NCBI RefSeq assembly: GCF_000971155.1
Contig: NZ_BBLX01000006.1
Span: forward strand, 1-64,000
Source: Demequina maris
GTDB lineage: Bacteria > Actinomycetota > Actinomycetes > Actinomycetales > Demequinaceae
Reading direction: 5' to 3'
Length of the DNA: 64,000 nucleotides
Of this stretch, positions 1 to 64,000 are shown one piece after another (the first letter of the stretch is position 1; the number at the start of each line of letters is the position of its first letter). A program made the position numbers and the translations under genes. Below the pieces are notes generated by a model. It had not been told where the DNA came from, made no database searches, and was given only the letters and a program-made list of their open reading frames with translations.

Positions 1-114
1 GATCTGCGTGTCCCCATGTGTCAGCGCGGTGCGGGGCGCGGCGAGGGGCGGGGCGCGGCGAGGGGCGCGACGAAGCGGAGAGACCCGCAGACCGCCCCCA
101 CCACGCCTGAGACA

Positions 115-1287
115 ATGGAGCCCATGACCACGACCACCCGCCTCCTCCCGCCGCTGCGCATCGGCCCCCTCGAGGTCGACACCCCGGTGGTGCTCGCGCC
201 CATGGCGGGCGTCACGAACGCCGCCTTCCGCCGCCTGTGCCGCGAGCACGGCGGCGGGCTCTACGTGGCCGAGATGGTGACGTCGCGCGCGCTCGTCGAG
301 CGCACCCCCGAGTCGCTGCGCATCATCGCGCACGACCCCGACGAGAAGCCCCGCTCGGTCCAGGTCTACGGCGTCGACCCCGCGACCATCGCCGCCGCGG
401 TGAGGATTATCGCCGAGGAGGACCGCGCCGACCACATCGACATGAACTTCGGCTGCCCCGTGCCCAAGGTCACCCGCCGCGGCGGGGGAGCGGTGCTGCC
501 GTGGAAGCGCGACCTGTTCAAGGAGATCGTGCGCGCCGCCGTCCGCGAGGCCTCGAAGTTCGACATCCCCGTCACGGTGAAGATGCGCAAGGGCGTCGAC
601 GACGACCACCTCACGTACCTCGACGCGGGCCGCACCGCCGAGAAGGAGGGCGCCGCGGCCGTCGCGCTCCACGCCCGGACCGCCGCCGAGTACTACTCGG
701 GCAACGCCGACTGGGAGGCGATCGCCCGACTCAAGGAGACCGTGAAGAGCGTCCCGGTGCTCGGCAACGGCGACATCTGGCAGGCCGAGGACGCGCTGCG
801 CATGGTCGAGCAGACCGGCTGCGACGGCGTCGTGGTCGGCCGCGGCTGCATGGGCCGGCCGTGGCTGTTCGCCGACCTGCAGGCGGCCTTCGAGGGGCGC
901 GAGGACCGCGTCCGCCCGGGCCTGCGCATGGTCGCGGACACCATCTACCGTCACGGCGAGCTCATGGTCGCGCACTTCGACGACGACGAGGACAAGGGCA
1001 TGCGCGAGCTGCGCAAGCACATGTCCTGGTACCTCAAGGGCTACCCGGTGGGCGGCGAGGTGCGCCGCTCGCTCGGCCTCATCTCGACCCTTGCGGAGCT
1101 CCGCCAGATCCTCGACACGCTCGACCTCGAGGCCGGCTACCCCGGCGAGGAGGCCGAGGGCCCCCGCGGCCGCCAGGGCTCGCCGCGCGTGCCGTCGTGC
1201 CCCGAGGGCTGGCTCGACACGCAGGACATCACCCCCGACCTCGAGAAGCGCCTGCGGGAGGCCGAGCTCAGCGTCTCCGGCGGCTGA
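115..1287 (+). CDS. dus: tRNA-dihydrouridine synthase
   Basis: Reduces specific uridines in the tRNA D-loop to dihydrouridine using FMN and NADPH. The protein opens with the FMN-barrel motif APMAGVTNAAFRRLC, carries the catalytic cysteine in NFGCPVPKV, and has the phosphate-binding GNGDI and GRGCMGRPW segments of the DusB-like family. At about 390 aa it is full length, with the C-terminal extension usual in actinobacteria. ATG at 115 is chosen; ATG at 124 is equally possible. The frame is open upstream to position 16, but that part is arginine/glycine-rich and resembles no Dus N-terminus. A weak bulged hairpin (GCTGAC...GTCAGC, 1283-1316) overlaps the stop and may be the terminator. Confidence 0.93.
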   Translation: MEPMTTTTRLLPPLRIGPLEVDTPVVLAPMAGVTNAAFRRLCREHGGGLYVAEMVTSRALVERTPESLRIIAHDPDEKPRSVQVYGVDPATIAAAVRIIAEEDRADHIDMNFGCPVPKVTRRGGGAVLPWKRDLFKEIVRAAVREASKFDIPVTVKMRKGVDDDHLTYLDAGRTAEKEGAAAVALHARTAAEYYSGNADWEAIARLKETVKSVPVLGNGDIWQAEDALRMVEQTGCDGVVVGRGCMGRPWLFADLQAAFEGREDRVRPGLRMVADTIYRHGELMVAHFDDDEDKGMRELRKHMSWYLKGYPVGGEVRRSLGLISTLAELRQILDTLDLEAGYPGEEAEGPRGRQGSPRVPSCPEGWLDTQDITPDLEKRLREAELSVSGG

Positions 1288-1400
1288 CCCGGGGACGATG
1301 TGCGGGCCCCGTCAGCGCACGCGCCCGTCCCGGCCGGCACCACCGCCCGAACCCCGCACGGTGTGACAAATCGCACCCGGCAAAACCCCCATACCTGCAT

Positions 1401-1406
1401 TAACGT
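1401..1406 (+). promoter_or_regulatory. -10 box (TAACGT) of the RibD-like reductase gene
   Basis: TAACGT ends 6 bases before the ATG at 1413, the spacing of a leaderless actinobacterial transcript. No convincing -35 is seen. Confidence 0.4.
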
Positions 1407-1412
1407 GGCGAC

Positions 1413-1988
1413 ATGAGCAGGGTGCGTGCCTACCTCGCGATGTCGCTCGACGGCTTCGTCGCGGGTCCCCGAGACGACCTGGACTGGCTCGAGCCGCGCG
1501 CGGAGGGCGCGCCTCCGATCGCCGACGAGCCCTGGCGGGACTCGGACGACGATGCGCTGCACTTCGGCGACTTCCTCGACCGGATCGGCTGCATCGTGAT
1601 GGGCCGGCGCACGTTCGACATCGCGACGCGCTTCCCGGACTGGCCCTACCGCGACCTGCCCATGCTGGTGCCGACGCACCGCCCCCTCGAGACCGAGCAC
1701 AAGACCGTCCGGCCCGCCCGCGGCGACATCGCCACGGTGATCGAGAAGGCGAAGGGCCTCGCGGGACGCAAGGACGTGTACGTCGACGGCGCCACGCTCG
1801 TGCGCGACGCCCTGGAGGCGCGCGTGCTCGACGAGCTCGTCGTCACCGTCGTGCCCACCGTCCTCGGCAAGGGCGTGTCGCTGTTCGGCGGCCTGCCCCG
1901 TCCCGCCGAGCTCACCGCGGAGCACGTGGTCCGCTTCGGCGACGGCTTCGTGCAGATCCACCTCGCGTGCCCCACCGAGGCGCGCTGA
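1413..1988 (+). CDS. Dihydrofolate reductase-like / RibD C-terminal domain protein
   Basis: A 191-aa protein of the dihydrofolate reductase-like fold (RibD C-terminal, YyaP/YwjB group), probably an NAD(P)H-dependent reductase of unknown substrate. Family marks are the N-terminal YLAMSLDGFVAGP, the IVMGRRTFD motif after the first strand pair, and the late DELVVTVVPTVLGKGVSLFGG segment. It stands alone between dus and dgt, with its own leaderless-type -10. The fold is clear; nothing indicates true folate reduction, and many such actinobacterial proteins have no assigned role. Confidence 0.85.
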   Translation: MSRVRAYLAMSLDGFVAGPRDDLDWLEPRAEGAPPIADEPWRDSDDDALHFGDFLDRIGCIVMGRRTFDIATRFPDWPYRDLPMLVPTHRPLETEHKTVRPARGDIATVIEKAKGLAGRKDVYVDGATLVRDALEARVLDELVVTVVPTVLGKGVSLFGGLPRPAELTAEHVVRFGDGFVQIHLACPTEAR

Positions 1989-2025
1989 GGGCGCGGACCC
2001 TCCCGGACCACCGCATCGTGCCCGG

Positions 2026-2031
2026 TAGAGT
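2026..2031 (+). promoter_or_regulatory. -10 box (TAGAGT) of dgt, leaderless type
   Basis: TAGAGT lies 6 bases upstream of the GTG at 2038, so transcription should start at or next to the start codon. No Shine-Dalgarno is present. The -35 region overlaps an ACGATGC word on the minus strand (2012-2020). Confidence 0.6.
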
Positions 2032-2037
2032 CGGAAT

Positions 2038-3309
2038 GTGAGCGTCCCACCCGAGGGCTACGGCGCAGCGGACGTCCAGCGCTACGTCCAGGAGCCGCCC
2101 AAGCAGGCCCAGCGCACCCCGTTCGAGCGCGACCGCGCGCGCATCGTGCACTCAAGCGCCCTGCGCCGCCTGGGCGCCAAGACGCAGATCCTCGGCGCCG
2201 GCACCGGCGACTTCGTCCGTACGCGCCTCACCCACACGCTCGAGGTGGCGCAGGTGGGCCGCAGCCTGGGCAAGGTGCTCGGCTGCGACCCCGACGTCGT
2301 GGACGCGGCCTGCCTCGCGCACGACCTGGGCCACCCGCCGTTCGGCCACAACGGCGAGCGCGCGCTCGACGAGGTGTCGCGGGACATCGGCGGCTTCGAG
2401 GGCAACGCGCAGACCCTGCGCATCCTCGCGCGGCTCGAGACGAAGACGTACGACCCCGAGACGGGTCAGAGCGTGGGCCTCAACCTCACGCGCGCGGTGC
2501 TGGACGCGAGCGTCAAGTACCCCTGGACCGAGGACGCGACGCCCACGCGTCCCGACGGCACGCCCACGCGCAAGTTCGGCGTCTACGACGACGACCTCCC
2601 GGTGTTCCGGTGGCTGCGCGAGGGCGCCCCCGACCGGGCCCAGAGCTTCGAGGCGCAGGTGATGGACCTCGCCGACGACATCGCGTACTCGGTGCACGAC
2701 GTCGAGGACTCGGTGGTCCACCACACGGTCTCGCTCGGGGTGCTGCGCGACCCGGCCCGCGCCCGCGAGATCGCCGATCACGCGCGCGTCTGGTACGGCC
2801 GCGGCGAGCCCGACGCGCTCATGGCCGCGCTCGACCGGCTGCGCGCCGAGCCGTGGTGGATGGACGAGTACGACGGCTCCCACCGCGCGCTCGCGACGCT
2901 CAAGGACATGACCAGCCAGCTGATCGGCCGCATCGTGGGGACGGTCGCGGAGGCCACGCGCGCCGAGTACGGCGACGGCCCGCTCACCCGCCACCACGCG
3001 CGGCTCGTGATCCCGGCGGAGCTCTCCGACGAGATCCTCATGCTCAAGGGCATCGCGGTGCACTTCCTCATGGCGCCCCGCGAGAAGAAGGCCGCGTACC
3101 GGCAGCAGCGCGAGCGCATCGCCTCCCTGGTGGGCGCGCTCGTCGAGCTGGGGGACGAGGCGCTGGAGCCGCACTTCGCGGTGATGCACCGCGAGGCGGC
3201 GGACGATGCGGCGCGCAAGCGGGTGGTGATCGACCAGGTGGCGTCGCTCACCGACAAGTCGGCGTACGACTGGCACCACCGCTACGTGGCGCGGCGGCGG
3301 AACGGCTGA
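2038..3309 (+). CDS. dgt: Deoxyguanosinetriphosphate triphosphohydrolase-like HD protein
   Basis: Hydrolyses dNTPs, typically dGTP, to deoxynucleoside and triphosphate. The 423-aa protein has the HD-domain metal set: the H of RTRLTHTLEVAQ, the HD of CLAHDLGHPPFGH and a later D in VMDLADDIAYSVHD. The N-terminal RDRARIVHSSALRRLGAKTQ is typical of the bacterial dGTPase family. The GTG start is supported by the TAGAGT box 6 bases upstream. It sits close to dnaG, as is common in actinobacteria, and is convergent with the DUF368 gene, with one base between stop codons. Confidence 0.93.
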   Translation: MSVPPEGYGAADVQRYVQEPPKQAQRTPFERDRARIVHSSALRRLGAKTQILGAGTGDFVRTRLTHTLEVAQVGRSLGKVLGCDPDVVDAACLAHDLGHPPFGHNGERALDEVSRDIGGFEGNAQTLRILARLETKTYDPETGQSVGLNLTRAVLDASVKYPWTEDATPTRPDGTPTRKFGVYDDDLPVFRWLREGAPDRAQSFEAQVMDLADDIAYSVHDVEDSVVHHTVSLGVLRDPARAREIADHARVWYGRGEPDALMAALDRLRAEPWWMDEYDGSHRALATLKDMTSQLIGRIVGTVAEATRAEYGDGPLTRHHARLVIPAELSDEILMLKGIAVHFLMAPREKKAAYRQQRERIASLVGALVELGDEALEPHFAVMHREAADDAARKRVVIDQVASLTDKSAYDWHHRYVARRRNG

Positions 3310-3310
3310 C

Positions 3311-4309
3311 TCAGCCCTCGACGGGCTCCACGGCCACCACGGCCTCGCGGCGGGCGAGCATGCGGTGCTCGGCCACGAGGATCGCGATCACGACGGCGGC
3401 GCCGGCGAGCGCGGCGAGCAGCGGCGCGACGATGGGCTCCGTGGGCGCGATCCGCATGCCGTCCGCGTCCTGCCACGGCCACAGCGCGACGAGCGAGCCC
3501 GCCATGATGCCGGTGAGCACCACGAGCGTGACGCGGCGGCGGTGCTCGAGCAGCCACTGCAGCAGCTTGACGATGGTGACGAGGCCGATCGCGAGGCCGA
3601 TCGCGAACGTCGCGAGGTAGCCGAGGTCGCGGTCGTTGAGCGCGGCGATGGTGGGCTCGTACAGGCCCAGCGTGAGCAGCAGGAACGAGCCCGACAGGCC
3701 GGGCAGCACCAGCGCGGACACGGCGAGCGCGCCGGCGGGGATGAGCACGTACCACTCGGGGGACAGGTTGCCCGCGGGCAGCGACACCACGATGCCCACC
3801 GCGACCGCGGCGACCGCCGCGAGCAGCCACTCGCGCATCGTCCACGGGACCGCGGGGGAGCGGGGCTCGGCGCGGTGGGAGTGGCGGAACGGGACCGCCA
3901 GCGACGCGAGGACGAGGCCCAGGAACAGGCCGCGCATCGTCTCCGGGTGGTCCTCGAGCAGGCCCTCCATCACGTGCGCCATGGTGAGCAGCGCGACCAC
4001 CATGCCGACGCCGATCGGGAGCACGACGCCCCACGCGACGCGGCCGAGCTGGGCCCGCGCCTCGGCGAGGCCGCGCCCGCGCAGGCCGTCCGTGACGGCG
4101 TGGCGGATCCCGGCGATGAGGTGGCCGGCGGAGGTCAGCAGGGTCTCGTAGACGCCCGTCATGAGCGCGACGGTGCCGCCGCTCACGCCGGGAACGGTCT
4201 CCGCGGTGCCGATCATGGCACCGCGCACCACGTCGAGCGCGACCAGCAGGGGGGTGCGGCGCTTCTGCGGGGCGCCCGCCTCGACCGGCGAGATCTCGGG
4301 GGTGGTCAT
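3311..4309 (-). CDS. DUF368 family membrane protein (PopT-type undecaprenyl-phosphate translocase)
   Basis: A polytopic protein of 332 aa with the DUF368 signature GAMIGTAETVPGVSGGTVALMTGVY near the N-terminus and a second inverted-repeat-like VLPGLSGSFLLLTLGLYEP in the middle. DUF368 proteins have been linked to recycling of the lipid carrier undecaprenyl phosphate across the membrane, which is the best functional guess. ATG at 4309 overlaps the stop of the upstream membrane gene (ATGA). It is the last gene of a four-gene coupled minus-strand operon. Confidence 0.9.
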   Translation of the reverse strand: MTTPEISPVEAGAPQKRRTPLLVALDVVRGAMIGTAETVPGVSGGTVALMTGVYETLLTSAGHLIAGIRHAVTDGLRGRGLAEARAQLGRVAWGVVLPIGVGMVVALLTMAHVMEGLLEDHPETMRGLFLGLVLASLAVPFRHSHRAEPRSPAVPWTMREWLLAAVAAVAVGIVVSLPAGNLSPEWYVLIPAGALAVSALVLPGLSGSFLLLTLGLYEPTIAALNDRDLGYLATFAIGLAIGLVTIVKLLQWLLEHRRRVTLVVLTGIMAGSLVALWPWQDADGMRIAPTEPIVAPLLAALAGAAVVIAILVAEHRMLARREAVVAVEPVEG

Positions 4310-4722
4310 GAGGTTCCCTCCTGCGCGGGGGCGGGCCCCGCATCGTTCGCCCGCGCGCGGCGCTCCCTCAGGAGCAGCGCGAGCGCGATGGCCGGCAGCA
4401 GCAGCGGGACCCAGCCGTATGCCGAGCCGTAGCCGGTCCACACGGTCTCGTCCGGCCACCACGACGCCTCGACGTAGCCCAGCGTGCCCACGGTCAGGAC
4501 GCCGGCGAGCTCGATCGCCGTGCCGACGAGCGCGACGCCCGCCCAGTGCCGCCACAGCGCGATCGCGATGACGAGGTAGAGCACCGCGGACACGCCGGAC
4601 ACCAGGTACGGCACGGGTGCCTCGGACAGCTTGGTCGCGATCTGGTAGCTCGACCGGCCGAGCGCGGCGAGCGCGAGCACCGCGTACGCGACGATCAGCG
4701 CGATGCGCGCGACGGGGTTCAT
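4306..4722 (-). CDS. Hypothetical four-helix membrane protein
   Basis: I do not recognise this 138-aa protein. It begins MNPVARIALIVAYAVLALAALGRSSYQ and has about four hydrophobic segments: residues 5-22, 40-58, 63-82 and 106-122. An aromatic loop (SWWPDETVWTGYGSAYGW) precedes the last helix, followed by an arginine-rich cytoplasmic tail. It overlaps the gene on each side by 4 bases, so it is surely co-translated with the DUF368 protein and probably works with it or at the same membrane. Confidence 0.75.
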   Translation of the reverse strand: MNPVARIALIVAYAVLALAALGRSSYQIATKLSEAPVPYLVSGVSAVLYLVIAIALWRHWAGVALVGTAIELAGVLTVGTLGYVEASWWPDETVWTGYGSAYGWVPLLLPAIALALLLRERRARANDAGPAPAQEGTS

Positions 4723-5141
4723 GCCGCGCCCTGCAGGATCACGAGGACGCGCCACGCCACGACCGCGAGGGCCACCGCCACGATCACCGCCGCGGCGGCG
4801 TCGACGCGCGTCACCTGCACCGCGGTGAGCACCGGCCGGTGCGGGTCCGGGTCCGCCGCGGCTGCCTCCGGGGTGCCGAGCCGCCCGATGCCGAGCAGCG
4901 CGAGCAGCGCCACCGAGGCGATCACGTAGCCGAGCGTGAGGATCAGGTCCACGTCCGTGCCGGTGAACAGCAGGAACGCGACCGTCACCGTGTGCGCGGC
5001 GACGATCACGTACGTCACGGGCACGAGCACCCGGAGCGCACGATGCGCGGGCGCCCACACGAGCGTGGCGATTCCGGCGAGCGCGAGCAGCGCGGACACG
5101 ACGAGCACGAGGGGGTGGATCACCCCCGTGTACAGCTCCAC
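4719..5141 (-). CDS. Hypothetical four-helix membrane protein
   Basis: An unrecognised 140-aa membrane protein with hydrophobic segments near residues 8-26, 36-60, 67-85 and 113-135, and an acidic/proline linker (TPEAAAADPDPHRP) before the last helix. The GTG start at 5141 shares its first base with the stop of the upstream gene (TAGTG), and its own end overlaps the next ATG by 4 bases. No enzyme motif is visible. The coupling suggests a small membrane assembly with its two downstream partners. Confidence 0.72.
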   Translation of the reverse strand: MELYTGVIHPLVLVVSALLALAGIATLVWAPAHRALRVLVPVTYVIVAAHTVTVAFLLFTGTDVDLILTLGYVIASVALLALLGIGRLGTPEAAAADPDPHRPVLTAVQVTRVDAAAAVIVAVALAVVAWRVLVILQGAA

Positions 5142-5614
5142 TAGGCCTGCTGCGCCGCCTGCTGGACGCGCATGGGGAGACGGGTCATCTCCTCACCGTC
5201 GACGCTGATCACCCACGAGAACAGGCGCGGCTTGTCGAAGCGCAGCCCGTCGATGGTGAACGCGAAGCTCGCGACCTGCTCGTCCCCGTCCACGAGGTGC
5301 GGCGGGCGGCCCACGGTGAACTCGCCGCCCATCGCGCGGATGGGGGTGGGCTTGCCGTCGGCGTCCGGGCGGATGCCGATCGGGTACTCCACGCCGTCCT
5401 CGGTGAGGAGCTTGAGCTCGAAGTTGTGCGTGCGGTTCGTCTCGGTGAAGGGGACGTGCACGATGGCGCCCACGGAGAGGCGGCGGTGCACGGCCGGGAA
5501 GCCGCGCACGAAGATGATGTTCCACCCCGCGCCCAGCGCGTAGATCTTGTTCTGCACGACCTCAGCCGAGTCGGCGAGGAATGCGTCCACTCTCACAGCA
5601 GCCAGTCCTTTCAT
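5141..5614 (-). CDS. DUF6941-like hypothetical protein
   Basis: A 157-aa soluble protein starting MKGLAAVRVDAFLADSAEVVQNKIYALGAGWN. It appears to be a beta-rich small domain resembling DUF6941-type proteins of unknown function (AFLADSAEV, GxGWN, then a sandwich-like HVPFTETNRTHNFELKLLTEDG). First gene of the coupled minus-strand operon, with TAGGCT (5628-5633) as a possible -10. ATG 5614 is taken because the homology-like region starts there; the frame is open far upstream only as antisense of dnaG. Role unknown. Confidence 0.75.
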   Translation of the reverse strand: MKGLAAVRVDAFLADSAEVVQNKIYALGAGWNIIFVRGFPAVHRRLSVGAIVHVPFTETNRTHNFELKLLTEDGVEYPIGIRPDADGKPTPIRAMGGEFTVGRPPHLVDGDEQVASFAFTIDGLRFDKPRLFSWVISVDGEEMTRLPMRVQQAAQQA

Positions 5615-5698
5615 GGGGTGCGGCTCAAGCCTAGCGCCACTCGGTGCCGCGCCAGGGCGCGAGCGGGGACGATGCGCGGGGAGCGGGCCGGTCCCGAG

Positions 5699-5704
5699 TA
5701 CTCT
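5699..5704 (+). promoter_or_regulatory. -10 box (TACTCT) of dnaG
   Basis: TACTCT lies 6 bases before the GTG at 5711, pointing to a leaderless message and favouring 5711 over the GTG at 5705. A GGGACGATGCG word (5666-5676) lies in the -35 region. Confidence 0.5.
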
Positions 5705-5710
5705 GTGCCC

Positions 5711-7672
5711 GTGGCGGGCACGATCAACAGGGACGACATCGCGGCGGTCCGCGAGCGCGCGCCCATCGAGGAGATCATCGGCCAGCACGTCTCGCTGAAG
5801 TCCGCGGGCGTCGGCTCGCTCAAGGGCCTGTGCCCCTTCCACGACGAGCGTTCCCCCTCGTTCCATGTGCGTCCGGCCGCCGGCCGCTGGCACTGCTTCG
5901 GCTGCGGCGAGGGCGGCGACGTCATCGAGTTCGTCATGCGCATGGACGGCCTGCCGTTCGCCGAGGCGGTCGAGTACCTCGCCGAGCGCGCGGGCGTGAC
6001 GCTCCGCTACGAGGCCGGCGGGCGCCGCGGCACCGAGTCCGGGGCGAGCATGCGCCGCCGCCTGCTCGAGGCCCACCGGGTGGCCGCCGAGTTCTTCGTC
6101 GAGCAGCTCGACAGCCCCGAGGCGCGCATCGCCCGTGACTTCCTGCGCGAGCGCGGCTTCGACCGTGCGGCGGCCGAGCACTTCGGCTGCGGCTACGCGC
6201 CGCAGGGCTGGTCGCACCTCACGGACCACCTGCGCAAGAAGGGCTTCACCGAGCCCGAGCTCAAGGCGTCGGGGCTGGTCTCCGAGGGCCAGCGCGGCGT
6301 CTACGACCGCTTCCGCGGCCGGCTCGTGTGGCCCATCCGCGAGGTGACGGGCGACGTGATCGGCTTCGGAGCGCGCCGCCTGCACGAGGACGACCAGGGC
6401 CCCAAGTACCTCAACACCCCCGAGACGCAGATCTACAAGAAGAGCCACGTCCTGTACGGCCTCGACCTCGCCAAGGGCGCGATCCGGTCCGAGCGCACGA
6501 CCGTGGTCGTCGAGGGCTACACCGACGTCATGGCCTGCCACCTCGCGGGCATCACCAACGCCGTCGCGACCTGCGGCACGGCCTTCGGCGAGGACCACGT
6601 CAAGGTGGTGCGCCGCCTCATGGGCGACACCGGGCAGACCCAGCTCAAGGTCGGCTCCACCGGCGCGAAGGTCGTCTTCACGTTCGACGGCGACGAGGCG
6701 GGCCAGAACGCCGCGCTCAAGTCCTTCGCGCTCGACCAGCAGTTCCTCGCGCAGACGTTCGTCGCGGTGGACCCCGAGGGCATGGACCCGTGCGACATCC
6801 GTCAGCGCGACGGGGACGACGCGGTGCGCCGCCTCATGGAGCGCCGGGTGCCGCTGTTCGAGTTCGTCATCAAGGCCTCGCTCGCGGCGCACGACCTCGA
6901 GACCCCCGAGGGCCGCGTCGCCGCGCTGCGGACGGCCGCGCCCATCGTCGGCCAGATCCGCGACCGCGCCCTGCGCCCCGAGTACGCGCGCCGCCTCGCC
7001 GGCTGGCTGGGCATGGAGCCCGCCGACGTGCTCCGCACGGTGTCCCGGGCGGGGGAGCGGACCCCGCCCGCGCAGGGCCAGGCGGGCGCGCCCGCCGGAC
7101 GCCCCGCGGCGGCCCAGCCCGCGCATCGTCCCGACGACGGCCCGCCGCCCATGGACCCCGAGACCGGCCAGATCATGACCGTGACCGCGACGCGCCCCAA
7201 CCCCCGCGACCCGGTGGTGCGGGCGGAGGCGCTGTCGCTCGGCGTGCTGCTGCAGGGCAAGGCGGAGATCGCGCAGGACGCGATGGCGCTCGGGATCGTC
7301 GCGGAGCTCGCGCGCGACTCGTTCACGGCGCCGCAGTACGGGCAGATCTTCGACGCGATCGTCGCCGCGGGCGGGCCGAGTGCGGCGGTCGCCGACTGGG
7401 TCGGTGCCGTCGAGGAGCAGGCGGGTCCCGACCTCGCGCCGCTCGTGTCGCAGCTCGCGGTCAGCCCGCTGCCGCACGACAAGCCGGCCGAGCTGGGCCA
7501 CTACGCGCGCTCGGTGCTCGCGCGCCTGCTCGACCTCGCGATCACCCGCCGCACGGCCGACCTTCGCGGTCGCATGCAGCGCGCCGGCGCGGGCACGGAC
7601 GCCGCGCAGGAGGCCTTCGCGGAGATCATCCGGCTCGAGGGACGCCGCCGCCAGCTGCGCGAGGTGGAGTAG
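5711..7672 (+). CDS. dnaG: DNA primase
   Basis: Makes RNA primers for the replisome together with the DnaB helicase. The zinc finger has CX2HX17CX2C spacing (C41, H44, C62, C65). The catalytic core follows, then the TOPRIM domain with VVVEGYTDVMACH (E268) and the metal-binding TFDGDEAG (D326, D328). After an alanine/proline linker near residues 445-470 comes the C-terminal helicase-binding domain. At 653 aa it is full length. The GTG at 5711 is chosen because a -10 box lies 6 bases upstream. A small CACGGG/CCCGTG hairpin (7685-7705) may terminate it. Confidence 0.95.
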   Translation: MAGTINRDDIAAVRERAPIEEIIGQHVSLKSAGVGSLKGLCPFHDERSPSFHVRPAAGRWHCFGCGEGGDVIEFVMRMDGLPFAEAVEYLAERAGVTLRYEAGGRRGTESGASMRRRLLEAHRVAAEFFVEQLDSPEARIARDFLRERGFDRAAAEHFGCGYAPQGWSHLTDHLRKKGFTEPELKASGLVSEGQRGVYDRFRGRLVWPIREVTGDVIGFGARRLHEDDQGPKYLNTPETQIYKKSHVLYGLDLAKGAIRSERTTVVVEGYTDVMACHLAGITNAVATCGTAFGEDHVKVVRRLMGDTGQTQLKVGSTGAKVVFTFDGDEAGQNAALKSFALDQQFLAQTFVAVDPEGMDPCDIRQRDGDDAVRRLMERRVPLFEFVIKASLAAHDLETPEGRVAALRTAAPIVGQIRDRALRPEYARRLAGWLGMEPADVLRTVSRAGERTPPAQGQAGAPAGRPAAAQPAHRPDDGPPPMDPETGQIMTVTATRPNPRDPVVRAEALSLGVLLQGKAEIAQDAMALGIVAELARDSFTAPQYGQIFDAIVAAGGPSAAVADWVGAVEEQAGPDLAPLVSQLAVSPLPHDKPAELGHYARSVLARLLDLAITRRTADLRGRMQRAGAGTDAAQEAFAEIIRLEGRRRQLREVE

Positions 7673-7848
7673 CCCCTCCGAGGTCACGGGACGGCAAAGC
7701 CCGTGTGAACTGAGAGTTACCAGGCCGAAAACTCTTGTCGACACGTGCATGATTGCTGTGCGCGCATGGTTAGCGTGGAGCGAGGCCGCGTCCACGCGGC
7801 CGGGCCGCGACCATCCGCGGCGTCCCCATCACCACGGAAGGTGTCACA

Positions 7849-8874
7849 GTGAGGAATCGTCTGTTCGCCCCCGCCGCTGCCGCGGCAGGCCTCGCGTTCG
7901 CGCTCGCGGGCTGCTCCAGCGACGGGACCGGCTCGGAGTCGTCGCCCGACGCCACCGACACCGCGGCGGCCGCCGCGGAGCTGCCCGAGTCGCTGACCCT
8001 CGCGCTCGTCCCCTCGGACGACGTCGAGCAGATCACGACGGACGGCGAGGCCCTCGCCGCGGCGCTGTCGGACGAGCTCGGCATCGACGTCGAGGTGTTC
8101 GTGCCGGACAGCTACAACGCGGTCGTCGTGGCGCTCCAGACGGGTCAGGCGGACATCGGCTTCCTCGGCCCGATCGCCATGTGGCAGGCGCAGCAGGAGG
8201 CGGGCGCGGAGATCGTCCTGCAGGCGGTCCGCTACGGCGCGAGCGACTACGTGGGCCAGTGGTTCACCAACGACCCCGGCACGTACTGCCTCGACGACGT
8301 CACCACCGAGGCGGACGACGAGGGCATCAACTACTCGTACTGCAACGGCGCCACCGGCTACGAGGGCCCGCAGGGCGAGGACGCGCTCGCGCTCGTCCCC
8401 GAGGACGCCTCGATCGCGTGGACCGACGCGACCTCAGCCTCCGGCTACTACTTCCCGGCCATCCAGCTCGCGGAGATCCTCGGCATCGACGACGCCGCGT
8501 CGGCGTTCCCGAACGGCTTCTTCGCCGGCGGCCACTCGCAGACGGTCCAGGCGGTCTACGACGGCGAGGCCACCATCGGCCTGTCGTACAACGACGCGCG
8601 CTCGAACCTCGCGGAGGAGTTCTCCGACGTGGGCGAGAAGGTCGTCGTGTTCGCGTACACGAAGAACATCCCGAACGACGGCGTGGTGCTCTCGGGCGAC
8701 CTCGACGCCTCGATCCAGGAGACGCTGACCCAGGCGCTGCTCGACCTCGCCGGCACCGAGGAGGGCCTCGCCGCCCTCGACGCGGTGTACGACATCGAGG
8801 GTCTCGAGCCCGCCGACCTCGCCGCGTTCGAGGACTTCGTGGGCCCGACCTACGACACCTTCGGCGGCGAGTGA
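7849..8874 (+). CDS. phnD: Phosphonate/phosphite-type ABC transporter substrate-binding lipoprotein
   Basis: Periplasmic-type binding protein (PhnD/PtxB family) anchored as a lipoprotein: the signal peptide ends in LAGC with C22 as lipidation site, followed by a serine/alanine/acidic linker. The body shows the family pattern LALVPSDDVEQITTDG and a GQADIGFLGPIAMW segment that forms the oxyanion pocket. A two-cysteine insert (TYCLDD...YSYCNG) probably forms a disulfide loop. GTG start. It heads a transporter operon with one ATPase and two permeases. No C-P lyase or phosphite dehydrogenase is nearby, so the ligand (phosphonate, phosphite or phosphate) cannot be fixed. Confidence 0.9.
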   Translation: MRNRLFAPAAAAAGLAFALAGCSSDGTGSESSPDATDTAAAAAELPESLTLALVPSDDVEQITTDGEALAAALSDELGIDVEVFVPDSYNAVVVALQTGQADIGFLGPIAMWQAQQEAGAEIVLQAVRYGASDYVGQWFTNDPGTYCLDDVTTEADDEGINYSYCNGATGYEGPQGEDALALVPEDASIAWTDATSASGYYFPAIQLAEILGIDDAASAFPNGFFAGGHSQTVQAVYDGEATIGLSYNDARSNLAEEFSDVGEKVVVFAYTKNIPNDGVVLSGDLDASIQETLTQALLDLAGTEEGLAALDAVYDIEGLEPADLAAFEDFVGPTYDTFGGE

Positions 8875-8899
8875 GCGCGTAGGTCTCGTACGGAACATC

Positions 8900-8935
8900 G
8901 CGCCGGCGGCCGGCCTCGTGGCTGGCCGCCGGCGC
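8900..8935 (+). terminator. Intercistronic hairpin after phnD
   Basis: A 12-bp perfect stem (GCGCCGGCGGCC / GGCCGCCGGCGC) with a 12-nt loop, followed by TCCCTTT, between phnD and phnC. It probably attenuates readthrough and keeps the binding protein in excess of the membrane components. Confidence 0.65.
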
Positions 8936-8957
8936 CTCCCTTTGATAGGCATCTCTC

Positions 8958-9728
8958 ATGATCGAGCTCAACGGCGTCACGGTCCGGTACCCCAACGGAG
9001 TGGTCGGCCTCGACGACGTCTCCCTCACCATCCCCGACGGCGAGTTCGTCGTCGTCGTGGGGCTCTCCGGGGCGGGCAAGTCGACGCTGATCCGCACCAT
9101 CAACGGCCTCGTGCCCATCACCGAGGGCAGCCTCACGGTCGACGGCGTCGAGATGGCCGGGGCGTCCCAGCGCACGATGCGCGACGTGCGCTCCGGCATC
9201 GGCATGATCTTCCAATCGTTCAACCTGGTGAAGCGCACGTCCGTGATGAACAACGTGATGATGGGCCAGATGCACGCGATCCCCGCGTACCGGTCCCTCG
9301 TCGGCGCCTGGACCGCCGACGAGAAGGAGCGGGCGTTCCAGTCGCTCGAGCGCGTCGGCATCGTCGAGAAGGCGTGGACCCGCGCGTCGCAGCTGTCGGG
9401 CGGCCAGCAGCAGCGCGTCGCGATCGCCCGCGCGCTCGCGCAGGACCCCAAGGTCATGCTCGCCGACGAGCCTGTCGCGTCTCTCGACCCGCCCACCGCG
9501 CAGATGGTGATGAAGGACCTCCAGCGCATCAACCGCGAGCTCGGCATCACCACCATCGTGAACCTGCACTTCCTCGACCTCGCGCGCCAGTTCGGCGACC
9601 GGGTCATCGGCATGCGCGGCGGCAAGATGGTCTTCGACGGCACCGGCGCGCAGGCGGACGATGCGGTGTTCGAGGACATCTACGGCCGTTCCCTCACCGC
9701 GGACGACGTGCTGCCGGGACAGGCATGA
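8958..9728 (+). CDS. phnC: Phosphonate ABC transporter ATP-binding protein
   Basis: ATPase subunit of 256 aa that powers the PhnD/PhnE importer. Walker A is GLSGAGKST, the Q-loop lies in GMIFQSFNLVKR, the signature is LSGGQQQRVAIARAL, and Walker B is VMLADEPVASLDP. The Q-loop to signature region with MGQMHAIPAYRSLVG is characteristic of PhnC. It follows phnD after 83 bases containing a hairpin and overlaps the first permease by 4 bases (ATGA). Confidence 0.93.
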   Translation: MIELNGVTVRYPNGVVGLDDVSLTIPDGEFVVVVGLSGAGKSTLIRTINGLVPITEGSLTVDGVEMAGASQRTMRDVRSGIGMIFQSFNLVKRTSVMNNVMMGQMHAIPAYRSLVGAWTADEKERAFQSLERVGIVEKAWTRASQLSGGQQQRVAIARALAQDPKVMLADEPVASLDPPTAQMVMKDLQRINRELGITTIVNLHFLDLARQFGDRVIGMRGGKMVFDGTGAQADDAVFEDIYGRSLTADDVLPGQA

Positions 9729-10528
9729 CGGTCGCCGCGACCCCGGCGGCGCCCGCGCGCCCCCGCAAGCCCCGCCCCAGCCGCGTCCTCATCCTGGGGC
9801 TGGCCGCGGTGGCGGCCATCACCGTGTGGGCCGGCTGGGAGATCGACTTCACGCTGGGCCCGCTGTTCGAGAACTTCTCCAACGGCTGGGTGGTGGTCGA
9901 GCAGTTCCTGCACCCCAACTGGTCGTACCTGGGCAACGCCTGGACGGCGTGGCTCGAGACCATCTCGATCGCGATCGTCGCGAGCTTCTTCGGCGTCGCC
10001 GTCGGCCTCGTCTTCGCGTACATGGCCTCGCGGGTGACCAACCGGTCCACGCCGCTGTACCGGGCCACCAAGTGGTTCCTCGCGGTGCTGCGCTCGTTGC
10101 CCGACGTCGCGTACGTGCTGATCTTCGTGGCGCTCGTGGGCGTGGGCTCCCTCGCCGGCATCCTCGCGCTGTTCATCTTCAACATCGGCATCGCGGCGAA
10201 GCTGACGGCCGAGACCATCGACGCCGTCGATCAGGGCCCGCTGGAGGCCGCCGACGCGTCCGGTGCGGGCACGTTCGCGCGCGCCCGGTGGGCGGTGCAG
10301 CCGCAGATCCTGCCCAACTTCCTGTCCTACGCGCTGTACATCTTCGAGCTCAACATCCGCTCGTCGGTGGTCATCGGGTACGCGGGCGGCGGCGGCATCG
10401 GGCAGCTCATCCAGGTCCAGTTCGCCCGCTTCAACTTCGAGAACGTGTCGGCGATCGTCATCAGCATGTTCGTGGTGGTGCTGCTCATCGACCAGCTCTC
10501 CCAGCACCTGCGCAGGAGGCTCGTGTGA
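9725..10528 (+). CDS. phnE: Phosphonate ABC transporter permease 1
   Basis: Membrane subunit of 267 aa. It begins with a basic alanine/proline segment, then about six helices. The inner-membrane loop that contacts the ATPase reads AETIDAVDQGPLEAADASGAG, the PhnE form of the EAA motif. A late GYAGGGGIGQLI segment is also typical. ATG 9725 overlaps the phnC stop. Pairs with the following permease, probably as a heterodimer. Confidence 0.92.
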   Translation: MTVAATPAAPARPRKPRPSRVLILGLAAVAAITVWAGWEIDFTLGPLFENFSNGWVVVEQFLHPNWSYLGNAWTAWLETISIAIVASFFGVAVGLVFAYMASRVTNRSTPLYRATKWFLAVLRSLPDVAYVLIFVALVGVGSLAGILALFIFNIGIAAKLTAETIDAVDQGPLEAADASGAGTFARARWAVQPQILPNFLSYALYIFELNIRSSVVIGYAGGGGIGQLIQVQFARFNFENVSAIVISMFVVVLLIDQLSQHLRRRLV

Positions 10529-11409
10529 GCGCCGCGTCCACCGCGTCCGAGACGCGCACCGTCCGCCCCGAGGAGCCCGGCAAGGCCCGCGCGACCATCG
10601 GCGCCATCGTCCTGGTGGCCCTCGTGCTCGCGGGCGGCTACCTGTCGAACGCCGACTGGGGCAAGCTGCCCGACATGTTCACCGAGGGCGGGAAGTACTT
10701 CGTCCTCATGCTCAAGGGCGTCGTGCAGAACCCGTTCTCCGAGCCCTACAGCGAGTATTGGACCACCGCGCTGGGCGGCATGCTCGAGTCGATCTCGATG
10801 GCGTGGATCGGCACCATGATCGGCGCGGTGCTGTCCATCCCCATGGGCTTCCTCGCGGCGCGCAACGTGTCGCATCCGGTCGTGGTCCAGGTCACCCGCG
10901 TGATCCTCAACGCGATCCGCACGCTGCCCGAGCTGGTCTTCGCGATCATCCTGCTGCTGCCGATCTTCGGCTTCGGGCCCAACGCGGGCGCGCTGGCGCT
11001 CGGCGTCGGCGCGGTCGGCACGCTCGGCAAGCTGACCGCCGAGGCGCTCGAGGGCATCGACCCGGGACCCGTCGAGGCCGCTCGCGCGGCCGGCGCGCCG
11101 GGCAGCGCGATCCTGCGCTGGACCTACTGGTCGCAGGTGCTGCCCGAGGTGCTCGCATTCTGGCTGTACCGCTTCGAGATCAACATCCGCGCGTCGGCGA
11201 TCTTGGGCATCATCGGCGCCGGCGGCATCGGCTCGGTCCTGTCGCAGGCCTTCCGCTACCGCGAATGGGACTTCATCGGGATCCTGCTGTGCGTCATCAT
11301 CGTGGTGACCGTGCTCGTCGACGCCGTCTCCGGCGCGGTGCGCCACCGCATCATCGCGGGCTCGGGCGTCTCCGAGGCCAAGGTGGAGCAGGACGGCGCG
11401 ACGCTGTAG
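10525..11409 (+). CDS. phnE: Phosphonate ABC transporter permease 2
   Basis: Second PhnE-type permease, 294 aa, with the coupling motif AEALEGIDPGPVEAARAAGAPG and the conserved GIIGAGGIGSVL. A longer first periplasmic region (MFTEGGKYFVLMLKGVVQNPF) distinguishes it from permease 1. GTG 10525 overlaps the previous stop by 4 bases and has a good ribosome site (CAGGAGGC). Last gene of the transporter operon; the gene for a glyoxalase-fold protein 99 bases downstream appears to have its own control. Confidence 0.92.
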   Translation: MSAASTASETRTVRPEEPGKARATIGAIVLVALVLAGGYLSNADWGKLPDMFTEGGKYFVLMLKGVVQNPFSEPYSEYWTTALGGMLESISMAWIGTMIGAVLSIPMGFLAARNVSHPVVVQVTRVILNAIRTLPELVFAIILLLPIFGFGPNAGALALGVGAVGTLGKLTAEALEGIDPGPVEAARAAGAPGSAILRWTYWSQVLPEVLAFWLYRFEINIRASAILGIIGAGGIGSVLSQAFRYREWDFIGILLCVIIVVTVLVDAVSGAVRHRIIAGSGVSEAKVEQDGATL

Positions 11410-11433
11410 GTCTGGGCGCGTGCGCCTGCGGTG

Positions 11434-11443
11434 GGACGATGCG
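11434..11443 (+). repeat. Intergenic copy of the dispersed 10-mer GGACGATGCG
   Basis: One of 21 copies counted by eye in the window. Other intergenic copies are at 5667-5676 and, on the other strand, 11944-11953. The remaining copies are inside genes, in several frames. See the finding on this word. Confidence 0.6.
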
Positions 11444-11508
11444 CGGCCCGCCGCGCCGTTGTCCGCGGCCGCGCGTACCGTGTCGGTGGGAGAGCAGGGG
11501 AGGCCGTG

Positions 11509-11934
11509 ATGGGTGGTCCGCGGGTGTCGTACGTGACGCTGGGCGTCACGGACCTCGAGCGTTCGCGCGCGTTCTACGAGTCGTGGGGCTGGAGCCCGGC
11601 GCAGGTCGACGAGGGGATCGTCTTCTACCAGGCCAACGGGGTCGTGGTGGCGCTCTTCGGGCTCGCCGCGCTCGCGGCGGACCAGGGGAGGCCGGACGCG
11701 GACCTCGGCGTGGGCGGGATGACGCTCGCGCAGAACTATCCGACCGAGGCCGAGGTCGACGCGGTCTTCGAGGCCGCGCTCAAGGCCGGTGCGACCCCGC
11801 TCAAGACGCCCGAGAAGGTGTTCTGGGGCGGCTACAGCGGCTACGTCGCGGATCCCGACGGCCACGTGTGGGAGCTCGCGATGAACCCCTTCTCGCCGCC
11901 GGGGGCGGACGGCTCGGTGGTGCTCGGCGGCTGA
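11509..11934 (+). CDS. VOC (glyoxalase-fold) family protein
   Basis: A 141-aa vicinal-oxygen-chelate fold protein: two beta-alpha-beta-beta-beta modules, with VSYVTLGVTDLERSRAFYES at the N-terminus and SGYVADPDGHVWELAMNPF at the end. It resembles the lactoylglutathione-lyase-like/bleomycin-resistance-like group without clear substrate. The metal-ligand pattern is incomplete: the first position is a Y in VSYVTL rather than H, though E is present in WELAM. ATG 11509 has an AGGGGAGG ribosome site; GTG 11506 is possible. Confidence 0.8.
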   Translation: MGGPRVSYVTLGVTDLERSRAFYESWGWSPAQVDEGIVFYQANGVVVALFGLAALAADQGRPDADLGVGGMTLAQNYPTEAEVDAVFEAALKAGATPLKTPEKVFWGGYSGYVADPDGHVWELAMNPFSPPGADGSVVLGG

Positions 11935-11993
11935 CGCCGCCCGCGCATCGTCCGCGCGCGAACCCGATCTGTTGCGCCTGCGCGTACCGCTGG

Positions 11994-11999
11994 TAGCGT
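11994..11999 (+). promoter_or_regulatory. -10 box (TAGCGT), leaderless type
   Basis: TAGCGT ends 7 bases before the GTG at 12007, which supports that start and a leaderless message. Confidence 0.5.
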
Positions 12000-12006
12000 C
12001 CGAAGG

Positions 12007-12447
12007 GTGGACGCGGACCGCGCGGTGGAGGAGCGGGCGCGACGCAGGGTCGCCGCGCTCGACAACGTCGACGTGCCCTCGGTGAGGGACCTGCGCGACT
12101 TCGAGGTGCAGGTGCTCGTGCGGCGCGGCCGCCGCGTCGTCCGCCGCGTGATGCGCGAGGCCGGCCTGCTGCGGCCGTGGTGGGAGCGGTCGCCGCTGCT
12201 CGTGCTCGTCGTGCCGCTCACCCTCGCCTACGCGGCTGTGTTCGCGGACGCGATGGTGCTGTTCATCGGCGGGGTGCTGCTGGCCTGGGGGCTGGCGGCC
12301 GAGCCGCGGGTCAACCGTGCGGAGCGGCGCGAGCTCACGCGCCTGCTGCGGATCTACCGCAACGCGGTCGCGAACGCGCTCGACGCGCGCGCCGACGAGC
12401 GGGCGAGGCGCGAGCAGGGACCCGGATCGTACGGGCTGAGCACGTAG
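12007..12447 (+). CDS. Hypothetical membrane protein with two helices
   Basis: Unrecognised 146-aa protein. The N-terminal 55 residues are charged and probably helical (RAVEERARRRVAAL). Then come two adjacent hydrophobic segments (about 62-79 and 84-98) and a basic C-terminal tail rich in arginine. Overall it resembles small 2TM-domain proteins of actinobacteria with no known function. The GTG start is chosen from the -10 box 7 bases upstream. It ends just before the tRNA-Asn terminator, which can serve it as well. Confidence 0.7.
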   Translation: MDADRAVEERARRRVAALDNVDVPSVRDLRDFEVQVLVRRGRRVVRRVMREAGLLRPWWERSPLLVLVVPLTLAYAAVFADAMVLFIGGVLLAWGLAAEPRVNRAERRELTRLLRIYRNAVANALDARADERARREQGPGSYGLST

Positions 12448-12489
12448 GGGAGAGGGTGCGAGGCGCCCGCCGGGGCCGGGAAAGCAGAA

Positions 12490-12516
12490 GGCCCGGTCCT
12501 CGATGAGGACCGGGCC
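12490..12516. terminator. Bidirectional terminator between 12447 and tRNA-Asn
   Basis: A 12-bp perfect stem (GGCCCGGTCCTC / GAGGACCGGGCC) with a 3-nt GAT loop. On the minus strand a T-containing tail (CTTCTGCTTT) follows, so it ends the tRNA-Asn transcript. It can also stop the plus-strand gene upstream. Confidence 0.8.
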
Positions 12517-12518
12517 GG

Positions 12519-12594
12519 TGGCTCCCCCGACTGGACTCGAACCAGTAACCTGCCGATTAACAGTCGGCTGCTCTGCCAATTGAGCTACGGAGGA
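12519..12594 (-). tRNA. tRNA-Asn (GTT)
   Basis: Full cloverleaf on the minus strand. The acceptor stem is TCCTCCG with CGGGGGA (one G-T pair), the anticodon GTT (12559-12561) lies in a GACTGTTAATC loop, the T-arm carries GGTTCGAGTCC, and the discriminator is G. CCA is encoded (12519-12521). A possible -10 TACAGT lies at 12607-12612 on the minus strand. Confidence 0.95.
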
Positions 12595-12671
12595 TCGCGC
12601 TCGAATACTGTACCGGATCCCGGAGGGGTCCGGTGACCACTTCGAGGCGCGAACCCCCGCGGCGGTGGTCG

Positions 12672-12866
12672 TCAGTCGTCGTCGGTGGCGTCGTTGAACT
12701 TCGAGGCGACGGCGTCCTTCGCGTCCTCGACCTTGTCCTTGGCGCCGGCCTTGAGCTGGTCGATCTTGCCCTCGGCCTCGAGCTGCTCGTCGCCGGTCGC
12801 CTTGCCGGCGCCCTCCTTGGCCTTGCCCTTGAGGTCCTCGGCGGCGTTGCTCGCACGGTCGCTCAT
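12672..12866 (-). CDS. CsbD-like stress protein
   Basis: A small, highly charged, low-complexity protein of 64 aa (MSDRASNAAEDLKGKAKEGA) with repeated EDLKGKAKEGAGKATGDEQLEAEGK pattern typical of the CsbD family. These general-stress proteins of unknown mechanism often depend on alternative sigma factors. Two ATGs are possible. The one at 12866 has 8 bases to a strong GGAGGAG ribosome site, while the one at 12872 has only 2, so 12866 is chosen. It ends in an aspartate-rich tail (NDATDDD). Confidence 0.88.
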   Translation of the reverse strand: MSDRASNAAEDLKGKAKEGAGKATGDEQLEAEGKIDQLKAGAKDKVEDAKDAVASKFNDATDDD

Positions 12867-13011
12867 GCTCATGACTCCTCCACTTCGAATCGTCACTGAC
12901 CGCGGTCGCGGTCACCCTTGATACAAGGTGAACAGTTGGCGAGGCATTCCCCGGCGCGCTCCGGCGCCGGGCTCGGAAGGGTGACGCGCGCTCGCCCACC
13001 GTGCGCCTCGC

Positions 13012-13017
13012 TAGACT
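13012..13017 (+). promoter_or_regulatory. -10 box (TAGACT) of the CAT-anticodon tRNA
   Basis: TAGACT lies about 25 bases before the 5' end of the mature tRNA at 13043. The -35 region is not convincing. Confidence 0.4.
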
Positions 13018-13042
13018 GTCGGGCGGCCTCCTCGGGGGCCAC

Positions 13043-13116
13043 GGGCCAGTAGCTCAGCCGGTTAGAGCAGTGGACTCATAATCCATCGGTCGCGGGTTCG
13101 AGCCCCGCCTGGCCCA
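13043..13116 (+). tRNA. tRNA with CAT anticodon (elongator Met, or Ile2)
   Basis: 74-nt cloverleaf. The acceptor stem GGGCCAG/CTGGCCC is fully paired, the D-arm is GCTCAGCCGGTTAGAGC, the anticodon CAT is at 13077-13079, the T-arm is GCGGGTTCGAGCCCCGC and the discriminator is A. CCA is not fully encoded (CCG follows). It lacks the GGG/CCC anticodon stem of initiator tRNA. Elongator Met and lysidine-modified Ile2 share this anticodon, and I cannot separate them with certainty by eye. Confidence 0.92.
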
Positions 13117-13122
13117 CCGCAC

Positions 13123-15585
13123 CTAGAGCTCGCCTCTGCGCTCCAGGTACCTCATGGCGACGTACCCGATCGGGATCGGCAGCCAGTACGTGACGAGGCG
13201 GTACACGAGCGTCACGGACACCGCGATGCCCCACGGCACGCCCGCGCCTGCGAGGCCCGAGGTGAGCGCGAACTCGACGGCGCCGAGGCCGCCGGGCGTA
13301 GGAACGGCGGAGCCGACGGCGCTCGCGACGAAGTACAGGACGGCCGCGTCGATGAGCGCCATGTCCTGACCGAACGCGGCCAGCGCCGACCGGAACGCGC
13401 CGATGTAGGCGACCGCGAGCAGCAGGCTCCCGGACAGGCCCAGCGCGAGTCGCCACGGCTGCCCGACGATCTGCCTGAGGCGGGGCCACGTCTGGCGCAC
13501 CGTGGGCACGATGCGCCGATGCGCCCACGCGCGGACCCACGGGATGAGGAGCAGCGCCGCGACGACGAGCACGACCACGCCGATGGCGATGAGGACCGCG
13601 GTCGACGGCAGCGCGACGAGCGCACCGCGCGATCCCGACGCGACGGTGAGGACGATGAGCCCGAGCACGGTGACGACGCCCGCGCTCACCTGCATGAGGG
13701 CGCCGGTGGCCACCGCGAGCGGTGGGGCCACCTTGCGCTTGGTGAGGAGGCGCACGTTGAGCGCCACCGGCCCCACGCCCGCCGGCACGGCGAGGGAGAT
13801 GTACGCCGTCGCGAACTGCGCGGTGAGGATCCGGATGAACGGGATCCGGACGGGGCTGAACGCGAAGAGGGCGAGAGCGGCGCCCACGTAGGTGAGCATC
13901 GAGAACACGAACGCGGCGGCCATCCACCACGGGTTCGCCTGCCCGACCGCGTCGATGAAGTCCTGGGTGTTGAAGCCCGCGAGGATCACGGTGGCGGCGA
14001 CGAGGCCGAGCACGATCGTGATGACCGTCCGCCACCCGAAGCGCGTCACGTCCTCTCGCGCGACCTCGGCGTCGGGCGAGCGGGCGAGGATCGCCGCGCG
14101 CACCGACTCCAGCACCTTCGCCTCCCTGCGCGCCTTGAGCGCCGCCCGCGTGGCCGGCGGCAGCACGATGCCCTGCAGCAGCGGCGCGGCCTGCTCGACG
14201 GGCCGCGCGCCCAGCGCGCGGAACGCCGAGTCGACCGCACGTTGGGGCCCGACCCGCACGGCGATCATCGCGAGCGCCTGGGCGACGTCGGCCCGCTGCG
14301 CGAACGTGCTGGTGGCGACCTCGCCCAGCTCCCAGGAGGTCAGCCACACCGGGGGCGCGTCGGGCTCGCCGTCGACGCCCACCAGCACAGTGTCGCCGCA
14401 GATCAGGCGGTGGGAGATGCCGGCACGGTGCATCGTCGCGACCTCGGCCCAGATGGCGTCGAGCAGCGCATCGTCGACCTCCTCGGCCGGGACGTCGCCG
14501 AACGGCCGCGCCGCGGGCGGGCGCTGGTAGACGAGCAGCATCGTGTCGCGGATCTGGCTCATGCCGAGCACGCGTCCGGTGCGCACGCCGCCGACGCGCG
14601 CCGCATGTGAGACGAGCGCGGTCGCCTCGGAGCTCTGGCGCAGCGATACCTCGGGCCGAGCGTGGATGCCGCGCAGCCGCAGCGAGGCCCACAGCTTGGA
14701 GACGGAGCCCGCGGCCTGCTGGTCGCCGTCGCGCGCGACCACGAGCAGCCGATGCTGACCCGCGGTGGTCATCGCGTAGACCCGTCCTTGGCGGGTGCGT
14801 GACAGCGCGGCGGTCGCCTCGTCGAGCTCCGGGTCCTCGTCGTCGCTCTCGAGGTCGGCGCGCACGAGCGAGATCGGCTCGAAGCCCGCCCGACGGATCC
14901 CCTCGACCAGGGTGTCCCCGTACGCGCGGTCGGCCGTCGACCCCACCCAGTAGCGCAGCCCGAGCCCGGCGGCACGCCCGAACAGCACGGTCAGCAGGAT
15001 CGACGGGATGGTGATCGCGCCGAAGGCCGCCGCGATCGCGAGGCCGAGCCACAGCACGTTCCACGACAGCGACAGGGTGCGGCGGGTGGGCCGCCGTCCG
15101 GCCGCGGTGAGCAGCGCGGAGATCGCCGCGACGTAGGCCGGCAGCTGGAGGGTCTGCGCGCCGCGTGGGGTGAGGCTCGCCAGGAGCTCGTCGGTGCCGA
15201 GTTCCAGCAGGAGGAACGCGCCGATCAGCGTGACGATCACGCCGAGGATCGCGGCGCCGAGGGCCTCGAGGATGCGGCGCGGCTCGCGGCGCACGAGCAT
15301 GTCGGTGAGGACGACGGCGGGGATGATCACCGCGAGGATCGCGGTGAAGAGGTTGACGGGCGCGATGAGCAGCCGCCGCAGCGTGGGCGAGATCGACGCG
15401 ATGTCCTGCGTGATCCCCCTCGTGGTGCCGATCGCGAACTCGGCGATGAGCAGCACCGCGATGATGCCGAGCACCGTCAGCAGCAGCCGGATGATGTCGG
15501 TGAGGCGCCGCACCCGCGTCTCGGGCTCGTCGACGATGCGTACCCGCGACGGTTCCTCGTGCGTCGGGGACGCATCCGCCACCAT
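13123..15585 (-). CDS. Flippase-like (LPG synthase TM / UPF0104) protein with a degenerate kinase-like middle domain
   Basis: An 820-aa multidomain membrane protein. Residues about 25-205 hold a first set of helices. Residues about 230-470 look like a decayed protein-kinase fold: ATMHRAGISHRLICGDTVLVG sits where HRD and the metal-binding N would be, and VWLTSWELGEVA where DFG would be. Both motifs have lost their catalytic residues. Residues about 505-815 form the 7-8 helix UPF0104/lysylphosphatidylglycerol-synthase-type domain, with the family motif SAVGSAVPTPGGLGAVEFALT. It may move or modify a lipid. TAGACT (15592-15597, minus strand) sits 6 bases before the ATG, so the message is probably leaderless. 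Confidence 0.85.
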   Translation of the reverse strand: MVADASPTHEEPSRVRIVDEPETRVRRLTDIIRLLLTVLGIIAVLLIAEFAIGTTRGITQDIASISPTLRRLLIAPVNLFTAILAVIIPAVVLTDMLVRREPRRILEALGAAILGVIVTLIGAFLLLELGTDELLASLTPRGAQTLQLPAYVAAISALLTAAGRRPTRRTLSLSWNVLWLGLAIAAAFGAITIPSILLTVLFGRAAGLGLRYWVGSTADRAYGDTLVEGIRRAGFEPISLVRADLESDDEDPELDEATAALSRTRQGRVYAMTTAGQHRLLVVARDGDQQAAGSVSKLWASLRLRGIHARPEVSLRQSSEATALVSHAARVGGVRTGRVLGMSQIRDTMLLVYQRPPAARPFGDVPAEEVDDALLDAIWAEVATMHRAGISHRLICGDTVLVGVDGEPDAPPVWLTSWELGEVATSTFAQRADVAQALAMIAVRVGPQRAVDSAFRALGARPVEQAAPLLQGIVLPPATRAALKARREAKVLESVRAAILARSPDAEVAREDVTRFGWRTVITIVLGLVAATVILAGFNTQDFIDAVGQANPWWMAAAFVFSMLTYVGAALALFAFSPVRIPFIRILTAQFATAYISLAVPAGVGPVALNVRLLTKRKVAPPLAVATGALMQVSAGVVTVLGLIVLTVASGSRGALVALPSTAVLIAIGVVVLVVAALLLIPWVRAWAHRRIVPTVRQTWPRLRQIVGQPWRLALGLSGSLLLAVAYIGAFRSALAAFGQDMALIDAAVLYFVASAVGSAVPTPGGLGAVEFALTSGLAGAGVPWGIAVSVTLVYRLVTYWLPIPIGYVAMRYLERRGEL

Positions 15586-15591
15586 GGGGCG

Positions 15592-15597
15592 AGTCTA
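15592..15597 (-). promoter_or_regulatory. -10 box (TAGACT), leaderless type
   Basis: Lies on the minus strand 6 bases upstream of ATG 15585. Confidence 0.5.
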
Positions 15598-15628
15598 TGG
15601 CGGCGGTCGTCGCGGTGACCGGGTGCGG

Positions 15629-17263
15629 CTACGTCCGCGCGGGCTCCTCGCCCTCCTCCACCGCATCGTCCTCATGCCGCTCCAGGTAGGCGGCCGAGGC
15701 GCCGTCGACCTCGTACGACTCGGGGACCGCGTCCTCGCTGACCGAGGTGCGCAGCGGCACCTCCTTGACGAAGAGCAGCAGCACCAGCGCGACGAGCGTG
15801 AGCGGCACGATCGACAGGAACACCGGCGTGAGCGCGTCGTTGTACGAGCCGATGATGATGTCCTGCGCGGCCTGGGGGAGCGTGCCCACGATCTCGGGCG
15901 TGATGCTGTTGGCGCCCTCGATGCCGCCCGCCGCGACGTCCGGCGGGATCCGCTCGGTGAGCAGGTCGATGAGGTTGTTGGTGAAGATCGAGCCCACCAC
16001 GGCGGCGCCGAGCGACGCGCCGATCTGCCGGAAGAAGTTGTTCGCCGCGGTGGCGGTGCCGACCATCGTGATGGGGAACGTGTTCTGCACGATCAGCACG
16101 AGCGTCTGCATCATCATGCCGAGCCCCAGGCCGAACACCGCGACGTACAGGCAGGTCAGCCACAGCCCGTGGTCGGGCGTCATCGTCGACAGCAGGACCA
16201 GCCCCACGGTCACGATCGCGGCGCCGACGATCGGGTAGATCTTGTACCGCCCGGTCCGCGACACGGTGTTGCCCACGATGATCGAGGTGGGCAGCATCGC
16301 GCCCATCATCGGGATCATCAGCAGCCCTGCCTCGGTGGCGCCCACCTGGCCGACCATCTGGAGGTAGGTGGGCATGTACGCGAGCGTGCCGAACATCGCC
16401 ACGCCGATCATGAGGCCTGCGGCGGTGGTGAGGTTGAAGTTGCGTCGCCCGAACAGCAGGAGCGGCATCACCGGCTCCTTCGCGCGCCGCTCGACCAGCA
16501 CGAACACGACGCCCGCGACCACCGTGAGGACGATCAGGCCGATGATCAGGGGATCGGTCCACTCGTAGTGGCCGCCTCCCCACGAGGTGAACAGCACCAG
16601 GGACGATGCGGCGATCGCCAGCAGCACCATGCCCGCGACGTCCAGGGTGGGGCGCCCGCGGTCCTGGGGGTTGGGGTGCAGGAAGAACATCACGGAGACG
16701 ATCGCGACCGCCCCGAGCGGCACGTTGATCCACAGGCACCACTGCCAGCCCGGCCCGTCGGTGAACCATCCGCCCAGCAGCGGCCCGATCACCGAGGACA
16801 CCGCGAACGCCGCGCCCATGAGCCCCATGTACTTGGCGCGCTCACGCGCGGGCACGATGTCCGCGATCACCGCCTGCGACAGGATCATGAGCCCGCCGCC
16901 GCCGAGGCCCTGGATCGCGCGACCCAGGATGAGCTCGGGCATCGCGGTCGCCAGCGCGCCCACGACCGATCCGACGATGAACACCGCGATCGCCCCGATG
17001 AACAGCGACTTGCGGCCGATGAGGTCGCCCAGCTTGCCGTACACCGGCATCATGATCGTCGCCGCGAGGATGTACGCGGTCGTCACCCACAGCATGTGGT
17101 CCACGCCGTCGAGCTCGCCGACGATCGTCGGCAGGGCGGTGGAGAAGATCGTCTGGTCGAGAGCCGAGAGGAGCATGGCGGTCATCAGGCCGACCATGAC
17201 GAGCAGGATCTCCCTGCGACCGGCCGCGCGGGCCTCACCGTGTGCGGGCGTCATACCTGCCAT
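15629..17263 (-). CDS. MFS multidrug exporter, DHA2 (EmrB/QacA) family
   Basis: A 544-aa drug:proton antiporter with 14 predicted helices. Motif A is GKLGDLIGRKSL, the helix-1 motif is LLSALDQTIFSTALPTIVGEL, and antiporter motif C is near GAAFAVSSVIGPLLGGWFTD, followed by WQWCLWINVPLG, diagnostic of DHA2 exporters. The tail is acidic (EDDAVEEGEEP). ATG 17263 is used; ATG 17254 is also possible. It lies 28 bases downstream of, and in the same direction as, an MmyB-type regulator that may control it. Confidence 0.92.
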   Translation of the reverse strand: MAGMTPAHGEARAAGRREILLVMVGLMTAMLLSALDQTIFSTALPTIVGELDGVDHMLWVTTAYILAATIMMPVYGKLGDLIGRKSLFIGAIAVFIVGSVVGALATAMPELILGRAIQGLGGGGLMILSQAVIADIVPARERAKYMGLMGAAFAVSSVIGPLLGGWFTDGPGWQWCLWINVPLGAVAIVSVMFFLHPNPQDRGRPTLDVAGMVLLAIAASSLVLFTSWGGGHYEWTDPLIIGLIVLTVVAGVVFVLVERRAKEPVMPLLLFGRRNFNLTTAAGLMIGVAMFGTLAYMPTYLQMVGQVGATEAGLLMIPMMGAMLPTSIIVGNTVSRTGRYKIYPIVGAAIVTVGLVLLSTMTPDHGLWLTCLYVAVFGLGLGMMMQTLVLIVQNTFPITMVGTATAANNFFRQIGASLGAAVVGSIFTNNLIDLLTERIPPDVAAGGIEGANSITPEIVGTLPQAAQDIIIGSYNDALTPVFLSIVPLTLVALVLLLFVKEVPLRTSVSEDAVPESYEVDGASAAYLERHEDDAVEEGEEPART

Positions 17264-17291
17264 CCTGCGGGTTTCGGCGCGGAAGCGCGCG

Positions 17292-18176
17292 TCAGTTGCC
17301 GCTGACAGGCTCCGCGTCCGCGCGGGAGGGCTGCTCTGACGCCCACCAGCTCGCCAGCAGCGCGAGCTTGTCGGCGGACTCCGAGCCTGGCGTCGCGGTG
17401 TAGACCGTCAGGCCGAGCCCCTCGTCGGCCGGCAGCCCGAGCACGTTGTACTCGAGCTCGACCAGCCCGACGACCGGGTGGCGCATGCGCTTGAGGCCCT
17501 CGATGTGGAGGCGCACGTCGTGCCGCGCCCAACGCGTGCGGAACTCCTCGGATCGCGTCGAGAGCTCGCCGACGAGGTCCGTGATCGACTTGTCGAAGGG
17601 GTTGCGGCCGGCGACGGTCCGCAGGCTCGCGACCGAGCTGTCGGCGATCGTGTCCCAGTCCGGGTAGAAGTCGCGCGAGGCGGGATCGAGGAAGATGAAC
17701 CGCGGGTACCCGGGCCGTTCGGGCTGCGAGCGGTAGACGGGGTCGTACAGCGCGCGCCCGAGCTCGTTGGTCGCGACGATGTCGCCGCGCAGGTTGCCGA
17801 GGACCGCGGCGCCGGTGGTGATGGACTCGACGAGGTGCAGCAGGCTGGGGCGCACGCCAGCGGGGCCGCCCGGCTTGCGCCGGGCGCGGGTCGAGGCGTT
17901 GGCGGTGCGTGCCAGGTCGAAGAGGTGGGCGCGCTCGGCCTCGTCGAGCCGCAGCGCCGACGCGATCGCCTCGAGCACCTCGTCCGAGACGCCGCGGAGG
18001 TCGCCCCGCTCGAGCTTGGTGTAGTACTCGACGCTCACGCCGGCCAGGATCGCGACCTCGCCGCGTCGCAGGCCGGGGACGCGGCGGCTGCCCACGTCGG
18101 GCAGACCCACCATCGCCGGCGTGACCTTCGCGCGGCGCGTCATCAGGAAGTCGCGGACCTCGTTCGTCGTGCTCAT
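17292..18176 (-). CDS. MmyB-like HTH transcriptional regulator
   Basis: A 294-aa regulator. The N-terminal XRE-type helix-turn-helix reads RRVPGLRRGEVAILAGVSVEYYTKLERGD, and the C-terminal MmyB-like ligand-binding domain includes SLRTVAGRNPFDKSITDLVGEL and HDVRLHIEGLKRMRHPVVG. Such proteins often bind fatty-acid-like ligands and control a neighbouring oxidoreductase or transporter. It is divergent from the CMD/cupin operon and upstream of the MFS exporter. Two palindromes in the shared promoter region (18221-18246) are likely operators. Confidence 0.9.
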   Translation of the reverse strand: MSTTNEVRDFLMTRRAKVTPAMVGLPDVGSRRVPGLRRGEVAILAGVSVEYYTKLERGDLRGVSDEVLEAIASALRLDEAERAHLFDLARTANASTRARRKPGGPAGVRPSLLHLVESITTGAAVLGNLRGDIVATNELGRALYDPVYRSQPERPGYPRFIFLDPASRDFYPDWDTIADSSVASLRTVAGRNPFDKSITDLVGELSTRSEEFRTRWARHDVRLHIEGLKRMRHPVVGLVELEYNVLGLPADEGLGLTVYTATPGSESADKLALLASWWASEQPSRADAEPVSGN

Positions 18177-18206
18177 ATCGCCACCGTAAGCCTGCGGCCC
18201 GCGCGG

Positions 18207-18246
18207 TGACAGGTACTCGCAGAGGTACCTCTGACAGGAACTGTCA
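18207..18246. promoter_or_regulatory. Clustered palindromes between the MmyB-type regulator and CMD gene
   Basis: AGAGGTACCTCT (18221-18232) is a perfect 12-bp palindrome. It shares a base with TGACAGGAACTGTCA (18232-18246), a perfect 6+3+6 palindrome. TGACAGG(T/A)AC also occurs as a direct repeat at 18207 and 18232. Position between divergent genes points to operators for the MmyB-like protein. Confidence 0.6.
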
Positions 18247-18329
18247 CGACGGCAGCGCCCCGGCTGTACTGGAGGCATCGCCCGCCGTGCCGCGGCGCAT
18301 GGCGTCCAGAGACCGGAAAGGAAGACCTC

Positions 18330-18662
18330 ATGTCGGAACCCCAGGAGCAGACCCCGATGCAGCGGATGATGGGCGACTTCGCACCCACGTTCGTCGAGCT
18401 CACCGACGAGGTGCTGTTCGGCAAGGTGTGGGCGCGCACCGATGCGCTGTCGCCGCGCGACCGGAGCCTCGTCACCATCACGAGCCTCGTCACCGCCGGC
18501 AACATCGAGCAGCTCAACGCGCACATCCCGATGGGCCTCGCCAACGGCCTCACCGAGGACGAGATCAAGGAGGCGATCACCCACGTCGCGTTCTACGCCG
18601 GCTGGCCGCCCGCCGTCTCGGCCCTCACCCTCGCCCAGAAGCTGTTCTCCAAGGAGGCCTGA
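18330..18662 (+). CDS. Carboxymuconolactone decarboxylase (AhpD-like) family protein
   Basis: A 110-aa all-helical protein of the CMD/AhpD family. SPRDRSLVTITSLVTAG and the later EIKEAITHVAFYAGWPPAVSAL are the family pattern. The CXXC redox pair of true AhpD is absent, so it is not an alkylhydroperoxidase of that type. Ribosome site GGAAAGGAAG. It opens a three-gene run with a cupin (one base apart) and DUF2255; such trios with aldo/keto reductases are common in actinobacterial detoxification loci. Confidence 0.9.
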   Translation: MSEPQEQTPMQRMMGDFAPTFVELTDEVLFGKVWARTDALSPRDRSLVTITSLVTAGNIEQLNAHIPMGLANGLTEDEIKEAITHVAFYAGWPPAVSALTLAQKLFSKEA

Positions 18663-18663
18663 C

Positions 18664-19059
18664 ATGAACATCGAGCCCACGATCCCCACCATGAAGAACC
18701 CGCCGGAGCAGTTCGCCGGCGACGTGTGGGTCGACCTGATCGCGATCCCGCACGGCCCGGAGCAGCGCGCCGTCCTCGCCAAGGTGCGGTTCGCGCCCGG
18801 CGCCCGTACCGCGTGGCACTCGCACGCGCATGGCCAGTACTGCCACGTGACCGACGGCACCGCGCTGTTCGGCAGCCGTGACGGCACCATCATCGAGGCG
18901 AAGGCCGGCCAGACGGTCTACACCCCGCCGAACGAGGAGCACTGGCACGCCGCCGCGCCGGACTCGTTCATGGAGCACCTCGCGCTGCTCGAGGGCACCG
19001 ACCCCGCCACCAGCACCGTCTGGGGCGAGCACGTCACGGATGAGGAGCTCGGCCGCTGA
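18664..19059 (+). CDS. Cupin domain protein
   Basis: A single-domain cupin of 131 aa. Motif 1 is GARTAWHSHAHGQYCHVTDG, with histidines to bind a metal, and motif 2 is YTPPNEEHWHAAAP. Similar proteins accompany CMD genes and are annotated as quercetin-dioxygenase-like or as sensors of oxidised carbonyls, but the activity is unproven. It starts one base after the CMD stop and its TGA overlaps the next ATG, so the three genes are co-translated. Confidence 0.9.
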   Translation: MNIEPTIPTMKNPPEQFAGDVWVDLIAIPHGPEQRAVLAKVRFAPGARTAWHSHAHGQYCHVTDGTALFGSRDGTIIEAKAGQTVYTPPNEEHWHAAAPDSFMEHLALLEGTDPATSTVWGEHVTDEELGR

Positions 19060-19433
19060 TGGCGGCGTGGCCCGCGCCCGTCCTCGCCGCGATCGCCGGC
19101 TCGGACGACCTGCACATCTCGCCGTTCCGCGCGGACGGTGTCACCTACGGCACCCCCACGTGGATCTGGTCCGTGGTCGTGGACGGCGCGCTGTACGTGC
19201 GCGCGCGGAACGGTGTCCGCTCGCGCTGGCACCGGTCCGCCATGTCGCAGCGCGCCGGCCGCATCTCCGCCGGCGGCCACACCCTGGACGTCACCTTCAC
19301 GCCGGCCGATGCGTCGCTCACCGACGCGATCGACGCCGCCTACCGCGCCAAGTATGCGGACAGCCGCTACCTGCCGCCCATGGTGAGCGCGGGGCCGCAG
19401 GCGGCGACCGTCCGGATCGATCCCGCAGGCTGA
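19059..19433 (+). CDS. DUF2255 family protein
   Basis: A 124-aa beta-barrel-like protein matching the DUF2255 pattern: LHISPFRADGVTYGTPTWIWSVVVDGALYVRA, then GVRSRWHRSAMSQRAGRI, and ending with IDAAYRAKYADSRYLPPM. The fold resembles the pyridoxamine-oxidase-like/F420-binding split barrel, but no cofactor motif is certain. ATG 19059 overlaps the cupin stop. Followed by a strong hairpin. Confidence 0.85.
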   Translation: MAAWPAPVLAAIAGSDDLHISPFRADGVTYGTPTWIWSVVVDGALYVRARNGVRSRWHRSAMSQRAGRISAGGHTLDVTFTPADASLTDAIDAAYRAKYADSRYLPPMVSAGPQAATVRIDPAG

Positions 19434-19488
19434 CCCCCGCCTGCCGTGGCGGCGGCCGCGCACGCTGAGAAGCGTCGCACCCGCATCG

Positions 19489-19517
19489 GGCCCCCTCCGG
19501 CGATCCTGGAGGGGGCC
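19489..19517 (+). terminator. Terminator after DUF2255
   Basis: 10-bp perfect stem GGCCCCCTCC / GGAGGGGGCC with a 9-nt loop, followed by TTC. It ends the CMD-cupin-DUF2255 operon. Confidence 0.7.
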
Positions 19518-19558
19518 TTCGCCGTCCCCGCACCCACCTCACGCGCCAGGAGGCGTCC

Positions 19559-19912
19559 ATGCAGATCCAGTTCACGCTCGACGATGCGAGCCTCACCGTG
19601 ACGCTCGGTGACGGCCCGGCCGCGCTCGACCTGGTCGCGCAGCTCCCGCTCACGCTCACGATGCGCGACTTCCACGGCATCGAGAAGGTCGCCGACCTTC
19701 CTGTGCGCCTCGACATCGCCGGCGAGCCTCCGCGGACGGACGCGAATGCGGGCGACCTCACCTACTGCGCCCCGTGGGGCAACCTCGCGTTCTTCTACCG
19801 GGACCTCGGCTACGCCGCGGGGCTCGTGAGCCTCGGCACCGTCGACGGCGAGGCCGCGGTGCTCGAGGGCATCGCCGACGGTGCGACCGTCACGGTGACC
19901 CTGGTCGCCTGA
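19559..19912 (+). CDS. Cyclophilin-like fold protein
   Basis: A 117-aa protein of the bacterial cyclophilin-like family (cyclophil_like2). It has a short beta-barrel with LTLTMRDFHGIEKVADLP, then GDLTYCAPWGNLAFFYRDLGYAAGLVSLG, the family core. No peptidyl-prolyl isomerase active site is evident. It follows the CMD operon after a terminator, with its own GGAGGCG ribosome site, and is convergent with the aldo/keto reductase. Confidence 0.82.
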   Translation: MQIQFTLDDASLTVTLGDGPAALDLVAQLPLTLTMRDFHGIEKVADLPVRLDIAGEPPRTDANAGDLTYCAPWGNLAFFYRDLGYAAGLVSLGTVDGEAAVLEGIADGATVTVTLVA

Positions 19913-19922
19913 GCCGGAGACG

Positions 19923-19958
19923 ACGAAGGCCGGCCCCGATGCGGGGGCCGGCCTTCGT
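19923..19958. terminator. Bidirectional terminator between convergent genes
   Basis: 15-16 bp stem (ACGAAGGCCGGCCCC ... GGGGCCGGCCTTCGT) with a short GATGCG-type loop, in the gap between the cyclophilin-like gene and the aldo/keto reductase. Confidence 0.85.
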
Positions 19959-19968
19959 GGGGTCCGCG

Positions 19969-20874
19969 TCAGCCGCGCGAGCCGACCACCATCTTGAGCA
20001 TCGTGCCGAGGTTCAGCCTGCCGCCGTACACGGGCATCATGTTCGCCGAGCCGTAGTCGGTCACGGGCGCCACGTTCCTGAGGGCCTCCATGTCCTCGGC
20101 GCCGATCTGGAAGTCGAGCGCGGCGTTGCTCGCCATGTGCGCGGGGTTCGCCGTATTGGGCAGCGGCAGCAGCCCGAGGTCGAGGCAGTAGCGGATCGAC
20201 AGCTGCGGCACGGACACGCCGTAGCGGGCGGCGATGGCCTCGACCTCGGCGTTTCCCAGCAGCGCGCCATGGGCGACGGGGGAGTAGGCCTCGACGAGGA
20301 CGTCCCGCGCGTGGGAGTGCGCGATGAGGTCGAACGGCGTGTTGCCTATGTGCGCGAGGACCTGGTTGACCATCGGCTTGACGGTGGCCGAGCCGAGGAC
20401 GTTGTCGAGGTCGTCCTGCTCGAAGTTCGAGAGGCCGATCGCGCGGACCTTGCCGGCGGCGTAGGCATCCTCGAGCGCGCGCCACACCTCGCGGTTCTCG
20501 TCGAAGTAGCGCTTCTCGCCGCGGAAGGCGGTCCACGGCTGCGGGCTGTGGATGATCATCATGTCGATGTGGTCGAGACCGAGCTTCTTGAGCGATCCGT
20601 CGATCGACCTGGCGGCCTTCACGTACGACTTCGCACCCGCGTCGATCTTCGAGGTGACGAACACCTGGTCACGCGCGACGCCGCTGGAGCGCACGCCCTC
20701 GCCCACGCCCTGCTCGTTGCGGTAGGCCTGCGCGGTGTCGATGTGGCGGTAACCGGCGTCGATCGCCGACCTCACCGCGCCGACGACGTCCTTGTTGTTG
20801 ATGAACCAGGTGCCGAGTCCCAGCTGCGGGATCTCGACGCCGTTGCTCAGCGTGTAGGTCTGGTCGAGGACCAT
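19969..20874 (-). CDS. Aldo/keto reductase
   Basis: A 301-aa NADPH-dependent AKR. The N-terminal strand is NGVEIPQLGLGTWFI. The catalytic tetrad is recognisable: D in DAGYRHIDTAQAYRNE, the Y of that segment, K in VTSKIDAG, and H in MMIIHSPQPW. Ribosome site AGGAAAGGAG. It is a clear paralogue of the AKR at 42159, sharing the TYTLSNGVEIP opening. The late ALRNVAPVTDYGSANMMPVYGG tail is also similar. Divergent from the flavodoxin-fold reductase, which suggests joint use in carbonyl or quinone detoxification. Confidence 0.92.
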   Translation of the reverse strand: MVLDQTYTLSNGVEIPQLGLGTWFINNKDVVGAVRSAIDAGYRHIDTAQAYRNEQGVGEGVRSSGVARDQVFVTSKIDAGAKSYVKAARSIDGSLKKLGLDHIDMMIIHSPQPWTAFRGEKRYFDENREVWRALEDAYAAGKVRAIGLSNFEQDDLDNVLGSATVKPMVNQVLAHIGNTPFDLIAHSHARDVLVEAYSPVAHGALLGNAEVEAIAARYGVSVPQLSIRYCLDLGLLPLPNTANPAHMASNAALDFQIGAEDMEALRNVAPVTDYGSANMMPVYGGRLNLGTMLKMVVGSRG

Positions 20875-21204
20875 GGGGTCTCCTTTCCTCTGTCGCCCGC
20901 GTCGGGCGAGCGGGTAGACGGGCGCATATCCGCATCGTGCGGCCATCATCGCGACCCCTTGCGGCCGCGACCAGATGGCGCCGGAAGGGGTTCCGCGAGC
21001 ACCCCCGAGGCGTGCGACCCCGAGCATGCGGCGCACCGACGCTAGGGGCGCATCGACGCGCGAGGGAGCCTCTATCAGGGACCCTCTCAGCGGCGTCGAT
21101 ATCCCGCTCCGGGGCCCTACGTCCCGCGATCGTTGCCGGGACCACGGCGAGCATCGTCGGCACGGCGACGACGCCGCACCTCCCAGCACAGAAACGGACT
21201 TCTC
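20875..21204. other. 330-bp divergent intergenic region, no gene seen
   Basis: No plausible coding frame or RNA. It contains the ribosome site of the minus-strand AKR (next to 20875), two ACGATGC words on the minus strand (near 20932 and 21152) and GC-rich inverted segments. I cannot pick a convincing -35/-10 pair in either direction. Confidence 0.5.
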
Positions 21205-21828
21205 ATGGCCAAGCTCCTCGTCATCCGCGCGCACCCGCTCGCCGCCGACGCCTCGCGGTCGATGCGCCTCGCCGACGAGTTCCTCGCGGCGTACACCCAG
21301 GCTCACCCCGACGACGACGTCATCGACCAGAACCTGTACAACATCGCCATCCCGGAGATCGACCTCGACCTGTTCGGCGCGTGGAAGAAGCTGGGCGACG
21401 GTGTCCCGTTCGTGCGGCTGCACGAGGCGGAGCAGACCAAGAGCACCCTGTTCGAGGGGTACACCACACAGTTCCTCAACATGGACAAGATCGTGATCGC
21501 GAACCCGCTGTGGAACCTCCAGGTGCCCACGCGGCTGAAGGCGTGGATCGACTGCATCTGCGTCGCCGGCAAGACCTTCAAGTACAACGAGCAGGGGGAG
21601 GCGGTCGGGCTCGTGCGCGGCAAGAAGGCGCTCCACCTCCAGACCGCGGGCGGCTTCTACGGCTCGCAGGACCCGGCGAGCCAGTACGTGCAGATGATGC
21701 TGAACTTCATCGGGGTCGAGGACGTGGCCTCGATCGCGGCCGAGGGGATGGATCACGACCCGGCGCACGCCGACGACATCATGGAGGCGGCGGTCGCACG
21801 GGTGCGGGCGGCGGCTACCGCCTTCTGA
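21205..21828 (+). CDS. FMN-dependent NADH-azoreductase / NAD(P)H quinone reductase-like flavodoxin
   Basis: A 207-aa flavodoxin-fold reductase of the AzoR/MdaB type. The N-terminus MAKLLVIRAHPLAADASRSM binds FMN phosphate, KIVIANPLWNLQVPTRLKAWIDCI forms the isoalloxazine site, and LHLQTAGGFYGSQDPASQYVQMMLNFIG is the typical later motif. It probably reduces quinones or azo compounds by two electrons. Divergent from an aldo/keto reductase. Confidence 0.9.
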   Translation: MAKLLVIRAHPLAADASRSMRLADEFLAAYTQAHPDDDVIDQNLYNIAIPEIDLDLFGAWKKLGDGVPFVRLHEAEQTKSTLFEGYTTQFLNMDKIVIANPLWNLQVPTRLKAWIDCICVAGKTFKYNEQGEAVGLVRGKKALHLQTAGGFYGSQDPASQYVQMMLNFIGVEDVASIAAEGMDHDPAHADDIMEAAVARVRAAATAF

Positions 21829-21939
21829 CCCTCCGGTGCGCACGCGGGCGTGCGGCGGGTCGACCACCGCACGCCCGAGGCGCGTACGGTCGGCGCGCCC
21901 GGTGGCCGAGCGCCGCTGATAACAGTTCGGTGACAGTGA

Positions 21940-21968
21940 TTGACCGACCCGCGCGCTGCGGGTACTTT
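21940..21968 (+). promoter_or_regulatory. Promoter of the sugar ABC operon
   Basis: -35 TTGACC (21940-21945), 17-nt spacer, -10 TACTTT (21963-21968). The 17-bp operator at 21976 covers the expected transcription start. Confidence 0.7.
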
Positions 21969-21975
21969 GGCGAAA

Positions 21976-21992
21976 GCCGGTCATTGATTCGT
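21976..21992. promoter_or_regulatory. Operator copy 1 of the glycoside regulon
   Basis: GCCGGTCATTGATTCGT, 14 of 17 matches to the consensus ACCARTCAWTGAYTGGT. It sits just downstream of the -10 box, a repressing position. Confidence 0.6.
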
Positions 21993-22034
21993 TTCAGTGA
22001 TCCGGTGCCATACGGCACTTACAAGGAGGTAAGA

Positions 22035-23387
22035 ATGTCTGTCGCACGCCTACACCGCCGGGCGGGGGTCGCCGCCGGCGCGCTCGCAGGTGCGGTCATC
22101 CTCGCCAGCTGCTCGAGCGGCGGGTCCACGTCCGAGGGAACGTCCAGCGCGGACGACGGTGCCGAGCCCGGCGAGGTCACCGAGCTGACGCTGCTGACCG
22201 GCACCGTCGAGCTCAACGTCGCGATCGCGGAGGCCGTGGTCGCCGGGTTCAACGAGGCGAACCCCGACGTCCAGGTGACGGTCGACGCCTCGGTGCCGTC
22301 CGGCTCCGAGGGCGACAACCTGCTCAAGACGCGACTCGCCACCGGCGATGCGCCCGACATGTTCTGGTACAACTCGGGTTCGCTGCTCCAGGCGCTGAAC
22401 CCGGACGCGCAGCTGCTCAACATCGCGGACGCGCCCTTCATGGACAACGTGATGGACAGCTTCATCCCGACGGTGTCGACCGACAACGGCGTCTACGGCG
22501 TCCCGATCGACGTCGCGGGAGGCGGCGGCATCTTCTACTCGATCCCGATCTACGAGGAGCTCGGTCTCGAGGTGCCCACCACGTGGGATGAGTTCGTGTC
22601 CAACACCCAGGCGATCAAGGACGCGGGCTACGACAACGCGCTCATCCAGTCGTTCGGCGACACCTGGACGTCGCAGATCATCATGCTGGCCGACTACTAC
22701 AACATCTACAACGAGGACCCGGACTGGGCGGCGAAGTACACGGCCAACGAGGCGCATTACAGCGACACCCCGGTCGCCCTGCGGTCCTTCGAGAAGATGC
22801 AGGAGATCTACGACGACGGCCTCCTCAACAAGGACTACGCGTCGCTGACCTTCGACAAGGCGCTCGAGCGCATGGCGTCGGGCGAGGGCGCGCAGTACCC
22901 GATGCTCATGTTTGCGATCGACACGATGATGAGCCTCTACCCGGAGTCCGCCGACAACATCGGCTACTTCGCGATCCCCGGCGACGACGCCGCGGCGAAC
23001 GGCCTGACGGTGTGGATGCCGCCGGCCATCTACGCGCCGGCGACCACGGAGAACCCGGACGCGGTGAAGAAGTTCATGGCCTACGTCGCCAGCCCCGAGG
23101 CGTGCCAGGCGCGCCTGGATGCGGGCATCGCGGCCGGCGGGCCGTTCGTGGTCGAGGGCTGCGAGCTCCCGGACGACGTGCCGCAGGCGATCAAGGACAT
23201 GCTGCCCTACTTCGACTCGGGCGACACCGCTCCGGCGCTCGAGTTCCTGTCCCCGATCAAGGGCCCCTCGCTCGAGCAGATCCTCGTCGAGGTCGGCTCC
23301 GGCATCCGTTCCGCCGAGGACGGCGCCGCGCTCTACGACGAGGATGTCAAGAAGCAGGCCCAGCAGCTGGGCCTCGAGGGTTGGTGA
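22035..23387 (+). CDS. Carbohydrate ABC transporter substrate-binding lipoprotein
   Basis: A 450-aa extracellular solute-binding protein family 1 lipoprotein. The signal peptide ends in LASC (C26), followed by an S/G/T/E linker. The body shows EVTELTLLTGTVELN, NPDVQVTVDASVPSG, then GDAPDMFWYNSGSLLQAL and YGVPIDVAGGGGIFYSIPIYEELGLEVPTTWDEF, the sugar-binding family pattern. The ribosome site AAGGAGGT is perfect. First gene of an importer operon with two permeases and no ATPase. Because the operon shares an operator with rhamnosidase and glucosidase genes, an oligosaccharide or glycoside ligand is likely. Confidence 0.92.
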   Translation: MSVARLHRRAGVAAGALAGAVILASCSSGGSTSEGTSSADDGAEPGEVTELTLLTGTVELNVAIAEAVVAGFNEANPDVQVTVDASVPSGSEGDNLLKTRLATGDAPDMFWYNSGSLLQALNPDAQLLNIADAPFMDNVMDSFIPTVSTDNGVYGVPIDVAGGGGIFYSIPIYEELGLEVPTTWDEFVSNTQAIKDAGYDNALIQSFGDTWTSQIIMLADYYNIYNEDPDWAAKYTANEAHYSDTPVALRSFEKMQEIYDDGLLNKDYASLTFDKALERMASGEGAQYPMLMFAIDTMMSLYPESADNIGYFAIPGDDAAANGLTVWMPPAIYAPATTENPDAVKKFMAYVASPEACQARLDAGIAAGGPFVVEGCELPDDVPQAIKDMLPYFDSGDTAPALEFLSPIKGPSLEQILVEVGSGIRSAEDGAALYDEDVKKQAQQLGLEGW

Positions 23388-23412
23388 CCCCACCCGTCCT
23401 CAGTTGACCACC

Positions 23413-23451
23413 GCCGTCGGGGCCCGACCTCTCGGGTCGGGCACCGACGGC
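23413..23451 (+). terminator. Intercistronic hairpin after the binding-protein gene
   Basis: Stacked stems GCCGTCGG/CCGACGGC and GCCCGACC/GGTCGGGC around a TCTCG loop, with single unpaired bases between. It probably lowers expression of the permeases relative to the binding protein. Confidence 0.65.
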
Positions 23452-23468
23452 CCGCTCAGGAGCCCCTC

Positions 23469-24401
23469 ATGACCGACACCATGGCGCGCGGGCGCGCCGC
23501 CACCCCCACCACCCCCGAGCCCGAGCAGCCGCGTCACCGTCGACGCACCAAGAGCCCCTACCCGATGTGGTTCTACGCTCCCGCCGGCATCATCTACGGC
23601 GTCCTCTTCATCGTCCCGACCTTCGCGTCGTTCTACTTCGCGCTCACGCGATGGACCATCTTCGAGTCCGAGTTCATCGGTCTCGACAACTTCCGCACCT
23701 TCTTCTCCGAGCCCTTCCTGTTCGAGAGCCTCATCAACACGCTGATCTTCGCGGTGATCACCTCCGGCGCGAAGGTCGTCCTCGGCCTCCTCATCGCCGT
23801 ATTCCTCACGAGCCAGATCGTCGCTCGCGGCTGGCTGCGCTCGGTGGTCTTCTTCCCGGTGCTCATCTCGGCCGTCGGCATCGGCGCGACGTTCGCGGTC
23901 CTGCTCGACCCGTTCGAGGGGCTGGTGAACCGCACCCTCGCCGCGGTCGGGGTCGAGGGCCCGGGCTGGCTGACCGACCCGAACCTCGCGCTGTTCTCCG
24001 TCGCGCTCGTCGACGTGTGGCGCGGCGTCGGCCTGGCGGTGCTGATCTACATCGCTGGCATCGTCGCGATCCCGCAGGAGTACTTCGAGGCCGCCAAGGT
24101 CGACGGCGCCAGCGCCTTCAAGCGGTTCTGGCACGTCACGCTGCCGCTGATGCGTCCCGCGACCACCACGGTGATCATCCTGTCCCTCATCGGCGGCCTG
24201 CGGTCGTTCGACCTCATCTGGACCATGACGGGGGGCGGTCCCGGCTTCAGCTCGGACGTCCTCGCATCCGTGGTCTACAAGCAGTACCAGGCGGGCTTCT
24301 ACGGCCTCTCGACGGCGGGCAACGTCGTGCTGTTCGTCCTCGTGGCGCTCATCGTCGTACCCCTGTTCTGGTTCCTCAACCGCAAGGAGGTCGACCGATG
24401 A
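23469..24401 (+). CDS. Carbohydrate ABC transporter permease (MalF-like)
   Basis: A 310-aa permease with six main helices after a basic N-terminal tail. The ATPase-contact EAA loop is EYFEAAKVDGASAFKRFWHVTLPLMRP. SFYFALTRWTIFESEFIGLDNFRTFF is the usual MalF/UgpA opening. ATG 23469 follows the hairpin with a CAGGAGCCC ribosome site. Ends in an ATGA overlap with the second permease. Confidence 0.93.
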   Translation: MTDTMARGRAATPTTPEPEQPRHRRRTKSPYPMWFYAPAGIIYGVLFIVPTFASFYFALTRWTIFESEFIGLDNFRTFFSEPFLFESLINTLIFAVITSGAKVVLGLLIAVFLTSQIVARGWLRSVVFFPVLISAVGIGATFAVLLDPFEGLVNRTLAAVGVEGPGWLTDPNLALFSVALVDVWRGVGLAVLIYIAGIVAIPQEYFEAAKVDGASAFKRFWHVTLPLMRPATTTVIILSLIGGLRSFDLIWTMTGGGPGFSSDVLASVVYKQYQAGFYGLSTAGNVVLFVLVALIVVPLFWFLNRKEVDR

Positions 24402-25255
24402 CCACGCAGGCGGAGCCCAAGTCCAGGCTCAACCGCACGTACTCGTGGACCGCCGGGCTGCTCGGCATCGTCGTCACGGCCGTGATCTTCATCGTGCCGT
24501 TCATCTTCATCTTCCTCACGGCGTCGAAGACCCGCGTCGAGGCGGCGAGCCTGGAGTTCTCGTGGCCGACCGAATGGGCGTTCGTCGAGAACCTCGTCGA
24601 GGTGATCCAGGCGCGCGACTACGTGCTCGTGACCGCGTTCATCAACTCGACGATCCTCACGGTCGCGTCCGTGACGTTGATGGTGGTGTTCTCGGCGATG
24701 GTCGGCTACGTGCTGCAGCGGCGCTCGAGCCGCTGGAACGGGCTCATCAACTTCCTGGTGCTCGCCGGCCTCATCGTGCCGCCCGCGGTGGTGCCGACGA
24801 TCTGGGTCATGCAGCGCCTCGGGCTGTTCAAGACGATGCACGGCCTGGTGTTCATCATGGTCGCGTTCGGCATGGCGTTCTGCGTGCTGATGTTCCGTAC
24901 GTTCGTCGCCACCATCCCGCGCGAGCTCGACGAGGCCGCGATCATGGACGGAGCGGGTCCGATCCGCCTGTTCTTCCAGGTGATCTTCCCGCTGTTGCGG
25001 TCCGTCATCGTGACCGTCATCGTCGTGCAGGCCGTCTTCGTCTTCAACGACTTCCAGGCGCCGCTGTACTTCTTCCCCGGCTCGGGAAACGAGACCGTGC
25101 AGGTCACCCTGTACAACTTCCAGGGGCAGTACTCGACGGCCTGGAACCTGCTGTTCATGGACATCCTGCTCATCACGGTGCCCATGCTTGTGATGTACAT
25201 CTTCTTCAACCGGCAGATCGTGGCCGGCATGACCTCCGGCGCGGTCAAGGGCTGA
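24398..25255 (+). CDS. Carbohydrate ABC transporter permease (MalG-like)
   Basis: A 285-aa MalG-like permease with the EAA loop ELDEAAIMDGAGPIRLFFQVIFPLLRS and the terminal NRQIVAGMTSGAVKG typical of family CUT1. It overlaps the previous gene by 4 bases. No ATP-binding gene follows; actinobacterial CUT1 importers commonly use a shared ATPase (MsiK type) encoded elsewhere, which is the probable arrangement here. Confidence 0.93.
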   Translation: MTTQAEPKSRLNRTYSWTAGLLGIVVTAVIFIVPFIFIFLTASKTRVEAASLEFSWPTEWAFVENLVEVIQARDYVLVTAFINSTILTVASVTLMVVFSAMVGYVLQRRSSRWNGLINFLVLAGLIVPPAVVPTIWVMQRLGLFKTMHGLVFIMVAFGMAFCVLMFRTFVATIPRELDEAAIMDGAGPIRLFFQVIFPLLRSVIVTVIVVQAVFVFNDFQAPLYFFPGSGNETVQVTLYNFQGQYSTAWNLLFMDILLITVPMLVMYIFFNRQIVAGMTSGAVKG

Positions 25256-25276
25256 GCAGGACCGCTCGGACAGGTG

Positions 25277-25317
25277 AGGGCCCCGCGCCCGCGGTGATCC
25301 CGCGGGCGCGGGGCCCT
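25277..25317. terminator. Strong hairpin ending the sugar ABC operon
   Basis: 18-bp perfect GC-rich stem (25277-25294 with 25300-25317) and a 5-nt loop, followed by CGCC. It lies between two convergent operons. Confidence 0.8.
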
Positions 25318-25378
25318 CGCCGTGCGCGTGCACGATGCGTGGCGGAGGCGCCCTCCGGCCGCGCGGCCGCACGCGGAA

Positions 25379-25412
25379 GGGGGCCGGTCCCACCACGGTG
25401 GGACCGGCCCCC
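25379..25412. terminator. Hairpin ending the GH3 gene
   Basis: 15-bp perfect stem (GGGGGCCGGTCCCAC with GTGGGACCGGCCCCC) and a 4-nt loop, ten bases past the GH3 stop on the minus strand. Confidence 0.75.
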
Positions 25413-25421
25413 GGCCGAGCG

Positions 25422-27878
25422 CTAGACGGTCTCGACGACGTCGACCGGCACGGCGATGTCCGCGCCCGCCCGCAGGTCCTCCGCGCTGAGCCCGGCGTGC
25501 AGCCGGAAGGTGCCCGGCACCGCGCACCAGCCGTCCTGCCAGCGCTGGAACCGGCGGGCCGGGAGCGGCACGGACAGCAGCGCCTCCGCGCCTCCGTCGA
25601 GGCGCGCGACCGCGAAGCCGGCGTGCCAGCGCATGGGCATGTCGTCGGCGTCGGCGGGCGCCTCGAGGTAGAGCTGCACCACCACCTTGCCGCGCCGGTC
25701 GCCCGTGTTGCGCACGCGCACGCGTGCGGTGGCGTCGCCCGCGAGGGCGTCGCCTGCGACGGTCACCTCGTCGACCTCCCAGGAGGTGTAGCCGAGGCCG
25801 TGGCCGAAGGGGAACGCGGGGCGTGCCCCGGACCGGAGCCACGCGCGGTGGCCCACGTGCACGCCCTCGGTGTACGCGAGGTGGCCGTCGACGGGCGCGA
25901 CCTGCGCGACCGGCACCGAGGCCTCGTCCGCGGGCCAGGTCACCGGGAGGCGGCCTCCCGGCTCCGCGTCCCCGCCGAGCACCGCCGCCAGCGCGGTGCC
26001 GAACTCCTGACCCGGGAACCAGGCCGCGATGGCCGCGGCGGCGGAGCCGCGCCAGGGGAGCAGGACCGGAGAGCCCGAGTTGACCACGACCACCGTCCGC
26101 GGGTTCGCGGCGGTCACCGCGGCGACGAGCGCGTCCTGTGCGCCCGGCAGGGCGAGCGACGTGCGGTCGAAGCCCTCGGACTCGACCTCGTTCGACGTCG
26201 ACACCACGACGACCGCGACGTCGGCGGCGGCCGCCGCGCGGGCGGCCTCCGCGATGAGCTCGCGTGCCGCGGCGCGCACGGGGGGCAGCCCGACGCCGAG
26301 CGCGATCGAGTCCGGGATGCCGCCCTCCACCGGCGAGATCTCGACCACGATCTCGAGGGGCCCGCCGTTCGCGGGCAGCTCGATCTCCTCGAACGGGGGG
26401 TTGAGGACCGCCGTCGCGGGGTCGTCCCCCGGGCGGGTGCGGAGCGAGCCTCGCGCCGCCTCGGCGCCGTTCACAAGCACCCGGTAGTCCGAGAGCCCCG
26501 CGACGCCGAACGGCACCTTGTCGCCGGGAGCCTCGGGCGAGTAGGTGAAGGCGAGCTCGACGGTCGCCGCGCGCAGCGCCTTCGACTCCGCGTCGAACGA
26601 CACGACGCGGGAGGCCGTGCGCGTCTCCTCGTCGAGCACGCCGCCGTCCCCGTCGAGGTAGCGGACGCGCATGCCCGGCTCGCCGGACGGCGTGCGGAGG
26701 CGGTCGACGGGGATGTCCGCGAGGCCCGACTGCACGACCGCGCCCCGCGACCATGACACTGCGGCCTCCGGCCATCGCGCGGCGATCCCGTCGAGCGGGC
26801 TCGACACGGTCGCGGGGATCACCGTCGCGCTCCCTCCGCCCTGGGTGCGGGCGTCGCGCGCTCCCTCGCCGATCACGGCGATGGACCGCGGCGTGTCGAG
26901 CGGCAGGATGCCGTCGTTGCTCAGCAGGACCATGCCGGCCTCGGACGCCTCGCGGGCGGTCGCCACCGTCGCCTCCGCCGCGGGCGCGGCGATCCGCGCG
27001 GGCTCCGGCGCGCCCTCGAGGGCGCCGACGCGCGCGGCCAGGCGCAGGATGCGCCTCACCTTGTCGTCGACGATCTCCTCGGCGATGTCGCCGCGGCGCA
27101 CCGCGGCGACGAGCGCGTCTCCCCAGGGTGACGCGGGTCCGGGCATGGCGAGGTCCTGTGCGGCGCGCGCGCTGTCGAGCGACCGCACGGCGGTCCAGTC
27201 GGAGACCACGACGCCGTCGAAGCCCCACTCGTCCTTGAGGGGCGTGCGCAGCAGCTCATGCTCGCTCGCCGTCGTGCCGTTGATCGCGTTGTAGGCGCTC
27301 ATGACGAGCCAGGCGTCGCCCTCGGTGACCGGTCCCTCGAACGCGGCGAGGTAGACCTCTCGAAGCGTGCGCTCGTCGACGTCGGACGATGCGGTGAAGC
27401 GCTCGGTCTCGGCGTCGTTGGCGACGTAGTGCTTGACCGTCGCGCCGACCCCGTGGTCCTGGATGCCGGCCACGTAGGCGGTGGCGATCGTCGAGGTGAG
27501 CAGCGGGTCCTCGCTGAAGGCCTCGAAGTGGCGGCCGCCGTAGGGCGAGCGCTGGATGTTGATCGTGGGGGCGAGCACCACGTCGACGTTCTTGCGGCGG
27601 GCCTCGGCGCCCAGGCCGTTGCCGACCTCGCGGACGAGCTCGGGGTCCCACGACGCGGCGACGGCCGTCGGCGAGGGGAAGTTCACGGAGGGGCTGCGCT
27701 CATCCCACGTGTCGCCGCGGACGCCCGCCGGCCCGTCCGACATCACCATGGGTCGCAACCCGATGGACTCGATGCCGTGCAGCGACCAGCTGTCGCGGCC
27801 GGTGAGGAGCAGGACCTTCTCCTCAAGGGAGAGGCGGGAGAGCGCCGCCTCGACAAACGGCTCGTGCGCCGTGGCCAT
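25422..27878 (-). CDS. Glycoside hydrolase family 3 beta-glucosidase
   Basis: An 818-aa GH3 enzyme, predicted intracellular because no signal peptide is present. The N-terminal barrel carries KVLLLTGRDSW, VMSDGPAGVRG, and the catalytic-aspartate motif GFDGVVVSDWTAV. The second domain begins near residue 330 (EAGMVLLSNDGILPL). A middle insertion (about 420-560) resembles a PA14-like sugar-binding domain, and a fibronectin-like domain ends the protein. The ATG has an AAGGAGGT ribosome site. It is divergent from a TetR gene, with operator copy 2 between, so it is probably induced with the rhamnosidases. Confidence 0.93.
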   Translation of the reverse strand: MATAHEPFVEAALSRLSLEEKVLLLTGRDSWSLHGIESIGLRPMVMSDGPAGVRGDTWDERSPSVNFPSPTAVAASWDPELVREVGNGLGAEARRKNVDVVLAPTINIQRSPYGGRHFEAFSEDPLLTSTIATAYVAGIQDHGVGATVKHYVANDAETERFTASSDVDERTLREVYLAAFEGPVTEGDAWLVMSAYNAINGTTASEHELLRTPLKDEWGFDGVVVSDWTAVRSLDSARAAQDLAMPGPASPWGDALVAAVRRGDIAEEIVDDKVRRILRLAARVGALEGAPEPARIAAPAAEATVATAREASEAGMVLLSNDGILPLDTPRSIAVIGEGARDARTQGGGSATVIPATVSSPLDGIAARWPEAAVSWSRGAVVQSGLADIPVDRLRTPSGEPGMRVRYLDGDGGVLDEETRTASRVVSFDAESKALRAATVELAFTYSPEAPGDKVPFGVAGLSDYRVLVNGAEAARGSLRTRPGDDPATAVLNPPFEEIELPANGGPLEIVVEISPVEGGIPDSIALGVGLPPVRAAARELIAEAARAAAAADVAVVVVSTSNEVESEGFDRTSLALPGAQDALVAAVTAANPRTVVVVNSGSPVLLPWRGSAAAAIAAWFPGQEFGTALAAVLGGDAEPGGRLPVTWPADEASVPVAQVAPVDGHLAYTEGVHVGHRAWLRSGARPAFPFGHGLGYTSWEVDEVTVAGDALAGDATARVRVRNTGDRRGKVVVQLYLEAPADADDMPMRWHAGFAVARLDGGAEALLSVPLPARRFQRWQDGWCAVPGTFRLHAGLSAEDLRAGADIAVPVDVVETV

Positions 27879-27920
27879 GTGAACCTCCTTGTTCGGCAGA
27901 TGACCCGATCGTAACGTAAA

Positions 27921-27937
27921 ACCAATCAATGATTGGG
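27921..27937. promoter_or_regulatory. Operator copy 2 of the glycoside regulon
   Basis: ACCAATCAATGATTGGG, 16 of 17 matches to the consensus. It lies between the GH3 gene and tetR. It covers the -35 region of tetR, whose -10 TACGAT (27949-27954) is 6 bases before the ATG. Confidence 0.75.
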
Positions 27938-27960
27938 CGTGTCGTCTGTACGATGCGCTT

Positions 27961-28536
27961 ATGCAGCCGAGGGGTTCGTACGCAAAGGGGCTCGCGAAGC
28001 GCGAGGAGATCCTCGACGCCGCGCTGGAGTGCTTCGTCGACAAGGGCTACGACCGCACGTCCGTGCGCGAGATCGCGAGGGCCGTCGGGCTGAGCCAGGC
28101 GGGGCTGCTCCACCACTTCCCGAACAAGGAGTCGCTCTTCCTCGAGGTGCTGCGGCGTCGCGACGAGCAGTCCGTGTCGGGCAACGAGGAGCGCGGTGTG
28201 CACTCGGTGCACGGCCTGATCGACGCGGTCGAGCGGAACAGCTCGCAGGCGGGGCTCGTCGGGCTGTACGTCGTGATGTCGGCCGAGAGCGCGCATACCG
28301 AGGGCCTGGCGCGCGAGTTCTTCCGCGGCCGCTACGCGTGGGTGCTCGATGACATCGCCGCCGATGTCGAGCGCATGCAGCGCGAGGGGCAGATGATCAG
28401 CCGCCTCACCGCCCGCGAGATCGCCTCGCTCCTGGTGGCCGCGGCCGACGGTCTCCAGATCCAGTGGCTCCTGGATCCCGAGGGCGTCGACATGACCGAG
28501 CGCATGCGCGCGCTCGTCGCCACCTTCGAGTCCTGA
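27961..28536 (+). CDS. TetR family regulator (probable glycoside regulon repressor)
   Basis: A 191-aa one-domain repressor with an N-terminal HTH: AALECFVDKGYDRTSVREIARAVGLSQAGLLHHFPNKESLF is the TetR signature. The C-terminal ligand domain is helical (EIASLLVAAADGLQIQWLLDP). The transcript seems leaderless, from a TACGAT box 6 bases upstream. It is divergent from the GH3 gene and followed by the GH78-GH1-serine hydrolase operon. Its own promoter carries the 17-bp dyad found at five sites, so it is the first candidate to bind them; the LacI protein at 39823 is the alternative. Confidence 0.9.
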   Translation: MQPRGSYAKGLAKREEILDAALECFVDKGYDRTSVREIARAVGLSQAGLLHHFPNKESLFLEVLRRRDEQSVSGNEERGVHSVHGLIDAVERNSSQAGLVGLYVVMSAESAHTEGLAREFFRGRYAWVLDDIAADVERMQREGQMISRLTAREIASLLVAAADGLQIQWLLDPEGVDMTERMRALVATFES

Positions 28537-28541
28537 CATCC

Positions 28542-28563
28542 CGCGAGGGCGTTTGCCCTCGCG
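28542..28563 (+). terminator. Terminator after tetR
   Basis: 9-bp perfect stem CGCGAGGGC / GCCCTCGCG with a GTTT loop, six bases past the tetR stop. Confidence 0.6.
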
Positions 28564-28576
28564 CGCGCCATGCAAT

Positions 28577-28593
28577 ACCGTTCAATGAACGGG
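28577..28593. promoter_or_regulatory. Operator copy 3 of the glycoside regulon
   Basis: ACCGTTCAATGAACGGG, 12 of 17 matches to the consensus but a perfect palindrome over 15 bases (CCGTTCA-A-TGAACGG). It lies 31 bases before the GH78 start codon. A second short palindrome, GGACTCCATGAGTCC, follows at 28592-28606. Confidence 0.6.
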
Positions 28594-28623
28594 ACTCCAT
28601 GAGTCCGGATTCGAAGGAGAGTC

Positions 28624-31221
28624 ATGGCCCTTGAGGTGACGCGCGTCCGCATCGAGCACCACGCGCCCGGGAGGATCGGTATCGGCGAGGCACGGCCGCG
28701 CCTGTCCTGGCAGATCGCGGGCGCGGAGCCCGGCTTCGTTCAGCGCGAGGCGGAGGTGCGCCTGTCCCGGACGATGCCGGGAGAGTCGCCCGTCACCGGC
28801 GTGATGGCGCTCGAGGGGCCCGATCAGGTCCTGGTCCCGTGGCCCGGCGAGGACCTGCGCTCGCGGGAGGCGTTCGAGGTCGCCGTGCGCGTCCGCGACG
28901 CGGGGGAGTGGAGCGCGTGGAGCGACGCGACCGCCGCCGAGGTGGGCCTGCTGCACGCCGACGACTGGGCCGCCCGACCCGTGGGTGCGGCCGGCGATCC
29001 TGGCGCCGGGCCGCATCGGCGACCCGAGCGCCTTCGACGCGAGTTCGCCCTGCCGGCCGGGATCCGCCGGGCCCGCGCCTACGTGACCGCGCACGGCGTC
29101 ATCGAGCTCGAGATCAACGGGCAGCGGGTGGGCGACGAGATCCTCACCCCCGGCTGGACCTCGTACCGCCACCGCCTGCGTTACGCGACCTTCGACGTCA
29201 CCGACCTGCTGCGCGCGGGCGACAACGCCATCGGCGCATGGCTCGGCGACGGATGGTGGCGCGGCCGCCTCGGATTCGGAGGCGGCCTGCACGACGTGTA
29301 CGGCCACCGGCTCGCCGCCATCGTGCAGCTCGAGGTCGAGACGGAGGACGACGGCCTTCTCCGCATCGTCACCGACGACAGGTGGACGGCGGGGCCGGGC
29401 CCGATCCTCATGAGCGACCTCTACGATGGCGAGCGCTACGACGCCCGCGAGGCGGGCGAGGGCTGGTCCCAGCCGGGCTACGCCGCGGAGGGCTGGGCGC
29501 CCGTCACCATCCGCGACGACGGGGGCGCCGCGCCGGTCGCGCCGACGGGCCCGCCGCTGCGCGTGGTGGAGACGCTCGAGCCGGTCGCGGTGGAGGCGAA
29601 GCGCGAGGGCCGCTACATCCTCGACTTCGGCCAGAACCACTCCGGCCGTCTCCGTCTCAAGGCGAGCGGCCCCGAAGGTACGCTGATCCGGCTGCGCCAC
29701 GCCGAGGTGCTCGTCGACGGTGAGCTGTGCACCGAGCCGCTGCGCACGGCGGAGGTCACCGACGAGCTCACCCTCGCGGGCGGTTCCACCGCGTGGACGC
29801 CGCGGTTCACGATCCACGGCTACCGGTACGCCGAGGTGTCCGGCTGGCCGGGCGAGCTCGCGCCGGGCGACGTCGTGTCCGAGGTGATCCACTCGGACAT
29901 GGAGCGTCTCGGCTGGTTCGAGTCCTCGAACCCGCTGGTGGACCGCCTGCACGAGAACGTGGTGTGGAGCCTGCGCGGCAACTTCGTGGACATCCCGACG
30001 GACTGTCCGCAGCGCGACGAGCGCCTGGGGTGGACCGGCGACATCCAGGCCTTCGCGCCCACGGCATCGTTCCTCTACGACGTGACCGGGCTGCTCGGCT
30101 CGTGGCTCCAGGACCTCGCGGCGGAGCAGATCGAGTACGACTGGGTGCCGCCGTACGTGCCGTACCTCGAGATCCCGCCGTTCGACAAGCTGCCCCGCGA
30201 CCCGATGGCCGTGTGGGGAGACGTCGCGCTGCTCACGCCCCTGGTGCTGTTCGAGCGCACCGGCGACCGCGGCCTGCTCGAGCGCCAGTACGCGAGCGCG
30301 CAGGCCTGGCTCGACTCGGTCGAGGCGGGGGCGGGCCCCGACCGGATCTGCGCCGGCACCGAGCAACTGGGCGACTGGCTCGACCCCAATGCGCCGCCGG
30401 AGGACCCGACGCGCGCGATGACCGACCGCTACCTGGTCGCGACCGCCTACTTCGCGTGGTCCGCGCGGCGCCTCGCGCGCACGGCCGAGCACCTGGACCG
30501 CCCGGACGATGCGGCGCGCTACGACGCGCTCGCGGACGAGGTGGCCGAGGCGTACGCGGCGCGGTACATCACACCCGACGGCCGCGTCCAGGACGACAGC
30601 CAGACGGCCTACGCGCTCACCGAGGCCTTCGGGCTGTGGCCCGACGAGGCCACGCGTGAGCGCGGGACGGCGCGCATGGCCGGGCTGGTCGACGCGGCCG
30701 ACGGTCGGGTGTCGACCGGCTTCGCGGGCACGCCGCTCGTCACCGACGCCCTGTCCGGCTCGGGGCACCTCGAGGCCGCGTACCGGATGCTCGAGTGTCA
30801 GGAGGCCCCCTCGTGGCTGTACGCCGTGCTCAACGGCGGCACCACCATCTGGGAGCGCTGGGACAGCCTCCGGCCGGACGGCACCGTCAACGCCGGCGAC
30901 ATGACCTCGTTCAACCACTACGCGCTCGGCGCGATCGCGGACTGGATGCACCGCGTGGTCGCCGGCATCGAGGCGGTCGAGCCCGGGTGGCACCGGATCC
31001 GGTTCGCGCCGCGTCCCGGCGGATCGCTCACGCACGCGGCGGCACGCCACCTCACGCCCTACGGCGCGGCGTCGATCGCGTGGGAGCTGTCCGACGGCAC
31101 GCTCGCGGTGGACGTCACGGTGCCGGTCGGCGCGATGGCGGTGCTCGACCTGGGCGACGGCGAGCGGGAGCTCGGGCACGGCACGCACCGCGCCTCGGTC
31201 GCGTGGCCCCCGGCCGGATGA
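28624..31221 (+). CDS. GH78 alpha-L-rhamnosidase (first copy)
   Basis: An 865-aa intracellular-type enzyme that removes terminal alpha-L-rhamnose. Beta-sandwich domains come first (LSWQIAGAEPGF, then the carbohydrate-binding GWTSYRHRLRYATFDVTDLLRAGDN...WLGDGWWRGRLGF). The (alpha/alpha)6 barrel carries the acidic motif DCPQRDERLGWTGD, with D460, and the late GGTTIWERWDS with a conserved E. SFNHYALGAIADWM precedes the last beta domain. Heads a three-gene operon with GH1 (ATGA overlap). The catalytic motif is the D-x5-E, D-x12-D version, different from the second GH78, so the two copies are not recent duplicates. Confidence 0.94.
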   Translation: MALEVTRVRIEHHAPGRIGIGEARPRLSWQIAGAEPGFVQREAEVRLSRTMPGESPVTGVMALEGPDQVLVPWPGEDLRSREAFEVAVRVRDAGEWSAWSDATAAEVGLLHADDWAARPVGAAGDPGAGPHRRPERLRREFALPAGIRRARAYVTAHGVIELEINGQRVGDEILTPGWTSYRHRLRYATFDVTDLLRAGDNAIGAWLGDGWWRGRLGFGGGLHDVYGHRLAAIVQLEVETEDDGLLRIVTDDRWTAGPGPILMSDLYDGERYDAREAGEGWSQPGYAAEGWAPVTIRDDGGAAPVAPTGPPLRVVETLEPVAVEAKREGRYILDFGQNHSGRLRLKASGPEGTLIRLRHAEVLVDGELCTEPLRTAEVTDELTLAGGSTAWTPRFTIHGYRYAEVSGWPGELAPGDVVSEVIHSDMERLGWFESSNPLVDRLHENVVWSLRGNFVDIPTDCPQRDERLGWTGDIQAFAPTASFLYDVTGLLGSWLQDLAAEQIEYDWVPPYVPYLEIPPFDKLPRDPMAVWGDVALLTPLVLFERTGDRGLLERQYASAQAWLDSVEAGAGPDRICAGTEQLGDWLDPNAPPEDPTRAMTDRYLVATAYFAWSARRLARTAEHLDRPDDAARYDALADEVAEAYAARYITPDGRVQDDSQTAYALTEAFGLWPDEATRERGTARMAGLVDAADGRVSTGFAGTPLVTDALSGSGHLEAAYRMLECQEAPSWLYAVLNGGTTIWERWDSLRPDGTVNAGDMTSFNHYALGAIADWMHRVVAGIEAVEPGWHRIRFAPRPGGSLTHAAARHLTPYGAASIAWELSDGTLAVDVTVPVGAMAVLDLGDGERELGHGTHRASVAWPPAG

Positions 31222-32447
31222 GCGCCCGCGACTTCCCCGACGGCTTCCTCTGGGGCGCCGCCACCGCGGCGCACCAGGTCGAGGGCCAGAACGTCAACTC
31301 CGACTGGTGGGCCTTCGAGCACGCCGCGTTCACCGCGGCGCGCGAGAGCTCGGGCGACGGGATCGACCACCGCCGCCGGTTCCGCGAGGACTTCGACCTG
31401 CTCGCGTCGCTGGGGCACAACGCCCACCGGCTGTCGGTCGAGTGGGCGCGGATCGAGCCGGCGCCGGGGGAGTTCTCGCAGATCGAGCTCGCGCACTACC
31501 GTCAGGTGCTGCTCGCGCTGCGCGAGCGCGGGCTGACCTCGTTCGTCACCCTCCACCACTTCACGCTGCCGCGGTGGTTCGCCGACCGCGGCGGCTGGAC
31601 CGCACCCGACGCGCTCGACGTCTTCGCGCGCTACTGCGCCGTGGTGATGCGGGCGCTCGGGGACGTGGCGGACATGGTGTGCACGGTCAACGAGCCCCAG
31701 ATGGTGGCGCTCCACGGCTACCTCGAGGGGTACCACCCGCCGGGCGTCACGAACCCCACCCTGTGGAAACGCGTGGGCCGCACCCTGCTCGAGGCGCACC
31801 ATCGCGCGGTGGCCGAGGTCCATGCGGCGTCGGACGCGCCCGCCGGGCTTGTGGTCCAGCTGCCCCTGCTCGCGCCCGCGCGGGACGATGCGGTGACACG
31901 CGCGTTCTGCGACGAGATGACCGCGGAGATCGTGGACCTGTACCTCGACGGCCTCCGCCCCGGGGACGGCGGGGACTGGCTCGGCGTGCAGTACTACCGC
32001 AAGAACTGGGTCGACCCCGCCCTGCCGACGTACTTCGCCCCGCCGCCGCCCGGCACGCCCGTCACCCAGATGGGCTGGGCGGTCCACCCGGAGGGCCTCG
32101 CGGCGATGCTGCGCCGGGCCTCCGCGACGGGGCTGCCGCTGTACGTCACCGAGAACGGCATCGCCACGGCGGACGACGAGGAGCGGGTCGACTACCTCGA
32201 GTCCCACCTGGGCGCCGTCGCCAAGGTGATCGGGGAGGGCCTCGACGTGCGCGGCTACCTGCACTGGTCCGCCTTCGACAATTTCGAGTGGTCCGAGGGC
32301 TACCGGCCCCTGTTCGGACTGATCGCGGTGGATCGCGCGCATGGCTTCACCCGCACCCCCAAGCCGAGCGCCCACGCCTTCGCTCGGGTGGCACGTACCG
32401 GACGCCTGGCGGCGCTCCGCGACACCGATGAGGAGACCACGGCATGA
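31218..32447 (+). CDS. Glycoside hydrolase family 1 beta-glucosidase
   Basis: A 409-aa GH1 enzyme. The N-terminal signature is FLWGAATAAHQVEG, the acid/base is E159 in TVNEPQ, the nucleophile is E312 in YVTENGIA, and the C-terminal glucose-binding region is SAFDNFEWSEGYRPLFGL. Compared with the usual 440-480 aa it is slightly short but complete. No signal peptide. It overlaps both neighbours by ATGA, so rhamnose and glucose removal are co-expressed. Confidence 0.95.
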   Translation: MSARDFPDGFLWGAATAAHQVEGQNVNSDWWAFEHAAFTAARESSGDGIDHRRRFREDFDLLASLGHNAHRLSVEWARIEPAPGEFSQIELAHYRQVLLALRERGLTSFVTLHHFTLPRWFADRGGWTAPDALDVFARYCAVVMRALGDVADMVCTVNEPQMVALHGYLEGYHPPGVTNPTLWKRVGRTLLEAHHRAVAEVHAASDAPAGLVVQLPLLAPARDDAVTRAFCDEMTAEIVDLYLDGLRPGDGGDWLGVQYYRKNWVDPALPTYFAPPPPGTPVTQMGWAVHPEGLAAMLRRASATGLPLYVTENGIATADDEERVDYLESHLGAVAKVIGEGLDVRGYLHWSAFDNFEWSEGYRPLFGLIAVDRAHGFTRTPKPSAHAFARVARTGRLAALRDTDEETTA

Positions 32448-33586
32448 GCGACACCACGCTGCACGGGCACGTCGACTCACGCTTCGCCCCGATCCGGGAG
32501 ATGCTCGACGGCTTCCTCGCGCAGGACCCGTCGCTCAGCGCCCAGCTGTGCGTCCACGTCCACGGCGAGCGCGTGATCGACCTGGTCGGCGGCGCGTCGC
32601 TCGACCACGACTCCGTGACCGGCGTCTACTCCGCCACCAAGGGCATCGCGGCGCTCACCATCGCCCGCCTGCTCGACTCCGGCGTGCTGGCGCTCGACAC
32701 CCCGATGGCCGAGCACTGGCCCGAGTTCGCCGACGCGGGCAAGGACCGGGTGACCGTCGGGGACCTCCTGTCGCACCGCGCGGGCCTGCCGATCCTCGAC
32801 GACGTGGTGCCGCTCGTGGAGCTGACCTCCTCGGCACCGGCGGCGGCGCGTCTCGCCGCCCAGCTGCCGCTGTGGGTCCCGGGGACGGCCTTCGGCTACC
32901 ACGGCATCACCATCGGCATCCTGATCGAGGAGCTCGTGCGGCGCGTCGAGGGGCGCGAGCTGCGCGACGCGCACGAGGCGGAGATCCGCGCGCCGCGCGA
33001 CGCGGACTTCTTCATCGGGCTCCCCGCCTCCGAGGACCACCGCTACGTCGACGTGCGCCCGATGCGGCCCACGGAGGAGCAGGCGGCCGAGCTCGCGAGC
33101 CGCCCCCAGGGCGATCCCGTCCTCACGCGCATGTTCGCCAACTTCGAGGCGGGGGACGAGTGGTCGGAGTCGGGGGTCAGCACCAACAACCCCGACGTGC
33201 GCCGCGCCGGCCCCGCCGGGATCGGCGGCGTGGGCTCCGCGCGCGGCCTCGCGCGTCTCTACTCGGATGCGCTGCCCGGAGCGGAGCGGCCCATCGCCTC
33301 GCAGGAGACCTTCGCCGCGATGCGGCAGATGCGCTCGTGGGGCATCGACCGCACGCTCGGCGTGCCCAACGCGTTCGGCACGGTGTTCATGGTGCCGCAG
33401 CCCCGTCAGCCCTTCGGCAGCCACCGGGCGTTCGGACACGACGGCGGTGGCGGCGCCCTCGCCTTCGCGGATCCCGAGACCGGCGTCGCGTTCGGCTACA
33501 TCCCGGTGCCGATGCAGTACCCCGGGGGAGCGGACCCGCGCGCGGTCGCGATCGCGCGCGAGGTGCGCGCGCTCGCGTCCGCGTGA
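32444..33586 (+). CDS. Serine hydrolase, class C beta-lactamase-like esterase
   Basis: A 380-aa cytoplasmic member of the beta-lactamase-related family (esterase family VIII/EstB-like). The S-X-X-K motif is SATK at residues 63-66. The second catalytic motif is FGYHG in place of YxN, and the third lies near GHDGGGGALAF. These enzymes cleave ester bonds of small or acylated substrates rather than peptides. Third gene of the GH78-GH1 operon (ATGA overlap), so it may remove acyl groups from glycosides. Confidence 0.9.
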   Translation: MSDTTLHGHVDSRFAPIREMLDGFLAQDPSLSAQLCVHVHGERVIDLVGGASLDHDSVTGVYSATKGIAALTIARLLDSGVLALDTPMAEHWPEFADAGKDRVTVGDLLSHRAGLPILDDVVPLVELTSSAPAAARLAAQLPLWVPGTAFGYHGITIGILIEELVRRVEGRELRDAHEAEIRAPRDADFFIGLPASEDHRYVDVRPMRPTEEQAAELASRPQGDPVLTRMFANFEAGDEWSESGVSTNNPDVRRAGPAGIGGVGSARGLARLYSDALPGAERPIASQETFAAMRQMRSWGIDRTLGVPNAFGTVFMVPQPRQPFGSHRAFGHDGGGGALAFADPETGVAFGYIPVPMQYPGGADPRAVAIAREVRALASA

Positions 33587-33593
33587 GGACCGG

Positions 33594-34199
33594 CTACGCG
33601 CGGTAGCCGGTCGCGCGGATCACCCGTGCGGGCACGCCCGCGACGATCGTGTCCGGCGGCACGTCGCGGGTGACCACGGCACCGGCGCCCACGATCGCGC
33701 CGTCGCCGATGGTGACGCCGGGCACCACGGTGACGGAGGCCCCGATCCAGACCTTGCGGCCGATGGTCACCGGCGCGGGGATCATGTCGCCGCGACGCGC
33801 CGGGTCCTCGGCGTGGTTGAGCGTCGTGAGGGTCGTGCCGTGGCCGATCAGGGTGTCGTCGCCGATGGTGATGCCGCCGGCGTCCTGGAAGCGGCAGCCC
33901 ATGTTGATGAACACCCGCGCGCCGAGGTGGAGGTTGCGGCCGAACTCGCAGTGGAAGGGCGGGAAGAGCGTCACGCTCGCCTCCACGGGTTCGCCGGTCA
34001 GGTCGGCGAGCAGGTCGCGCACCGCGTCCGGCGTGCGGTACCCCGAGTTGAGCTCGGCGGTGACGCGCAGTGCGTGCTGCGCCGCGTGGTGCATGACCTC
34101 GTGGAGCGGCGATCCGGCCGTGAGCACCGCGCCGGTGTCGAGATGCGCGACGAGGTCCCGCACCGTCGGGCCTGTGCCGTGTTGCGGGACCTCGTTCAT
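33594..34199 (-). CDS. Sugar O-acetyltransferase (maltose/galactoside type)
   Basis: A 201-aa left-handed beta-helix acetyltransferase (Maa/LacA/NodL). An N-terminal helical cap (ELNSGYRTPDAVRDLLADLTGEPV) precedes PPFHCEFGRNLHLGARVFINMGCRF. The catalytic histidine is in TTLNHAEDPARR, and hexapeptide repeats end in VVPGVTIGDGAIVGAGAVVTRDVP. It acetylates sugars with acetyl-CoA, often as overflow detoxification, like LacA. Last gene of the MFS-GH78 minus-strand operon. Confidence 0.93.
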   Translation of the reverse strand: MNEVPQHGTGPTVRDLVAHLDTGAVLTAGSPLHEVMHHAAQHALRVTAELNSGYRTPDAVRDLLADLTGEPVEASVTLFPPFHCEFGRNLHLGARVFINMGCRFQDAGGITIGDDTLIGHGTTLTTLNHAEDPARRGDMIPAPVTIGRKVWIGASVTVVPGVTIGDGAIVGAGAVVTRDVPPDTIVAGVPARVIRATGYRA

Positions 34200-34227
34200 G
34201 CGTGGATCCTAGGTCGGATGCGCGGCG

Positions 34228-34722
34228 TCAGGCGGGCACCGGAGCCGCGAGGAAGTCCGCGGGGAGCTCGGACGGCGCGCACGCGATCACCGAGTCGTCG
34301 TCGGCGCCGACCTCGTCGATGCGCAGGATCGTGGCGCCCTCGACCACCACGTGCAGGGGGTAGATGGGGCCCTCGGCGCGGTACGCGAGCATCCGGTCGA
34401 TGTGGTCGTTCTGAAAGAGCACGGTGCGCTCGGGGTGCTCGTGGACCCAGCGCGGGAAGAAGATCGTGCCGTGGATCGAGCCGGCCTCGGGCACGAACGT
34501 GACGACCACGGACGTGCCGGTGGGCTCGGTCCAGGAGATCTTGTGCACGCCCGGGGCGATCTCGGCCAGGTCGACCGTCTGGTCCTTGACCCAGCGGCCG
34601 CCCACCATGCCGGAGTGGATGCGGTAGTCGATGGTGGTGGCGTTCTTGACGTACAGCTCGTACGTCCACCCGTTGTCGTAGGTGTAGAGGAAGCGGTGGC
34701 CGACGATGCTTGTGGCGGACAT
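34228..34722 (-). CDS. padC: Phenolic acid decarboxylase
   Basis: A 164-aa enzyme that decarboxylates p-coumaric, caffeic or ferulic acid to the 4-vinylphenol without cofactor. The active-site residues of characterised PADs are present with an offset of two: Y13 and Y15 (FLYTYDNGW), R43 (GMVGGRW) and E66 (ISWTEPTG). [22 protein letters not shown] is another family mark. It sits between a GH78/esterase pair and an acetyltransferase in one operon, an unusual place that links the locus to hydroxycinnamate esters. Confidence 0.94.
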
Positions 34723-34749
34723 GGTTCTCCTGGCGGATGAGGGGGGCGG

Positions 34750-35586
34750 TCAGGCGACCGCGGGGCTGGTGGGGACGGGGGCCGGCGCGTGCGCGGCGAT
34801 CCACGCGGACATGCGGTCCACGGTGCGGGCCGCGCCCGGCTGGTCGAACTCGTTGAGGTAGCCGTGCCACGTTCCCGGCTCGTGCGCGACCGTGACGTCC
34901 ACGCCGGCGGCCGCGAGGTCCGCGGCGAAGGTCTCGCCGGACGGGCGGAGGTCGTCGACGTCGGCGTTGAGCACGAGCGCGGACGGCAGGCCGGAGAGCT
35001 CGCCGTGGGCGGGGAAGGCGTACGGGTGGTGGAGAAGCTCGGGCTCGCCCACGTAGTTGAGGTTCAGCTCGACGCAGCGGTCGACGGGGAAGCGTGCCTC
35101 CTCCGGCAGCTCGGCGAGCCTTGCCGCGAGCTCGGCCGACGGCTTCGGCAGCTCGTCGTGGAGCACGGGGTAGATGAGCAGCATGGACGCCGCGACGGGC
35201 AGCCCGGTGTCGCGGATGCGGAGCGACGCCGCCGCGGCGAGGTTGCCGCCCGCGCTCGCGCCGCCGATGTGCCAGCGCGCCGCGGGGACGCCCAGCGCAT
35301 CGTCCTCGGTGGCCCACCTCCAGGCGGCGTCGACGTCGTCGCCGGGCACGGGGAAGAGGACGCCGTCCACCGCGAGGCGGTAGCCCACGGATGCGACGGT
35401 GAGGCCGGTCGCGGCGAGCGCGAGGCTCGTCTCGTGCGCCTCGGGCATGTCGAGGTCGCCGATCATGAAGCCGCCGCCGTGGATCCACAGCAGCGCGTCG
35501 CCGTTCGGGGTCTCGGGAACGTACAGGCGCAGCGGCACCTCGCCGTGGGGTCCGGGGACGGTGATGTCGCGGATGTCGACGTTCAT
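34750..35586 (-). CDS. Alpha/beta hydrolase esterase, hormone-sensitive-lipase family
   Basis: A 278-aa carboxylesterase. The oxyanion motif is HGGGF (residues 36-40), the nucleophile S111 lies in GGASAGGN, the acid is in LVLNADVDDLRPSG and the histidine in HEPGTWHGY. No secretion signal. It lies between the GH78 and the phenolic acid decarboxylase (8 and 27 bases away), so a role in releasing hydroxycinnamate or acetate from glycosides is likely. Family alone does not tell acyl preference. Confidence 0.9.
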   Translation of the reverse strand: MNVDIRDITVPGPHGEVPLRLYVPETPNGDALLWIHGGGFMIGDLDMPEAHETSLALAATGLTVASVGYRLAVDGVLFPVPGDDVDAAWRWATEDDALGVPAARWHIGGASAGGNLAAAASLRIRDTGLPVAASMLLIYPVLHDELPKPSAELAARLAELPEEARFPVDRCVELNLNYVGEPELLHHPYAFPAHGELSGLPSALVLNADVDDLRPSGETFAADLAAAGVDVTVAHEPGTWHGYLNEFDQPGAARTVDRMSAWIAAHAPAPVPTSPAVA

Positions 35587-35594
35587 GACTCTCC

Positions 35595-38375
35595 TTATGC
35601 GTGGGTGGCGGTGAGCACATGCGTGCCGTGCCGCAGGGTGGTGGGCGCGTCGGTGCGCCACGTCGGGGGGAGCTCGACCTCGGCCGTGACCCCCACGGGG
35701 ACCTCGACGGTGACGGTGGCCCGCGCATCGTCCCGCTCCCAGGCCACCGCGAGGCGGCCGTACGGGGTGTCGACGTGCGCGCGCGAGCGGGTGAGGTCGC
35801 CGTCGAGGTCGGGGGCGATGCGTGAGCGCCGGTAGCCGGGCTCGATCAGCTCGATGCCGGCCTGGCGTCGGATGATCCAGTCGACCACGCACCCGAAGGC
35901 GTAGTGGTTCATGGACATCTCCTCGACCGTGCCGTCCTCGTGGACCGCGCGCCATGCCTCCCAGATGGTGGTCGCGCCCATCTCCACCTCGTACAGCCAC
36001 GAGGGGACGGTGTCCTGGACGAGCAGGCGGCGCGCGAGGTCGCGCTCGCCGTGGTCCCACAGCACGTCGAGCAGGTAGGGGACGGACAGGAAGCCGGTGT
36101 CGAGGTGGTCGCCGGCCGCGTGGACGAGGGCCACGAGCCGTTCGACCAACCGCGGACGCAGCGCCTCGGGCGCCATGTCGAAGGCGAGCGCGAGCACGTA
36201 CATGCCCTGGAGGTCGGGCATCATCTCGCCGTCGGGCCCGATGTACTCCGCGGAGAAGGCCGCACGCACCGCGGCGAGACGCGCCTCGAGCGCGGCTGCG
36301 CGCTCGTGGTTGCCCAGCTCGGCCTCGGCGCGCGCGAGCAGCTGCAGCGAGCACACCTGGAACACGGGGCCGACGATCTCCGAGGTCTGCACGGGTGCGC
36401 GGAGGATCGCGTCGCCGGGGTGCTCGTCGAAGCCCACCATGGTGGACGGGGTAAGCCAGTCGCCGAAGTGGAGCGAGCCGTTCCACAGCAGCGCGTGGCG
36501 CGCCTCGCGCTCGGGGGTGGGGGCGTCGTCCGCGAGCCAGGCCGGCTGGATCGACGCGGCCTGCGCGGTCTGGAACTCGACCCACGTGCGCATGGCCTCG
36601 AGGTTGTCGGCGAGGAAGCGGGGGTCGCCGTAGTGGCGGTAGAGGGCCCACGGGGCGATCGTGATCGCATCGGCCCAGCCGGCGGGGGTACGGATCTCGC
36701 CGAAGATGGTGCCCGCGCCGAAGTCGCCGCCCATCGCCGGGGGCTCGGGGACGATGGCGGAGATGCCGCCGTCGCGGCGGCCTTGATCGCGCCTCACGTC
36801 CGCGAGCCACCGCTCGAGGAAGGCGGCGACGCCCATGAGCGTCGAGGCCGCCTCGGCGAAGATCTGGAGGTCGCCCGTGTAGCCCGCGCGCTCCCGCTGC
36901 GGGCAGTCGGTGGGCACCGCGAGGAAGTTCGAGCGCTGCGACCACACGGTGTTGCGGAACAGCTGGTCCAGTCGGGGGTCCGAGGTCTCCAGCGCTGCGG
37001 TCTGCTCGAGGTCGCTCGCGATCACCACGGCCGTGAGGTCCGCGGGCGCGGGCGTGCCGGGCCAGCCGATGAGCCGCACGTAGCGGAAGCCGTGGAACGT
37101 GAAGTCGGGCTCCCATGACTCGCCGCCGGGGACGCCGGCGAGCACGTACTCGTCGGCCTGGTCCTTGGCGAAGCCGGTGACGTTGAGCACCAGGTTGCCG
37201 TCGGGGCCGAGCACCTCCGCGTGCTCGAGCCGCACCGCGGTGCCGCGCTCGCCCTCGACGCGGAACCGGACACGGCCGGCGAGCACCTGGCCGAAGTCGA
37301 CCAGCAGGTCGCCGTTCGGAGCGGTCCAGACGCGCTGGGCGGGCACCTCCATCACGCGGCGGACGGGCTCGCCGTGGAACGGGTGGATCGGGGAGTCGAA
37401 GGCGACCGCCGTGCAGGGCGTCCACGCCTCGACGTCGGCGGGGGAGAAGCCGGGGGCGTCCCAGCCGGGCTCGTCGAGGCGCGCGTCCCGGCGCTCGCCG
37501 ATGAAGATGTCGGACCAGTCGATCGGGCCGCGCGCGGAGGTCACCTCGGCGGCATCGGGGATCAGGGTCTCGGTGGTGCCGTCGGCGTGCTCGAGCTCGA
37601 GCTGCCAGCTCGCGCGGAGCGTGTCGCCGTACTGGGCGCTCCGGCCGAGGAACGAGATGCGTCCCGCCCACCAGCCGTCGGCCAGCTCGACGCCCAGGAC
37701 GTTGTCGCCCTCGCGCAGCAGCGCGGTGACGTCGTGCGTGACCACGGGCATCGACAGCTCGTAGCTCTCGTAGCCCGGGCCGAACAGCGCGTCGTCCACC
37801 CGTGCGCCGTTAAGCGAGGCCTGGTGGATGCCCTGGCTGGTGATGCGGAGCACCGCCCGGCGCGGCGCGCGGGGGAGGGCGAAGCCGTGGCGCAGGCGCC
37901 GCGGGGGGTGGAGGCGGGACGTCAGCGGGACATCCGCGACCTCCTCGACGGCCGCGACCACGAGGTCGGGGCGCGGGTTGGTGGGGCCCTCGGCGACCAC
38001 GCGCTCCTGCGCGGGCTCGATCCACGGGGCCTGCCAGCCCTCGTGGGCGATGCCGAAGGACGACGCGGCGGTGAGGACGGTGCCGTCGGCGAGGCCCACC
38101 TCGAGCGACCAGCGGTAGGCGGCGCCGCGGCGGCCCTCGAAGCCCGGGACCTCGACGGCGACGCACGCGTCGGACGCGACCGTGCCGGTGTCCGCGGCGA
38201 CGGCGCCGCCATGGTCGGTGAGGACGATGCGGTAGCTGGACTGCGCGACGCCCTCCCTCGCTCCGGCCTCGATCCTCCACGCGAAGCCCGGTGCGGTCCG
38301 GGACAGGGCGAGGGGCGAGCCGAGGTGGTCCACCCGGAGGTGGGTGAGAGCGGGGGAGGGCGTCGTGCGGGTCAT
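35595..38375 (-). CDS. GH78 alpha-L-rhamnosidase (second copy)
   Basis: A 926-aa GH78 enzyme, predicted intracellular. N-terminal sandwich domains (APGFAWRIEAGAREGVAQSSYRI), then the carbohydrate-binding GPGYESYELSMPVVTHDVTALLREGDN...ADGWWAGRISF. The catalytic barrel carries TDCPQRERAGYTGD with D490, E495 and D502, and a later GATTIWEAWRA with the putative base. SMNHYAFGCVVDWIIRR precedes the C-terminal beta domain. Starts 4 bases after the MFS gene, so uptake and hydrolysis are coupled. Confidence 0.94.
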   Translation of the reverse strand: MTRTTPSPALTHLRVDHLGSPLALSRTAPGFAWRIEAGAREGVAQSSYRIVLTDHGGAVAADTGTVASDACVAVEVPGFEGRRGAAYRWSLEVGLADGTVLTAASSFGIAHEGWQAPWIEPAQERVVAEGPTNPRPDLVVAAVEEVADVPLTSRLHPPRRLRHGFALPRAPRRAVLRITSQGIHQASLNGARVDDALFGPGYESYELSMPVVTHDVTALLREGDNVLGVELADGWWAGRISFLGRSAQYGDTLRASWQLELEHADGTTETLIPDAAEVTSARGPIDWSDIFIGERRDARLDEPGWDAPGFSPADVEAWTPCTAVAFDSPIHPFHGEPVRRVMEVPAQRVWTAPNGDLLVDFGQVLAGRVRFRVEGERGTAVRLEHAEVLGPDGNLVLNVTGFAKDQADEYVLAGVPGGESWEPDFTFHGFRYVRLIGWPGTPAPADLTAVVIASDLEQTAALETSDPRLDQLFRNTVWSQRSNFLAVPTDCPQRERAGYTGDLQIFAEAASTLMGVAAFLERWLADVRRDQGRRDGGISAIVPEPPAMGGDFGAGTIFGEIRTPAGWADAITIAPWALYRHYGDPRFLADNLEAMRTWVEFQTAQAASIQPAWLADDAPTPEREARHALLWNGSLHFGDWLTPSTMVGFDEHPGDAILRAPVQTSEIVGPVFQVCSLQLLARAEAELGNHERAAALEARLAAVRAAFSAEYIGPDGEMMPDLQGMYVLALAFDMAPEALRPRLVERLVALVHAAGDHLDTGFLSVPYLLDVLWDHGERDLARRLLVQDTVPSWLYEVEMGATTIWEAWRAVHEDGTVEEMSMNHYAFGCVVDWIIRRQAGIELIEPGYRRSRIAPDLDGDLTRSRAHVDTPYGRLAVAWERDDARATVTVEVPVGVTAEVELPPTWRTDAPTTLRHGTHVLTATHA

Positions 38376-38379
38376 CGGA

Positions 38380-39684
38380 TCAGGACTCCTGGAGGGCCGG
38401 AACAGGGGCGGAAGCGCCGTCGACGGCGACCTCGCCCTCGTTGGCGAACGTGGTCACCGTGTTCTTCGAGAAGAACACGTAGGCGACGATCAGGCCCGTG
38501 GCGACGCCCAGGGCGAGCACGCCGTAGAACGCCTGGCTGCTGTTGAGCAGCAGCGCCGGGGTGAAGGCCGCGAGCGCCGAGGCGGCGAGGCGGGCGAAGG
38601 CGACGATGCTGCCCTGCGCGGTGGAGCGCAGCATGGTCGGGAAGGACTCCTGCGTCCAGACCTTCATGATCCCCTCGAACGCGAAGGCGCCGCCGACGGT
38701 CGACACGAACAGCGAGGCGACCAGGGTGGTCAGCGTGAGGCCGCCGACGACCATGATGAGCGGCGCAGCGACCAGGAAGACGCCGCCCAGGATGTAGAAC
38801 GGCATGCGGTACTTGGTGTCGATGACGCGCATGGCGATGAGGCCGATGAGGCCGCCGACCACCATCGAGATGAGGGCCCAACGGTTGAACTCCTCGACGG
38901 TCGACCCGGCGATCTGCGTGGCGATGAACGTGTTGAACTGGCCGTTCGTGTTCATGTACAGGTTGGTGAGGCCGTAGAAGGCGAGCAGCACGATGAACGG
39001 CTTGGCGTAGGGGCCGGTGAGGAGGTCCTTGACGCTGGTGCTCTGCGCACGGGCGGTCTGGACGCCCGCGCGGCGCTCCTCACGGGCGGCGAGCCACGTC
39101 GTCGACTCGGGGATGGTCACGCGTCCGATGAAGACGAGCACGGCCATGACGCCGACGAGGCCGAACATGATCTGGCCGCTGATCCGGCCCAGGTCGCCGG
39201 CGAACGAGGCGAGGACGATCACCGAGATGATGCCGGCGAGCCACAGGAGGTTCGACAGCAGGATGATCTTGCCGCGGTTCTTGTCGGTGGCCGCCTCGGA
39301 GATCGTCGCGAGCGACACGGGAAGGTCCGCGCCCACGCCCAGTCCGATGAGCACGATGCCGACGAGCAGCACCGGGAAGGTGGCGCCGAAGATCGCCAGG
39401 ACCGTGCCGGCGATGATCATCGCCATCGTCGTGAGGAACACCTTGCGGCGACCGAACGTGTCACCCAGTCGCCCGCCGACCACGGCGCCGATCGCCACCG
39501 AGAAGCCGAGGGCGCTCTGGAGGTAGCCGTAGTGATCTGGCGCGAGCCCGATCGTTCCCATGTAGATGGCGAGGGCGATGCCGCTGGCCACGATGGCCGC
39601 GGCGTCGATGTACGAGGCCATACCTGCGACGATGCCGACCCACCACTCGTTGGGGGTCCGACGCGACCCTGTCAACTCTGACAT
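38380..39684 (-). CDS. MFS transporter, probable glycoside/sugar importer
   Basis: A 434-aa, 12-helix carrier. Motif A reads GGRLGDTFGRRKVF, and the helix 4-5 region GLGVGADLPVSLATISE fits the sugar/metabolite:proton symporter families. A central cytoplasmic loop (REERRAGVQTARAQSTSVKDLL) separates the halves. ATG 39684 is chosen because it is nearest to the first helix and has GGAGC upstream; ATG 39717 is possible. First gene of the operon with GH78, esterase, decarboxylase and acetyltransferase, transcribed from a promoter whose spacer is operator copy 4. Confidence 0.9.
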   Translation of the reverse strand: MSELTGSRRTPNEWWVGIVAGMASYIDAAAIVASGIALAIYMGTIGLAPDHYGYLQSALGFSVAIGAVVGGRLGDTFGRRKVFLTTMAMIIAGTVLAIFGATFPVLLVGIVLIGLGVGADLPVSLATISEAATDKNRGKIILLSNLLWLAGIISVIVLASFAGDLGRISGQIMFGLVGVMAVLVFIGRVTIPESTTWLAAREERRAGVQTARAQSTSVKDLLTGPYAKPFIVLLAFYGLTNLYMNTNGQFNTFIATQIAGSTVEEFNRWALISMVVGGLIGLIAMRVIDTKYRMPFYILGGVFLVAAPLIMVVGGLTLTTLVASLFVSTVGGAFAFEGIMKVWTQESFPTMLRSTAQGSIVAFARLAASALAAFTPALLLNSSQAFYGVLALGVATGLIVAYVFFSKNTVTTFANEGEVAVDGASAPVPALQES

Positions 39685-39728
39685 CTCTTGCTCCGTTCTT
39701 CTTTGAACCGCCTCCATAGAGGCTACAG

Positions 39729-39740
39729 TCACACGTGTGA
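39729..39740. promoter_or_regulatory. 12-bp perfect palindrome, candidate LacI-family operator
   Basis: TCACACGTGTGA is fully symmetric with the central CG common in LacI-family operators. It lies downstream of the MFS promoter and upstream of the lacI-like gene. Confidence 0.5.
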
Positions 39741-39755
39741 GTGACGTTGCCACGG

Positions 39756-39784
39756 ACGCTAAACCAGTCAATGATTGGTGTCAA
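39756..39784 (-). promoter_or_regulatory. Promoter of the MFS-GH78 operon
   Basis: On the minus strand: -35 TTGACA (39779-39784), 17-nt spacer, -10 TAGCGT (39756-39761). The spacer is the operator dyad almost exactly. Confidence 0.7.
39763..39779. promoter_or_regulatory. Operator copy 4 of the glycoside regulon
   Basis: ACCAGTCAATGATTGGT, 17 of 17 matches to the consensus. It fills the spacer between -35 and -10 of the minus-strand MFS promoter and is 44 bases upstream of the lacI-like start codon. Confidence 0.8.
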
Positions 39785-39822
39785 GTCGAGACGTCGACGC
39801 GATCGCGATGGAGGGATCAACG

Positions 39823-40827
39823 ATGACGAGGGTGACAGCCGCCGACGTGGCGGCCGAGGCAGGGGTGTCGAGGTCGACCGTGAGCTACGTCCTCAACGGG
39901 TCCGATCGGGTGCGGTTCCCAGCGGCGACCGTGGAGCGCGTCCTCGAGGCCGCGGCGCGCCTCAACTACACGCCGAACGCGGCGGCCAGCTCGCTGCGGC
40001 GCGGGCGATCGGACGTCGTGCTCGCGGTGCTGCAGGACATGCCTCAGGGGACCGCGCTGGGGCGCCTTCTCGACGAGCTGACCGCCGCGGTGGCGGCGCA
40101 CGGGCAGTCGCTCGTCACCTGGGCGGCCCGCGAGGGCAGCGCGCTCGCCGACGTCCTCCGCGACCTCACGCCGCGCCTGATCGTGGAGCTCATGCCGTTC
40201 GGCGACGAGGACCGCGCGACGGCCGCCGGCTCGGGCGTGCCCGTGCTCTCCGCGATCGACGCGCTCCTGGACCTCGAGTCGCACGTCGGCGCCACCCAGG
40301 TCGACCACCTCGTGGGGCTCGGGCATCGCCGTATCGGGGTCGTGACCGTCGATGAGCCGCGCGTCGAGGTCTTCGCGCGGGCGCGCCGTGCGTCCGCGGC
40401 GGATGCGCTGCGCCGCCACGGTCTCGCCGCACCGCCGATGGCGGTGATGAGCGAGGCCGGTGCGGCGGCGGCGGATGTGCTGGCGGAGTCGCTGCGCGAA
40501 TGGACGCGGGGCCCGGATCCCGTGACCGCCGTCGCCTGCTACAACGACCTGTTCGCCGCCATCACCTGCGCGGCCGCCGAGCGCGCCGGGCTGTCGGTGC
40601 CGCGGGACCTCGCCGTCGTCGGCGTCGATGACGAGCCGCTCGGCGCCTGGCTGTCTCCCACGCTCACGACCGTCCGTGTCGACCTCCCCGCGCTCGCGAC
40701 CGCGATCGCCGCCGCCCTCGCGGGCGACGCGCGCTCGCGCGACGTCGAGGTGATCGGCGAGGGCCGCGACGTGGCCCTCGTGGTGCGCGGGACGAGCGGG
40801 GCGCCGCGATCCGGGTCGGTGGCTTAG
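39823..40827 (+). CDS. LacI family transcriptional regulator
   Basis: A 334-aa regulator. The HTH and hinge are [49 protein letters not shown]. The periplasmic-binding-like effector domain ends with [28 protein letters not shown] 39823 is chosen because GGAGGG lies 7 bases upstream; ATG 39808 would have no ribosome site. It is divergent from the MFS-GH78 operon, whose promoter has both the 17-bp dyad and a CG-centred palindrome. Effector probably a sugar. Confidence 0.92.
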
Positions 40828-40844
40828 ACCAGTCGTTGACCGGT
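40828..40844. promoter_or_regulatory. Operator copy 5 of the glycoside regulon
   Basis: ACCAGTCGTTGACCGGT, 15 of 17 matches to the consensus. It starts immediately after the LacI stop codon and is followed by TATTGT (40844-40849), a possible -10 for the alcohol dehydrogenase. Confidence 0.65.
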
Positions 40845-40904
40845 ATTGTGTGGCGGGCGCCCCGATCCCGCGGTGGCGCCGCGTGCCGAGCCGAAGGAGC
40901 CCCC

Positions 40905-41954
40905 ATGCCTGCCGTCCAGGCGATCGTCGCCACCGACCCCACGGGACCGCTCACCGTGGGCACCGTCGTCCGACGCGACCCCGGTCCGCGGGACGTCCTC
41001 ATCGAGATCGTGTGGTCGGGCGTCTGCCACTCCGACATCCACACCGTGCGCGGCGACTGGGGTGGGGTCGAGTACCCGCTCGCGGTCGGGCACGAGATCG
41101 CCGGCGTGGTGGTCGCGGTGGGAGCCGAGGTCGCGTCGCACCGCGTCGGCGATCGCGTCGGCGTCGGCTGCATGGTCGGCTCGTGCCGCGAGTGCGACAA
41201 CTGCCGTGCCGGCCAGGAGCAGTACTGCGAGCGAGGCTTCGTCGCCACCTACGCGGGCGTCGACGTGGACGGCGGCGTCACGCAGGGCGGCTACGCGACC
41301 CACGTCGTCGTCGCCGAGGACTTCGTGCTGCGCATCCCCGCCGCGCTGCCGTTCGACAAGGTCGCTCCGCTGCTATGCGCCGGGATCACCACCTACTCGC
41401 CGCTGCGCCACTGGAACGTGGGCCCGGGCATGCGCGTGGCGGTCGTCGGGATGGGCGGCCTCGGCCACATCGCCGTGAAGATCGCGCACGCGATGGGTGC
41501 CGAGGTGACGGTCCTCTCGCAGAGCCTGCGCAAGCGCGAGGACGGGCTCGCCTTCGGCGCGGACCACTTCTACGCGACGAGCGACGCCGCGACGTTCACG
41601 ACGCTCGCGCGGAGCTTCGACCTCATCCTCAACACCGTGAGCGCGCCGCTGGTCCTCGACGACTACCTCGAGCTCCTCGCCCTCGACGGCACCTTCGTGA
41701 GCGTGGGCGCGCCGCCCGAGCCCGCCTCGGTCACGCTGTTCACGCTCTTCACCAACCGGCGACGCTTCGCGGGCTCGAGCATCGGCGGCATCCGCGAGAC
41801 CCAAGAGATGCTCGACTTCTGCGCCGAGCACGGTGTCGTGCCCGAGATTGAGGTCATCGCGGCCGACCAGATCAACGAGGCCTGGGGGAAGGTCGTCGCG
41901 GGCGACGTGCGCTACCGGTACGTCATCGACATCTCCACGCTGGCGACCGCCTGA
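40905..41954 (+). CDS. Zinc-dependent alcohol dehydrogenase, cinnamyl-alcohol-dehydrogenase-like
   Basis: A 349-aa medium-chain dehydrogenase of the CAD/YahK type, reducing aldehydes with NADPH. Catalytic zinc ligands are C and H in [31 protein letters not shown]. Structural zinc cysteines occur in [20 protein letters not shown], and the nucleotide fold is [21 protein letters not shown]. Ribosome site GAAGGAG. Its operator copy places it in the glycoside regulon. Aromatic aldehydes or alcohols from phenylpropanoids would suit this family, but that is inference. Confidence 0.92.
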
Positions 41955-42158
41955 CCCACGCTCTCCGCCTCGCCGCAGTCGGCCTGGGAGGTATTGCCGG
42001 AACCCCCTTCCGCAGCAACTTCCAGCGCCGTCGCGACGCGGCGAAGGTTGATGTGCAACCCCGTCGGGGAGACGACGGAGCGAAGCCGAGACGAGACGTC
42101 ACCGCGGAGCCCCCCGTCGACGATCCACCCACGGGCCGACCATCACTAGGAGCGCCTC
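41955..42158. other. 204-bp intergenic region with unusual composition
   Basis: No gene seen. The middle is purine-rich and repetitive (GAGACGACGGAGCGAAGCCG and similar) with short hairpins such as CCCCGTCGGGG. No strong promoter is recognised for the downstream aldo/keto reductase. It could be a structured leader or a decayed sequence. Confidence 0.4.
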
Positions 42159-43013
42159 ATGATCCTCAACGAGACCTACACCCTGTCCAACGGCGTCGAG
42201 ATCCCCAAGCTCGGCCTCGGCACCTGGTTCATCGACGACGCCGACGCGGCCCAGGCCGTGCGCGCCGCCGTCGAGATCGGCTACCGCAACATCGACACCG
42301 CCCAGGCCTACGGCAACGAGCGCGGCGTCGGCGAGGGCGTGCGCACCGCGAGCGTCCCGCGCTCTGAGATCTTCGTCTCGACCAAGCTGCACGCCGAGAT
42401 CAAGACCTACGACGAGGCCGTGGCCGCGATCGACGGCTCTCTCGAGGCGATGGGCCTGGACTACATCGACCTGTTCCTCATCCACGCGCCGCAGCCGTGG
42501 GCGGACTTCCGCGGCGGCGACTACACCGACGGCAACCGTGCCGCGTGGAAGGCCATGGAGGAGGCGCTCGCGGCGGGCAAGGTCCGCGCGATCGGCGTGT
42601 CCAACTTCACGAACGAGGACGTCGATGCGCTGGTGGCCGGCGCCACCGTCGTCCCCCACGTCAACCAGGTGCTGGTGCACGCGGGCAACACGCCGCAGGA
42701 CATCCTCGCCTACTCCGCCGAGAGGAACATCCAGATCCAGGGCTACTCGCCCATGGGCCACGGCGAGATCCTCGGCAACGAGACCATCGGCGCCCTTGCG
42801 GAGAAGTACGGCGTCTCGGTGCCGCAGCTCGCAATCCGGTACGTCATCCAGCTCGGCACCGTCGCGCTGCCCAAGACTGCGAACCCCGAGCACATGAAGG
42901 CCAATGCCCAGGTGGACTTCGAGATCTCCGACGAGGACATGAAGACCCTCATCGAGCTCGAGGCCAAGGACTACGGCGACGTCAGCTTCTTCCCGGTGTA
43001 CTCCGGCAAGTAG
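42159..43013 (+). CDS. Aldo/keto reductase
   Basis: A 284-aa NADPH-dependent AKR, paralogue of the one at 19969. Motifs: NGVEIPKLGLGTWFI, the catalytic D and Y in EIGYRNIDTAQAYGNE, K in VSTKLHAE and H in LFLIHAPQPW. The tail ELEAKDYGDVSFFPVYSGK parallels the other copy. Ribosome site AGGAGCG. It ends at a strong hairpin (43032-43063). Confidence 0.93.
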   Translation: MILNETYTLSNGVEIPKLGLGTWFIDDADAAQAVRAAVEIGYRNIDTAQAYGNERGVGEGVRTASVPRSEIFVSTKLHAEIKTYDEAVAAIDGSLEAMGLDYIDLFLIHAPQPWADFRGGDYTDGNRAAWKAMEEALAAGKVRAIGVSNFTNEDVDALVAGATVVPHVNQVLVHAGNTPQDILAYSAERNIQIQGYSPMGHGEILGNETIGALAEKYGVSVPQLAIRYVIQLGTVALPKTANPEHMKANAQVDFEISDEDMKTLIELEAKDYGDVSFFPVYSGK

Positions 43014-43031
43014 GCGCCCCGAGAGGCACGG

Positions 43032-43063
43032 CGGCCCCCGACGCGACGCGCGTCGGGGGGCCG
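43032..43063. terminator. Terminator between AKR and TetR genes
   Basis: About 13-bp GC stem (CGGCCCCCGACGC with GCGTCGGGGGGCCG, one extra G) and a 5-nt loop, in the gap between convergent genes. Confidence 0.75.
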
Positions 43064-43084
43064 TCCTGCGTGCGCGGTGTCCCG

Positions 43085-43666
43085 CTAGCTGACCGCGGGC
43101 AGCGTGGCGACGAGGCGCTCGGCCGCCTCCCGCGCGTGCGCGGTCCCGGTCGCGGCCGATGCGATGTCGCTGAGGAAGACGTGGTGGAGCGCGATGCCCA
43201 CGACCCCGTACGCCACGGCGGCGCAATCCTCCGCGGTGGCGGCGGGGTGCTCCGCCGCGAGCAGCTCCGCGAGGAGCGCGTGCGTGCTCGTGTAGGCGTC
43301 GGTGAGGAGCGCCGCGAGCGCGGCGTCAGCCCGCGCGGCCTCGACGAAGCCGAGCACCACCGCGTTCTCCTGCCCCGGGCTCGCGAACTCCGGTCCGAAC
43401 AGGTGGTCCAGCGCGCCCGCGACGTCCGTCGTGCCGGCAGGAAGGATCGAGTCGCGCTCGGCGCCGTCGTGGTAGAAGTGCCGCGCGCTCTCGCGCAGCA
43501 GCGTCTCGCGGTTGCCCGCGAAGTGCCGCACGTGGCCGCGCGACATGCCGGCGGTCTCGGCGATGCGGTCGAGGCTCGCGCCCGTGATGCCGCGCTCGGC
43601 GATCGTGCGGATCGTCGCGTCGATGATCTGGCGGGTGCGTTCCTCGGCGACCGATGGTCGGGCCAT
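43085..43666 (-). CDS. TetR family regulator
   Basis: A 193-aa repressor: IIDATIRTIAERGITGASLDRIAETAGMSRGHVRHFAGNRETLL is the HTH. The C-terminal part is a helical ligand domain (TAEDCAAVAYGVVGIALHHVFLSDIAS). ATG 43666 is chosen because GAGGAGG lies 5-6 bases upstream; a start at 43687 lacks one. It is divergent from the CocE-like hydrolase, with a TAGTC-N6-GACTA dyad over the shared promoter, so it probably represses the hydrolase and itself. Confidence 0.9.
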   Translation of the reverse strand: MARPSVAEERTRQIIDATIRTIAERGITGASLDRIAETAGMSRGHVRHFAGNRETLLRESARHFYHDGAERDSILPAGTTDVAGALDHLFGPEFASPGQENAVVLGFVEAARADAALAALLTDAYTSTHALLAELLAAEHPAATAEDCAAVAYGVVGIALHHVFLSDIASAATGTAHAREAAERLVATLPAVS

Positions 43667-43716
43667 GGGGTACCTCCTCGCAGGCACGATAGCGCACCTC
43701 GCATGAATTCTTTGTC

Positions 43717-43732
43717 TAGTCGGCCTTGACTA
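43717..43732. promoter_or_regulatory. Candidate TetR operator
   Basis: TAGTC-GGCCTT-GACTA inverted repeat. The right arm overlaps the -35 (TTGACT, 43726-43731) of the CocE-like gene. Confidence 0.55.
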
Positions 43733-43755
43733 ACAACTGTGTTCGGATCTAGCGT
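43726..43755 (+). promoter_or_regulatory. Promoter of the CocE-like hydrolase
   Basis: -35 TTGACT (43726-43731), 18-nt spacer, -10 TAGCGT (43750-43755). Confidence 0.6.
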
Positions 43756-43785
43756 GGCCGCCAATCGACCGACCGAGGAGGACCC

Positions 43786-45465
43786 GTGGTGGAGATCGTG
43801 CGTGAGGGGCCCGCTCCCGTCAGCCCGCTCGCCCGTGAGCACCGCGTGCGCATGCGTGACGGCGTGCGTCTCGCGACCGACGTCTACGTCCCGGGAGGGC
43901 GCGACGTCGCGGCCGAGGTGCCGGGGGATACCGTGCTCATCCGCCTGCCCTACGACAAGAGCGGCAGGTACACCTTCATCCCGCTGGTCGCGGAGTACCT
44001 GATGGCGCGCGGCTACCGCGTCGTCGCCCAGGACGTGCGCGGCAAGTTCCGCTCCGAGGGCGACGCGCTGCTGTTCGTCAACGAGGCCGACGACGGCTAC
44101 GACACCCTCGACTGGATCGTGCAGCAGCCCTGGTCGAACGGGCGCGTGGCGATGTGGGGGGACAGCTACTACGGCTACACGCAGTGGGCCGCCGCGTCCG
44201 CCGAGCATCCGGCGCTGAAGGCGATCGCGCCCCGCGTCACCGGCACGCTGCTCGGCGAGCCCGTGTCCGCGCCCGCTGGTGAGCGGGTGCGCGACGTGGA
44301 GTGGTCGATCACCTACATGTATCCGCTCACGTACTTCCATTCGCAGGACGTCTTCCACTGGGAGCTCGACCCCGCGCGGCGCCCGTTCGCCGCTCAGGCC
44401 GAGGAGGCGCTCGAGCAGCTCGGATCGCGTTCGCCCTCGTACGACCAGTGGTACCCCCGTCCGGTCCGCCTGCCGCGCTTCCCGCGAGGCGGCCCGTTCG
44501 AGGGGCGCCCCGTCCCGACGCTCCACACGATCGGGTGGTGGGACAACTGCGCGCCCCTGTCGTGGGAGGACGTCGCGCAGATCGAGCGGCGCCCGGCATG
44601 GTCGCTGCACCACTTCCTGCGCATCGAGTCCATGGATCACGAGTCGTACTACCTGGACGACCCCGACGAGGACCGCGTGGAGGAGCGCACGGATGTCCAG
44701 CTGCGCGCGCAGCTGCCGCGCATGCTGGACCCGGCGCTCGAGTTCTTCGAGGTGTTCGTGCGGGGCAACGGCGCACCCTCCGACATCCCACGCGTCGCGT
44801 GGAGCCTCGCGGGAACGCCCGGCATGCGCGCGTGCGCGACGTGGCCCCCGGCCGGCATCACGACGGTCACGTGGCACGCTGCGCCCGACGGGTCGCTGGT
44901 GACGGAGGTCCCGACGTCGCGCGAGGAGCGCACGTGGGTCCACGACCCAGGCGACCTGGTGCCGTCGAGCGCCGACAACCCGTTCGCGTTCCTGCTCGAG
45001 CGCCCCGACGAGGGCGCGCTCGCGGTCCGCGACGATGTGCAGGCGTTCGAGTCGGCCCCGTTGCCCGACGACGTTGACCTCGCCGGACCCGCGACCGCGG
45101 AGGCCGAAATCGCGTCCGACGGGCCGGTGATGGACGTCTTCGTGCGTCTCTTGGACGTCGCGCCCGACGGGGCTGCGTTCCGCATCGCCCGCGGTCAGGT
45201 GCAGGTCGCGCGAGCCGACGAGGGTGCGCGCGTACGGATCGACCTCGGGCAGGTCGGCTACCGCATGCGCGCCGGTCATCGGCTGCGCGTCCACGTGTCG
45301 AGCAGCGACTTCCCCGAGTACCTGCCGCAGCCCGGCACCGGCGAGGAGCCGTGGGGTGCGAGCGGCGCCCGGCGCAACCTCCAGCGCCTCGTGGTCGGTG
45401 GGGGCGAGGGGCTACGCGTGTCCCTGACGGTGCTGCCAGGCGGCCGCGAGGAGGTGCCGTCGTGA
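43786..45465 (+). CDS. CocE/NonD family hydrolase (X-Pro dipeptidyl-peptidase S15 fold)
   Basis: A 559-aa alpha/beta hydrolase that cleaves ester or amide bonds. N-terminal RMRDGVRLATDVYVP and VVAQDVRGKFRSEG are CocE marks. The nucleophile S127 lies in WGDSYYGYTQW. The C-terminal jelly-roll domain includes ATAEAEIASDGPVMDVFVRLLDVAPDG and LRVHVSSSDFPEY. Starts at GTG 43786 with CGAGGAGG upstream. It overlaps a DUF3237 gene by GTGA, so both are one unit. Substrate unknown. Confidence 0.9.
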   Translation: MVEIVREGPAPVSPLAREHRVRMRDGVRLATDVYVPGGRDVAAEVPGDTVLIRLPYDKSGRYTFIPLVAEYLMARGYRVVAQDVRGKFRSEGDALLFVNEADDGYDTLDWIVQQPWSNGRVAMWGDSYYGYTQWAAASAEHPALKAIAPRVTGTLLGEPVSAPAGERVRDVEWSITYMYPLTYFHSQDVFHWELDPARRPFAAQAEEALEQLGSRSPSYDQWYPRPVRLPRFPRGGPFEGRPVPTLHTIGWWDNCAPLSWEDVAQIERRPAWSLHHFLRIESMDHESYYLDDPDEDRVEERTDVQLRAQLPRMLDPALEFFEVFVRGNGAPSDIPRVAWSLAGTPGMRACATWPPAGITTVTWHAAPDGSLVTEVPTSREERTWVHDPGDLVPSSADNPFAFLLERPDEGALAVRDDVQAFESAPLPDDVDLAGPATAEAEIASDGPVMDVFVRLLDVAPDGAAFRIARGQVQVARADEGARVRIDLGQVGYRMRAGHRLRVHVSSSDFPEYLPQPGTGEEPWGASGARRNLQRLVVGGGEGLRVSLTVLPGGREEVPS

Positions 45466-45917
45466 GGGAGCCCGTGCTCGAGCCCGCGTTCGAGATCCGC
45501 GTGGACATCGACCCGCACCTGCGCATCGGTCGCGGGGCCGATGAGGAGCTCACGTTCACGCCCGTCGTGGGCGGCACGGTCAGCGGCCCGCTCCTCCGGG
45601 GCGTCGTGCTGCCCGGCGGGGGAGACTGGGCCGTCGAGCGCTCAGGGACGGCCCAGCTCGAGGCGCGGTACCTGCTCCGCGCGGACGACGGCGCCGTCAT
45701 CGACATCCTCAACCGGGGCTACTACCGGGCCTCGGCCGAGGTCGAGGAGCGGCTCGCCGCCGGCGAGGACGTGCCGGAGTCCGAGTACTACTTCCGTACC
45801 GCGCCGGTGTTCCAGACCGATGCGCCGGCCCACCGTTGGCTCGCGGAGCACCAGTTCATCGGCTTGGCCCGCGACGAGGCGGGCCAGGTGTGCGTCAGGG
45901 TGTTCGTGGTGCGATGA
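45462..45917 (+). CDS. DUF3237 family protein (copy 1)
   Basis: A 151-aa beta-barrel-like protein of unknown function. Family marks are TFTPVVGGTVSGPLLRGVVLPGGGDWAVE, then LEARYLLRADDGAVIDILNRGYYRAS and YYFRTAPVFQTDAPAHRWLAEHQFIGLA. GTG start overlapping the hydrolase stop. A paralogue at 53251 accompanies an amidase. The recurrent pairing with a hydrolase suggests action on the released product, but no catalytic motif is known to me. Confidence 0.88.
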   Translation: MREPVLEPAFEIRVDIDPHLRIGRGADEELTFTPVVGGTVSGPLLRGVVLPGGGDWAVERSGTAQLEARYLLRADDGAVIDILNRGYYRASAEVEERLAAGEDVPESEYYFRTAPVFQTDAPAHRWLAEHQFIGLARDEAGQVCVRVFVVR

Positions 45918-45934
45918 CCTGGACCGGGCGGGGC

Positions 45935-46507
45935 TCAGGCCCGAGGCTGCGCCTCGATCGTGGCGTGGATCACCTCGCGCACGTGCGCGTCCGTCCAGCG
46001 CTCCGGGTCCTCGGTGCTCGCGATGTACGCCCCGCGGATCAGGAGGTAGGCGAGGTCCGCGACCTCCTCCGGTGCCGCGAAGCCGGACTCTGCGGCCGCG
46101 GAGCAGAGGAGCTCCTCGAAGCTGGCCGACTCGCGCCGCAGGGCCTCCGCCATGACGGGCTCGATCTCGGCGTTCGCGACGATCTCCAGGATCAGCGTCC
46201 GCAGGACGGGGTCGTCGGTGGTCGAGGTCAGCGCCCAGTCGACGACCGCACGGAGGCGGTCGCGGGCGTCCAGGCCGGCGAGCGTCGCGGCCAGCTCCTC
46301 CTGCCAGCGGTCCCGACCCTGGTCGAGCGCGTTGAGGATCAGCGCGGCGCGCGAGGGCAGGTAGTTCGTCACGAGGGTCGTCGAGCCGCCGAGCTCGCGG
46401 GCCACGGAACGGATCGTGACGGCGTGCGTGCCCGACGATCGCGCGACGCGGATGGTCGCGGCGGCGATGTCGGCCAGGCGCTGGGTCGGGTCGACATCGC
46501 GAGGCAT
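45935..46507 (-). CDS. TetR family regulator
   Basis: A 190-aa repressor with the HTH AATIRVARSSGTHAVTIRSVARELGGSTTLVTNYLPSRAAL, an atypical recognition helix ending in VTNYLPS, and a helical ligand domain. It is divergent from the Dpp-type transporter operon with a perfect dyad between (46553-46567) and convergent with DUF3237 copy 1. Probably controls uptake of the substrate handled by the amidase. Confidence 0.9.
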   Translation of the reverse strand: MPRDVDPTQRLADIAAATIRVARSSGTHAVTIRSVARELGGSTTLVTNYLPSRAALILNALDQGRDRWQEELAATLAGLDARDRLRAVVDWALTSTTDDPVLRTLILEIVANAEIEPVMAEALRRESASFEELLCSAAAESGFAAPEEVADLAYLLIRGAYIASTEDPERWTDAHVREVIHATIEAQPRA

Positions 46508-46552
46508 GCGACACAGCGTATCCAGCGTCGTAACACAAATGCAACATTGATG

Positions 46553-46567
46553 TACAACACTGTTGTA
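46553..46567. promoter_or_regulatory. Candidate TetR operator upstream of the Dpp-type operon
   Basis: TACAACA-C-TGTTGTA, a perfect 15-bp dyad. It overlaps a possible -10 TATTAA (46566-46571). The AT-richness stands out from the surroundings. Confidence 0.65.
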
Positions 46568-46638
46568 TTAACGTGGAACCAGCCGCCCCGGCGACCTGCC
46601 GGAGCGCGACCCCATGGGACACCCCGAAAGGACCCGAC

Positions 46639-48285
46639 ATGAAGATCCCCGGCATCACCGCAGCGGTGGCGGCAGGCACGGTCGTCGTGCTTGCCTCGGG
46701 CTGCACGGCCCGCGACGCGGCCGCGCCGTCCGCGTCGCCCGCAGAGTCCTCCGCGCCGCTCGAGCTCGTCGCGTCCCTCCCGGCGGCGTCGACCGACGTC
46801 GACTCCGTGACCTGGGGGCTCGTCGAGGGCGAGCCGCGGTCGCTCGTCCCCGGTGCCGACTACAACTTCGTCGCCCCGAACCTGTGCGACAGCCTTCTCC
46901 AGGTCCAGCCGGACTTCTCGATCGCGCCCGGCATCGCCGAGTCGGCGGACTGGGCGGACCCCGTCACGTTCGTGATCGACCTGCGCGACGGCGTGACGTT
47001 CTGGGACGGCGCGCCCGTCACGACCGACGACGTCATCTACGGCCTCGAGCGCCACCGCCAGGACGTGACGTCGGCGTACTACGGCGCGTTCGTGCTCGTC
47101 TCGTCGATCGAGGCGACGGGGAACCGCCAGGTGACGGTGCGCTTCAACGCCCCGGACTCCACCTTCCGAGACGCGCTCGCCAGCGGTGCCGGCGCGGTCC
47201 TCAGCAAGGCCTTCGGGGAGGAGGCAGGCGATGCGCTCGGCACCTCCGGCACGGGACTGCTGTGCGCCGGTCCCTACGAGCTCGAGTCGTGGACGCCCGG
47301 CAAGGAGATCGTCACGATCGCGAACGAGGACTACTGGGGCGGCGCGCCGCATGTGAAGACGCTCACCTACCGGTTCGTGCCCGACGGCACCACGCTGACG
47401 AACGCCCTGCTGGAGGGCGAGATCGACGGCGCGTTCAACGTCCCGCCCGCGAGCCGGGAGGCGTTCGAGCAGTCCGACACCGGACGCCTGGTCGTCGGTC
47501 CCTCCACCGCATCGCTGTCGTTCGGTCCGACCAAGGCGACCGGGGCGGGCGCGAACCCGCAGATCCGGCAGGCCCTCAGCATGGCCATCGACCGCGAGCA
47601 GTACATCGCGACCGTCCTCAACGGACTCGGCACGGCGCAGAGCACCTTCGTCGCGCCGTTCTCGTGGGCCGGCATGGAGGCCGCGGACATCTACCAGGCG
47701 GGCTACGACGCTCTCGCTGCGCCGTCCGTCGACCTTGACGCCGCCCGCGCGCTCGTCGAGGAGTCCGGCGAGGACACCTCGGTGCCGCTCGTGATCGCGA
47801 TCCCCGCGGGCAGCAAGGAGCTCTCGCAGACGGCCGCGATCGTGCAGAGCGCGGCCGAGCAGATCGGGCTCACCGTCGAGATCGACGAGCGCCAGCCGGC
47901 GGACTTCGCGGCCATCTTCCTCGCCGATCCCGGACCCCGGGAGTCGATCGACCTCGTCGCCACCACGGGTTACACCGAGACCCCCGGCGTGCTCGCCTAC
48001 CCGCAGCTGTTCCTCCTGCCCGCGGAGCTCGGCGGGATCTTCAACTGGAGCGGCTACGCCGACGAGCAGGTCGTCGGCGCGCTGCAGGCCGCCCGCACGT
48101 CGCCCGACGCGACCGCCGCGGCCGAGGCCTACGTGACCGCGCAGGAGATCTTCGCCCCCGACATGCTGCAGGTGACGCTCGCCGGGGCTTACCACACCAC
48201 GTTCCTCAACGACGCGCTGACGGGAGCGACCACGTCGGTCGCGGCCTACGCGAGCCCCTGGGCGCTTCACCTGGGCGGCGAGTGA
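46639..48285 (+). CDS. Peptide/nickel-type ABC transporter substrate-binding lipoprotein
   Basis: A 548-aa family 5 binding protein. The lipobox is LASGC (C22). SIAPGIAESADWADPVTFVIDLRDGVTFWDGAPVTTDDVIYGLER is the family core, and SMAIDREQYIATVLNGLG and YLQ-like late elements follow. Ribosome site AAAGGA. It begins a six-gene unit: two permeases, a fused ATPase, an amidase and DUF3237. The ligand is probably an amide, peptide-like or otherwise modified small molecule that the amidase then cleaves. Confidence 0.92.
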   Translation: MKIPGITAAVAAGTVVVLASGCTARDAAAPSASPAESSAPLELVASLPAASTDVDSVTWGLVEGEPRSLVPGADYNFVAPNLCDSLLQVQPDFSIAPGIAESADWADPVTFVIDLRDGVTFWDGAPVTTDDVIYGLERHRQDVTSAYYGAFVLVSSIEATGNRQVTVRFNAPDSTFRDALASGAGAVLSKAFGEEAGDALGTSGTGLLCAGPYELESWTPGKEIVTIANEDYWGGAPHVKTLTYRFVPDGTTLTNALLEGEIDGAFNVPPASREAFEQSDTGRLVVGPSTASLSFGPTKATGAGANPQIRQALSMAIDREQYIATVLNGLGTAQSTFVAPFSWAGMEAADIYQAGYDALAAPSVDLDAARALVEESGEDTSVPLVIAIPAGSKELSQTAAIVQSAAEQIGLTVEIDERQPADFAAIFLADPGPRESIDLVATTGYTETPGVLAYPQLFLLPAELGGIFNWSGYADEQVVGALQAARTSPDATAAAEAYVTAQEIFAPDMLQVTLAGAYHTTFLNDALTGATTSVAAYASPWALHLGGE

Positions 48286-48316
48286 TCCGCACGACGCCGG
48301 ACGGGAGGAGGGGACG

Positions 48317-49276
48317 ATGACCACGCATGTGATCCGGCAGCTCGCCGGCAAGCTCGGCGGACTGCTGCTGACCCTCCTCCTGGCCAGCATCGTGATCTTC
48401 TTCGCCGTGGCGCTCACCCCCGGCGACCCGGTCACGGCCCTCGCCGGAGGCGTCCGGCCCACACCCGAGATGATCGAGGCGATCCGCGCGGAGCACCACC
48501 TCGACGACCCGGTCTGGATGCAGTACCTGCGCTGGGTCGGCGGGGTGCTGCACGGCGACCTCGGCGACTCGTACGTCTACGGGACGTCGGTGGCGTCGCT
48601 CATCGCGCCACGCGTCGGGATCAGCGCGCTGCTCGTCGGGTACACGGTCGTCCTCATCACGATCGTGGGCATCGGATCCGGCATCCTCGCCGCGGTCCGA
48701 CGCCGGCGCACCGAGAAGGCCATCCTGCTGGGCACCTCGCTCGGTGTCGCGATGCCCACGTTCGTCGTCGCGATCCTGCTGATCTGGGTGTTCGGCCGGG
48801 TGCTCGGGTGGTTCCCCGTGTACGGCGCAGGCGACGGCTTCGTCGACCACCTGTACCACCTGACGCTCCCCGCCGTCTCGCTCTCGGTCCTCTACATCGC
48901 CTACATGAGCCGCATTACCCGCGGCGCGATCGTGGCGCAGCAGGACGCGGAGCACGTCGACACCGCGCGCGTGCGAGGGCTGCCACGCGCGCACGTGTTC
49001 CGCCGTCACGTCCTCCTCAACGCGTCGCCGCCGATCCTGTCGGTCTCGGGCGCGACCATCGCGGGCCTGATCGCCGTCTCCGCCGTCGCGGAGCAGGCCT
49101 TCGGCATCAGCGGGATCGGATCCCTCCTCACGGAGGCGGCGGCACGCAAGGACCTGCCCGTGGTCCAGGTGCTCTCGCTGCTGCTCGTCGCGGTCTTCGT
49201 CGTGCTCAACGCCGTCGTCGACGTCGCGGTGGCGATCATCGACCCCGACACCGTCAAGAGAAGGAGCAACGCATGA
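48317..49276 (+). CDS. Dipeptide/oligopeptide-type ABC transporter permease (DppB-like)
   Basis: A 319-aa permease: N-terminal helix, then TPGDPVTALAGG, VWMQYLRWVGGVLHGDLGDSYVYG and the coupling motif EHVDTARVRGLPRAHVFRRHVLLNA, all DppB-like. Ribosome site GGGAGGAGG. Ends with an ATGA overlap to the next permease. Confidence 0.93.
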   Translation: MTTHVIRQLAGKLGGLLLTLLLASIVIFFAVALTPGDPVTALAGGVRPTPEMIEAIRAEHHLDDPVWMQYLRWVGGVLHGDLGDSYVYGTSVASLIAPRVGISALLVGYTVVLITIVGIGSGILAAVRRRRTEKAILLGTSLGVAMPTFVVAILLIWVFGRVLGWFPVYGAGDGFVDHLYHLTLPAVSLSVLYIAYMSRITRGAIVAQQDAEHVDTARVRGLPRAHVFRRHVLLNASPPILSVSGATIAGLIAVSAVAEQAFGISGIGSLLTEAAARKDLPVVQVLSLLLVAVFVVLNAVVDVAVAIIDPDTVKRRSNA

Positions 49277-50136
49277 GCATCGCTCAGCTGACGCGCGGGC
49301 GCGTGCCGGCGCCGGCGCGCCGGGCGGCCGGCCGCGACCCGCTCGTCGTCGCCGCCGCGGTCGTCGCGAGCGCCATCGCCGTCATCGCCGTCGCGGGGCC
49401 CCTGCTCGCCCCGTACGACCCGAACCAGCTCTACGTCGGCGAGGTCTCCGCGCCCGTCAGCCTCGATCACCCGTTCGGCACGGACGACCTGGGCCGCGAC
49501 GTCCTCTCCCGCGTCCTCGCCGGCGCCGGCGCGAGCGTCGTGGGCCCCGTCATCGTGGTGCTGCTGTCGACCCTCGTCGGCACCGCGGTGGCCGTGCTGT
49601 CCGCATGGTTCGGTGGCGTGGTCGACGGCGTCTCGACCCGGCTGGTCGAGGTGATCTTCGCGATCCCCGGACTGGTGCTGGCGGTGCTCGCCGTCGCGAT
49701 GTTCGGCAAGGGGCTCGTCGCTCCCGTCGTGGCGCTGTCGATCGCGTACATGCCGATCGTGTCGCGGCTCGTCCGCGCGGGCGCGCGCACCGAGCTGGGC
49801 AAGCCGTACATCGCGGCCCTGCGCATCCAGGGCGTCGGCTCGCCGACGATCTGCGTGCGGCACCTGCTGCCCGCCCTGCTGCCGTCGATCCTCGCGCAGG
49901 CGACGCTCGGCTTCGGCTACGCCATGCTCGACCTCGCCGCGATCTCGTTCCTCGGCCTCGGCGCGCAGCCGCCCGCCTCGGACTGGGGCGTGATGATCGC
50001 CGGCGGCCAGCCCGCGCTCCTGAACGGAGCGCCCGAGCAGTCCATGTTCCCCGCGCTGCTCGTCGTCGTGACGGTGCTCAGCGTCAACATCCTCGGGGCG
50101 CGCGTGACGTCCTGGGCGGAAGGCGCCGACCGATGA
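49273..50136 (+). CDS. Dipeptide/oligopeptide-type ABC transporter permease (DppC-like)
   Basis: A 287-aa DppC-like permease. LLAPYDPNQLYVGEVSAPVSLDHPFGTDDLGRDVLSRVLAGA is the family mark. The coupling loop is GKPYIAALRIQGVGSPTICVRHLLPALLP, and LDLAAISFLGLGAQPPASDWGVMI ends the core. Overlaps both neighbours by 4 bases. Confidence 0.93.
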   Translation: MSIAQLTRGRVPAPARRAAGRDPLVVAAAVVASAIAVIAVAGPLLAPYDPNQLYVGEVSAPVSLDHPFGTDDLGRDVLSRVLAGAGASVVGPVIVVLLSTLVGTAVAVLSAWFGGVVDGVSTRLVEVIFAIPGLVLAVLAVAMFGKGLVAPVVALSIAYMPIVSRLVRAGARTELGKPYIAALRIQGVGSPTICVRHLLPALLPSILAQATLGFGYAMLDLAAISFLGLGAQPPASDWGVMIAGGQPALLNGAPEQSMFPALLVVVTVLSVNILGARVTSWAEGADR

Positions 50137-51821
50137 CCCGCACCGTCCTGGAGCTCGAGCAGCTCGCCGTCGCCACCCCCGCCGGCCGGACGCTCGTGCA
50201 CGACTGCACGCTCGCGGTCCGGGCGGGGGAGACCCTCGGGCTCGTCGGCGAGTCCGGATCGGGCAAGACGCTGTCGACCCGCGCGGTCGCGGGACTGCTG
50301 CCGTCCGGGTTCCGCTCGACCGGCGCGATCCGCATCGACGGCCACGACATCGCGTCGCTGCCTGCGCGGGACCTCCGCGACCTGCGCGCCCGCCGCCTCG
50401 GCATGGTCTTCCAGACACCCCGCGCCCACCTCAACCCGCTGCGCTCCATCGGCGACTTCATGACCGAGGCGCTGGTGGCGGTCGCCGGCGAGAAGCCGGA
50501 TGCCGCGCATCGGCGCGCCGTCGACCTGCTCGCGGAGGTGGGGATCCGCGACCCCGAGCGCGTGATGCGGCAACGCCCCGGCGAGCTGTCGGGCGGCCTC
50601 CTGCAGCGCGTCATGATCGCCGCCACCCTGTCGATGGACCCGCCGATCCTGCTCGCCGACGAGATCACCACGGCGCTCGACGTCACCACCCAGGAGGAGG
50701 TCATGGCGGTGATCGCCGACCTGCGTCGTCACCGGGATCTCGCCATGTTGTTCATCACCCACGACCTCGCGCTCGCGGGCGCCGTGTGCGACCGTGTCGC
50801 GGTGATGAAGGACGGGCGCACGGTCGAGACCTTGGCCGCGGCGACCATGCGCGAGGACGCCGCGGATCCGTACACGCGGAGGCTCCTCTCCGCCGCGCTG
50901 CCACCCGAGCGGGACGATGCGGCGGCGCCCCGGCGCGAGGACCCGGTGCTCGTCGTCGAGGGGCTGCGGAAGACCTTCCAGGTGCGTTCGCCACGCGGCC
51001 GCCGTGAGCGCTTCGTGGCGGTGGACGACGTGTCCTTCTCGCTCGCCGCGGGCGGCGCGCTCGGGATCGTCGGCGAGTCCGGATCCGGCAAGTCGACCAC
51101 CGCGCGCATCATCTGCGGTCTCGAGACCGCCGATGCGGGCACGGTCGCGGTCAAGGGCGAGCCCTGGACCCGTCCCGCGCGGGGCGCGCCCGCGCGTCGC
51201 GCACGCGCCGGAGTCGTCCAGATGGTGTTCCAGGACCCGTACCAGTCGCTCGACCCGCGTCAGACAGTGCGGGCGTGCCTCGCCGAGGCGGTCGCGGTGC
51301 ATCGCCGCCTCGCCCCGCGCCGGGAGATCGATCGACGCGTCGCCGAGCTGCTCGCCGCGGTCCGCCTCGACGCCGATCTCGCCGACGCGCGGCCGCGGGC
51401 GCTGTCCGGGGGGCAGCGGCAACGGGTCGCGATCGCTCGCGCCCTCGCGGCCGAGCCGGAGATCCTGGTGCTCGACGAGGCGGTGTCGGCGCTCGACGTC
51501 ACCACCCAGGTGGAGATCCTCACGCTCCTCGACACGATCCGGCGGGAGACGGGCGTCGCGCTGCTGATGATCTCCCACGACCTCACCACCGTGCGCCGGT
51601 TGTGCGACCGCGTCGCGGTCATGCACAGCGGCCGCATCCTCGAGCAGGGCACGATCGCCGAGGTGCTCGATGCCCCGTCGGCGGACTACACCCGCGCCCT
51701 TCTCGACTCGATCCCACGTCCCGGGTGGACGCCCCGCAGGCGCCTCCCCCCACGCACCAGCCACCAGCCGGCCGCCGCCCAGGCGGCTGCGCGCATCGTC
51801 ACCACAGGAGGACATCCATGA
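50133..51821 (+). CDS. Fused double ABC ATPase (DppD-DppF type)
   Basis: One 562-aa chain with two nucleotide-binding domains. The first has GESGSGKT at 39-46, LSGGLLQRVMIAATL and ILLADEITTALD. The second has GESGSGKS at 314-321, LSGGQRQRVAIARAL and ILVLDEAVSALD. Dipeptide importers usually encode these as two proteins, so this is the fused form seen in some actinobacteria. The basic tail (TPRRRLPPRTSHQP) lies outside the domains. Overlaps the amidase by ATGA. Confidence 0.92.
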   Translation: MTRTVLELEQLAVATPAGRTLVHDCTLAVRAGETLGLVGESGSGKTLSTRAVAGLLPSGFRSTGAIRIDGHDIASLPARDLRDLRARRLGMVFQTPRAHLNPLRSIGDFMTEALVAVAGEKPDAAHRRAVDLLAEVGIRDPERVMRQRPGELSGGLLQRVMIAATLSMDPPILLADEITTALDVTTQEEVMAVIADLRRHRDLAMLFITHDLALAGAVCDRVAVMKDGRTVETLAAATMREDAADPYTRRLLSAALPPERDDAAAPRREDPVLVVEGLRKTFQVRSPRGRRERFVAVDDVSFSLAAGGALGIVGESGSGKSTTARIICGLETADAGTVAVKGEPWTRPARGAPARRARAGVVQMVFQDPYQSLDPRQTVRACLAEAVAVHRRLAPRREIDRRVAELLAAVRLDADLADARPRALSGGQRQRVAIARALAAEPEILVLDEAVSALDVTTQVEILTLLDTIRRETGVALLMISHDLTTVRRLCDRVAVMHSGRILEQGTIAEVLDAPSADYTRALLDSIPRPGWTPRRRLPPRTSHQPAAAQAAARIVTTGGHP

Positions 51822-53248
51822 CCGCACGACAGCCCTGGCAGATGAGCATGCGCGAGCTCGCGGCGGCGATCCGTGCGGGCTGGCTGACCGCGCGCGGAGC
51901 CGTCGACGCGCACCTGGAGCGCATCGATGAGGTCAACCCGCGCGTGAACGCCCTCACGGTCGTCTTCCACGACCGGGCACGGGCGCTCGCCGACGAGGTC
52001 GACCGCGCGCTCGCGGCGGGTCGCGATCCGGGGCCGCTCGCGGGCGTGCCCTTCACGGTCAAGGAGAACATCGACCTCACCTGGTCGGCGTCCACGAGCG
52101 GCTGGCCATTCCTCGCGAACGCCGTGCCCGCGGAGGACGCGACCATGGTCGCCCGCCTGCTCGCCGCCGGCGCGATCCCGATCGGTCGCGGCAACATGCC
52201 CGACTTCGGGCTGCGCTGGGACACGGACAACGACCTTTTCGGGCGCACGCTCAACCCGTGGGACCCCGCTCGAGTTCCCGGCGGGTCGAGCGGAGGCGAC
52301 GCCGTCGCTGTCGCGACCGGCATGACGCCGCTGGGTCTCGGGAACGATTACGGCGGCTCGCTGCGGTTGCCCGCGTATGCGGCGGGCGTGTGCGCGCTCC
52401 GCCCCACCGCGGGCCGGATCCCCGCACCCACGGCATCCGGCGACGAGCCGGTGACGCTGACGCTGCAGCACTTCGCCGTCAACGGCCCGATCGCGCGGAC
52501 GGTGGACGACCTCGACACCGCCTTCGCCCTCATGCACGGCGCGGATGGCCGTGACCCGCTCGTGAGCACCCTGCCGCACCCCGCCGGCTACGACGGGCCG
52601 CGGCGCGCGGCCGTGGTCCGTGACCCGCTCGGTTGGGGCATCGACCCGCAGGTGGGGGAGGCCGTGGACCGCGCGGCCGCCGCGCTCACGGCGGCCGGCT
52701 GGGAGGTCGAGCACGTCGAGCCGCCGCTGCTCGAGGAGGCGGCGGTGCTGTGGCGGCGCCTGTCGAGCGCGGAGATGGTGGGCGCGTTCCAGCCGGGTGG
52801 GCTGCCCGCGCCGCTGAGCGCGGGCTCGACGACGTACTTCCTCGACAACGCCGAGGAGGTCGAGCCGTTCACGGGTGCGGACGACTACGCGATGGCATGG
52901 GCGCGCCGTGTCGCGATCGCCGCCGCGTGGGCACGCTTCCAGGCGGACCATCCCGTGATCGTCGGGCCGGTGTCCGCGCGCCGGATGCCGCGCATCGGCT
53001 TCGATCTCGAGGGTCCCGCCGCGACCACCGAGCTGTGGCGCGCGCATCGTCTGCTCGTCGCCGTCAACTTCCTGGGCCTGCCGTCGGTCGCGCTCCCGAC
53101 GGGCCTGGACGAGGACGGCCTCCCGACGGGGGTGCAGCTGATCGGCCCGCGCGACGGCGACCACGTCGCGCTCGCTGCGGGCCGGGCCGTCGAGGCCGCG
53201 CTCGGCCACATCGCACCGCTCGCGGCGCGCGACGTCGTGGCGGGCTGA
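51818..53248 (+). CDS. Amidase, amidase-signature family
   Basis: A 476-aa Ser-cisSer-Lys hydrolase. K82 is in GVPFTVKENID, the cis-serine region is GGSSGGDAVAVATG (S157-S158), and the nucleophile is S181 in NDYGGSLRLPAY. Acts on amide bonds of small molecules. ATGA overlap with the ATPase gene means uptake and cleavage are tightly coupled. It is followed 2 bases later by DUF3237 copy 2. GatA is excluded by context, as no gatB/gatC is nearby, and by length and sequence. Confidence 0.92.
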   Translation: MTARQPWQMSMRELAAAIRAGWLTARGAVDAHLERIDEVNPRVNALTVVFHDRARALADEVDRALAAGRDPGPLAGVPFTVKENIDLTWSASTSGWPFLANAVPAEDATMVARLLAAGAIPIGRGNMPDFGLRWDTDNDLFGRTLNPWDPARVPGGSSGGDAVAVATGMTPLGLGNDYGGSLRLPAYAAGVCALRPTAGRIPAPTASGDEPVTLTLQHFAVNGPIARTVDDLDTAFALMHGADGRDPLVSTLPHPAGYDGPRRAAVVRDPLGWGIDPQVGEAVDRAAAALTAAGWEVEHVEPPLLEEAAVLWRRLSSAEMVGAFQPGGLPAPLSAGSTTYFLDNAEEVEPFTGADDYAMAWARRVAIAAAWARFQADHPVIVGPVSARRMPRIGFDLEGPAATTELWRAHRLLVAVNFLGLPSVALPTGLDEDGLPTGVQLIGPRDGDHVALAAGRAVEAALGHIAPLAARDVVAG

Positions 53249-53250
53249 CG

Positions 53251-53709
53251 ATGCCGGTGCGTCCGAGTCTCGAGCACGTCTTCGACCTGCGCGTCGACGT
53301 CGGGGAGCCCGTCCGGGTCGGGCGGAGTGCGTCGGAGGACCTCAACGTCACGCCGATCCTGGGCGGCACGGTCGTCGGGCCCCGCCTGCGCGGGACGGTG
53401 CTGCCGATCGGCGCCGACTGGTGGGTGACGCGGGGGGCGACCACGCAGCTCGACGCGCGCTACGTGCTCAGGGCCGACGACGGCGCGGCGATCGACGTGG
53501 TCAACCGCGGTTACTGGCATGCCGACGCCGATCTCGAGCGGCGGCTGCGCGCGGGGGAGCCCGGCGCGGAGGACGAGCTCTACTACCGGACCGCGTTCGT
53601 GTTCCAGACCGGCGCCGAGGCGCACCGGTGGCTGACGGAGGCGCAGTTCGTGGGGTACGCGCGTCCCGAGCCGTGCCGTGTGGTGATCGCCGTCCACCGC
53701 GTGGCCTGA
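53251..53709 (+). CDS. DUF3237 family protein (copy 2)
   Basis: A 152-aa protein with the same pattern as the copy at 45462: VTPILGGTVVGPRLRGTVLPIGADWWV, LDARYVLRADDGAAIDVVNRGYWHAD, LYYRTAFVFQTGAEAHRWLTEAQFVGYA. Two bases after the amidase stop; last gene of the Dpp-type operon. A strong hairpin follows. The two copies differ at many positions, so the duplication is not recent. Confidence 0.88.
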   Translation: MPVRPSLEHVFDLRVDVGEPVRVGRSASEDLNVTPILGGTVVGPRLRGTVLPIGADWWVTRGATTQLDARYVLRADDGAAIDVVNRGYWHADADLERRLRAGEPGAEDELYYRTAFVFQTGAEAHRWLTEAQFVGYARPEPCRVVIAVHRVA

Positions 53710-53741
53710 GCCGTGTCGCGCCGGACCCGGCGCGACACGGC
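53710..53741. terminator. Bidirectional terminator between DUF3237 copy 2 and the acyl-CoA ligase gene
   Basis: 14-bp perfect stem GCCGTGTCGCGCCG / CGGCGCGACACGGC with a GACC loop, between convergent operons. Confidence 0.85.
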
Positions 53742-53749
53742 CCAGCCGC

Positions 53750-55300
53750 TCAGCTGGGCGCCTGCTCCGTCGCGGGCAGCGCGGGGAAGCGCTCGCGCAG
53801 CTCGATCTTGCGGACCTTGCCGCTCGCGGTGCGCGGGAGGTCGTCGACCAGGATCGCCGCGCGCGGCAGCTTGTACTTCGCGACGCGGCCGCGCACATGC
53901 CCGATGACGTCGTCGGGGGTGACCTGGGCGCCCTCGTGCAGCGCCACGATCGCGAGCGGCACCTCGCCCCAGCGGTCGTCGGGGACGCCGATGACCGCGA
54001 CCGAGCGCACCTCGGGCATCTCCATCACGAGCTGCTCGATCTCGGCGGGGTACACGTTCTCGCCGCCGGAGATGATCATGTCCTTGAGCCTGTCGGTGAC
54101 GGTGAGGTAGCCCTCCTCGTCGAGCAGGCCGACGTCGCCGGTGCGCAGCCAGTCGCCGTCGCGCGCCTCGGCCGTCGCCTCGGGACGGCGCCAGTACTCG
54201 CGGATGACGTTCGGCCCGCTGATCTGGATCTCGCCGGCCTCGCCGGGCGGCAGCACGTCGCCCTCGGGGCCCACGATGCGCACGTCGGTGAAGAAGTGCG
54301 CGAGGCCCGAGGTGCCCACGTGGTCGCGCGCCTTGCTCACCGGCAGCGACGTCGCGCCGGGCGAGGCCTCGGTCATGCCGTAGCCGCTCGAGAACGCGAG
54401 CCCGCGGGCCTCGTAGGCCTCGATCACGCGCAGCGGCATCGCGGATCCTCCGCAGGTGAGCTTGCGGATGCTCGACAGGTCCGTCGACTCCCAGGCGGGA
54501 TGCTCGGACAGGAACTGGAAGGTGGTGGGGACTCCCGACAGGCTGGTGACGCCGTGCTCCTCGACCGCGCGCAGGACGTCACCGCCGTCGAAGCGCTCGT
54601 GCAGGACCACGGCGCCGCCCTTGAGCAGCGTCGGCAGCGCCCCCATGCTGAGCGCCGCGACGTGGAACATCGGCGACATCATCATCGCGACCTCGTCGCG
54701 GGTGACGTCGTAGTCGACGATAGCGTTGAGGACGTTCCAGGTGAGGTTGCCGTGGGTGAGCACGGCGCCCTTCGGGCGGCCCGTGGTGCCCGACGTGTAG
54801 AGGATCATCGCGGGGTCCTCGAGGGACACCTCGGCGTCGAGCGTGGACGGCTCCGTCGATGCGATCGCCTCGTCGAGGCTCTCCACGGCCGGCAGGTCCG
54901 CCTCGCCGTCGACCACGAGGCGCTTGCGGATCCCGCTCGACCAGGCTGCCGCGCGCGCGAGGTCGCGCACGGAGTCGTGCGTGACGAGGAACACGGCGCC
55001 GGAATCCTCGATCATGTACTCGAGCTCGCGCGGGGCGAGCCGGGTGTTGAGGGGCACGAAGATCGCGCCGAGAGCCCCGCACGCGAAGAACGTGGTGAGG
55101 AAGTCCGGGTGGTTGTTGCCCAGGTACACCAGCCGGTCGCGCTTGGCGAGCCCCCGGTCGGCGAGCACCCGGGTGAGCCGCGCCACGCGGTCCGCGAACT
55201 CGTCGTAGGTGTACGTGCCGCCGGGCCAGATGAGCGCGGTGTCGCCGGCCGACTTGATGCGCCGCCGGGCGATCCAGTCGCCGAGCCCCTGGTTCTTCAT
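53750..55300 (-). CDS. AMP-dependent acyl-CoA ligase
   Basis: A 516-aa adenylate-forming enzyme that activates a carboxylate with ATP and CoA. Motifs: ILYTSGTTGRPKGAVLTH (phosphate loop), SGYGMTEASPGAT, WLRTGDVGLLDEEGYLTVTDRLKDMIISGGENVYPAEIE, and the C-terminal lysine in RTASGKVRKIEL. Resembles fatty-acid or aryl-acid ligases; the acid cannot be read from sequence alone. Last gene of the SDR-amidohydrolase-MaoC-ligase operon. Confidence 0.93.
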   Translation of the reverse strand: MKNQGLGDWIARRRIKSAGDTALIWPGGTYTYDEFADRVARLTRVLADRGLAKRDRLVYLGNNHPDFLTTFFACGALGAIFVPLNTRLAPRELEYMIEDSGAVFLVTHDSVRDLARAAAWSSGIRKRLVVDGEADLPAVESLDEAIASTEPSTLDAEVSLEDPAMILYTSGTTGRPKGAVLTHGNLTWNVLNAIVDYDVTRDEVAMMMSPMFHVAALSMGALPTLLKGGAVVLHERFDGGDVLRAVEEHGVTSLSGVPTTFQFLSEHPAWESTDLSSIRKLTCGGSAMPLRVIEAYEARGLAFSSGYGMTEASPGATSLPVSKARDHVGTSGLAHFFTDVRIVGPEGDVLPPGEAGEIQISGPNVIREYWRRPEATAEARDGDWLRTGDVGLLDEEGYLTVTDRLKDMIISGGENVYPAEIEQLVMEMPEVRSVAVIGVPDDRWGEVPLAIVALHEGAQVTPDDVIGHVRGRVAKYKLPRAAILVDDLPRTASGKVRKIELRERFPALPATEQAPS

Positions 55301-55344
55301 GTCATCCTCGCTGATGCTCTTGGGGGTGGGGTGGTGCGGTCCGT

Positions 55345-55800
55345 TCAGGCGTAGAAGCGGTAGAGCCCCCGCGCCGCGACCGCGGGCTTGGTGCCGCCCT
55401 CGATCTCGATGGTCTGATCGACCGTGAGCTGGAAGCCGCCGGGGATCTCGGCCACCTCCGCGATCACGGCGCTCATCCTGACCCGCGCACCCACCTGCAC
55501 GGGGGAGATGAAGCGCACCTTGTCCAATCCATAGTTGACCTTGGTGGTGACGCCGTCGACGTCGAGCAGCTCGGTCCAGAACCTGGTGGTGAGCGACAGC
55601 GACAGGAAGCCGTGCGCGATCGGTCCTCCGAACGGGCTCTCCGCACGTGCCCGCTCCGGCTCGACGTGGATCCACTGGTGGTCGTCGACCGCGTCGGCGA
55701 ACAGGTTCACGCGGTCCTGCGTGACCTCGAGCCAGTCGGACCAGCCGAGCTCGCGGCCCACGAGCGACGGGACCTCGGCGTAGGGGACGGTGGTGGTCAT
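55345..55800 (-). CDS. MaoC-like enoyl-CoA hydratase/dehydratase
   Basis: A 151-aa hot-dog-fold hydratase. The catalytic D/H segment is VNLFADAVDDHQWIHVEPERARAESPFGGPIAHGFLSLSL, the MaoC hydratase-2 motif. It hydrates a 2-enoyl-CoA. In context it would follow the acyl-CoA ligase and feed the SDR, giving a beta-oxidation-like sequence for a side chain. Confidence 0.92.
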   Translation of the reverse strand: MTTTVPYAEVPSLVGRELGWSDWLEVTQDRVNLFADAVDDHQWIHVEPERARAESPFGGPIAHGFLSLSLTTRFWTELLDVDGVTTKVNYGLDKVRFISPVQVGARVRMSAVIAEVAEIPGGFQLTVDQTIEIEGGTKPAVAARGLYRFYA

Positions 55801-55828
55801 GGGAGATGCCTTTCGTGGTGGGGAGGGG

Positions 55829-56713
55829 TCACGCGCCGAGCCCGAGCAGACGGACGGCGTTGTCCTTGAGGATCGCGGGCAGCCTCTCCGGCTTGAGCGC
55901 GGTCTGGCCGATGTCCTCGAGCCAGCGGTCGGGGGTGAGCAGGGGGAAGTCGGTGCCGAACAGCACGCGGTCCTTGAGGTACGAGTTCGCGGCGCGGACC
56001 AGCTGCTCGGGGAAGTACCGGGGGCCCCAGCCGGAGAGGTCGATCCAGGTGCGGTGCTTGTGCGTGGCCACCGCGAGCGCCTCGTCCTGCCATGGCACGC
56101 TCGGATGGGCCATGACGATGTCCAGCTCGGGGAAGTCGGCCGCGACGCCGTCCAGCAGCATGGGGTTGGACAGCCCGAGCCGCAGGCCGCGTCCGCCCGG
56201 CAGCCCGGCGCCGATCCCGGTCTGGCCGGTGTGGAACAGCGCCGGCACGCCGGCGTCCTGGATCGCCGCGTACATGGGGTACCAGCGCTCGTCCGAAGGA
56301 TCGAAGCCCTGCACCGTCGGATGCAGCTTGAAGCCGCGCACGCCGTGGTCCTCGACGAGGCGCGCGATGCGCTCGACCGCGTCGGGACGATGCGGGTCGA
56401 CCGACCCGAACGGGATGAGGACGTCGGCGTGGTCGGCCGCCTGCGACGCGATCTCGGCGCTGTCGAGGGTGGGATGACCGAGCTGGGTCTCCGCGTCGAC
56501 GGTGAACACCACCGCGGCCATGCGGCGCTCGCGGTAGTGCGAGGCGATCGCCGCGAGCTCGGGCCGCGGGCCGTCCGTCCGGAAGTAGCGCGAGGCGGCC
56601 TCGACGAGGTCGGGCGGCAGGGACGCGTGCCCATGATCGTCCACCTCGATGTGCACGTGCACGTCGATGGCTTCGATCGCCGCGAGGTCGATCGCCGGCT
56701 CGTAGCGGGCCAT
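55829..56713 (-). CDS. Amidohydrolase family 2 protein (ACMSD/gamma-resorcylate decarboxylase-like)
   Basis: A 294-aa metal-dependent TIM barrel. HxH-type motif DVHVHIE near the N-terminus, FKLHPTVQGF, ALFHTGQTG, VMAHPSVPWQ and the aspartate in LFGTDFPLLTP. This family decarboxylates or hydrolyses aromatic and cyclic acids. It lies 11 bases after the SDR and 28 before MaoC. Reaction on a ring acid or a beta-keto acid is plausible but not settled. Confidence 0.9.
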   Translation of the reverse strand: MARYEPAIDLAAIEAIDVHVHIEVDDHGHASLPPDLVEAASRYFRTDGPRPELAAIASHYRERRMAAVVFTVDAETQLGHPTLDSAEIASQAADHADVLIPFGSVDPHRPDAVERIARLVEDHGVRGFKLHPTVQGFDPSDERWYPMYAAIQDAGVPALFHTGQTGIGAGLPGGRGLRLGLSNPMLLDGVAADFPELDIVMAHPSVPWQDEALAVATHKHRTWIDLSGWGPRYFPEQLVRAANSYLKDRVLFGTDFPLLTPDRWLEDIGQTALKPERLPAILKDNAVRLLGLGA

Positions 56714-56724
56714 GGCGGTGCCGC

Positions 56725-57669
56725 TCAGGCGCTCGGACGGGGGCGCTGGAGCGCCTCGGGCAACGGCGGGAACGACTCGCCCACCGATTGGAGGCCGCCC
56801 TCCAGCAACGTCGGCAGCTCGTCGGCGAGGGCCTCGTACGACCAGCCGCCCTCGCGATAGCCCGTGACGACGGGCTCCGGGTGCGACCACAGCTGCACGC
56901 GATCGCCGCCGATGCCGATCGCCTGCCCGGAGATCTCCGGCGCGTCGGAGGCGAGGTACGCGATCAGCCCCGCGACGTCGTCGGCGGTGCCGAACCCGAG
57001 GTCGTGGCGGAAGAAGTCGGGCATCGGCTCACCCGCGGCGTCCGCCTCGACGGCGGCCGCGAAGTACGGCACGGTCGCGGTCATCGCGGTCGCGGCCACG
57101 GGGATCACGGCGTTCACCGTGATACCGGCGCGCTTGAGCTCGAGCGCCCACGTGCGCACCATGCCGACGATGCCGGCCTTCGCCGCCGCGTAGTTGGTCT
57201 GGCCGAAGTTGCCGCGCTGGCCGGTGGGGGAGCCGATGCAGATGATCCGGCCCGGGACGCCGTTCTCGCGGAAGTGGGTGGCGGCCGCCCGCACGCACGT
57301 GAAGGTGCCGCGCAGGTGCACGCCGATCACGGTGTCGAAGTCGTCGTCGGTCATCTTCCACAGGACGGTGTCGCGCAGCACGCCCGCGTTGGTGACGAGG
57401 ATGTCGAGCCTCCCGAAGCTCTCGAGCGCAGCGGCGACGAGGGCGTCGGCGGTGGCGGTGGGGCCGACGGGTGCGACGACGGCGACGGCGTTCCCGCCCG
57501 CCCGGGCGATCTGCTCGATGGCCGCGCTCGCGGCCTCCTCGTCGACGTCGTTGACGACGACCGCGGCGCCGTTCCGTGCGAGCTCGAGGGCGTAGGCGAG
57601 GCCGAGGCCGCGCCCGGATCCGGTGACGATCGCGACCTTGCCGGCGAGCGAGGTGTGGTCTGGTGACAT
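56725..57669 (-). CDS. Short-chain dehydrogenase/reductase
   Basis: A 314-aa SDR. The NAD(P) site is VTGSGRGLGLAYALELARNGA, the acidic residue is in VNDVDEE, NAG is in LVTNAGVLRD, the catalytic S is in CIGSPTGQRG and YxxxK is in NYAAAKAGIVG. Similar to 3-hydroxyacyl-CoA dehydrogenases of the peroxisomal multifunctional type, with a C-terminal extension (TGYREGGWSYEALADELPTLLE). First gene of its operon; divergent from a MarR gene. Confidence 0.92.
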   Translation of the reverse strand: MSPDHTSLAGKVAIVTGSGRGLGLAYALELARNGAAVVVNDVDEEAASAAIEQIARAGGNAVAVVAPVGPTATADALVAAALESFGRLDILVTNAGVLRDTVLWKMTDDDFDTVIGVHLRGTFTCVRAAATHFRENGVPGRIICIGSPTGQRGNFGQTNYAAAKAGIVGMVRTWALELKRAGITVNAVIPVAATAMTATVPYFAAAVEADAAGEPMPDFFRHDLGFGTADDVAGLIAYLASDAPEISGQAIGIGGDRVQLWSHPEPVVTGYREGGWSYEALADELPTLLEGGLQSVGESFPPLPEALQRPRPSA

Positions 57670-57719
57670 GCGAGAACTCCCTTGTTCTAGACGTCAGCAC
57701 ATCAGAAGTCGTTGAGAAT

Positions 57720-57732
57720 GTCAATGATTGAC
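57720..57732. promoter_or_regulatory. Candidate MarR operator
   Basis: GTCAAT-G-ATTGAC is a perfect 13-bp dyad overlapping the -35 of marR. Outer AAGTC (57706) and GACTT (57730) arms extend it imperfectly. Confidence 0.6.
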
Positions 57733-57755
57733 TTCATCACGAAGCGTGGCAGGAT
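57728..57755 (+). promoter_or_regulatory. Promoter of the MarR gene
   Basis: -35 TTGACT (57728-57733), 16-nt spacer, -10 CAGGAT (57750-57755), 6 bases before the ATG; leaderless type. Confidence 0.55.
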
Positions 57756-57761
57756 GAGGGC

Positions 57762-58217
57762 ATGGACACCGACCGGGGTGCGCGCGTGCACAGCTCGCCG
57801 ACGCTCGACGCCGACACGAGCTTCCTGCTCGCGCGCGCCAGCGCGATGGCGTCGGCGGTGGGCAACCGCGCGGTCGCGGATCTCGGGCTCAAGGTGCGCA
57901 CGTACTCCGTGCTCGCGCTGGCGGTCGAGGTCGAGCCGTCGCAGCGCGAGCTGGCCGAGCGGCTCCGGCTCGACCCGAGCCAGATCGTCGCGCTGGTCGA
58001 CGAGCTCGAGGCGCGGGGCCTTCTCGAGCGCCGCCAGGACCCGTCCGACCGCCGGGCGCGCATCGTCGCCGCGACCCCGGCCGGGGCAGCGTTGTTCGAG
58101 CAGGCGCGGACACGGATCGAGGACGCGCAGCGCGACCTGTGGGCGCCGTACGAGGCGGCCGAGGTCGAGGCGCTCCGGGCACTGCTGCGCAGCATCGCGT
58201 ACTCCGATCGCGGGTGA
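57762..58217 (+). CDS. MarR family regulator
   Basis: A 151-aa winged-helix repressor: LKVRTYSVLALAVEVEPSQRELAERLRLDPSQIVALVDELEARGLLERRQDPSDRRARIVAATPAG is the DNA-binding core with its wing. MarR proteins in aromatic-acid loci often respond to the acyl-CoA or the phenolic acid. Divergent from the SDR operon with a dyad between; convergent with the FAH-type gene. Confidence 0.92.
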   Translation: MDTDRGARVHSSPTLDADTSFLLARASAMASAVGNRAVADLGLKVRTYSVLALAVEVEPSQRELAERLRLDPSQIVALVDELEARGLLERRQDPSDRRARIVAATPAGAALFEQARTRIEDAQRDLWAPYEAAEVEALRALLRSIAYSDRG

Positions 58218-58272
58218 CGCCTCGGCGCGCTGCGGGCCTTCGCGCGGTTGACCGCGCCTCGGTGCCCGAGCG

Positions 58273-59247
58273 CTATGCCCTGCTGCGTGCGCGGCTGCGC
58301 GCCCGTGCGGGCGGGATGGCCGCGGGCGCGGCGGCGATGCCGACCGTGCCGCGGAGCGTGCCGATCCCCTGAACATCGAGGACGACCTCGTCCCCGGCGG
58401 CGAGCGACGGGGGTGTGAGCCCGCCGGAGCGGCCCCACAGCTCGGCGAGGCAACCGCCGTTGCCGACGGTGCCCGATCCGAGGACGTCGCCCGGGACGAT
58501 GCGCGAGTCCCGCGACGCGTAGGCGGCGAGCTCCGCGAAAGGCCACCCCATGTTGGACAGGAGGTCGTGCCCGACCCGCGTGCCGTTGACGGTGGCCTCC
58601 GCCTCGATCCACAGGAAGCCCTCGCCGTCGCGGTACGGCGCGAGCTCGTCCGCCGTGACGATCCACGGCCCGAGGCTCATGCCGAAGTCCTTGCCCTTGC
58701 ATGGACCGAGGCGCACGCGCATCTCGCGCCCCTGGACGTCCCGGGCGGACCAGTCGTTCATGATCGTGTAGCCGAACAGGTGGGCCTCGGCCGCGGCGGG
58801 GGACAGGTCCCGGCCGTCGGAGCCGTCCGCGCCTCCGATGACGGCGGCGACCTCCAGCTCGAAGTCCAGGCGCGAGGACACCGGCGGTCGCACCGTGGCC
58901 CCGTCGGGCAGCAGGGTGTGCGGGTTGGTGAAGTAGAACGTGGGCAGCTCGTACCACTCGGGCGCGACGTGGCTGGCGCCGTCGACCGCCGCGGTCACGC
59001 CCTCGACATGCTCCTCGAAGGCCACGAAGTCGCGCACGGTCGCGGCCTCCAGCGGTACGAGCAGCGCGACGTCCCCGAGCGGGACCGCGGCGGCCTCGTC
59101 GGCCCAGCCCGCGATCTCGTCGAGCCTCGCGAGCCCCGCCGCCAGCGCGTCGGCCACCGTGCGACCGCCCGCGAAGGGGACCGCCGCATCGTCCCGAACG
59201 ACGCCGTCGTGGACGACGCCTTCCAGGCTCCAGCGGCCGATCCTCAC
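58273..59247 (-). CDS. Fumarylacetoacetate hydrolase (FAH) family protein
   Basis: A 324-aa metal-dependent C-C hydrolase, hydratase or isomerase. The metal ligands lie in LDFELEVAAVIGG and FGYTIMNDWSARDVQGREM, and PCKGKDFGMSLGPWIV and LGSGTVGNGGCLAELWG are FAH marks. GTG start overlapping the monooxygenase stop by GTGA. In ring-cleavage pathways, this family acts on the product of an extradiol or gentisate-type dioxygenase. The C-terminal 20 residues are arginine/alanine-rich. Confidence 0.92.
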   Translation of the reverse strand: MRIGRWSLEGVVHDGVVRDDAAVPFAGGRTVADALAAGLARLDEIAGWADEAAAVPLGDVALLVPLEAATVRDFVAFEEHVEGVTAAVDGASHVAPEWYELPTFYFTNPHTLLPDGATVRPPVSSRLDFELEVAAVIGGADGSDGRDLSPAAAEAHLFGYTIMNDWSARDVQGREMRVRLGPCKGKDFGMSLGPWIVTADELAPYRDGEGFLWIEAEATVNGTRVGHDLLSNMGWPFAELAAYASRDSRIVPGDVLGSGTVGNGGCLAELWGRSGGLTPPSLAAGDEVVLDVQGIGTLRGTVGIAAAPAAIPPARARSRARSRA

Positions 59248-60377
59248 GCCGGCACGCTCACGCGCTGCGCGACCGACGCGACCAGGCCGGGCACGTCGGC
59301 GTCGCGGCGGCCCTCGAGCAGCCAGTCGCCCAGCTGCACCGACGAGCGCACCACCATCGTCGCGCGGTCCACGCGGCGCTCGTGGAACTCGTCCCAGAAC
59401 GCCTGGTCGATCGGGTCGCCGCGCAGGATGAGCTCGCCGAGTACCTCGGCGTCCTCGAGCGCCTGGGCGGCGCCCTGCGCGATGGTGGGCGGGCACGAGT
59501 GGGCGGCGTCGCCGATGACCACCGTGCGGCCGCGGTTCCACGCGCCCTCGATCACGTGCTCGGTGAACCACGTGTAGTTGACGTGCGAGGCCGTCGACAG
59601 GTCCGCGCGGATGTGGTTCCACGGGCCGTCGTACGCCATCGACTGGGCGCGCATGATCTCGACGGCCTCCTCGTCGGACACGTCGACGTGCTCCTGCGCG
59701 TCCTCGACGAGGAACGCGTACATGGTGTCCTCGCCGGTGGGCGTGTAGCCCGCGATGTACATCGGGCCGCCGTAGTAGAGCTCGGTGTGGGTGACCTCGG
59801 CGGGCCGGGACACGAACGCGCGCCAGATGCCCATGCCCGTGCGGCGCGGGTGGAGATCGATGCCGATCGCCTCGCGGACCCGCGAGTGGAGCCCGTCCGC
59901 GCCGACCAGCAGGTCGTACGTGCCGACGATCTCGCCGTTGACCTCGACGTCGACCGAGTCCTCGCGGGTGGTGCAGCCGGTCACCTCGGAGGAGTGGTGC
60001 AGGCGCGCGCCAGCCGCGATGGCGCCGTCCGTGAGGATCCGGGCCAGGTCGGGTCGGTACATGCCCATGCCCGCGGGGAAGCCCGGCCCGCCCATGCTCA
60101 TCTCCGGCATGTCGGCGACGACGGGCGCGCCCGGGCCCGGGGCGCGCAGGCTGAGTCCGTTGAAGGCGTAGCCGGCGGCCTGGACCTCCTCCCACACGCC
60201 CAGGTGTCCGAACGCGCGCAAGGCGTTGCCCTGGAGGGTGATCCCGGAGCCGAGCGCGCTCACGCGATCGGCCTTGTCGAACATGTCGACCTCGAGGCCC
60301 TCCCGGGCGAGCTGGATGGCGAGCGCGCAGGCGGCGACGCCGCCTCCGGCGATGGCGACACGCGTCGTTGCGGTCAT
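59244..60377 (-). CDS. FAD-dependent aromatic monooxygenase
   Basis: A 377-aa flavoprotein hydroxylase (salicylate/hydroxybenzoate hydroxylase group A). GxGxxG-type site VAIAGGGVAACALAIQLA, the DG motif LLVGADGLHSRVRE, and GDAAHSCPPTIAQGAAQALEDAEVL. Needs NAD(P)H and O2 to hydroxylate a phenolic ring. 21 bases after the cyclase gene. It would create the diol for the extradiol dioxygenase at 62482. Confidence 0.92.
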   Translation of the reverse strand: MTATTRVAIAGGGVAACALAIQLAREGLEVDMFDKADRVSALGSGITLQGNALRAFGHLGVWEEVQAAGYAFNGLSLRAPGPGAPVVADMPEMSMGGPGFPAGMGMYRPDLARILTDGAIAAGARLHHSSEVTGCTTREDSVDVEVNGEIVGTYDLLVGADGLHSRVREAIGIDLHPRRTGMGIWRAFVSRPAEVTHTELYYGGPMYIAGYTPTGEDTMYAFLVEDAQEHVDVSDEEAVEIMRAQSMAYDGPWNHIRADLSTASHVNYTWFTEHVIEGAWNRGRTVVIGDAAHSCPPTIAQGAAQALEDAEVLGELILRGDPIDQAFWDEFHERRVDRATMVVRSSVQLGDWLLEGRRDADVPGLVASVAQRVSVPA

Positions 60378-60398
60378 GGGTGATCCCTTCCTTCCGGG

Positions 60399-61385
60399 TC
60401 AGAGCAGGGCGATGGGGTTGACGGGGGAGCCGACCGCGCCGGTGATGGGCAGCGGCGCGGCGGTGAGCAGGAACTCGTAGCGGGACGATGCGGCGCAGGC
60501 CTCGGCGAGCGCGTCCAGGTCCCACATCTCCCCGATGGTGAGGCCCATGTGGGGGATCACCACCTGGTGGAGCGGCTGGAACGCGTTCTCGAACTCGTTG
60601 GGGCGCACCTCGAAGCCCCAGGTGTCGGTCGCGATCGCGGCGATGTCGCGCTCGCGCATCCACGTGGCCGTGGTGAAGGACAGGCCGGGCGCGGGTCCGC
60701 CCGCGTACTCGCCCCAGCCGTCGCGCTTGGCGCGCGCGAGCTGGCCGGTGCGCACGAGCACGATGTCGCCCGTCCCGACCGCGCTCGTGGGGCCCTGCGC
60801 CGCGATGCAGGCATCGAGGTCCGCGGCGGTGATCGCGTAGCCGTCCTCGAGCTCCCCGGTGTCGGGGCGCAGGTGGCGGCCCAGGTCGAGCAGCACGCCG
60901 CGGCCGGTGACCAGGGAGGCCGCGTGCTCGATTCCCGTGACCAGGTCGCCGTCGGACGTCACGACGTCGCCCGCGCGGCGACCGTTCCACGCCAGGCCGT
61001 GGTCGAAGATGTGGCCCAGCCCGTCCCACTGGGTCGAGCACTGGAGGGGCATCGCGATGACGTCGTCCGCGCCGCCGATGCCGTGCGGGAAGCCCTGGCT
61101 GCCGCGCTCGGCGTCGGTGCCGGTGTCGAGCATCGTGTGGACCGGGTTGGTGCGCCGCCGCCAGCCTCGTTGGGGGCCGTTCATGTCGAACGGCAGCGAC
61201 AGCGAGAGCGAGACACCCGTGCGGACCAGCGCCGCGGCCCGGGCCCGCGCGGCGTCGTCGATGAGGTTGAGCGTGCCCACCGCATCGTCCTCGCCCCAGC
61301 GTCCCCAGTTGCTGACGGCGCGCGCCATCGCGCTGACGGCGGCCTCCGGATCGCGAGGATCGAAGCCTGCGGATGTGACGCCCAT
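60399..61385 (-). CDS. Cyclase family (kynurenine formamidase-like) hydrolase
   Basis: A 328-aa metal-dependent hydrolase of the cyclase superfamily. The metal-site region is PLQCSTQWDGLGHIFDHG, here with STQWD in place of the classical HxGTHxD, as in a known long-form subgroup. DIVLVRTG and the late NAFQPLHQVVIPHMGLTIGEMWDLD are family marks. Likely opens a lactone or amide. ATG 61385 has GAGGGAG upstream. First gene of the cyclase-monooxygenase-FAH operon; divergent from LysR. Confidence 0.88.
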   Translation of the reverse strand: MGVTSAGFDPRDPEAAVSAMARAVSNWGRWGEDDAVGTLNLIDDAARARAAALVRTGVSLSLSLPFDMNGPQRGWRRRTNPVHTMLDTGTDAERGSQGFPHGIGGADDVIAMPLQCSTQWDGLGHIFDHGLAWNGRRAGDVVTSDGDLVTGIEHAASLVTGRGVLLDLGRHLRPDTGELEDGYAITAADLDACIAAQGPTSAVGTGDIVLVRTGQLARAKRDGWGEYAGGPAPGLSFTTATWMRERDIAAIATDTWGFEVRPNEFENAFQPLHQVVIPHMGLTIGEMWDLDALAEACAASSRYEFLLTAAPLPITGAVGSPVNPIALL

Positions 61386-61450
61386 GTCGCTCCCTCGGGC
61401 GCATCGTCGCGCCCAGGGCCAGTCAACCGGTGACGGAGGCATCAGCCAAG

Positions 61451-61477
61451 ACGAATTCCGCAATGAGCGCTATTCGT
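61451..61477. promoter_or_regulatory. Candidate LysR-binding dyad
   Basis: ACGAAT-N15-ATTCGT inverted repeat in the divergent promoter region; the right arm overlaps the -35 region of the LysR gene. A -10 TAGGGT (61494-61499) is 6 bases before its ATG. Confidence 0.5.
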
Positions 61478-61493
61478 GTCGTCGATAGGCCGC

Positions 61494-61499
61494 TAGGGT
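61494..61499 (+). promoter_or_regulatory. -10 box (TAGGGT) of the LysR gene
   Basis: Six bases from the ATG at 61506, leaderless type. Confidence 0.5.
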
Positions 61500-61505
61500 C
61501 GCGTC

Positions 61506-62435
61506 ATGGATCTGCGCAGCCTCGACATGAATCTGCTCCTCCCGCTGCATGCGCTCCTGGAGGAGCGCAGCGTCTCCCGCGCCGCTCAGCGGCTCAGCCT
61601 GAGCCAGCCGGCGCTGTCGGCGTCGCTCGCGAAGCTGAGGCGCCTGTTCGGCGACGAGCTGCTGGTGCGCCACGGCAACGCCTACGAGCTCAGCCCTCTC
61701 GCGGTGTCGCTGCGCGAGCGCACGTGGGCGGCCGTGCAGACGATGGACCGGCTGTTCTCCGCCCAGGCGGAGTTCGACCCGGCCACGAGCGACCGCGACT
61801 TCCGCATCCTGGGCGCGGACTACGCGTTCCGCATCGCCGGCCGAGAGATCTCGCTCGCGGTGTCCGCGGCCGCGCCCCATGCACGGCTCACGTTCGAGAC
61901 GCTCACATGGGAGACGCTCGAGGCGGCGCCGGAGTCGCTGCGCGACTGTGACGGCATGATCCTGCCGCACGGCTTCGTCGGCTCGGACCGGTACCTCGAC
62001 GTGCTGGAGGACCGCTGGGTGGTGGTGGCGTGGGAGCACAACGAGGAGCTGGGGGAGGCGCTCACGGAGCAGGACCTCGCGCGGCTGCCCTGGGTGCTCG
62101 CGATGAACCGCGCCACGCAGTTCACGCCCGCGGTACGGCAGATGCAGACCCTCGGCATCGAGCCGCGGGTGGAGGTGGTCACCCCGAGCTTCGCGACGCT
62201 GCCCGCGCTCGTGGCGGGGACCCAGCGACTGGGTCTGCTCCAGGAGCGCCTCGCGCTCGCGGTGCAGTCCCTGCATGGGCTGCGGATCCTCGACTTCCCC
62301 GTCCCGGTGCCGCCCATCAAGGACGCCTTCTGGTGGAACGGGATCTACGACTCGGACCCGGGCCACCAGTGGCTCCGGTCCGTGCTCGCGGAGGTCGCGA
62401 CGACCTTCGCGGTGATGCCCGGCGACGGCGGCTGA
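61506..62435 (+). CDS. LysR family regulator (NodD/PhcR-like)
   Basis: A 309-aa LTTR. The HTH is LLPLHALLEERSVSRAAQRLSLSQPALSASLAKLRRLFGDELLVRHGN. The effector domain is of the NodD/LinR-like type that senses aromatic or phenolic compounds, with DRDFRILGADYAFRIAGREI and TPSFATLPALVAGTQRLGLLQERLA. It lies between the cyclase operon (divergent) and the extradiol dioxygenase (convergent), and probably activates both. Confidence 0.92.
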   Translation: MDLRSLDMNLLLPLHALLEERSVSRAAQRLSLSQPALSASLAKLRRLFGDELLVRHGNAYELSPLAVSLRERTWAAVQTMDRLFSAQAEFDPATSDRDFRILGADYAFRIAGREISLAVSAAAPHARLTFETLTWETLEAAPESLRDCDGMILPHGFVGSDRYLDVLEDRWVVVAWEHNEELGEALTEQDLARLPWVLAMNRATQFTPAVRQMQTLGIEPRVEVVTPSFATLPALVAGTQRLGLLQERLALAVQSLHGLRILDFPVPVPPIKDAFWWNGIYDSDPGHQWLRSVLAEVATTFAVMPGDGG

Positions 62436-62481
62436 GCGCGGAGGAGCAGGCCTCGGCCGCCACCGCCGGGTCGTCTGGTGG

Positions 62482-63498
62482 TCAGCCCCGGCCGTGGGCC
62501 GCGTAGGGGTTGAGCAAAGCGTCCTTGATCTCGTCCGGCACGCCCTCCTCGGTGGCCGAGGGGCCGTCCGCGGGCGGGAAGGACTCGGTCATCGACATCG
62601 GCATCCGGCTGTTGCGGTAGAAGTTGTTGGAGCCGAGCGACGGCTTCCAGGTCGGCGCGTCCCAGTCGGGGACGTAGTTGCGGTACCCGCCGGTGTTGAG
62701 CTCGATGCGCAGGGTCGACGGCTCGCGGTAGTAGAGGAAGTTCTGCTCGCCGATGCCGTGGATCGACGGCCCATACTCGATGTCCGTGCCGTTCTCCATG
62801 AGGGTGTCGGCGGCGATGAGCAGCTCCTCGCGCGTGTCGACCCAGAAGGCGTAGTGGTTGACGCGGCCGGCGCGGGACGAGCCGTCGAGGACCACGCCCA
62901 GGTCGTGGGACTTCTCGTTGGTGGTGAGCACGGAGAAGACCGAGATCGGGGCCTCGTCGAGCACCGTGCGGGCCATGAAGCGGAAGCCGAGCACGTCGAC
63001 GTACCAGCGCACGAAGCCGTCGACGTCGCTGGTGGCGATCGTGACGTGGTCGAGCTGGCGGGGCGCGCCGGCGAAGCGGCTGCGGCGCGACGGGCGGTCG
63101 GGGTAGATCGAGGCGGCCTCGCCCTCCGCGTGGTGGTGCTCGGCGTCCCAGTGCAGCGTCATCGCGTGGCCCCACGGGCCCACGAACTCGAACGCGCGGC
63201 CGATCGCGTTGCCCTCGACCCAGGCGCCAGCGATGCCCGCCTCCTGGACGCGGCGTGCGGCCTCCTCGAGCGCCTCGGGGCTCGTGGTGCGCCACGCCAT
63301 GGTCGCGAGCGACGGCTCCGGGCCGGGCTTCACCACCACGCTGTAGCGGTAGTAGTCGCCCCAGCAGCGGAGGTAGACGTCGCCGTCGATGCGGTCGACG
63401 ACGGTGAGCCCGACCTGCTCCTCGTAGAACTTCACCGACGCCTCGACATCGGGTGACGTGATCGCCACGTAGGACAGGTGCGACAGGAGTGAGATCAT
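62482..63498 (-). CDS. Extradiol (catechol 2,3-dioxygenase-like) VOC dioxygenase
   Basis: A 338-aa two-module type I extradiol dioxygenase. The iron ligands are recognisable: H in APRQLDHVTIATSDVDG, H in VNHYAFWVDTREELL, and E in STLRIELNTGGYRNYVPDW. The N-terminal module (HLSYVAITSPDVEASVKFYEE) has lost metal ligands, as is usual. Cleaves a catechol-type diol with O2. AAAGGA ribosome site. A C-terminal extension (MSMTESFPPADGPSATEEG) is longer than usual. Divergent from the alpha/beta hydrolase at 63737. Confidence 0.93.
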   Translation of the reverse strand: MISLLSHLSYVAITSPDVEASVKFYEEQVGLTVVDRIDGDVYLRCWGDYYRYSVVVKPGPEPSLATMAWRTTSPEALEEAARRVQEAGIAGAWVEGNAIGRAFEFVGPWGHAMTLHWDAEHHHAEGEAASIYPDRPSRRSRFAGAPRQLDHVTIATSDVDGFVRWYVDVLGFRFMARTVLDEAPISVFSVLTTNEKSHDLGVVLDGSSRAGRVNHYAFWVDTREELLIAADTLMENGTDIEYGPSIHGIGEQNFLYYREPSTLRIELNTGGYRNYVPDWDAPTWKPSLGSNNFYRNSRMPMSMTESFPPADGPSATEEGVPDEIKDALLNPYAAHGRG

Positions 63499-63587
63499 CG
63501 TCGATCCTTTCGGTACGCCCGGCGTCGTTGCCGGCTCGGGTCCCACTATCGCCAGGGCGCGGGTTATCAGGGAACGCCGATCTGGGT

Positions 63588-63607
63588 ATGCCCTCCATCA
63601 CTGGCAT
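63588..63607. promoter_or_regulatory. Second candidate LysR-type dyad
   Basis: ATGCC-N10-GGCAT in the divergent region between the dioxygenase and the alpha/beta hydrolase. Arm sequence differs from the 61451 site, so it may serve another factor. Confidence 0.35.
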
Positions 63608-63691
63608 GGATAGGCGTGCGGGGTGCGTGTCATCACTCGCGCGCATATCCGGCATCGCCAAATTCGACTGTGCGGATGGGTGGGCCTCTCC

Positions 63692-63697
63692 TAGGGT
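63692..63697 (+). promoter_or_regulatory. -10 box (TAGGGT) of the alpha/beta hydrolase gene
   Basis: Identical to the LysR gene -10. The start codon is 39 bases further, after a GTGTGGAG ribosome site, so this message has a leader. Confidence 0.4.
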
Positions 63698-63736
63698 GGG
63701 CTCGACGCAACGGCGCGAGCGAGGTGTGGAGCCCCC

Positions 63737-64000
63737 ATGTTCATGTACTTCCCGACCAACTACGTGTGGAGCATGGCCGCGGTCGCCGCGCTCAACAACG
63801 GCGGCCTCATCGACGAGGTGGACCGCGCCTGCAAGCCGGTCCTCGAGGCCTCCCGCAACGGCGACGACGTCGGCACCGAGCTGCTCTACGACTCGTGGGC
63901 GGCCGTGGCGGACCGGCTCATCGCCTCGGCCGAGGAGGATGTCGCCCGGGGCCGGCTCATCGGCGCCGGCGACAAGTACTACCGCGCCTCGCTGTACACG
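63737..64000 (+). CDS. Alpha/beta hydrolase, N-terminal part (2,6-dihydroxypseudooxynicotine hydrolase-like); cut by the window end
   Basis: The first 88 codons of a gene running out of the window: MFMYFPTNYVWSMAAVAALNN, then GGLIDEVDRACKPVLEASRNGDDVGTELLYDSW and AGDKYYRASLYT. This helical opening matches hydrolases that cleave C-C bonds in heteroaromatic or ring-cleavage products, whose catalytic serine lies later, outside the window. ATG 63737 (or 63743) follows a GGAG. Divergent from the extradiol dioxygenase, which fits ring cleavage followed by C-C hydrolysis. Confidence 0.75.
   Translation, partial: MFMYFPTNYVWSMAAVAALNNGGLIDEVDRACKPVLEASRNGDDVGTELLYDSWAAVADRLIASAEEDVARGRLIGAGDKYYRASLYT

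Follow-up and report, generated by a model that had tools for sequence, protein, structure and literature searches.

A conserved Demequina gene cluster that combines an Opp-type importer, two hydrolases and duplicated DUF3237 genes adjoins cou-type catabolic genes

DUF3237 is labelled in Pfam as a protein of unknown function, and published work describes enzymes of this type. PinX holds a DUF3237 domain and PhcF and PhcG are its homologues (Sphingobium SYK-6, Novosphingobium; lignin-dimer catabolism), the latter two being stereospecific decarboxylases of one pathway that are both present in SYK-6. These enzymes release CO2 as they open a furan ring (for PinX, as its authors propose) after the carboxylate has been made by oxidation (PhcC/D, PinY), and the product passes to a stilbene or butadiene dioxygenase. 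PhnH of Penicillium herquei (PDB 6jjs/6jjt) is described as closing an ether ring by hydroalkoxylation (PMC8704240). For the piperine cluster reported from Rhodococcus ruber No. 14, an amide is hydrolysed first and a cou-like beta-oxidation set then takes over (PMC12753220).

The locus described here lies in a 64,000-nucleotide stretch of the Demequina maris genome (contig NZ_BBLX01000006.1, positions 1 to 64,000), referred to below as the window. The original prediction placed two hydrolase–DUF3237 pairs side by side, each with its own divergent TetR gene, in what could be an import-and-cleave unit. All genes that it named were found in place as open reading frames with Pfam matches, and coordinates and Pfam likewise bore out a divergent TetR for each of the two units (Table 1). 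As predicted from the sequence, the GTG start of DUF3237-A sits inside the CocE stop codon (GTGA, a 4-bp overlap) and DUF3237-B follows the amidase gene after 2 bp; 4-bp overlaps also join OppB/OppC, OppC/OppDF and OppDF/amidase. The domain search found a complete Opp/Dpp-type ABC importer set, with a family 5 solute-binding protein (SBP), two BPD permeases, and D and F ATPases.

Table 1. Features of the DUF3237 cluster and the adjacent genes, in window coordinates
Feature	Position	Strand	Remarks
TetR1 (TetR_N + TetR_C_6)	43085..43687	(-)	Divergent from CocE; likely ATG start 43666
Putative TetR1 operator TCTAGTCGGCCTTGACTA (TAGTC-N6-GACTA)	43715..43732	.	Nearly invariant in 8 aligned loci
CocE/S15-type hydrolase	43786..45465	(+)	Peptidase_S15 1.1e-38
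DUF3237-A	45462..45917	(+)	PF11578 8.8e-41
TetR2 (TetR_C_6)	45935..46507	(-)	Divergent from SBP
Putative TetR2 operator TACAACACTGTTGTA	46553..46567	.	Perfect palindrome in the window
SBP family 5 lipoprotein (LASGC lipobox)	46642..48285	(+)	SBP_bac_5 8.6e-62
OppB/DppB-type permease	48317..49276	(+)	Domain search
OppC/DppC-type permease	49273..50136	(+)	Domain search
Fused OppD-OppF ATPase	50133..51821	(+)	Domain search
Amidase-signature hydrolase	51818..53248	(+)	Amidase PF01425 5.3e-86
DUF3237-B	53251..53709	(+)	PF11578 4e-40
AMP-forming acyl-CoA ligase (CouL/PhdA-like role)	53750..55300	(-)	
MaoC-type hydratase	55345..55800	(-)	
Amidohydrolase_2 (CouO-like role)	55829..56713	(-)	
SDR dehydrogenase	56725..57669	(-)	Divergent from MarR
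CouR-box-like repeat GTTGAGAATGTCAAT	57711..57725	.	SDR/MarR gap; 1 mismatch to ATTGA-N5-TCAAT
MarR regulator, CouR homologue	57762..58217	(+)	Best PDB matches 3fm5, 5cyv
FAA-hydrolase-family protein	58273..59200 (approximate limits)	(-)	
FAD-binding monooxygenase	59244..60377	(-)	
Cyclase-family (PF04199) protein	60399..61463	(-)	
LysR regulator	61506..62435	(+)	
Extradiol (catechol 2,3-dioxygenase-like) dioxygenase	62482..63546	(-)	

Both hydrolases appear intact. The CocE/NonD protein matched TIGR00976 with 260.5 bits (cut-off, 66.3) and contains a GDSYYG motif (Ser127) together with Asp253 and His285, which by motif assignment we take to be its catalytic triad. The amidase contains Lys82, a GGSS stretch at residues 155–158 (Ser157/158) and Ser181, presumably its Ser-cisSer-Lys motif. 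No signal peptide was seen in the sequence of either protein.

Full-length matches to PF11578 were obtained for DUF3237-A (139.5 bits) and DUF3237-B (137.4 bits; curated cut-off, 24). The two proteins are 57% identical, and in a tree the A and B genes fall on opposite sides of a single branch, with support of 100/98 each. Their sequences thus mark A and B as sister paralogs that arose when a single gene was duplicated within the cluster. They are the only DUF3237 genes found in a search of the host genome; the family is rare in Demequinaceae (4 of 47 genomes), and one of these four genomes (G043) carries two DUF3237 genes elsewhere, without a window-type cluster. A structure model of DUF3237-B (pLDDT 88.8) adopts the beta-barrel fold of the family and matches 3c5o (Z 23.4; TM 0.87–0.91 over its four chains). 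PhnH aligned to this model with a Z of 17.7 and 2.3 Å over 129 residues, its sequence match being weak (6e-06 to B, 0.021 to A). Phenolic acid decarboxylases were absent from the 50 fold matches listed for the model, and fold neighbours with Z of 8–10 (allene oxide cyclase, dirigent proteins, Diels-Alderases) lay near the level that the tool calls "common" and were given no functional weight. Alignment position 120 is Gln in every one of the 24 A and B genes from the window and the named relatives. Three bacterial PDB chains have Glu there and PhnH has Asp; the chemistry of DUF3237-A and -B may therefore differ. This Gln was dropped as a mark of a hydrolase-coupled clade: L087 and L135 also have Gln, and neither Gln nor Glu occupies this position in the B-type copies from L095, L100 and L105.

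The order CocE–A followed by SBP–OppB–OppC–OppDF–amidase–B is kept in Demequina, Microbacterium, Herbiconiux, Naasia, Microcella and Arthrobacter. The predicted import-and-cleave unit proved to be conserved in Demequinaceae, Microbacteriaceae and Micrococcaceae, with apparently intact hydrolases and two conserved operator-like palindromes; within the putative TetR2 operator, TACAAC-N2-TGTT is invariant in 12 aligned loci and a mostly conserved TGCAAC stretch precedes the site. A search of open-licence PMC papers did not find such a cluster described. A start codon allowing the 4-bp CocE/DUF3237-A overlap is present in the window and in all 11 named syntenic relatives (L062–L072) and is available in four of five further syntenic loci (L082, L095, L099, L100; –8 in L096), and the first start of DUF3237-B lies at –4, –1, +1 or +2 bp from the amidase gene in the window and L062–L072. 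Given that these start positions are kept across syntenic loci, neither coupling is due to chance. Four loci (L082, L095, L099, L100) run unidirectionally as CocE–A–SBP–OppBC–OppDF–B′ without TetR2, for which they have no room between A and SBP; no amidase was found in them, the B-type gene directly following the transporter genes, and in L096 the amidase is present and B was not found. The amidase–B coupling is therefore secondary. The repeated hydrolase–DUF3237 coupling of the original prediction does not represent two independent couplings, A and B being paralogs of one cluster. Among other DUF3237 genes only the CocE overlap recurs (4 bp in L092, L094 and L080).

A neighbourhood survey, which the original prediction had named as the test of a hydrolase association, gave a divided result. 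An amidase or CocE gene lay within 5 kb of 14 of 73 DUF3237 loci in Actinomycetota versus 6 of 40 controls (Fisher p=0.39, uncorrected for phylogeny), and a general hydrolase association was found within neither 5 nor 10 kb. When 67 genes lying next to DUF3237 on the same strand were scanned, S15/CocE was nevertheless the commonest family, with 6 members, four of the six belonging by position to window-type loci and two to L092/L094. At the genome level, S15 matches above 100 bits were present in 22/40 DUF3237-positive versus 10/40 compared genomes (p=0.006, uncorrected for phylogeny), a mild excess that favours the earlier hydrolase reading a little. Neighbourhood counts were made by domain coordinates. 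Left out of the 73 loci are G121 (partial match) and weak or broken matches (G650, G768 and the entries listed from G647 downward). L081 and L082 share a contig on which they overlap, and some survey contigs are short. From the 75 same-strand neighbours, eight were removed by hand, one for exceeding 1200 amino acids and seven for being short or doubtful. Controls were placed on contigs able to hold a random 20-kb stretch, and not every survey genome is represented among them.

The neighbour scan also placed DUF3237 with many non-hydrolase partners, and gene orders elsewhere include ABC–amidase–DUF3237–agmatinase in Sagittula and SBP–DUF3237–GMC oxidoreductase–Opp in Roseinatronobacter. Of 38 plasmid records with a DUF3237 match, 19 were examined: 18 in which the match falls on an annotated gene, and one unannotated record. 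Feruloyl-CoA synthase or p-hydroxycinnamoyl-CoA hydratase/lyase was present in 5 of the 18 annotated stretches (a raw count, two of the five records being closely alike Variovorax). The original prediction had DUF3237 either act on the cleavage product, which fits the PhcF/PhcG/PinX decarboxylases, or chaperone it, a part that gained no support. Proteins that interact are often encoded by overlapping genes, and the barrel could bind a ligand, as would suit a non-catalytic hydrolase partner or product shield. We consider such a role highly improbable, however, given that the DUF3237-type proteins with a described function (PhcF/PhcG/PinX, PhnH) are enzymes, that at four loci B′ comes straight after the transporter genes with no hydrolase in between, and that so many partners are not hydrolases.

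The original prediction ended at position 53709; the next ten genes are cou-type hydroxycinnamate genes together with aromatic hydroxylase and ring-cleavage genes. Nothing else points as clearly to the class of the substrate. Between 53750 and 58217, the CoA ligase, MaoC, SDR and amidohydrolase-superfamily families are all four present by family match; MaoC and SDR genes belong also to the RHA1 cou and Corynebacterium glutamicum phd clusters. The MarR protein matched 3fm5 (1.8e-26) and 5cyv (2.5e-26), both of which are CouR entries, and its LKVR aligns with LRVR of CouR, where R36 and R38 lie by chain numbering; both residues were mutated in published work on CouR. The predicted CouR box was the best of nine sites at up to two mismatches, with 2.2 expected. 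An alpha-L-rhamnosidase gene is located at 35595–38375; a flavonoid substrate, to which it might point, was not adopted.

In Actinomycetota, DUF3237 tracks hydroxycinnamate catabolism by co-occurrence and co-localisation. A CouO orthologue (>300 bits; at most five candidates scored per genome) was present in 27 of 40 DUF3237-positive versus 19 of 356 DUF3237-negative genomes of the order (p=5e-20, uncorrected for phylogeny), the two counts being taken as the same 396 genomes by their same size and handles. The co-occurrence spans eight families, and CouO lay within 25 kb of DUF3237 in 14 of the 27 genomes, compared with 1 of 28 for the control intradiol dioxygenase, for which two further cases fell just outside, at 25.4 and 27.3 kb. 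Within Demequinaceae, all four DUF3237-positive genomes had the orthologue versus 11/47 overall (p=0.0019, uncorrected for phylogeny). Given that the intradiol dioxygenase was also enriched (28/40 DUF3237-positive, 5/40 DUF3237-negative genomes), the CouO association partly reflects general aromatic catabolism.

Not all of the cluster's relatives share this linkage. Of 12 loci, only 3 (window, L063, L067) have cou genes directly adjoining the cluster, as do L100 and L132 in addition; in nine of the 11 named relatives, the 10 kb downstream of B yielded neither a CoA ligase nor a CouO-type gene. Four genomes with the window-type cluster (G097, G137, G331, G386) gave only weak CouO matches (213.8–216.8 bits). 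Low specificity is frequent among Opp transporters and amidase-signature enzymes, and the PDB relatives of the amidase include urethanases. The importer, CocE and amidase might handle a non-phenolic ester or amide (a short acyl-peptide or xenobiotic), with the cou genes as a separate neighbour, a reading that we find less probable. Against it stand the CouO co-occurrence and co-localisation, the adjacency of hydroxycinnamate genes to DUF3237 in Proteobacteria, and L132, a single locus that contains CocE, Opp, SBP, amidase, one DUF3237 gene and a full cou set.

We hold with moderate confidence that the window contains one catabolic unit rather than two. The substrate of the Opp-type importer would be a small compound in which a plant-phenolic (hydroxycinnamate-derived) acid is bound as an ester and/or amide, and cleavage in the cytoplasm would follow, of the ester by CocE and of the amide by the amidase as an optional add-on. 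DUF3237-A and -B, as beta-barrel enzymes, may then subject the freed phenol-conjugated acid to decarboxylation or C–O lyase (ring-opening) chemistry like that of PhcF/PhcG/PinX. The product would enter the cou-type pathway of CoA ligase, MaoC hydratase, SDR and amidohydrolase, presumably controlled by the CouR-type repressor, and the enzymes of the adjacent hydroxylase and extradiol dioxygenase genes would act last. Several findings weigh against this model: the lack of an RPE65-family match in the host genome, the four genomes that have a window-type cluster and only weak CouO matches, the share of the CouO association that reflects general aromatic catabolism, the small number of loci with cou genes next to the cluster, and Gln in place of Glu/Asp at position 120.

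Both A and B are retained in the window and all 11 named relatives. They could form an enantio-complementary pair for racemic phenylcoumaran (8-5′) acids, opening the ring with CO2 loss to give a stilbene, as the PhcF/PhcG precedent of two stereospecific PinX homologues would suggest. Such acids could come from dehydrodiferulate esters or from lignanamides and hordatines, and the agmatinase beside the Sagittula amidase–DUF3237 genes suggests an agmatine amide. This pairing seems unlikely to us: L132 has a single copy, and an RPE65-family (PF03055, lignostilbene) dioxygenase gave no match in the host genome (G000, 98.8% complete) and was found in only 4 of 396 genomes of the order and 1 of 40 DUF3237-positive ones (G210). 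A PhcF/G-like stilbene product would therefore have no known exit in the host, and the plain route from PhcF/G through a stilbene to lignostilbene dioxygenase was not adopted, the RPE65 family being essentially absent from host and order.

Beyond the single catabolic unit, we put forward as a speculation, unlikely to hold, an undescribed actinobacterial pathway for hydroxycinnamate-dimer esters or amides, such as hordatine- or grossamide-type neolignan amides and diferulate esters. It would comprise import, de-esterification or de-amidation, opening of the dihydrofuran ring by stereo-complementary DUF3237 enzymes, and cou-type degradation in which no lignostilbene dioxygenase takes part. On a broader view, DUF3237 would consume the acid once a phenylpropanoid carboxylate has been freed or made (by esterase, amidase or GMC oxidase). 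The reading of the window as one catabolic unit, if right, would explain why the family occurs next to enzymes as different as esterases, amidases and alcohol oxidases, would add an uptake-and-hydrolysis entry to Gram-positive plant-phenolic catabolism and would offer a route to DUF3237 biocatalysts. DUF3237 gains a testable job, its actinobacterial members being tied by co-occurrence and co-localisation to hydroxycinnamate breakdown, and the compact conserved cluster has partner hydrolases that indicate the type of bond cut first.

With regard to known systems, the piperine cluster also unites an amide hydrolase and a cou-like set in one actinomycete cluster; PipM resembles metal-dependent amidohydrolases, whereas the window enzyme is of the amidase-signature type, and the word DUF3237 does not occur in that paper (PMC12753220). 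The cou cluster of Rhodococcus jostii RHA1 and the phd cluster of C. glutamicum share with the window a CouR-type MarR, a box in the divergent gap, a CoA ligase and an amidohydrolase-superfamily enzyme, and the descriptions consulted mention no DUF3237, CocE or amidase. PhnH shares the DUF3237 fold with the B model but differs in its role in fungal biosynthesis, its weak sequence match and its Asp where A and B have Gln. The window differs from the PhcF/PhcG/PinX systems in having hydrolases as partners and no stilbene dioxygenase in the host genome. Compared by description, and with the window substrate as proposed above, it resembles them in the DUF3237 type, phenylpropanoid acids, a partner enzyme that supplies the carboxylate and the presence of two copies.

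All ten genes described in the original prediction are present as stated. The CocE-type hydrolase gene (TIGR00976 match, 260.5 bits) shares its last four bases, GTGA, with DUF3237-A, the first of the two DUF3237 genes; past the divergent regulator gene TetR2, genes for an SBP, OppB, OppC, a fused OppDF ATPase and an amidase-signature enzyme lead in this order to DUF3237-B. Overlaps of 4 bp join OppB to OppC, OppC to OppDF and OppDF to the amidase gene, which is separated by 2 bp from the start of DUF3237-B. The SBP is a lipoprotein with an LASGC lipobox. No signal sequence was seen by eye in CocE, the amidase or either DUF3237 protein, making it likely that ester or amide cleavage takes place after import. 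Genes upstream of the cluster could belong to plant glycoside use.

Coordinates of features in the window and at other DUF3237 loci
Feature	Source	Positions	Content or orientation
Genes upstream of the cluster	window	35595-43013	alpha-L-rhamnosidase, MFS transporter, LacI regulator, zinc alcohol dehydrogenase, aldo-keto reductase
Ten-gene cluster	window	43085-53709	
DUF3237-A	window	45462-45917	
DUF3237-B	window	53251-53709	
Aromatic-catabolism genes (~10 kb)	window	53750-63546	cou-type set, FAA hydrolase family, FAD monooxygenase, PF04199 cyclase family, catechol 2,3-dioxygenase-like
cou-type set	window	53750-58217	CoA ligase, MaoC, Amidohydro_2, SDR, divergent MarR; opposite strand, directly downstream of cluster
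CouR-box-like copy (predicted site)	window	57711-57725	
FAD monooxygenase and extradiol dioxygenase	window	59244-63546	
Split DUF3237 after CocE	L080	9786-10223	reverse strand
Second CocE and third DUF3237	L066 (Microbacterium sp. 2FI)	10473-12547	inverted, directly past cluster
Amidase row	L194 (Sagittula stellata plasmid)	1573-9456	TetR, ABC transporter, amidase, DUF3237, agmatinase

A scan with DUF3237-B as query matched 12 loci, of which 11 carry the cluster. Carriers include Demequina mangrovi (81% identity) and D. gelatinilytica (80%) as well as Microbacterium, Herbiconiux, Naasia, Microcella, a Microbacteriaceae MAG and Arthrobacter (72-80%); Leucobacter L073 (33%) has a different DUF3237 without the cluster. 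That identity is nearly equal within the genus and across families hints at horizontal spread. DUF3237 genes were carried by 4 of 47 genomes of the family Demequinaceae (one, G043, with two genes in other settings, L076 and L077), 40 of 396 of the order and 45 of 396 of the phylum sample. The third DUF3237 of L066 is not of the A or B type.

The two hydrolase-DUF3237 junctions had been read as a repeated coupling; the tree and gene orders indicate one duplicated unit and give no evidence of two couplings that arose independently. In a DUF3237 tree of 104 rows, a single branch separates the A genes from the B genes (100/98 for each against the other); the two halves share a 35-row clade (98/98) in which only L132 and L087 fall outside both. 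At L082, L095, L099 and L100, the genes for CocE, A, SBP, OppB, OppC, OppDF and a B-type DUF3237 directly after the transporter all run in the same direction; no amidase gene was found in these clusters, and the gap between A and SBP is too small for TetR2. The B-type genes of L082, L095, L100 and L105 group with B (100/96). At L096 an amidase gene is present, with no further DUF3237 found next to it. Together, the sister branches, the amidase-less loci and L096 indicate that the pair is the product of duplication inside one cluster and that the amidase is an optional part of it. A second amidase layout, DUF3237-SBP-amidase-OppBCDF, occurs at L077, L106, L108, L109 and L110, whose DUF3237 genes form a clade neighbouring that of A and B.

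What recurs among DUF3237 genes is the coupling to CocE. A start giving the 4-bp overlap is available in the window, all 11 named syntenic relatives and the four amidase-less loci, as well as at L092 and L094, where DUF3237 is distant from A and B in the tree, and at L080, whose interrupted gene is too short for the tree; at L096 the spacing is -8. The stop that cuts the L080 gene in two reflects either a broken gene or a sequencing error.

The neighbourhood survey covered 73 DUF3237 loci (L078-L150, order and phylum samples; 78 genes) and, as controls, 40 random 20-kb stretches from the same genomes, both scanned with the same profiles made from the window proteins. An amidase or CocE lay within 5 kb of 14/73 loci and 6/40 controls (p=0.39) and within 10 kb of 17/73 and 7/40 (p=0.32). 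The predicted hydrolase association thus held for the recurring CocE overlap and not for enrichment at either distance. Commoner near DUF3237 were SDR (30/73 versus 4/40 within 10 kb, p=0.00035), MarR (15/73 versus 1/40, p=0.0057), MaoC (8/73 versus 0/40, p=0.026), Amidohydro_2 (10/73 versus 1/40, p=0.049) and at least three of CoA ligase, MaoC, Amidohydro_2 and SDR (7/73 versus 0/40, p=0.042), these p-values being uncorrected for 17 measures at two distances, of which SDR alone would be expected to survive correction. Raw counts from a Pfam scan of 67 immediate same-strand neighbours were 6 S15/CocE, 5 SBP5, 5 SnoaL_2, 4 AMP-binding, 4 SDR and 1 amidase. Short ORFs suggest, as a guess, SnoaL-like neighbours in L085, L088, L090 and L093; SnoaL is a member of the NTF2 superfamily. 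LdpA and PcfL are described as NTF2-family enzymes acting on lignin dimers (PMC12997858).

Alignment of eight loci revealed a nearly invariant TCTAGTC-GGACT-TGACTA 5' of CocE, where the window reads GGCCT. Twelve aligned loci share an invariant TACAAC-N2-TGTT 5' of SBP; the window's site is a perfect palindrome, TACAACA-C-TGTTGTA, and a mostly conserved ATGCAACATTG precedes the palindrome. The two motifs are unlike, which supports a separate switch for each TetR where the genes are arranged as in the window.

The best solved relatives of the MarR protein encoded beside the cluster are 3fm5 (1.8e-26) and 5cyv (2.5e-26), described as Rhodococcus jostii CouR without and with p-coumaroyl-CoA, respectively (PMC4737184). 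The CouR operator is described as an inverted repeat, cATTGA--TCAATg, whose halves are 5 bp apart, with one copy between couN and couR; the window's copy has one mismatch, lies in the matching gap and is the best of nine sites with at most two mismatches (2.2 expected). The last cou step in RHA1 is attributed to CouO, of the amidohydrolase superfamily. With the window amidohydrolase as query, orthologues above 300 bits were found in 46 of 396 genomes of the order, comprising 27/40 with DUF3237 versus 19/356 without (p=5e-20, uncorrected for phylogeny). Those 27 genomes span eight families, and in 14 CouO lies within 25 kb of DUF3237. Within Demequinaceae, 11 of 47 genomes have the orthologue, including all four with DUF3237 (p=0.0019, likewise uncorrected). 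In a control comparison of 40 genomes with and 40 without DUF3237, an intradiol dioxygenase (>100 bits) was present in 28 versus 5, and CouO in 27 versus 1; part of the CouO association therefore reflects general aromatic catabolism. Among the 28, however, a single genome had its intradiol gene within 25 kb of DUF3237; in a further two the distance was 25.4 and 27.3 kb. The cou genes adjoin the cluster in three (window, L063 and L067) of the window and its 11 named relatives; in D. mangrovi CouO lies ~20 kb away, and no strong orthologue was found in the window-type cluster carriers G097, G137, G331 and G386. The window's genome gave no full-length intradiol dioxygenase match (only 36.7 bits), so ring cleavage there may be extradiol.

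A tblastn search of plasmids with DUF3237-A matched 38 records, of which we viewed all 18 with an annotated gene at the match and one unannotated. Feruloyl-CoA synthase or p-hydroxycinnamoyl-CoA hydratase/lyase lay near DUF3237 in 5 of the 18 (raw count from the region displayed; two very similar Variovorax records, Croceicoccus, Acinetobacter and Polymorphobacter), and a tannase/feruloyl esterase in two, one being the same Acinetobacter. The Sagittula row, whose amidase is 37% identical to that of the window, suggests a hydroxycinnamoyl-agmatine-type amide; PLSDB places a predicted LRA-2 resistance fragment between its amidase and DUF3237. A Roseinatronobacter plasmid carries SBP, DUF3237, GMC oxidoreductase and Opp genes. 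No such gene was present in the viewed stretch of the remaining ten, from Novosphingobium (three), Klebsiella (two), Peteryoungia, Roseateles, Pantoea, Rhizobium and Halostagnicola. One Novosphingobium plasmid has an alpha/beta hydrolase just upstream of DUF3237, and another has two DUF3237 genes in tandem.

The AlphaFold model of DUF3237-B (pLDDT 88.8) matches the DUF3237 structures 3c5o (Z 23.4), 4pux, 3g7g, PhnH (Z 17.7) and the Aspergillus protein 9m2y (Z 16.2). For PinX, a DUF3237-domain protein 42% identical to PhcG and 38% to PhcF, the proposed reaction is decarboxylation of lariciresinoate together with opening of the furan (PMC12607616). PhcF and PhcG are described as decarboxylating a phenylcoumaran acid stereoselectively with ring opening (PMC12997858, PMC11323797), and PhnH as forming a cyclic ether by hydroalkoxylation, with glutamate as the proposed acid (PMC8704240). 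These activities and the structural matches argue for DUF3237 being an enzyme. Alignment position 120 is Gln in A and B, Glu in three bacterial PDB chains and Asp in PhnH. Borderline fold neighbours (Z 8-10) include allene oxide cyclases, dirigent proteins (AtDIR6, pterocarpan synthase) and Diels-Alderases.

In the proposed pathway, the compound would be imported, its ester or amide cut in the cytoplasm and the freed acid acted on by DUF3237; the cou-type genes would remove the side chain, and the FAD monooxygenase and extradiol dioxygenase encoded nearby would act next. The main difficulty for the pathway is that an RPE65-family dioxygenase is absent from the window's genome and present in only 1 of 40 DUF3237-positive genomes of the order, so that a stilbene, if that is the product, would have no known onward route. 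The DUF3237 reaction may be a ring opening without stilbene formation, or may act on a monomer. The cluster exists as described, is conserved and now has a better explanation. Circumstantial evidence gives fair support to a hydroxycinnamate-type substrate class; any exact substrate, and the DUF3237 reaction, are proposals. In described DUF3237 pathways a partner enzyme makes the carboxylate by oxidation, whereas in the window the hydrolases would free it.
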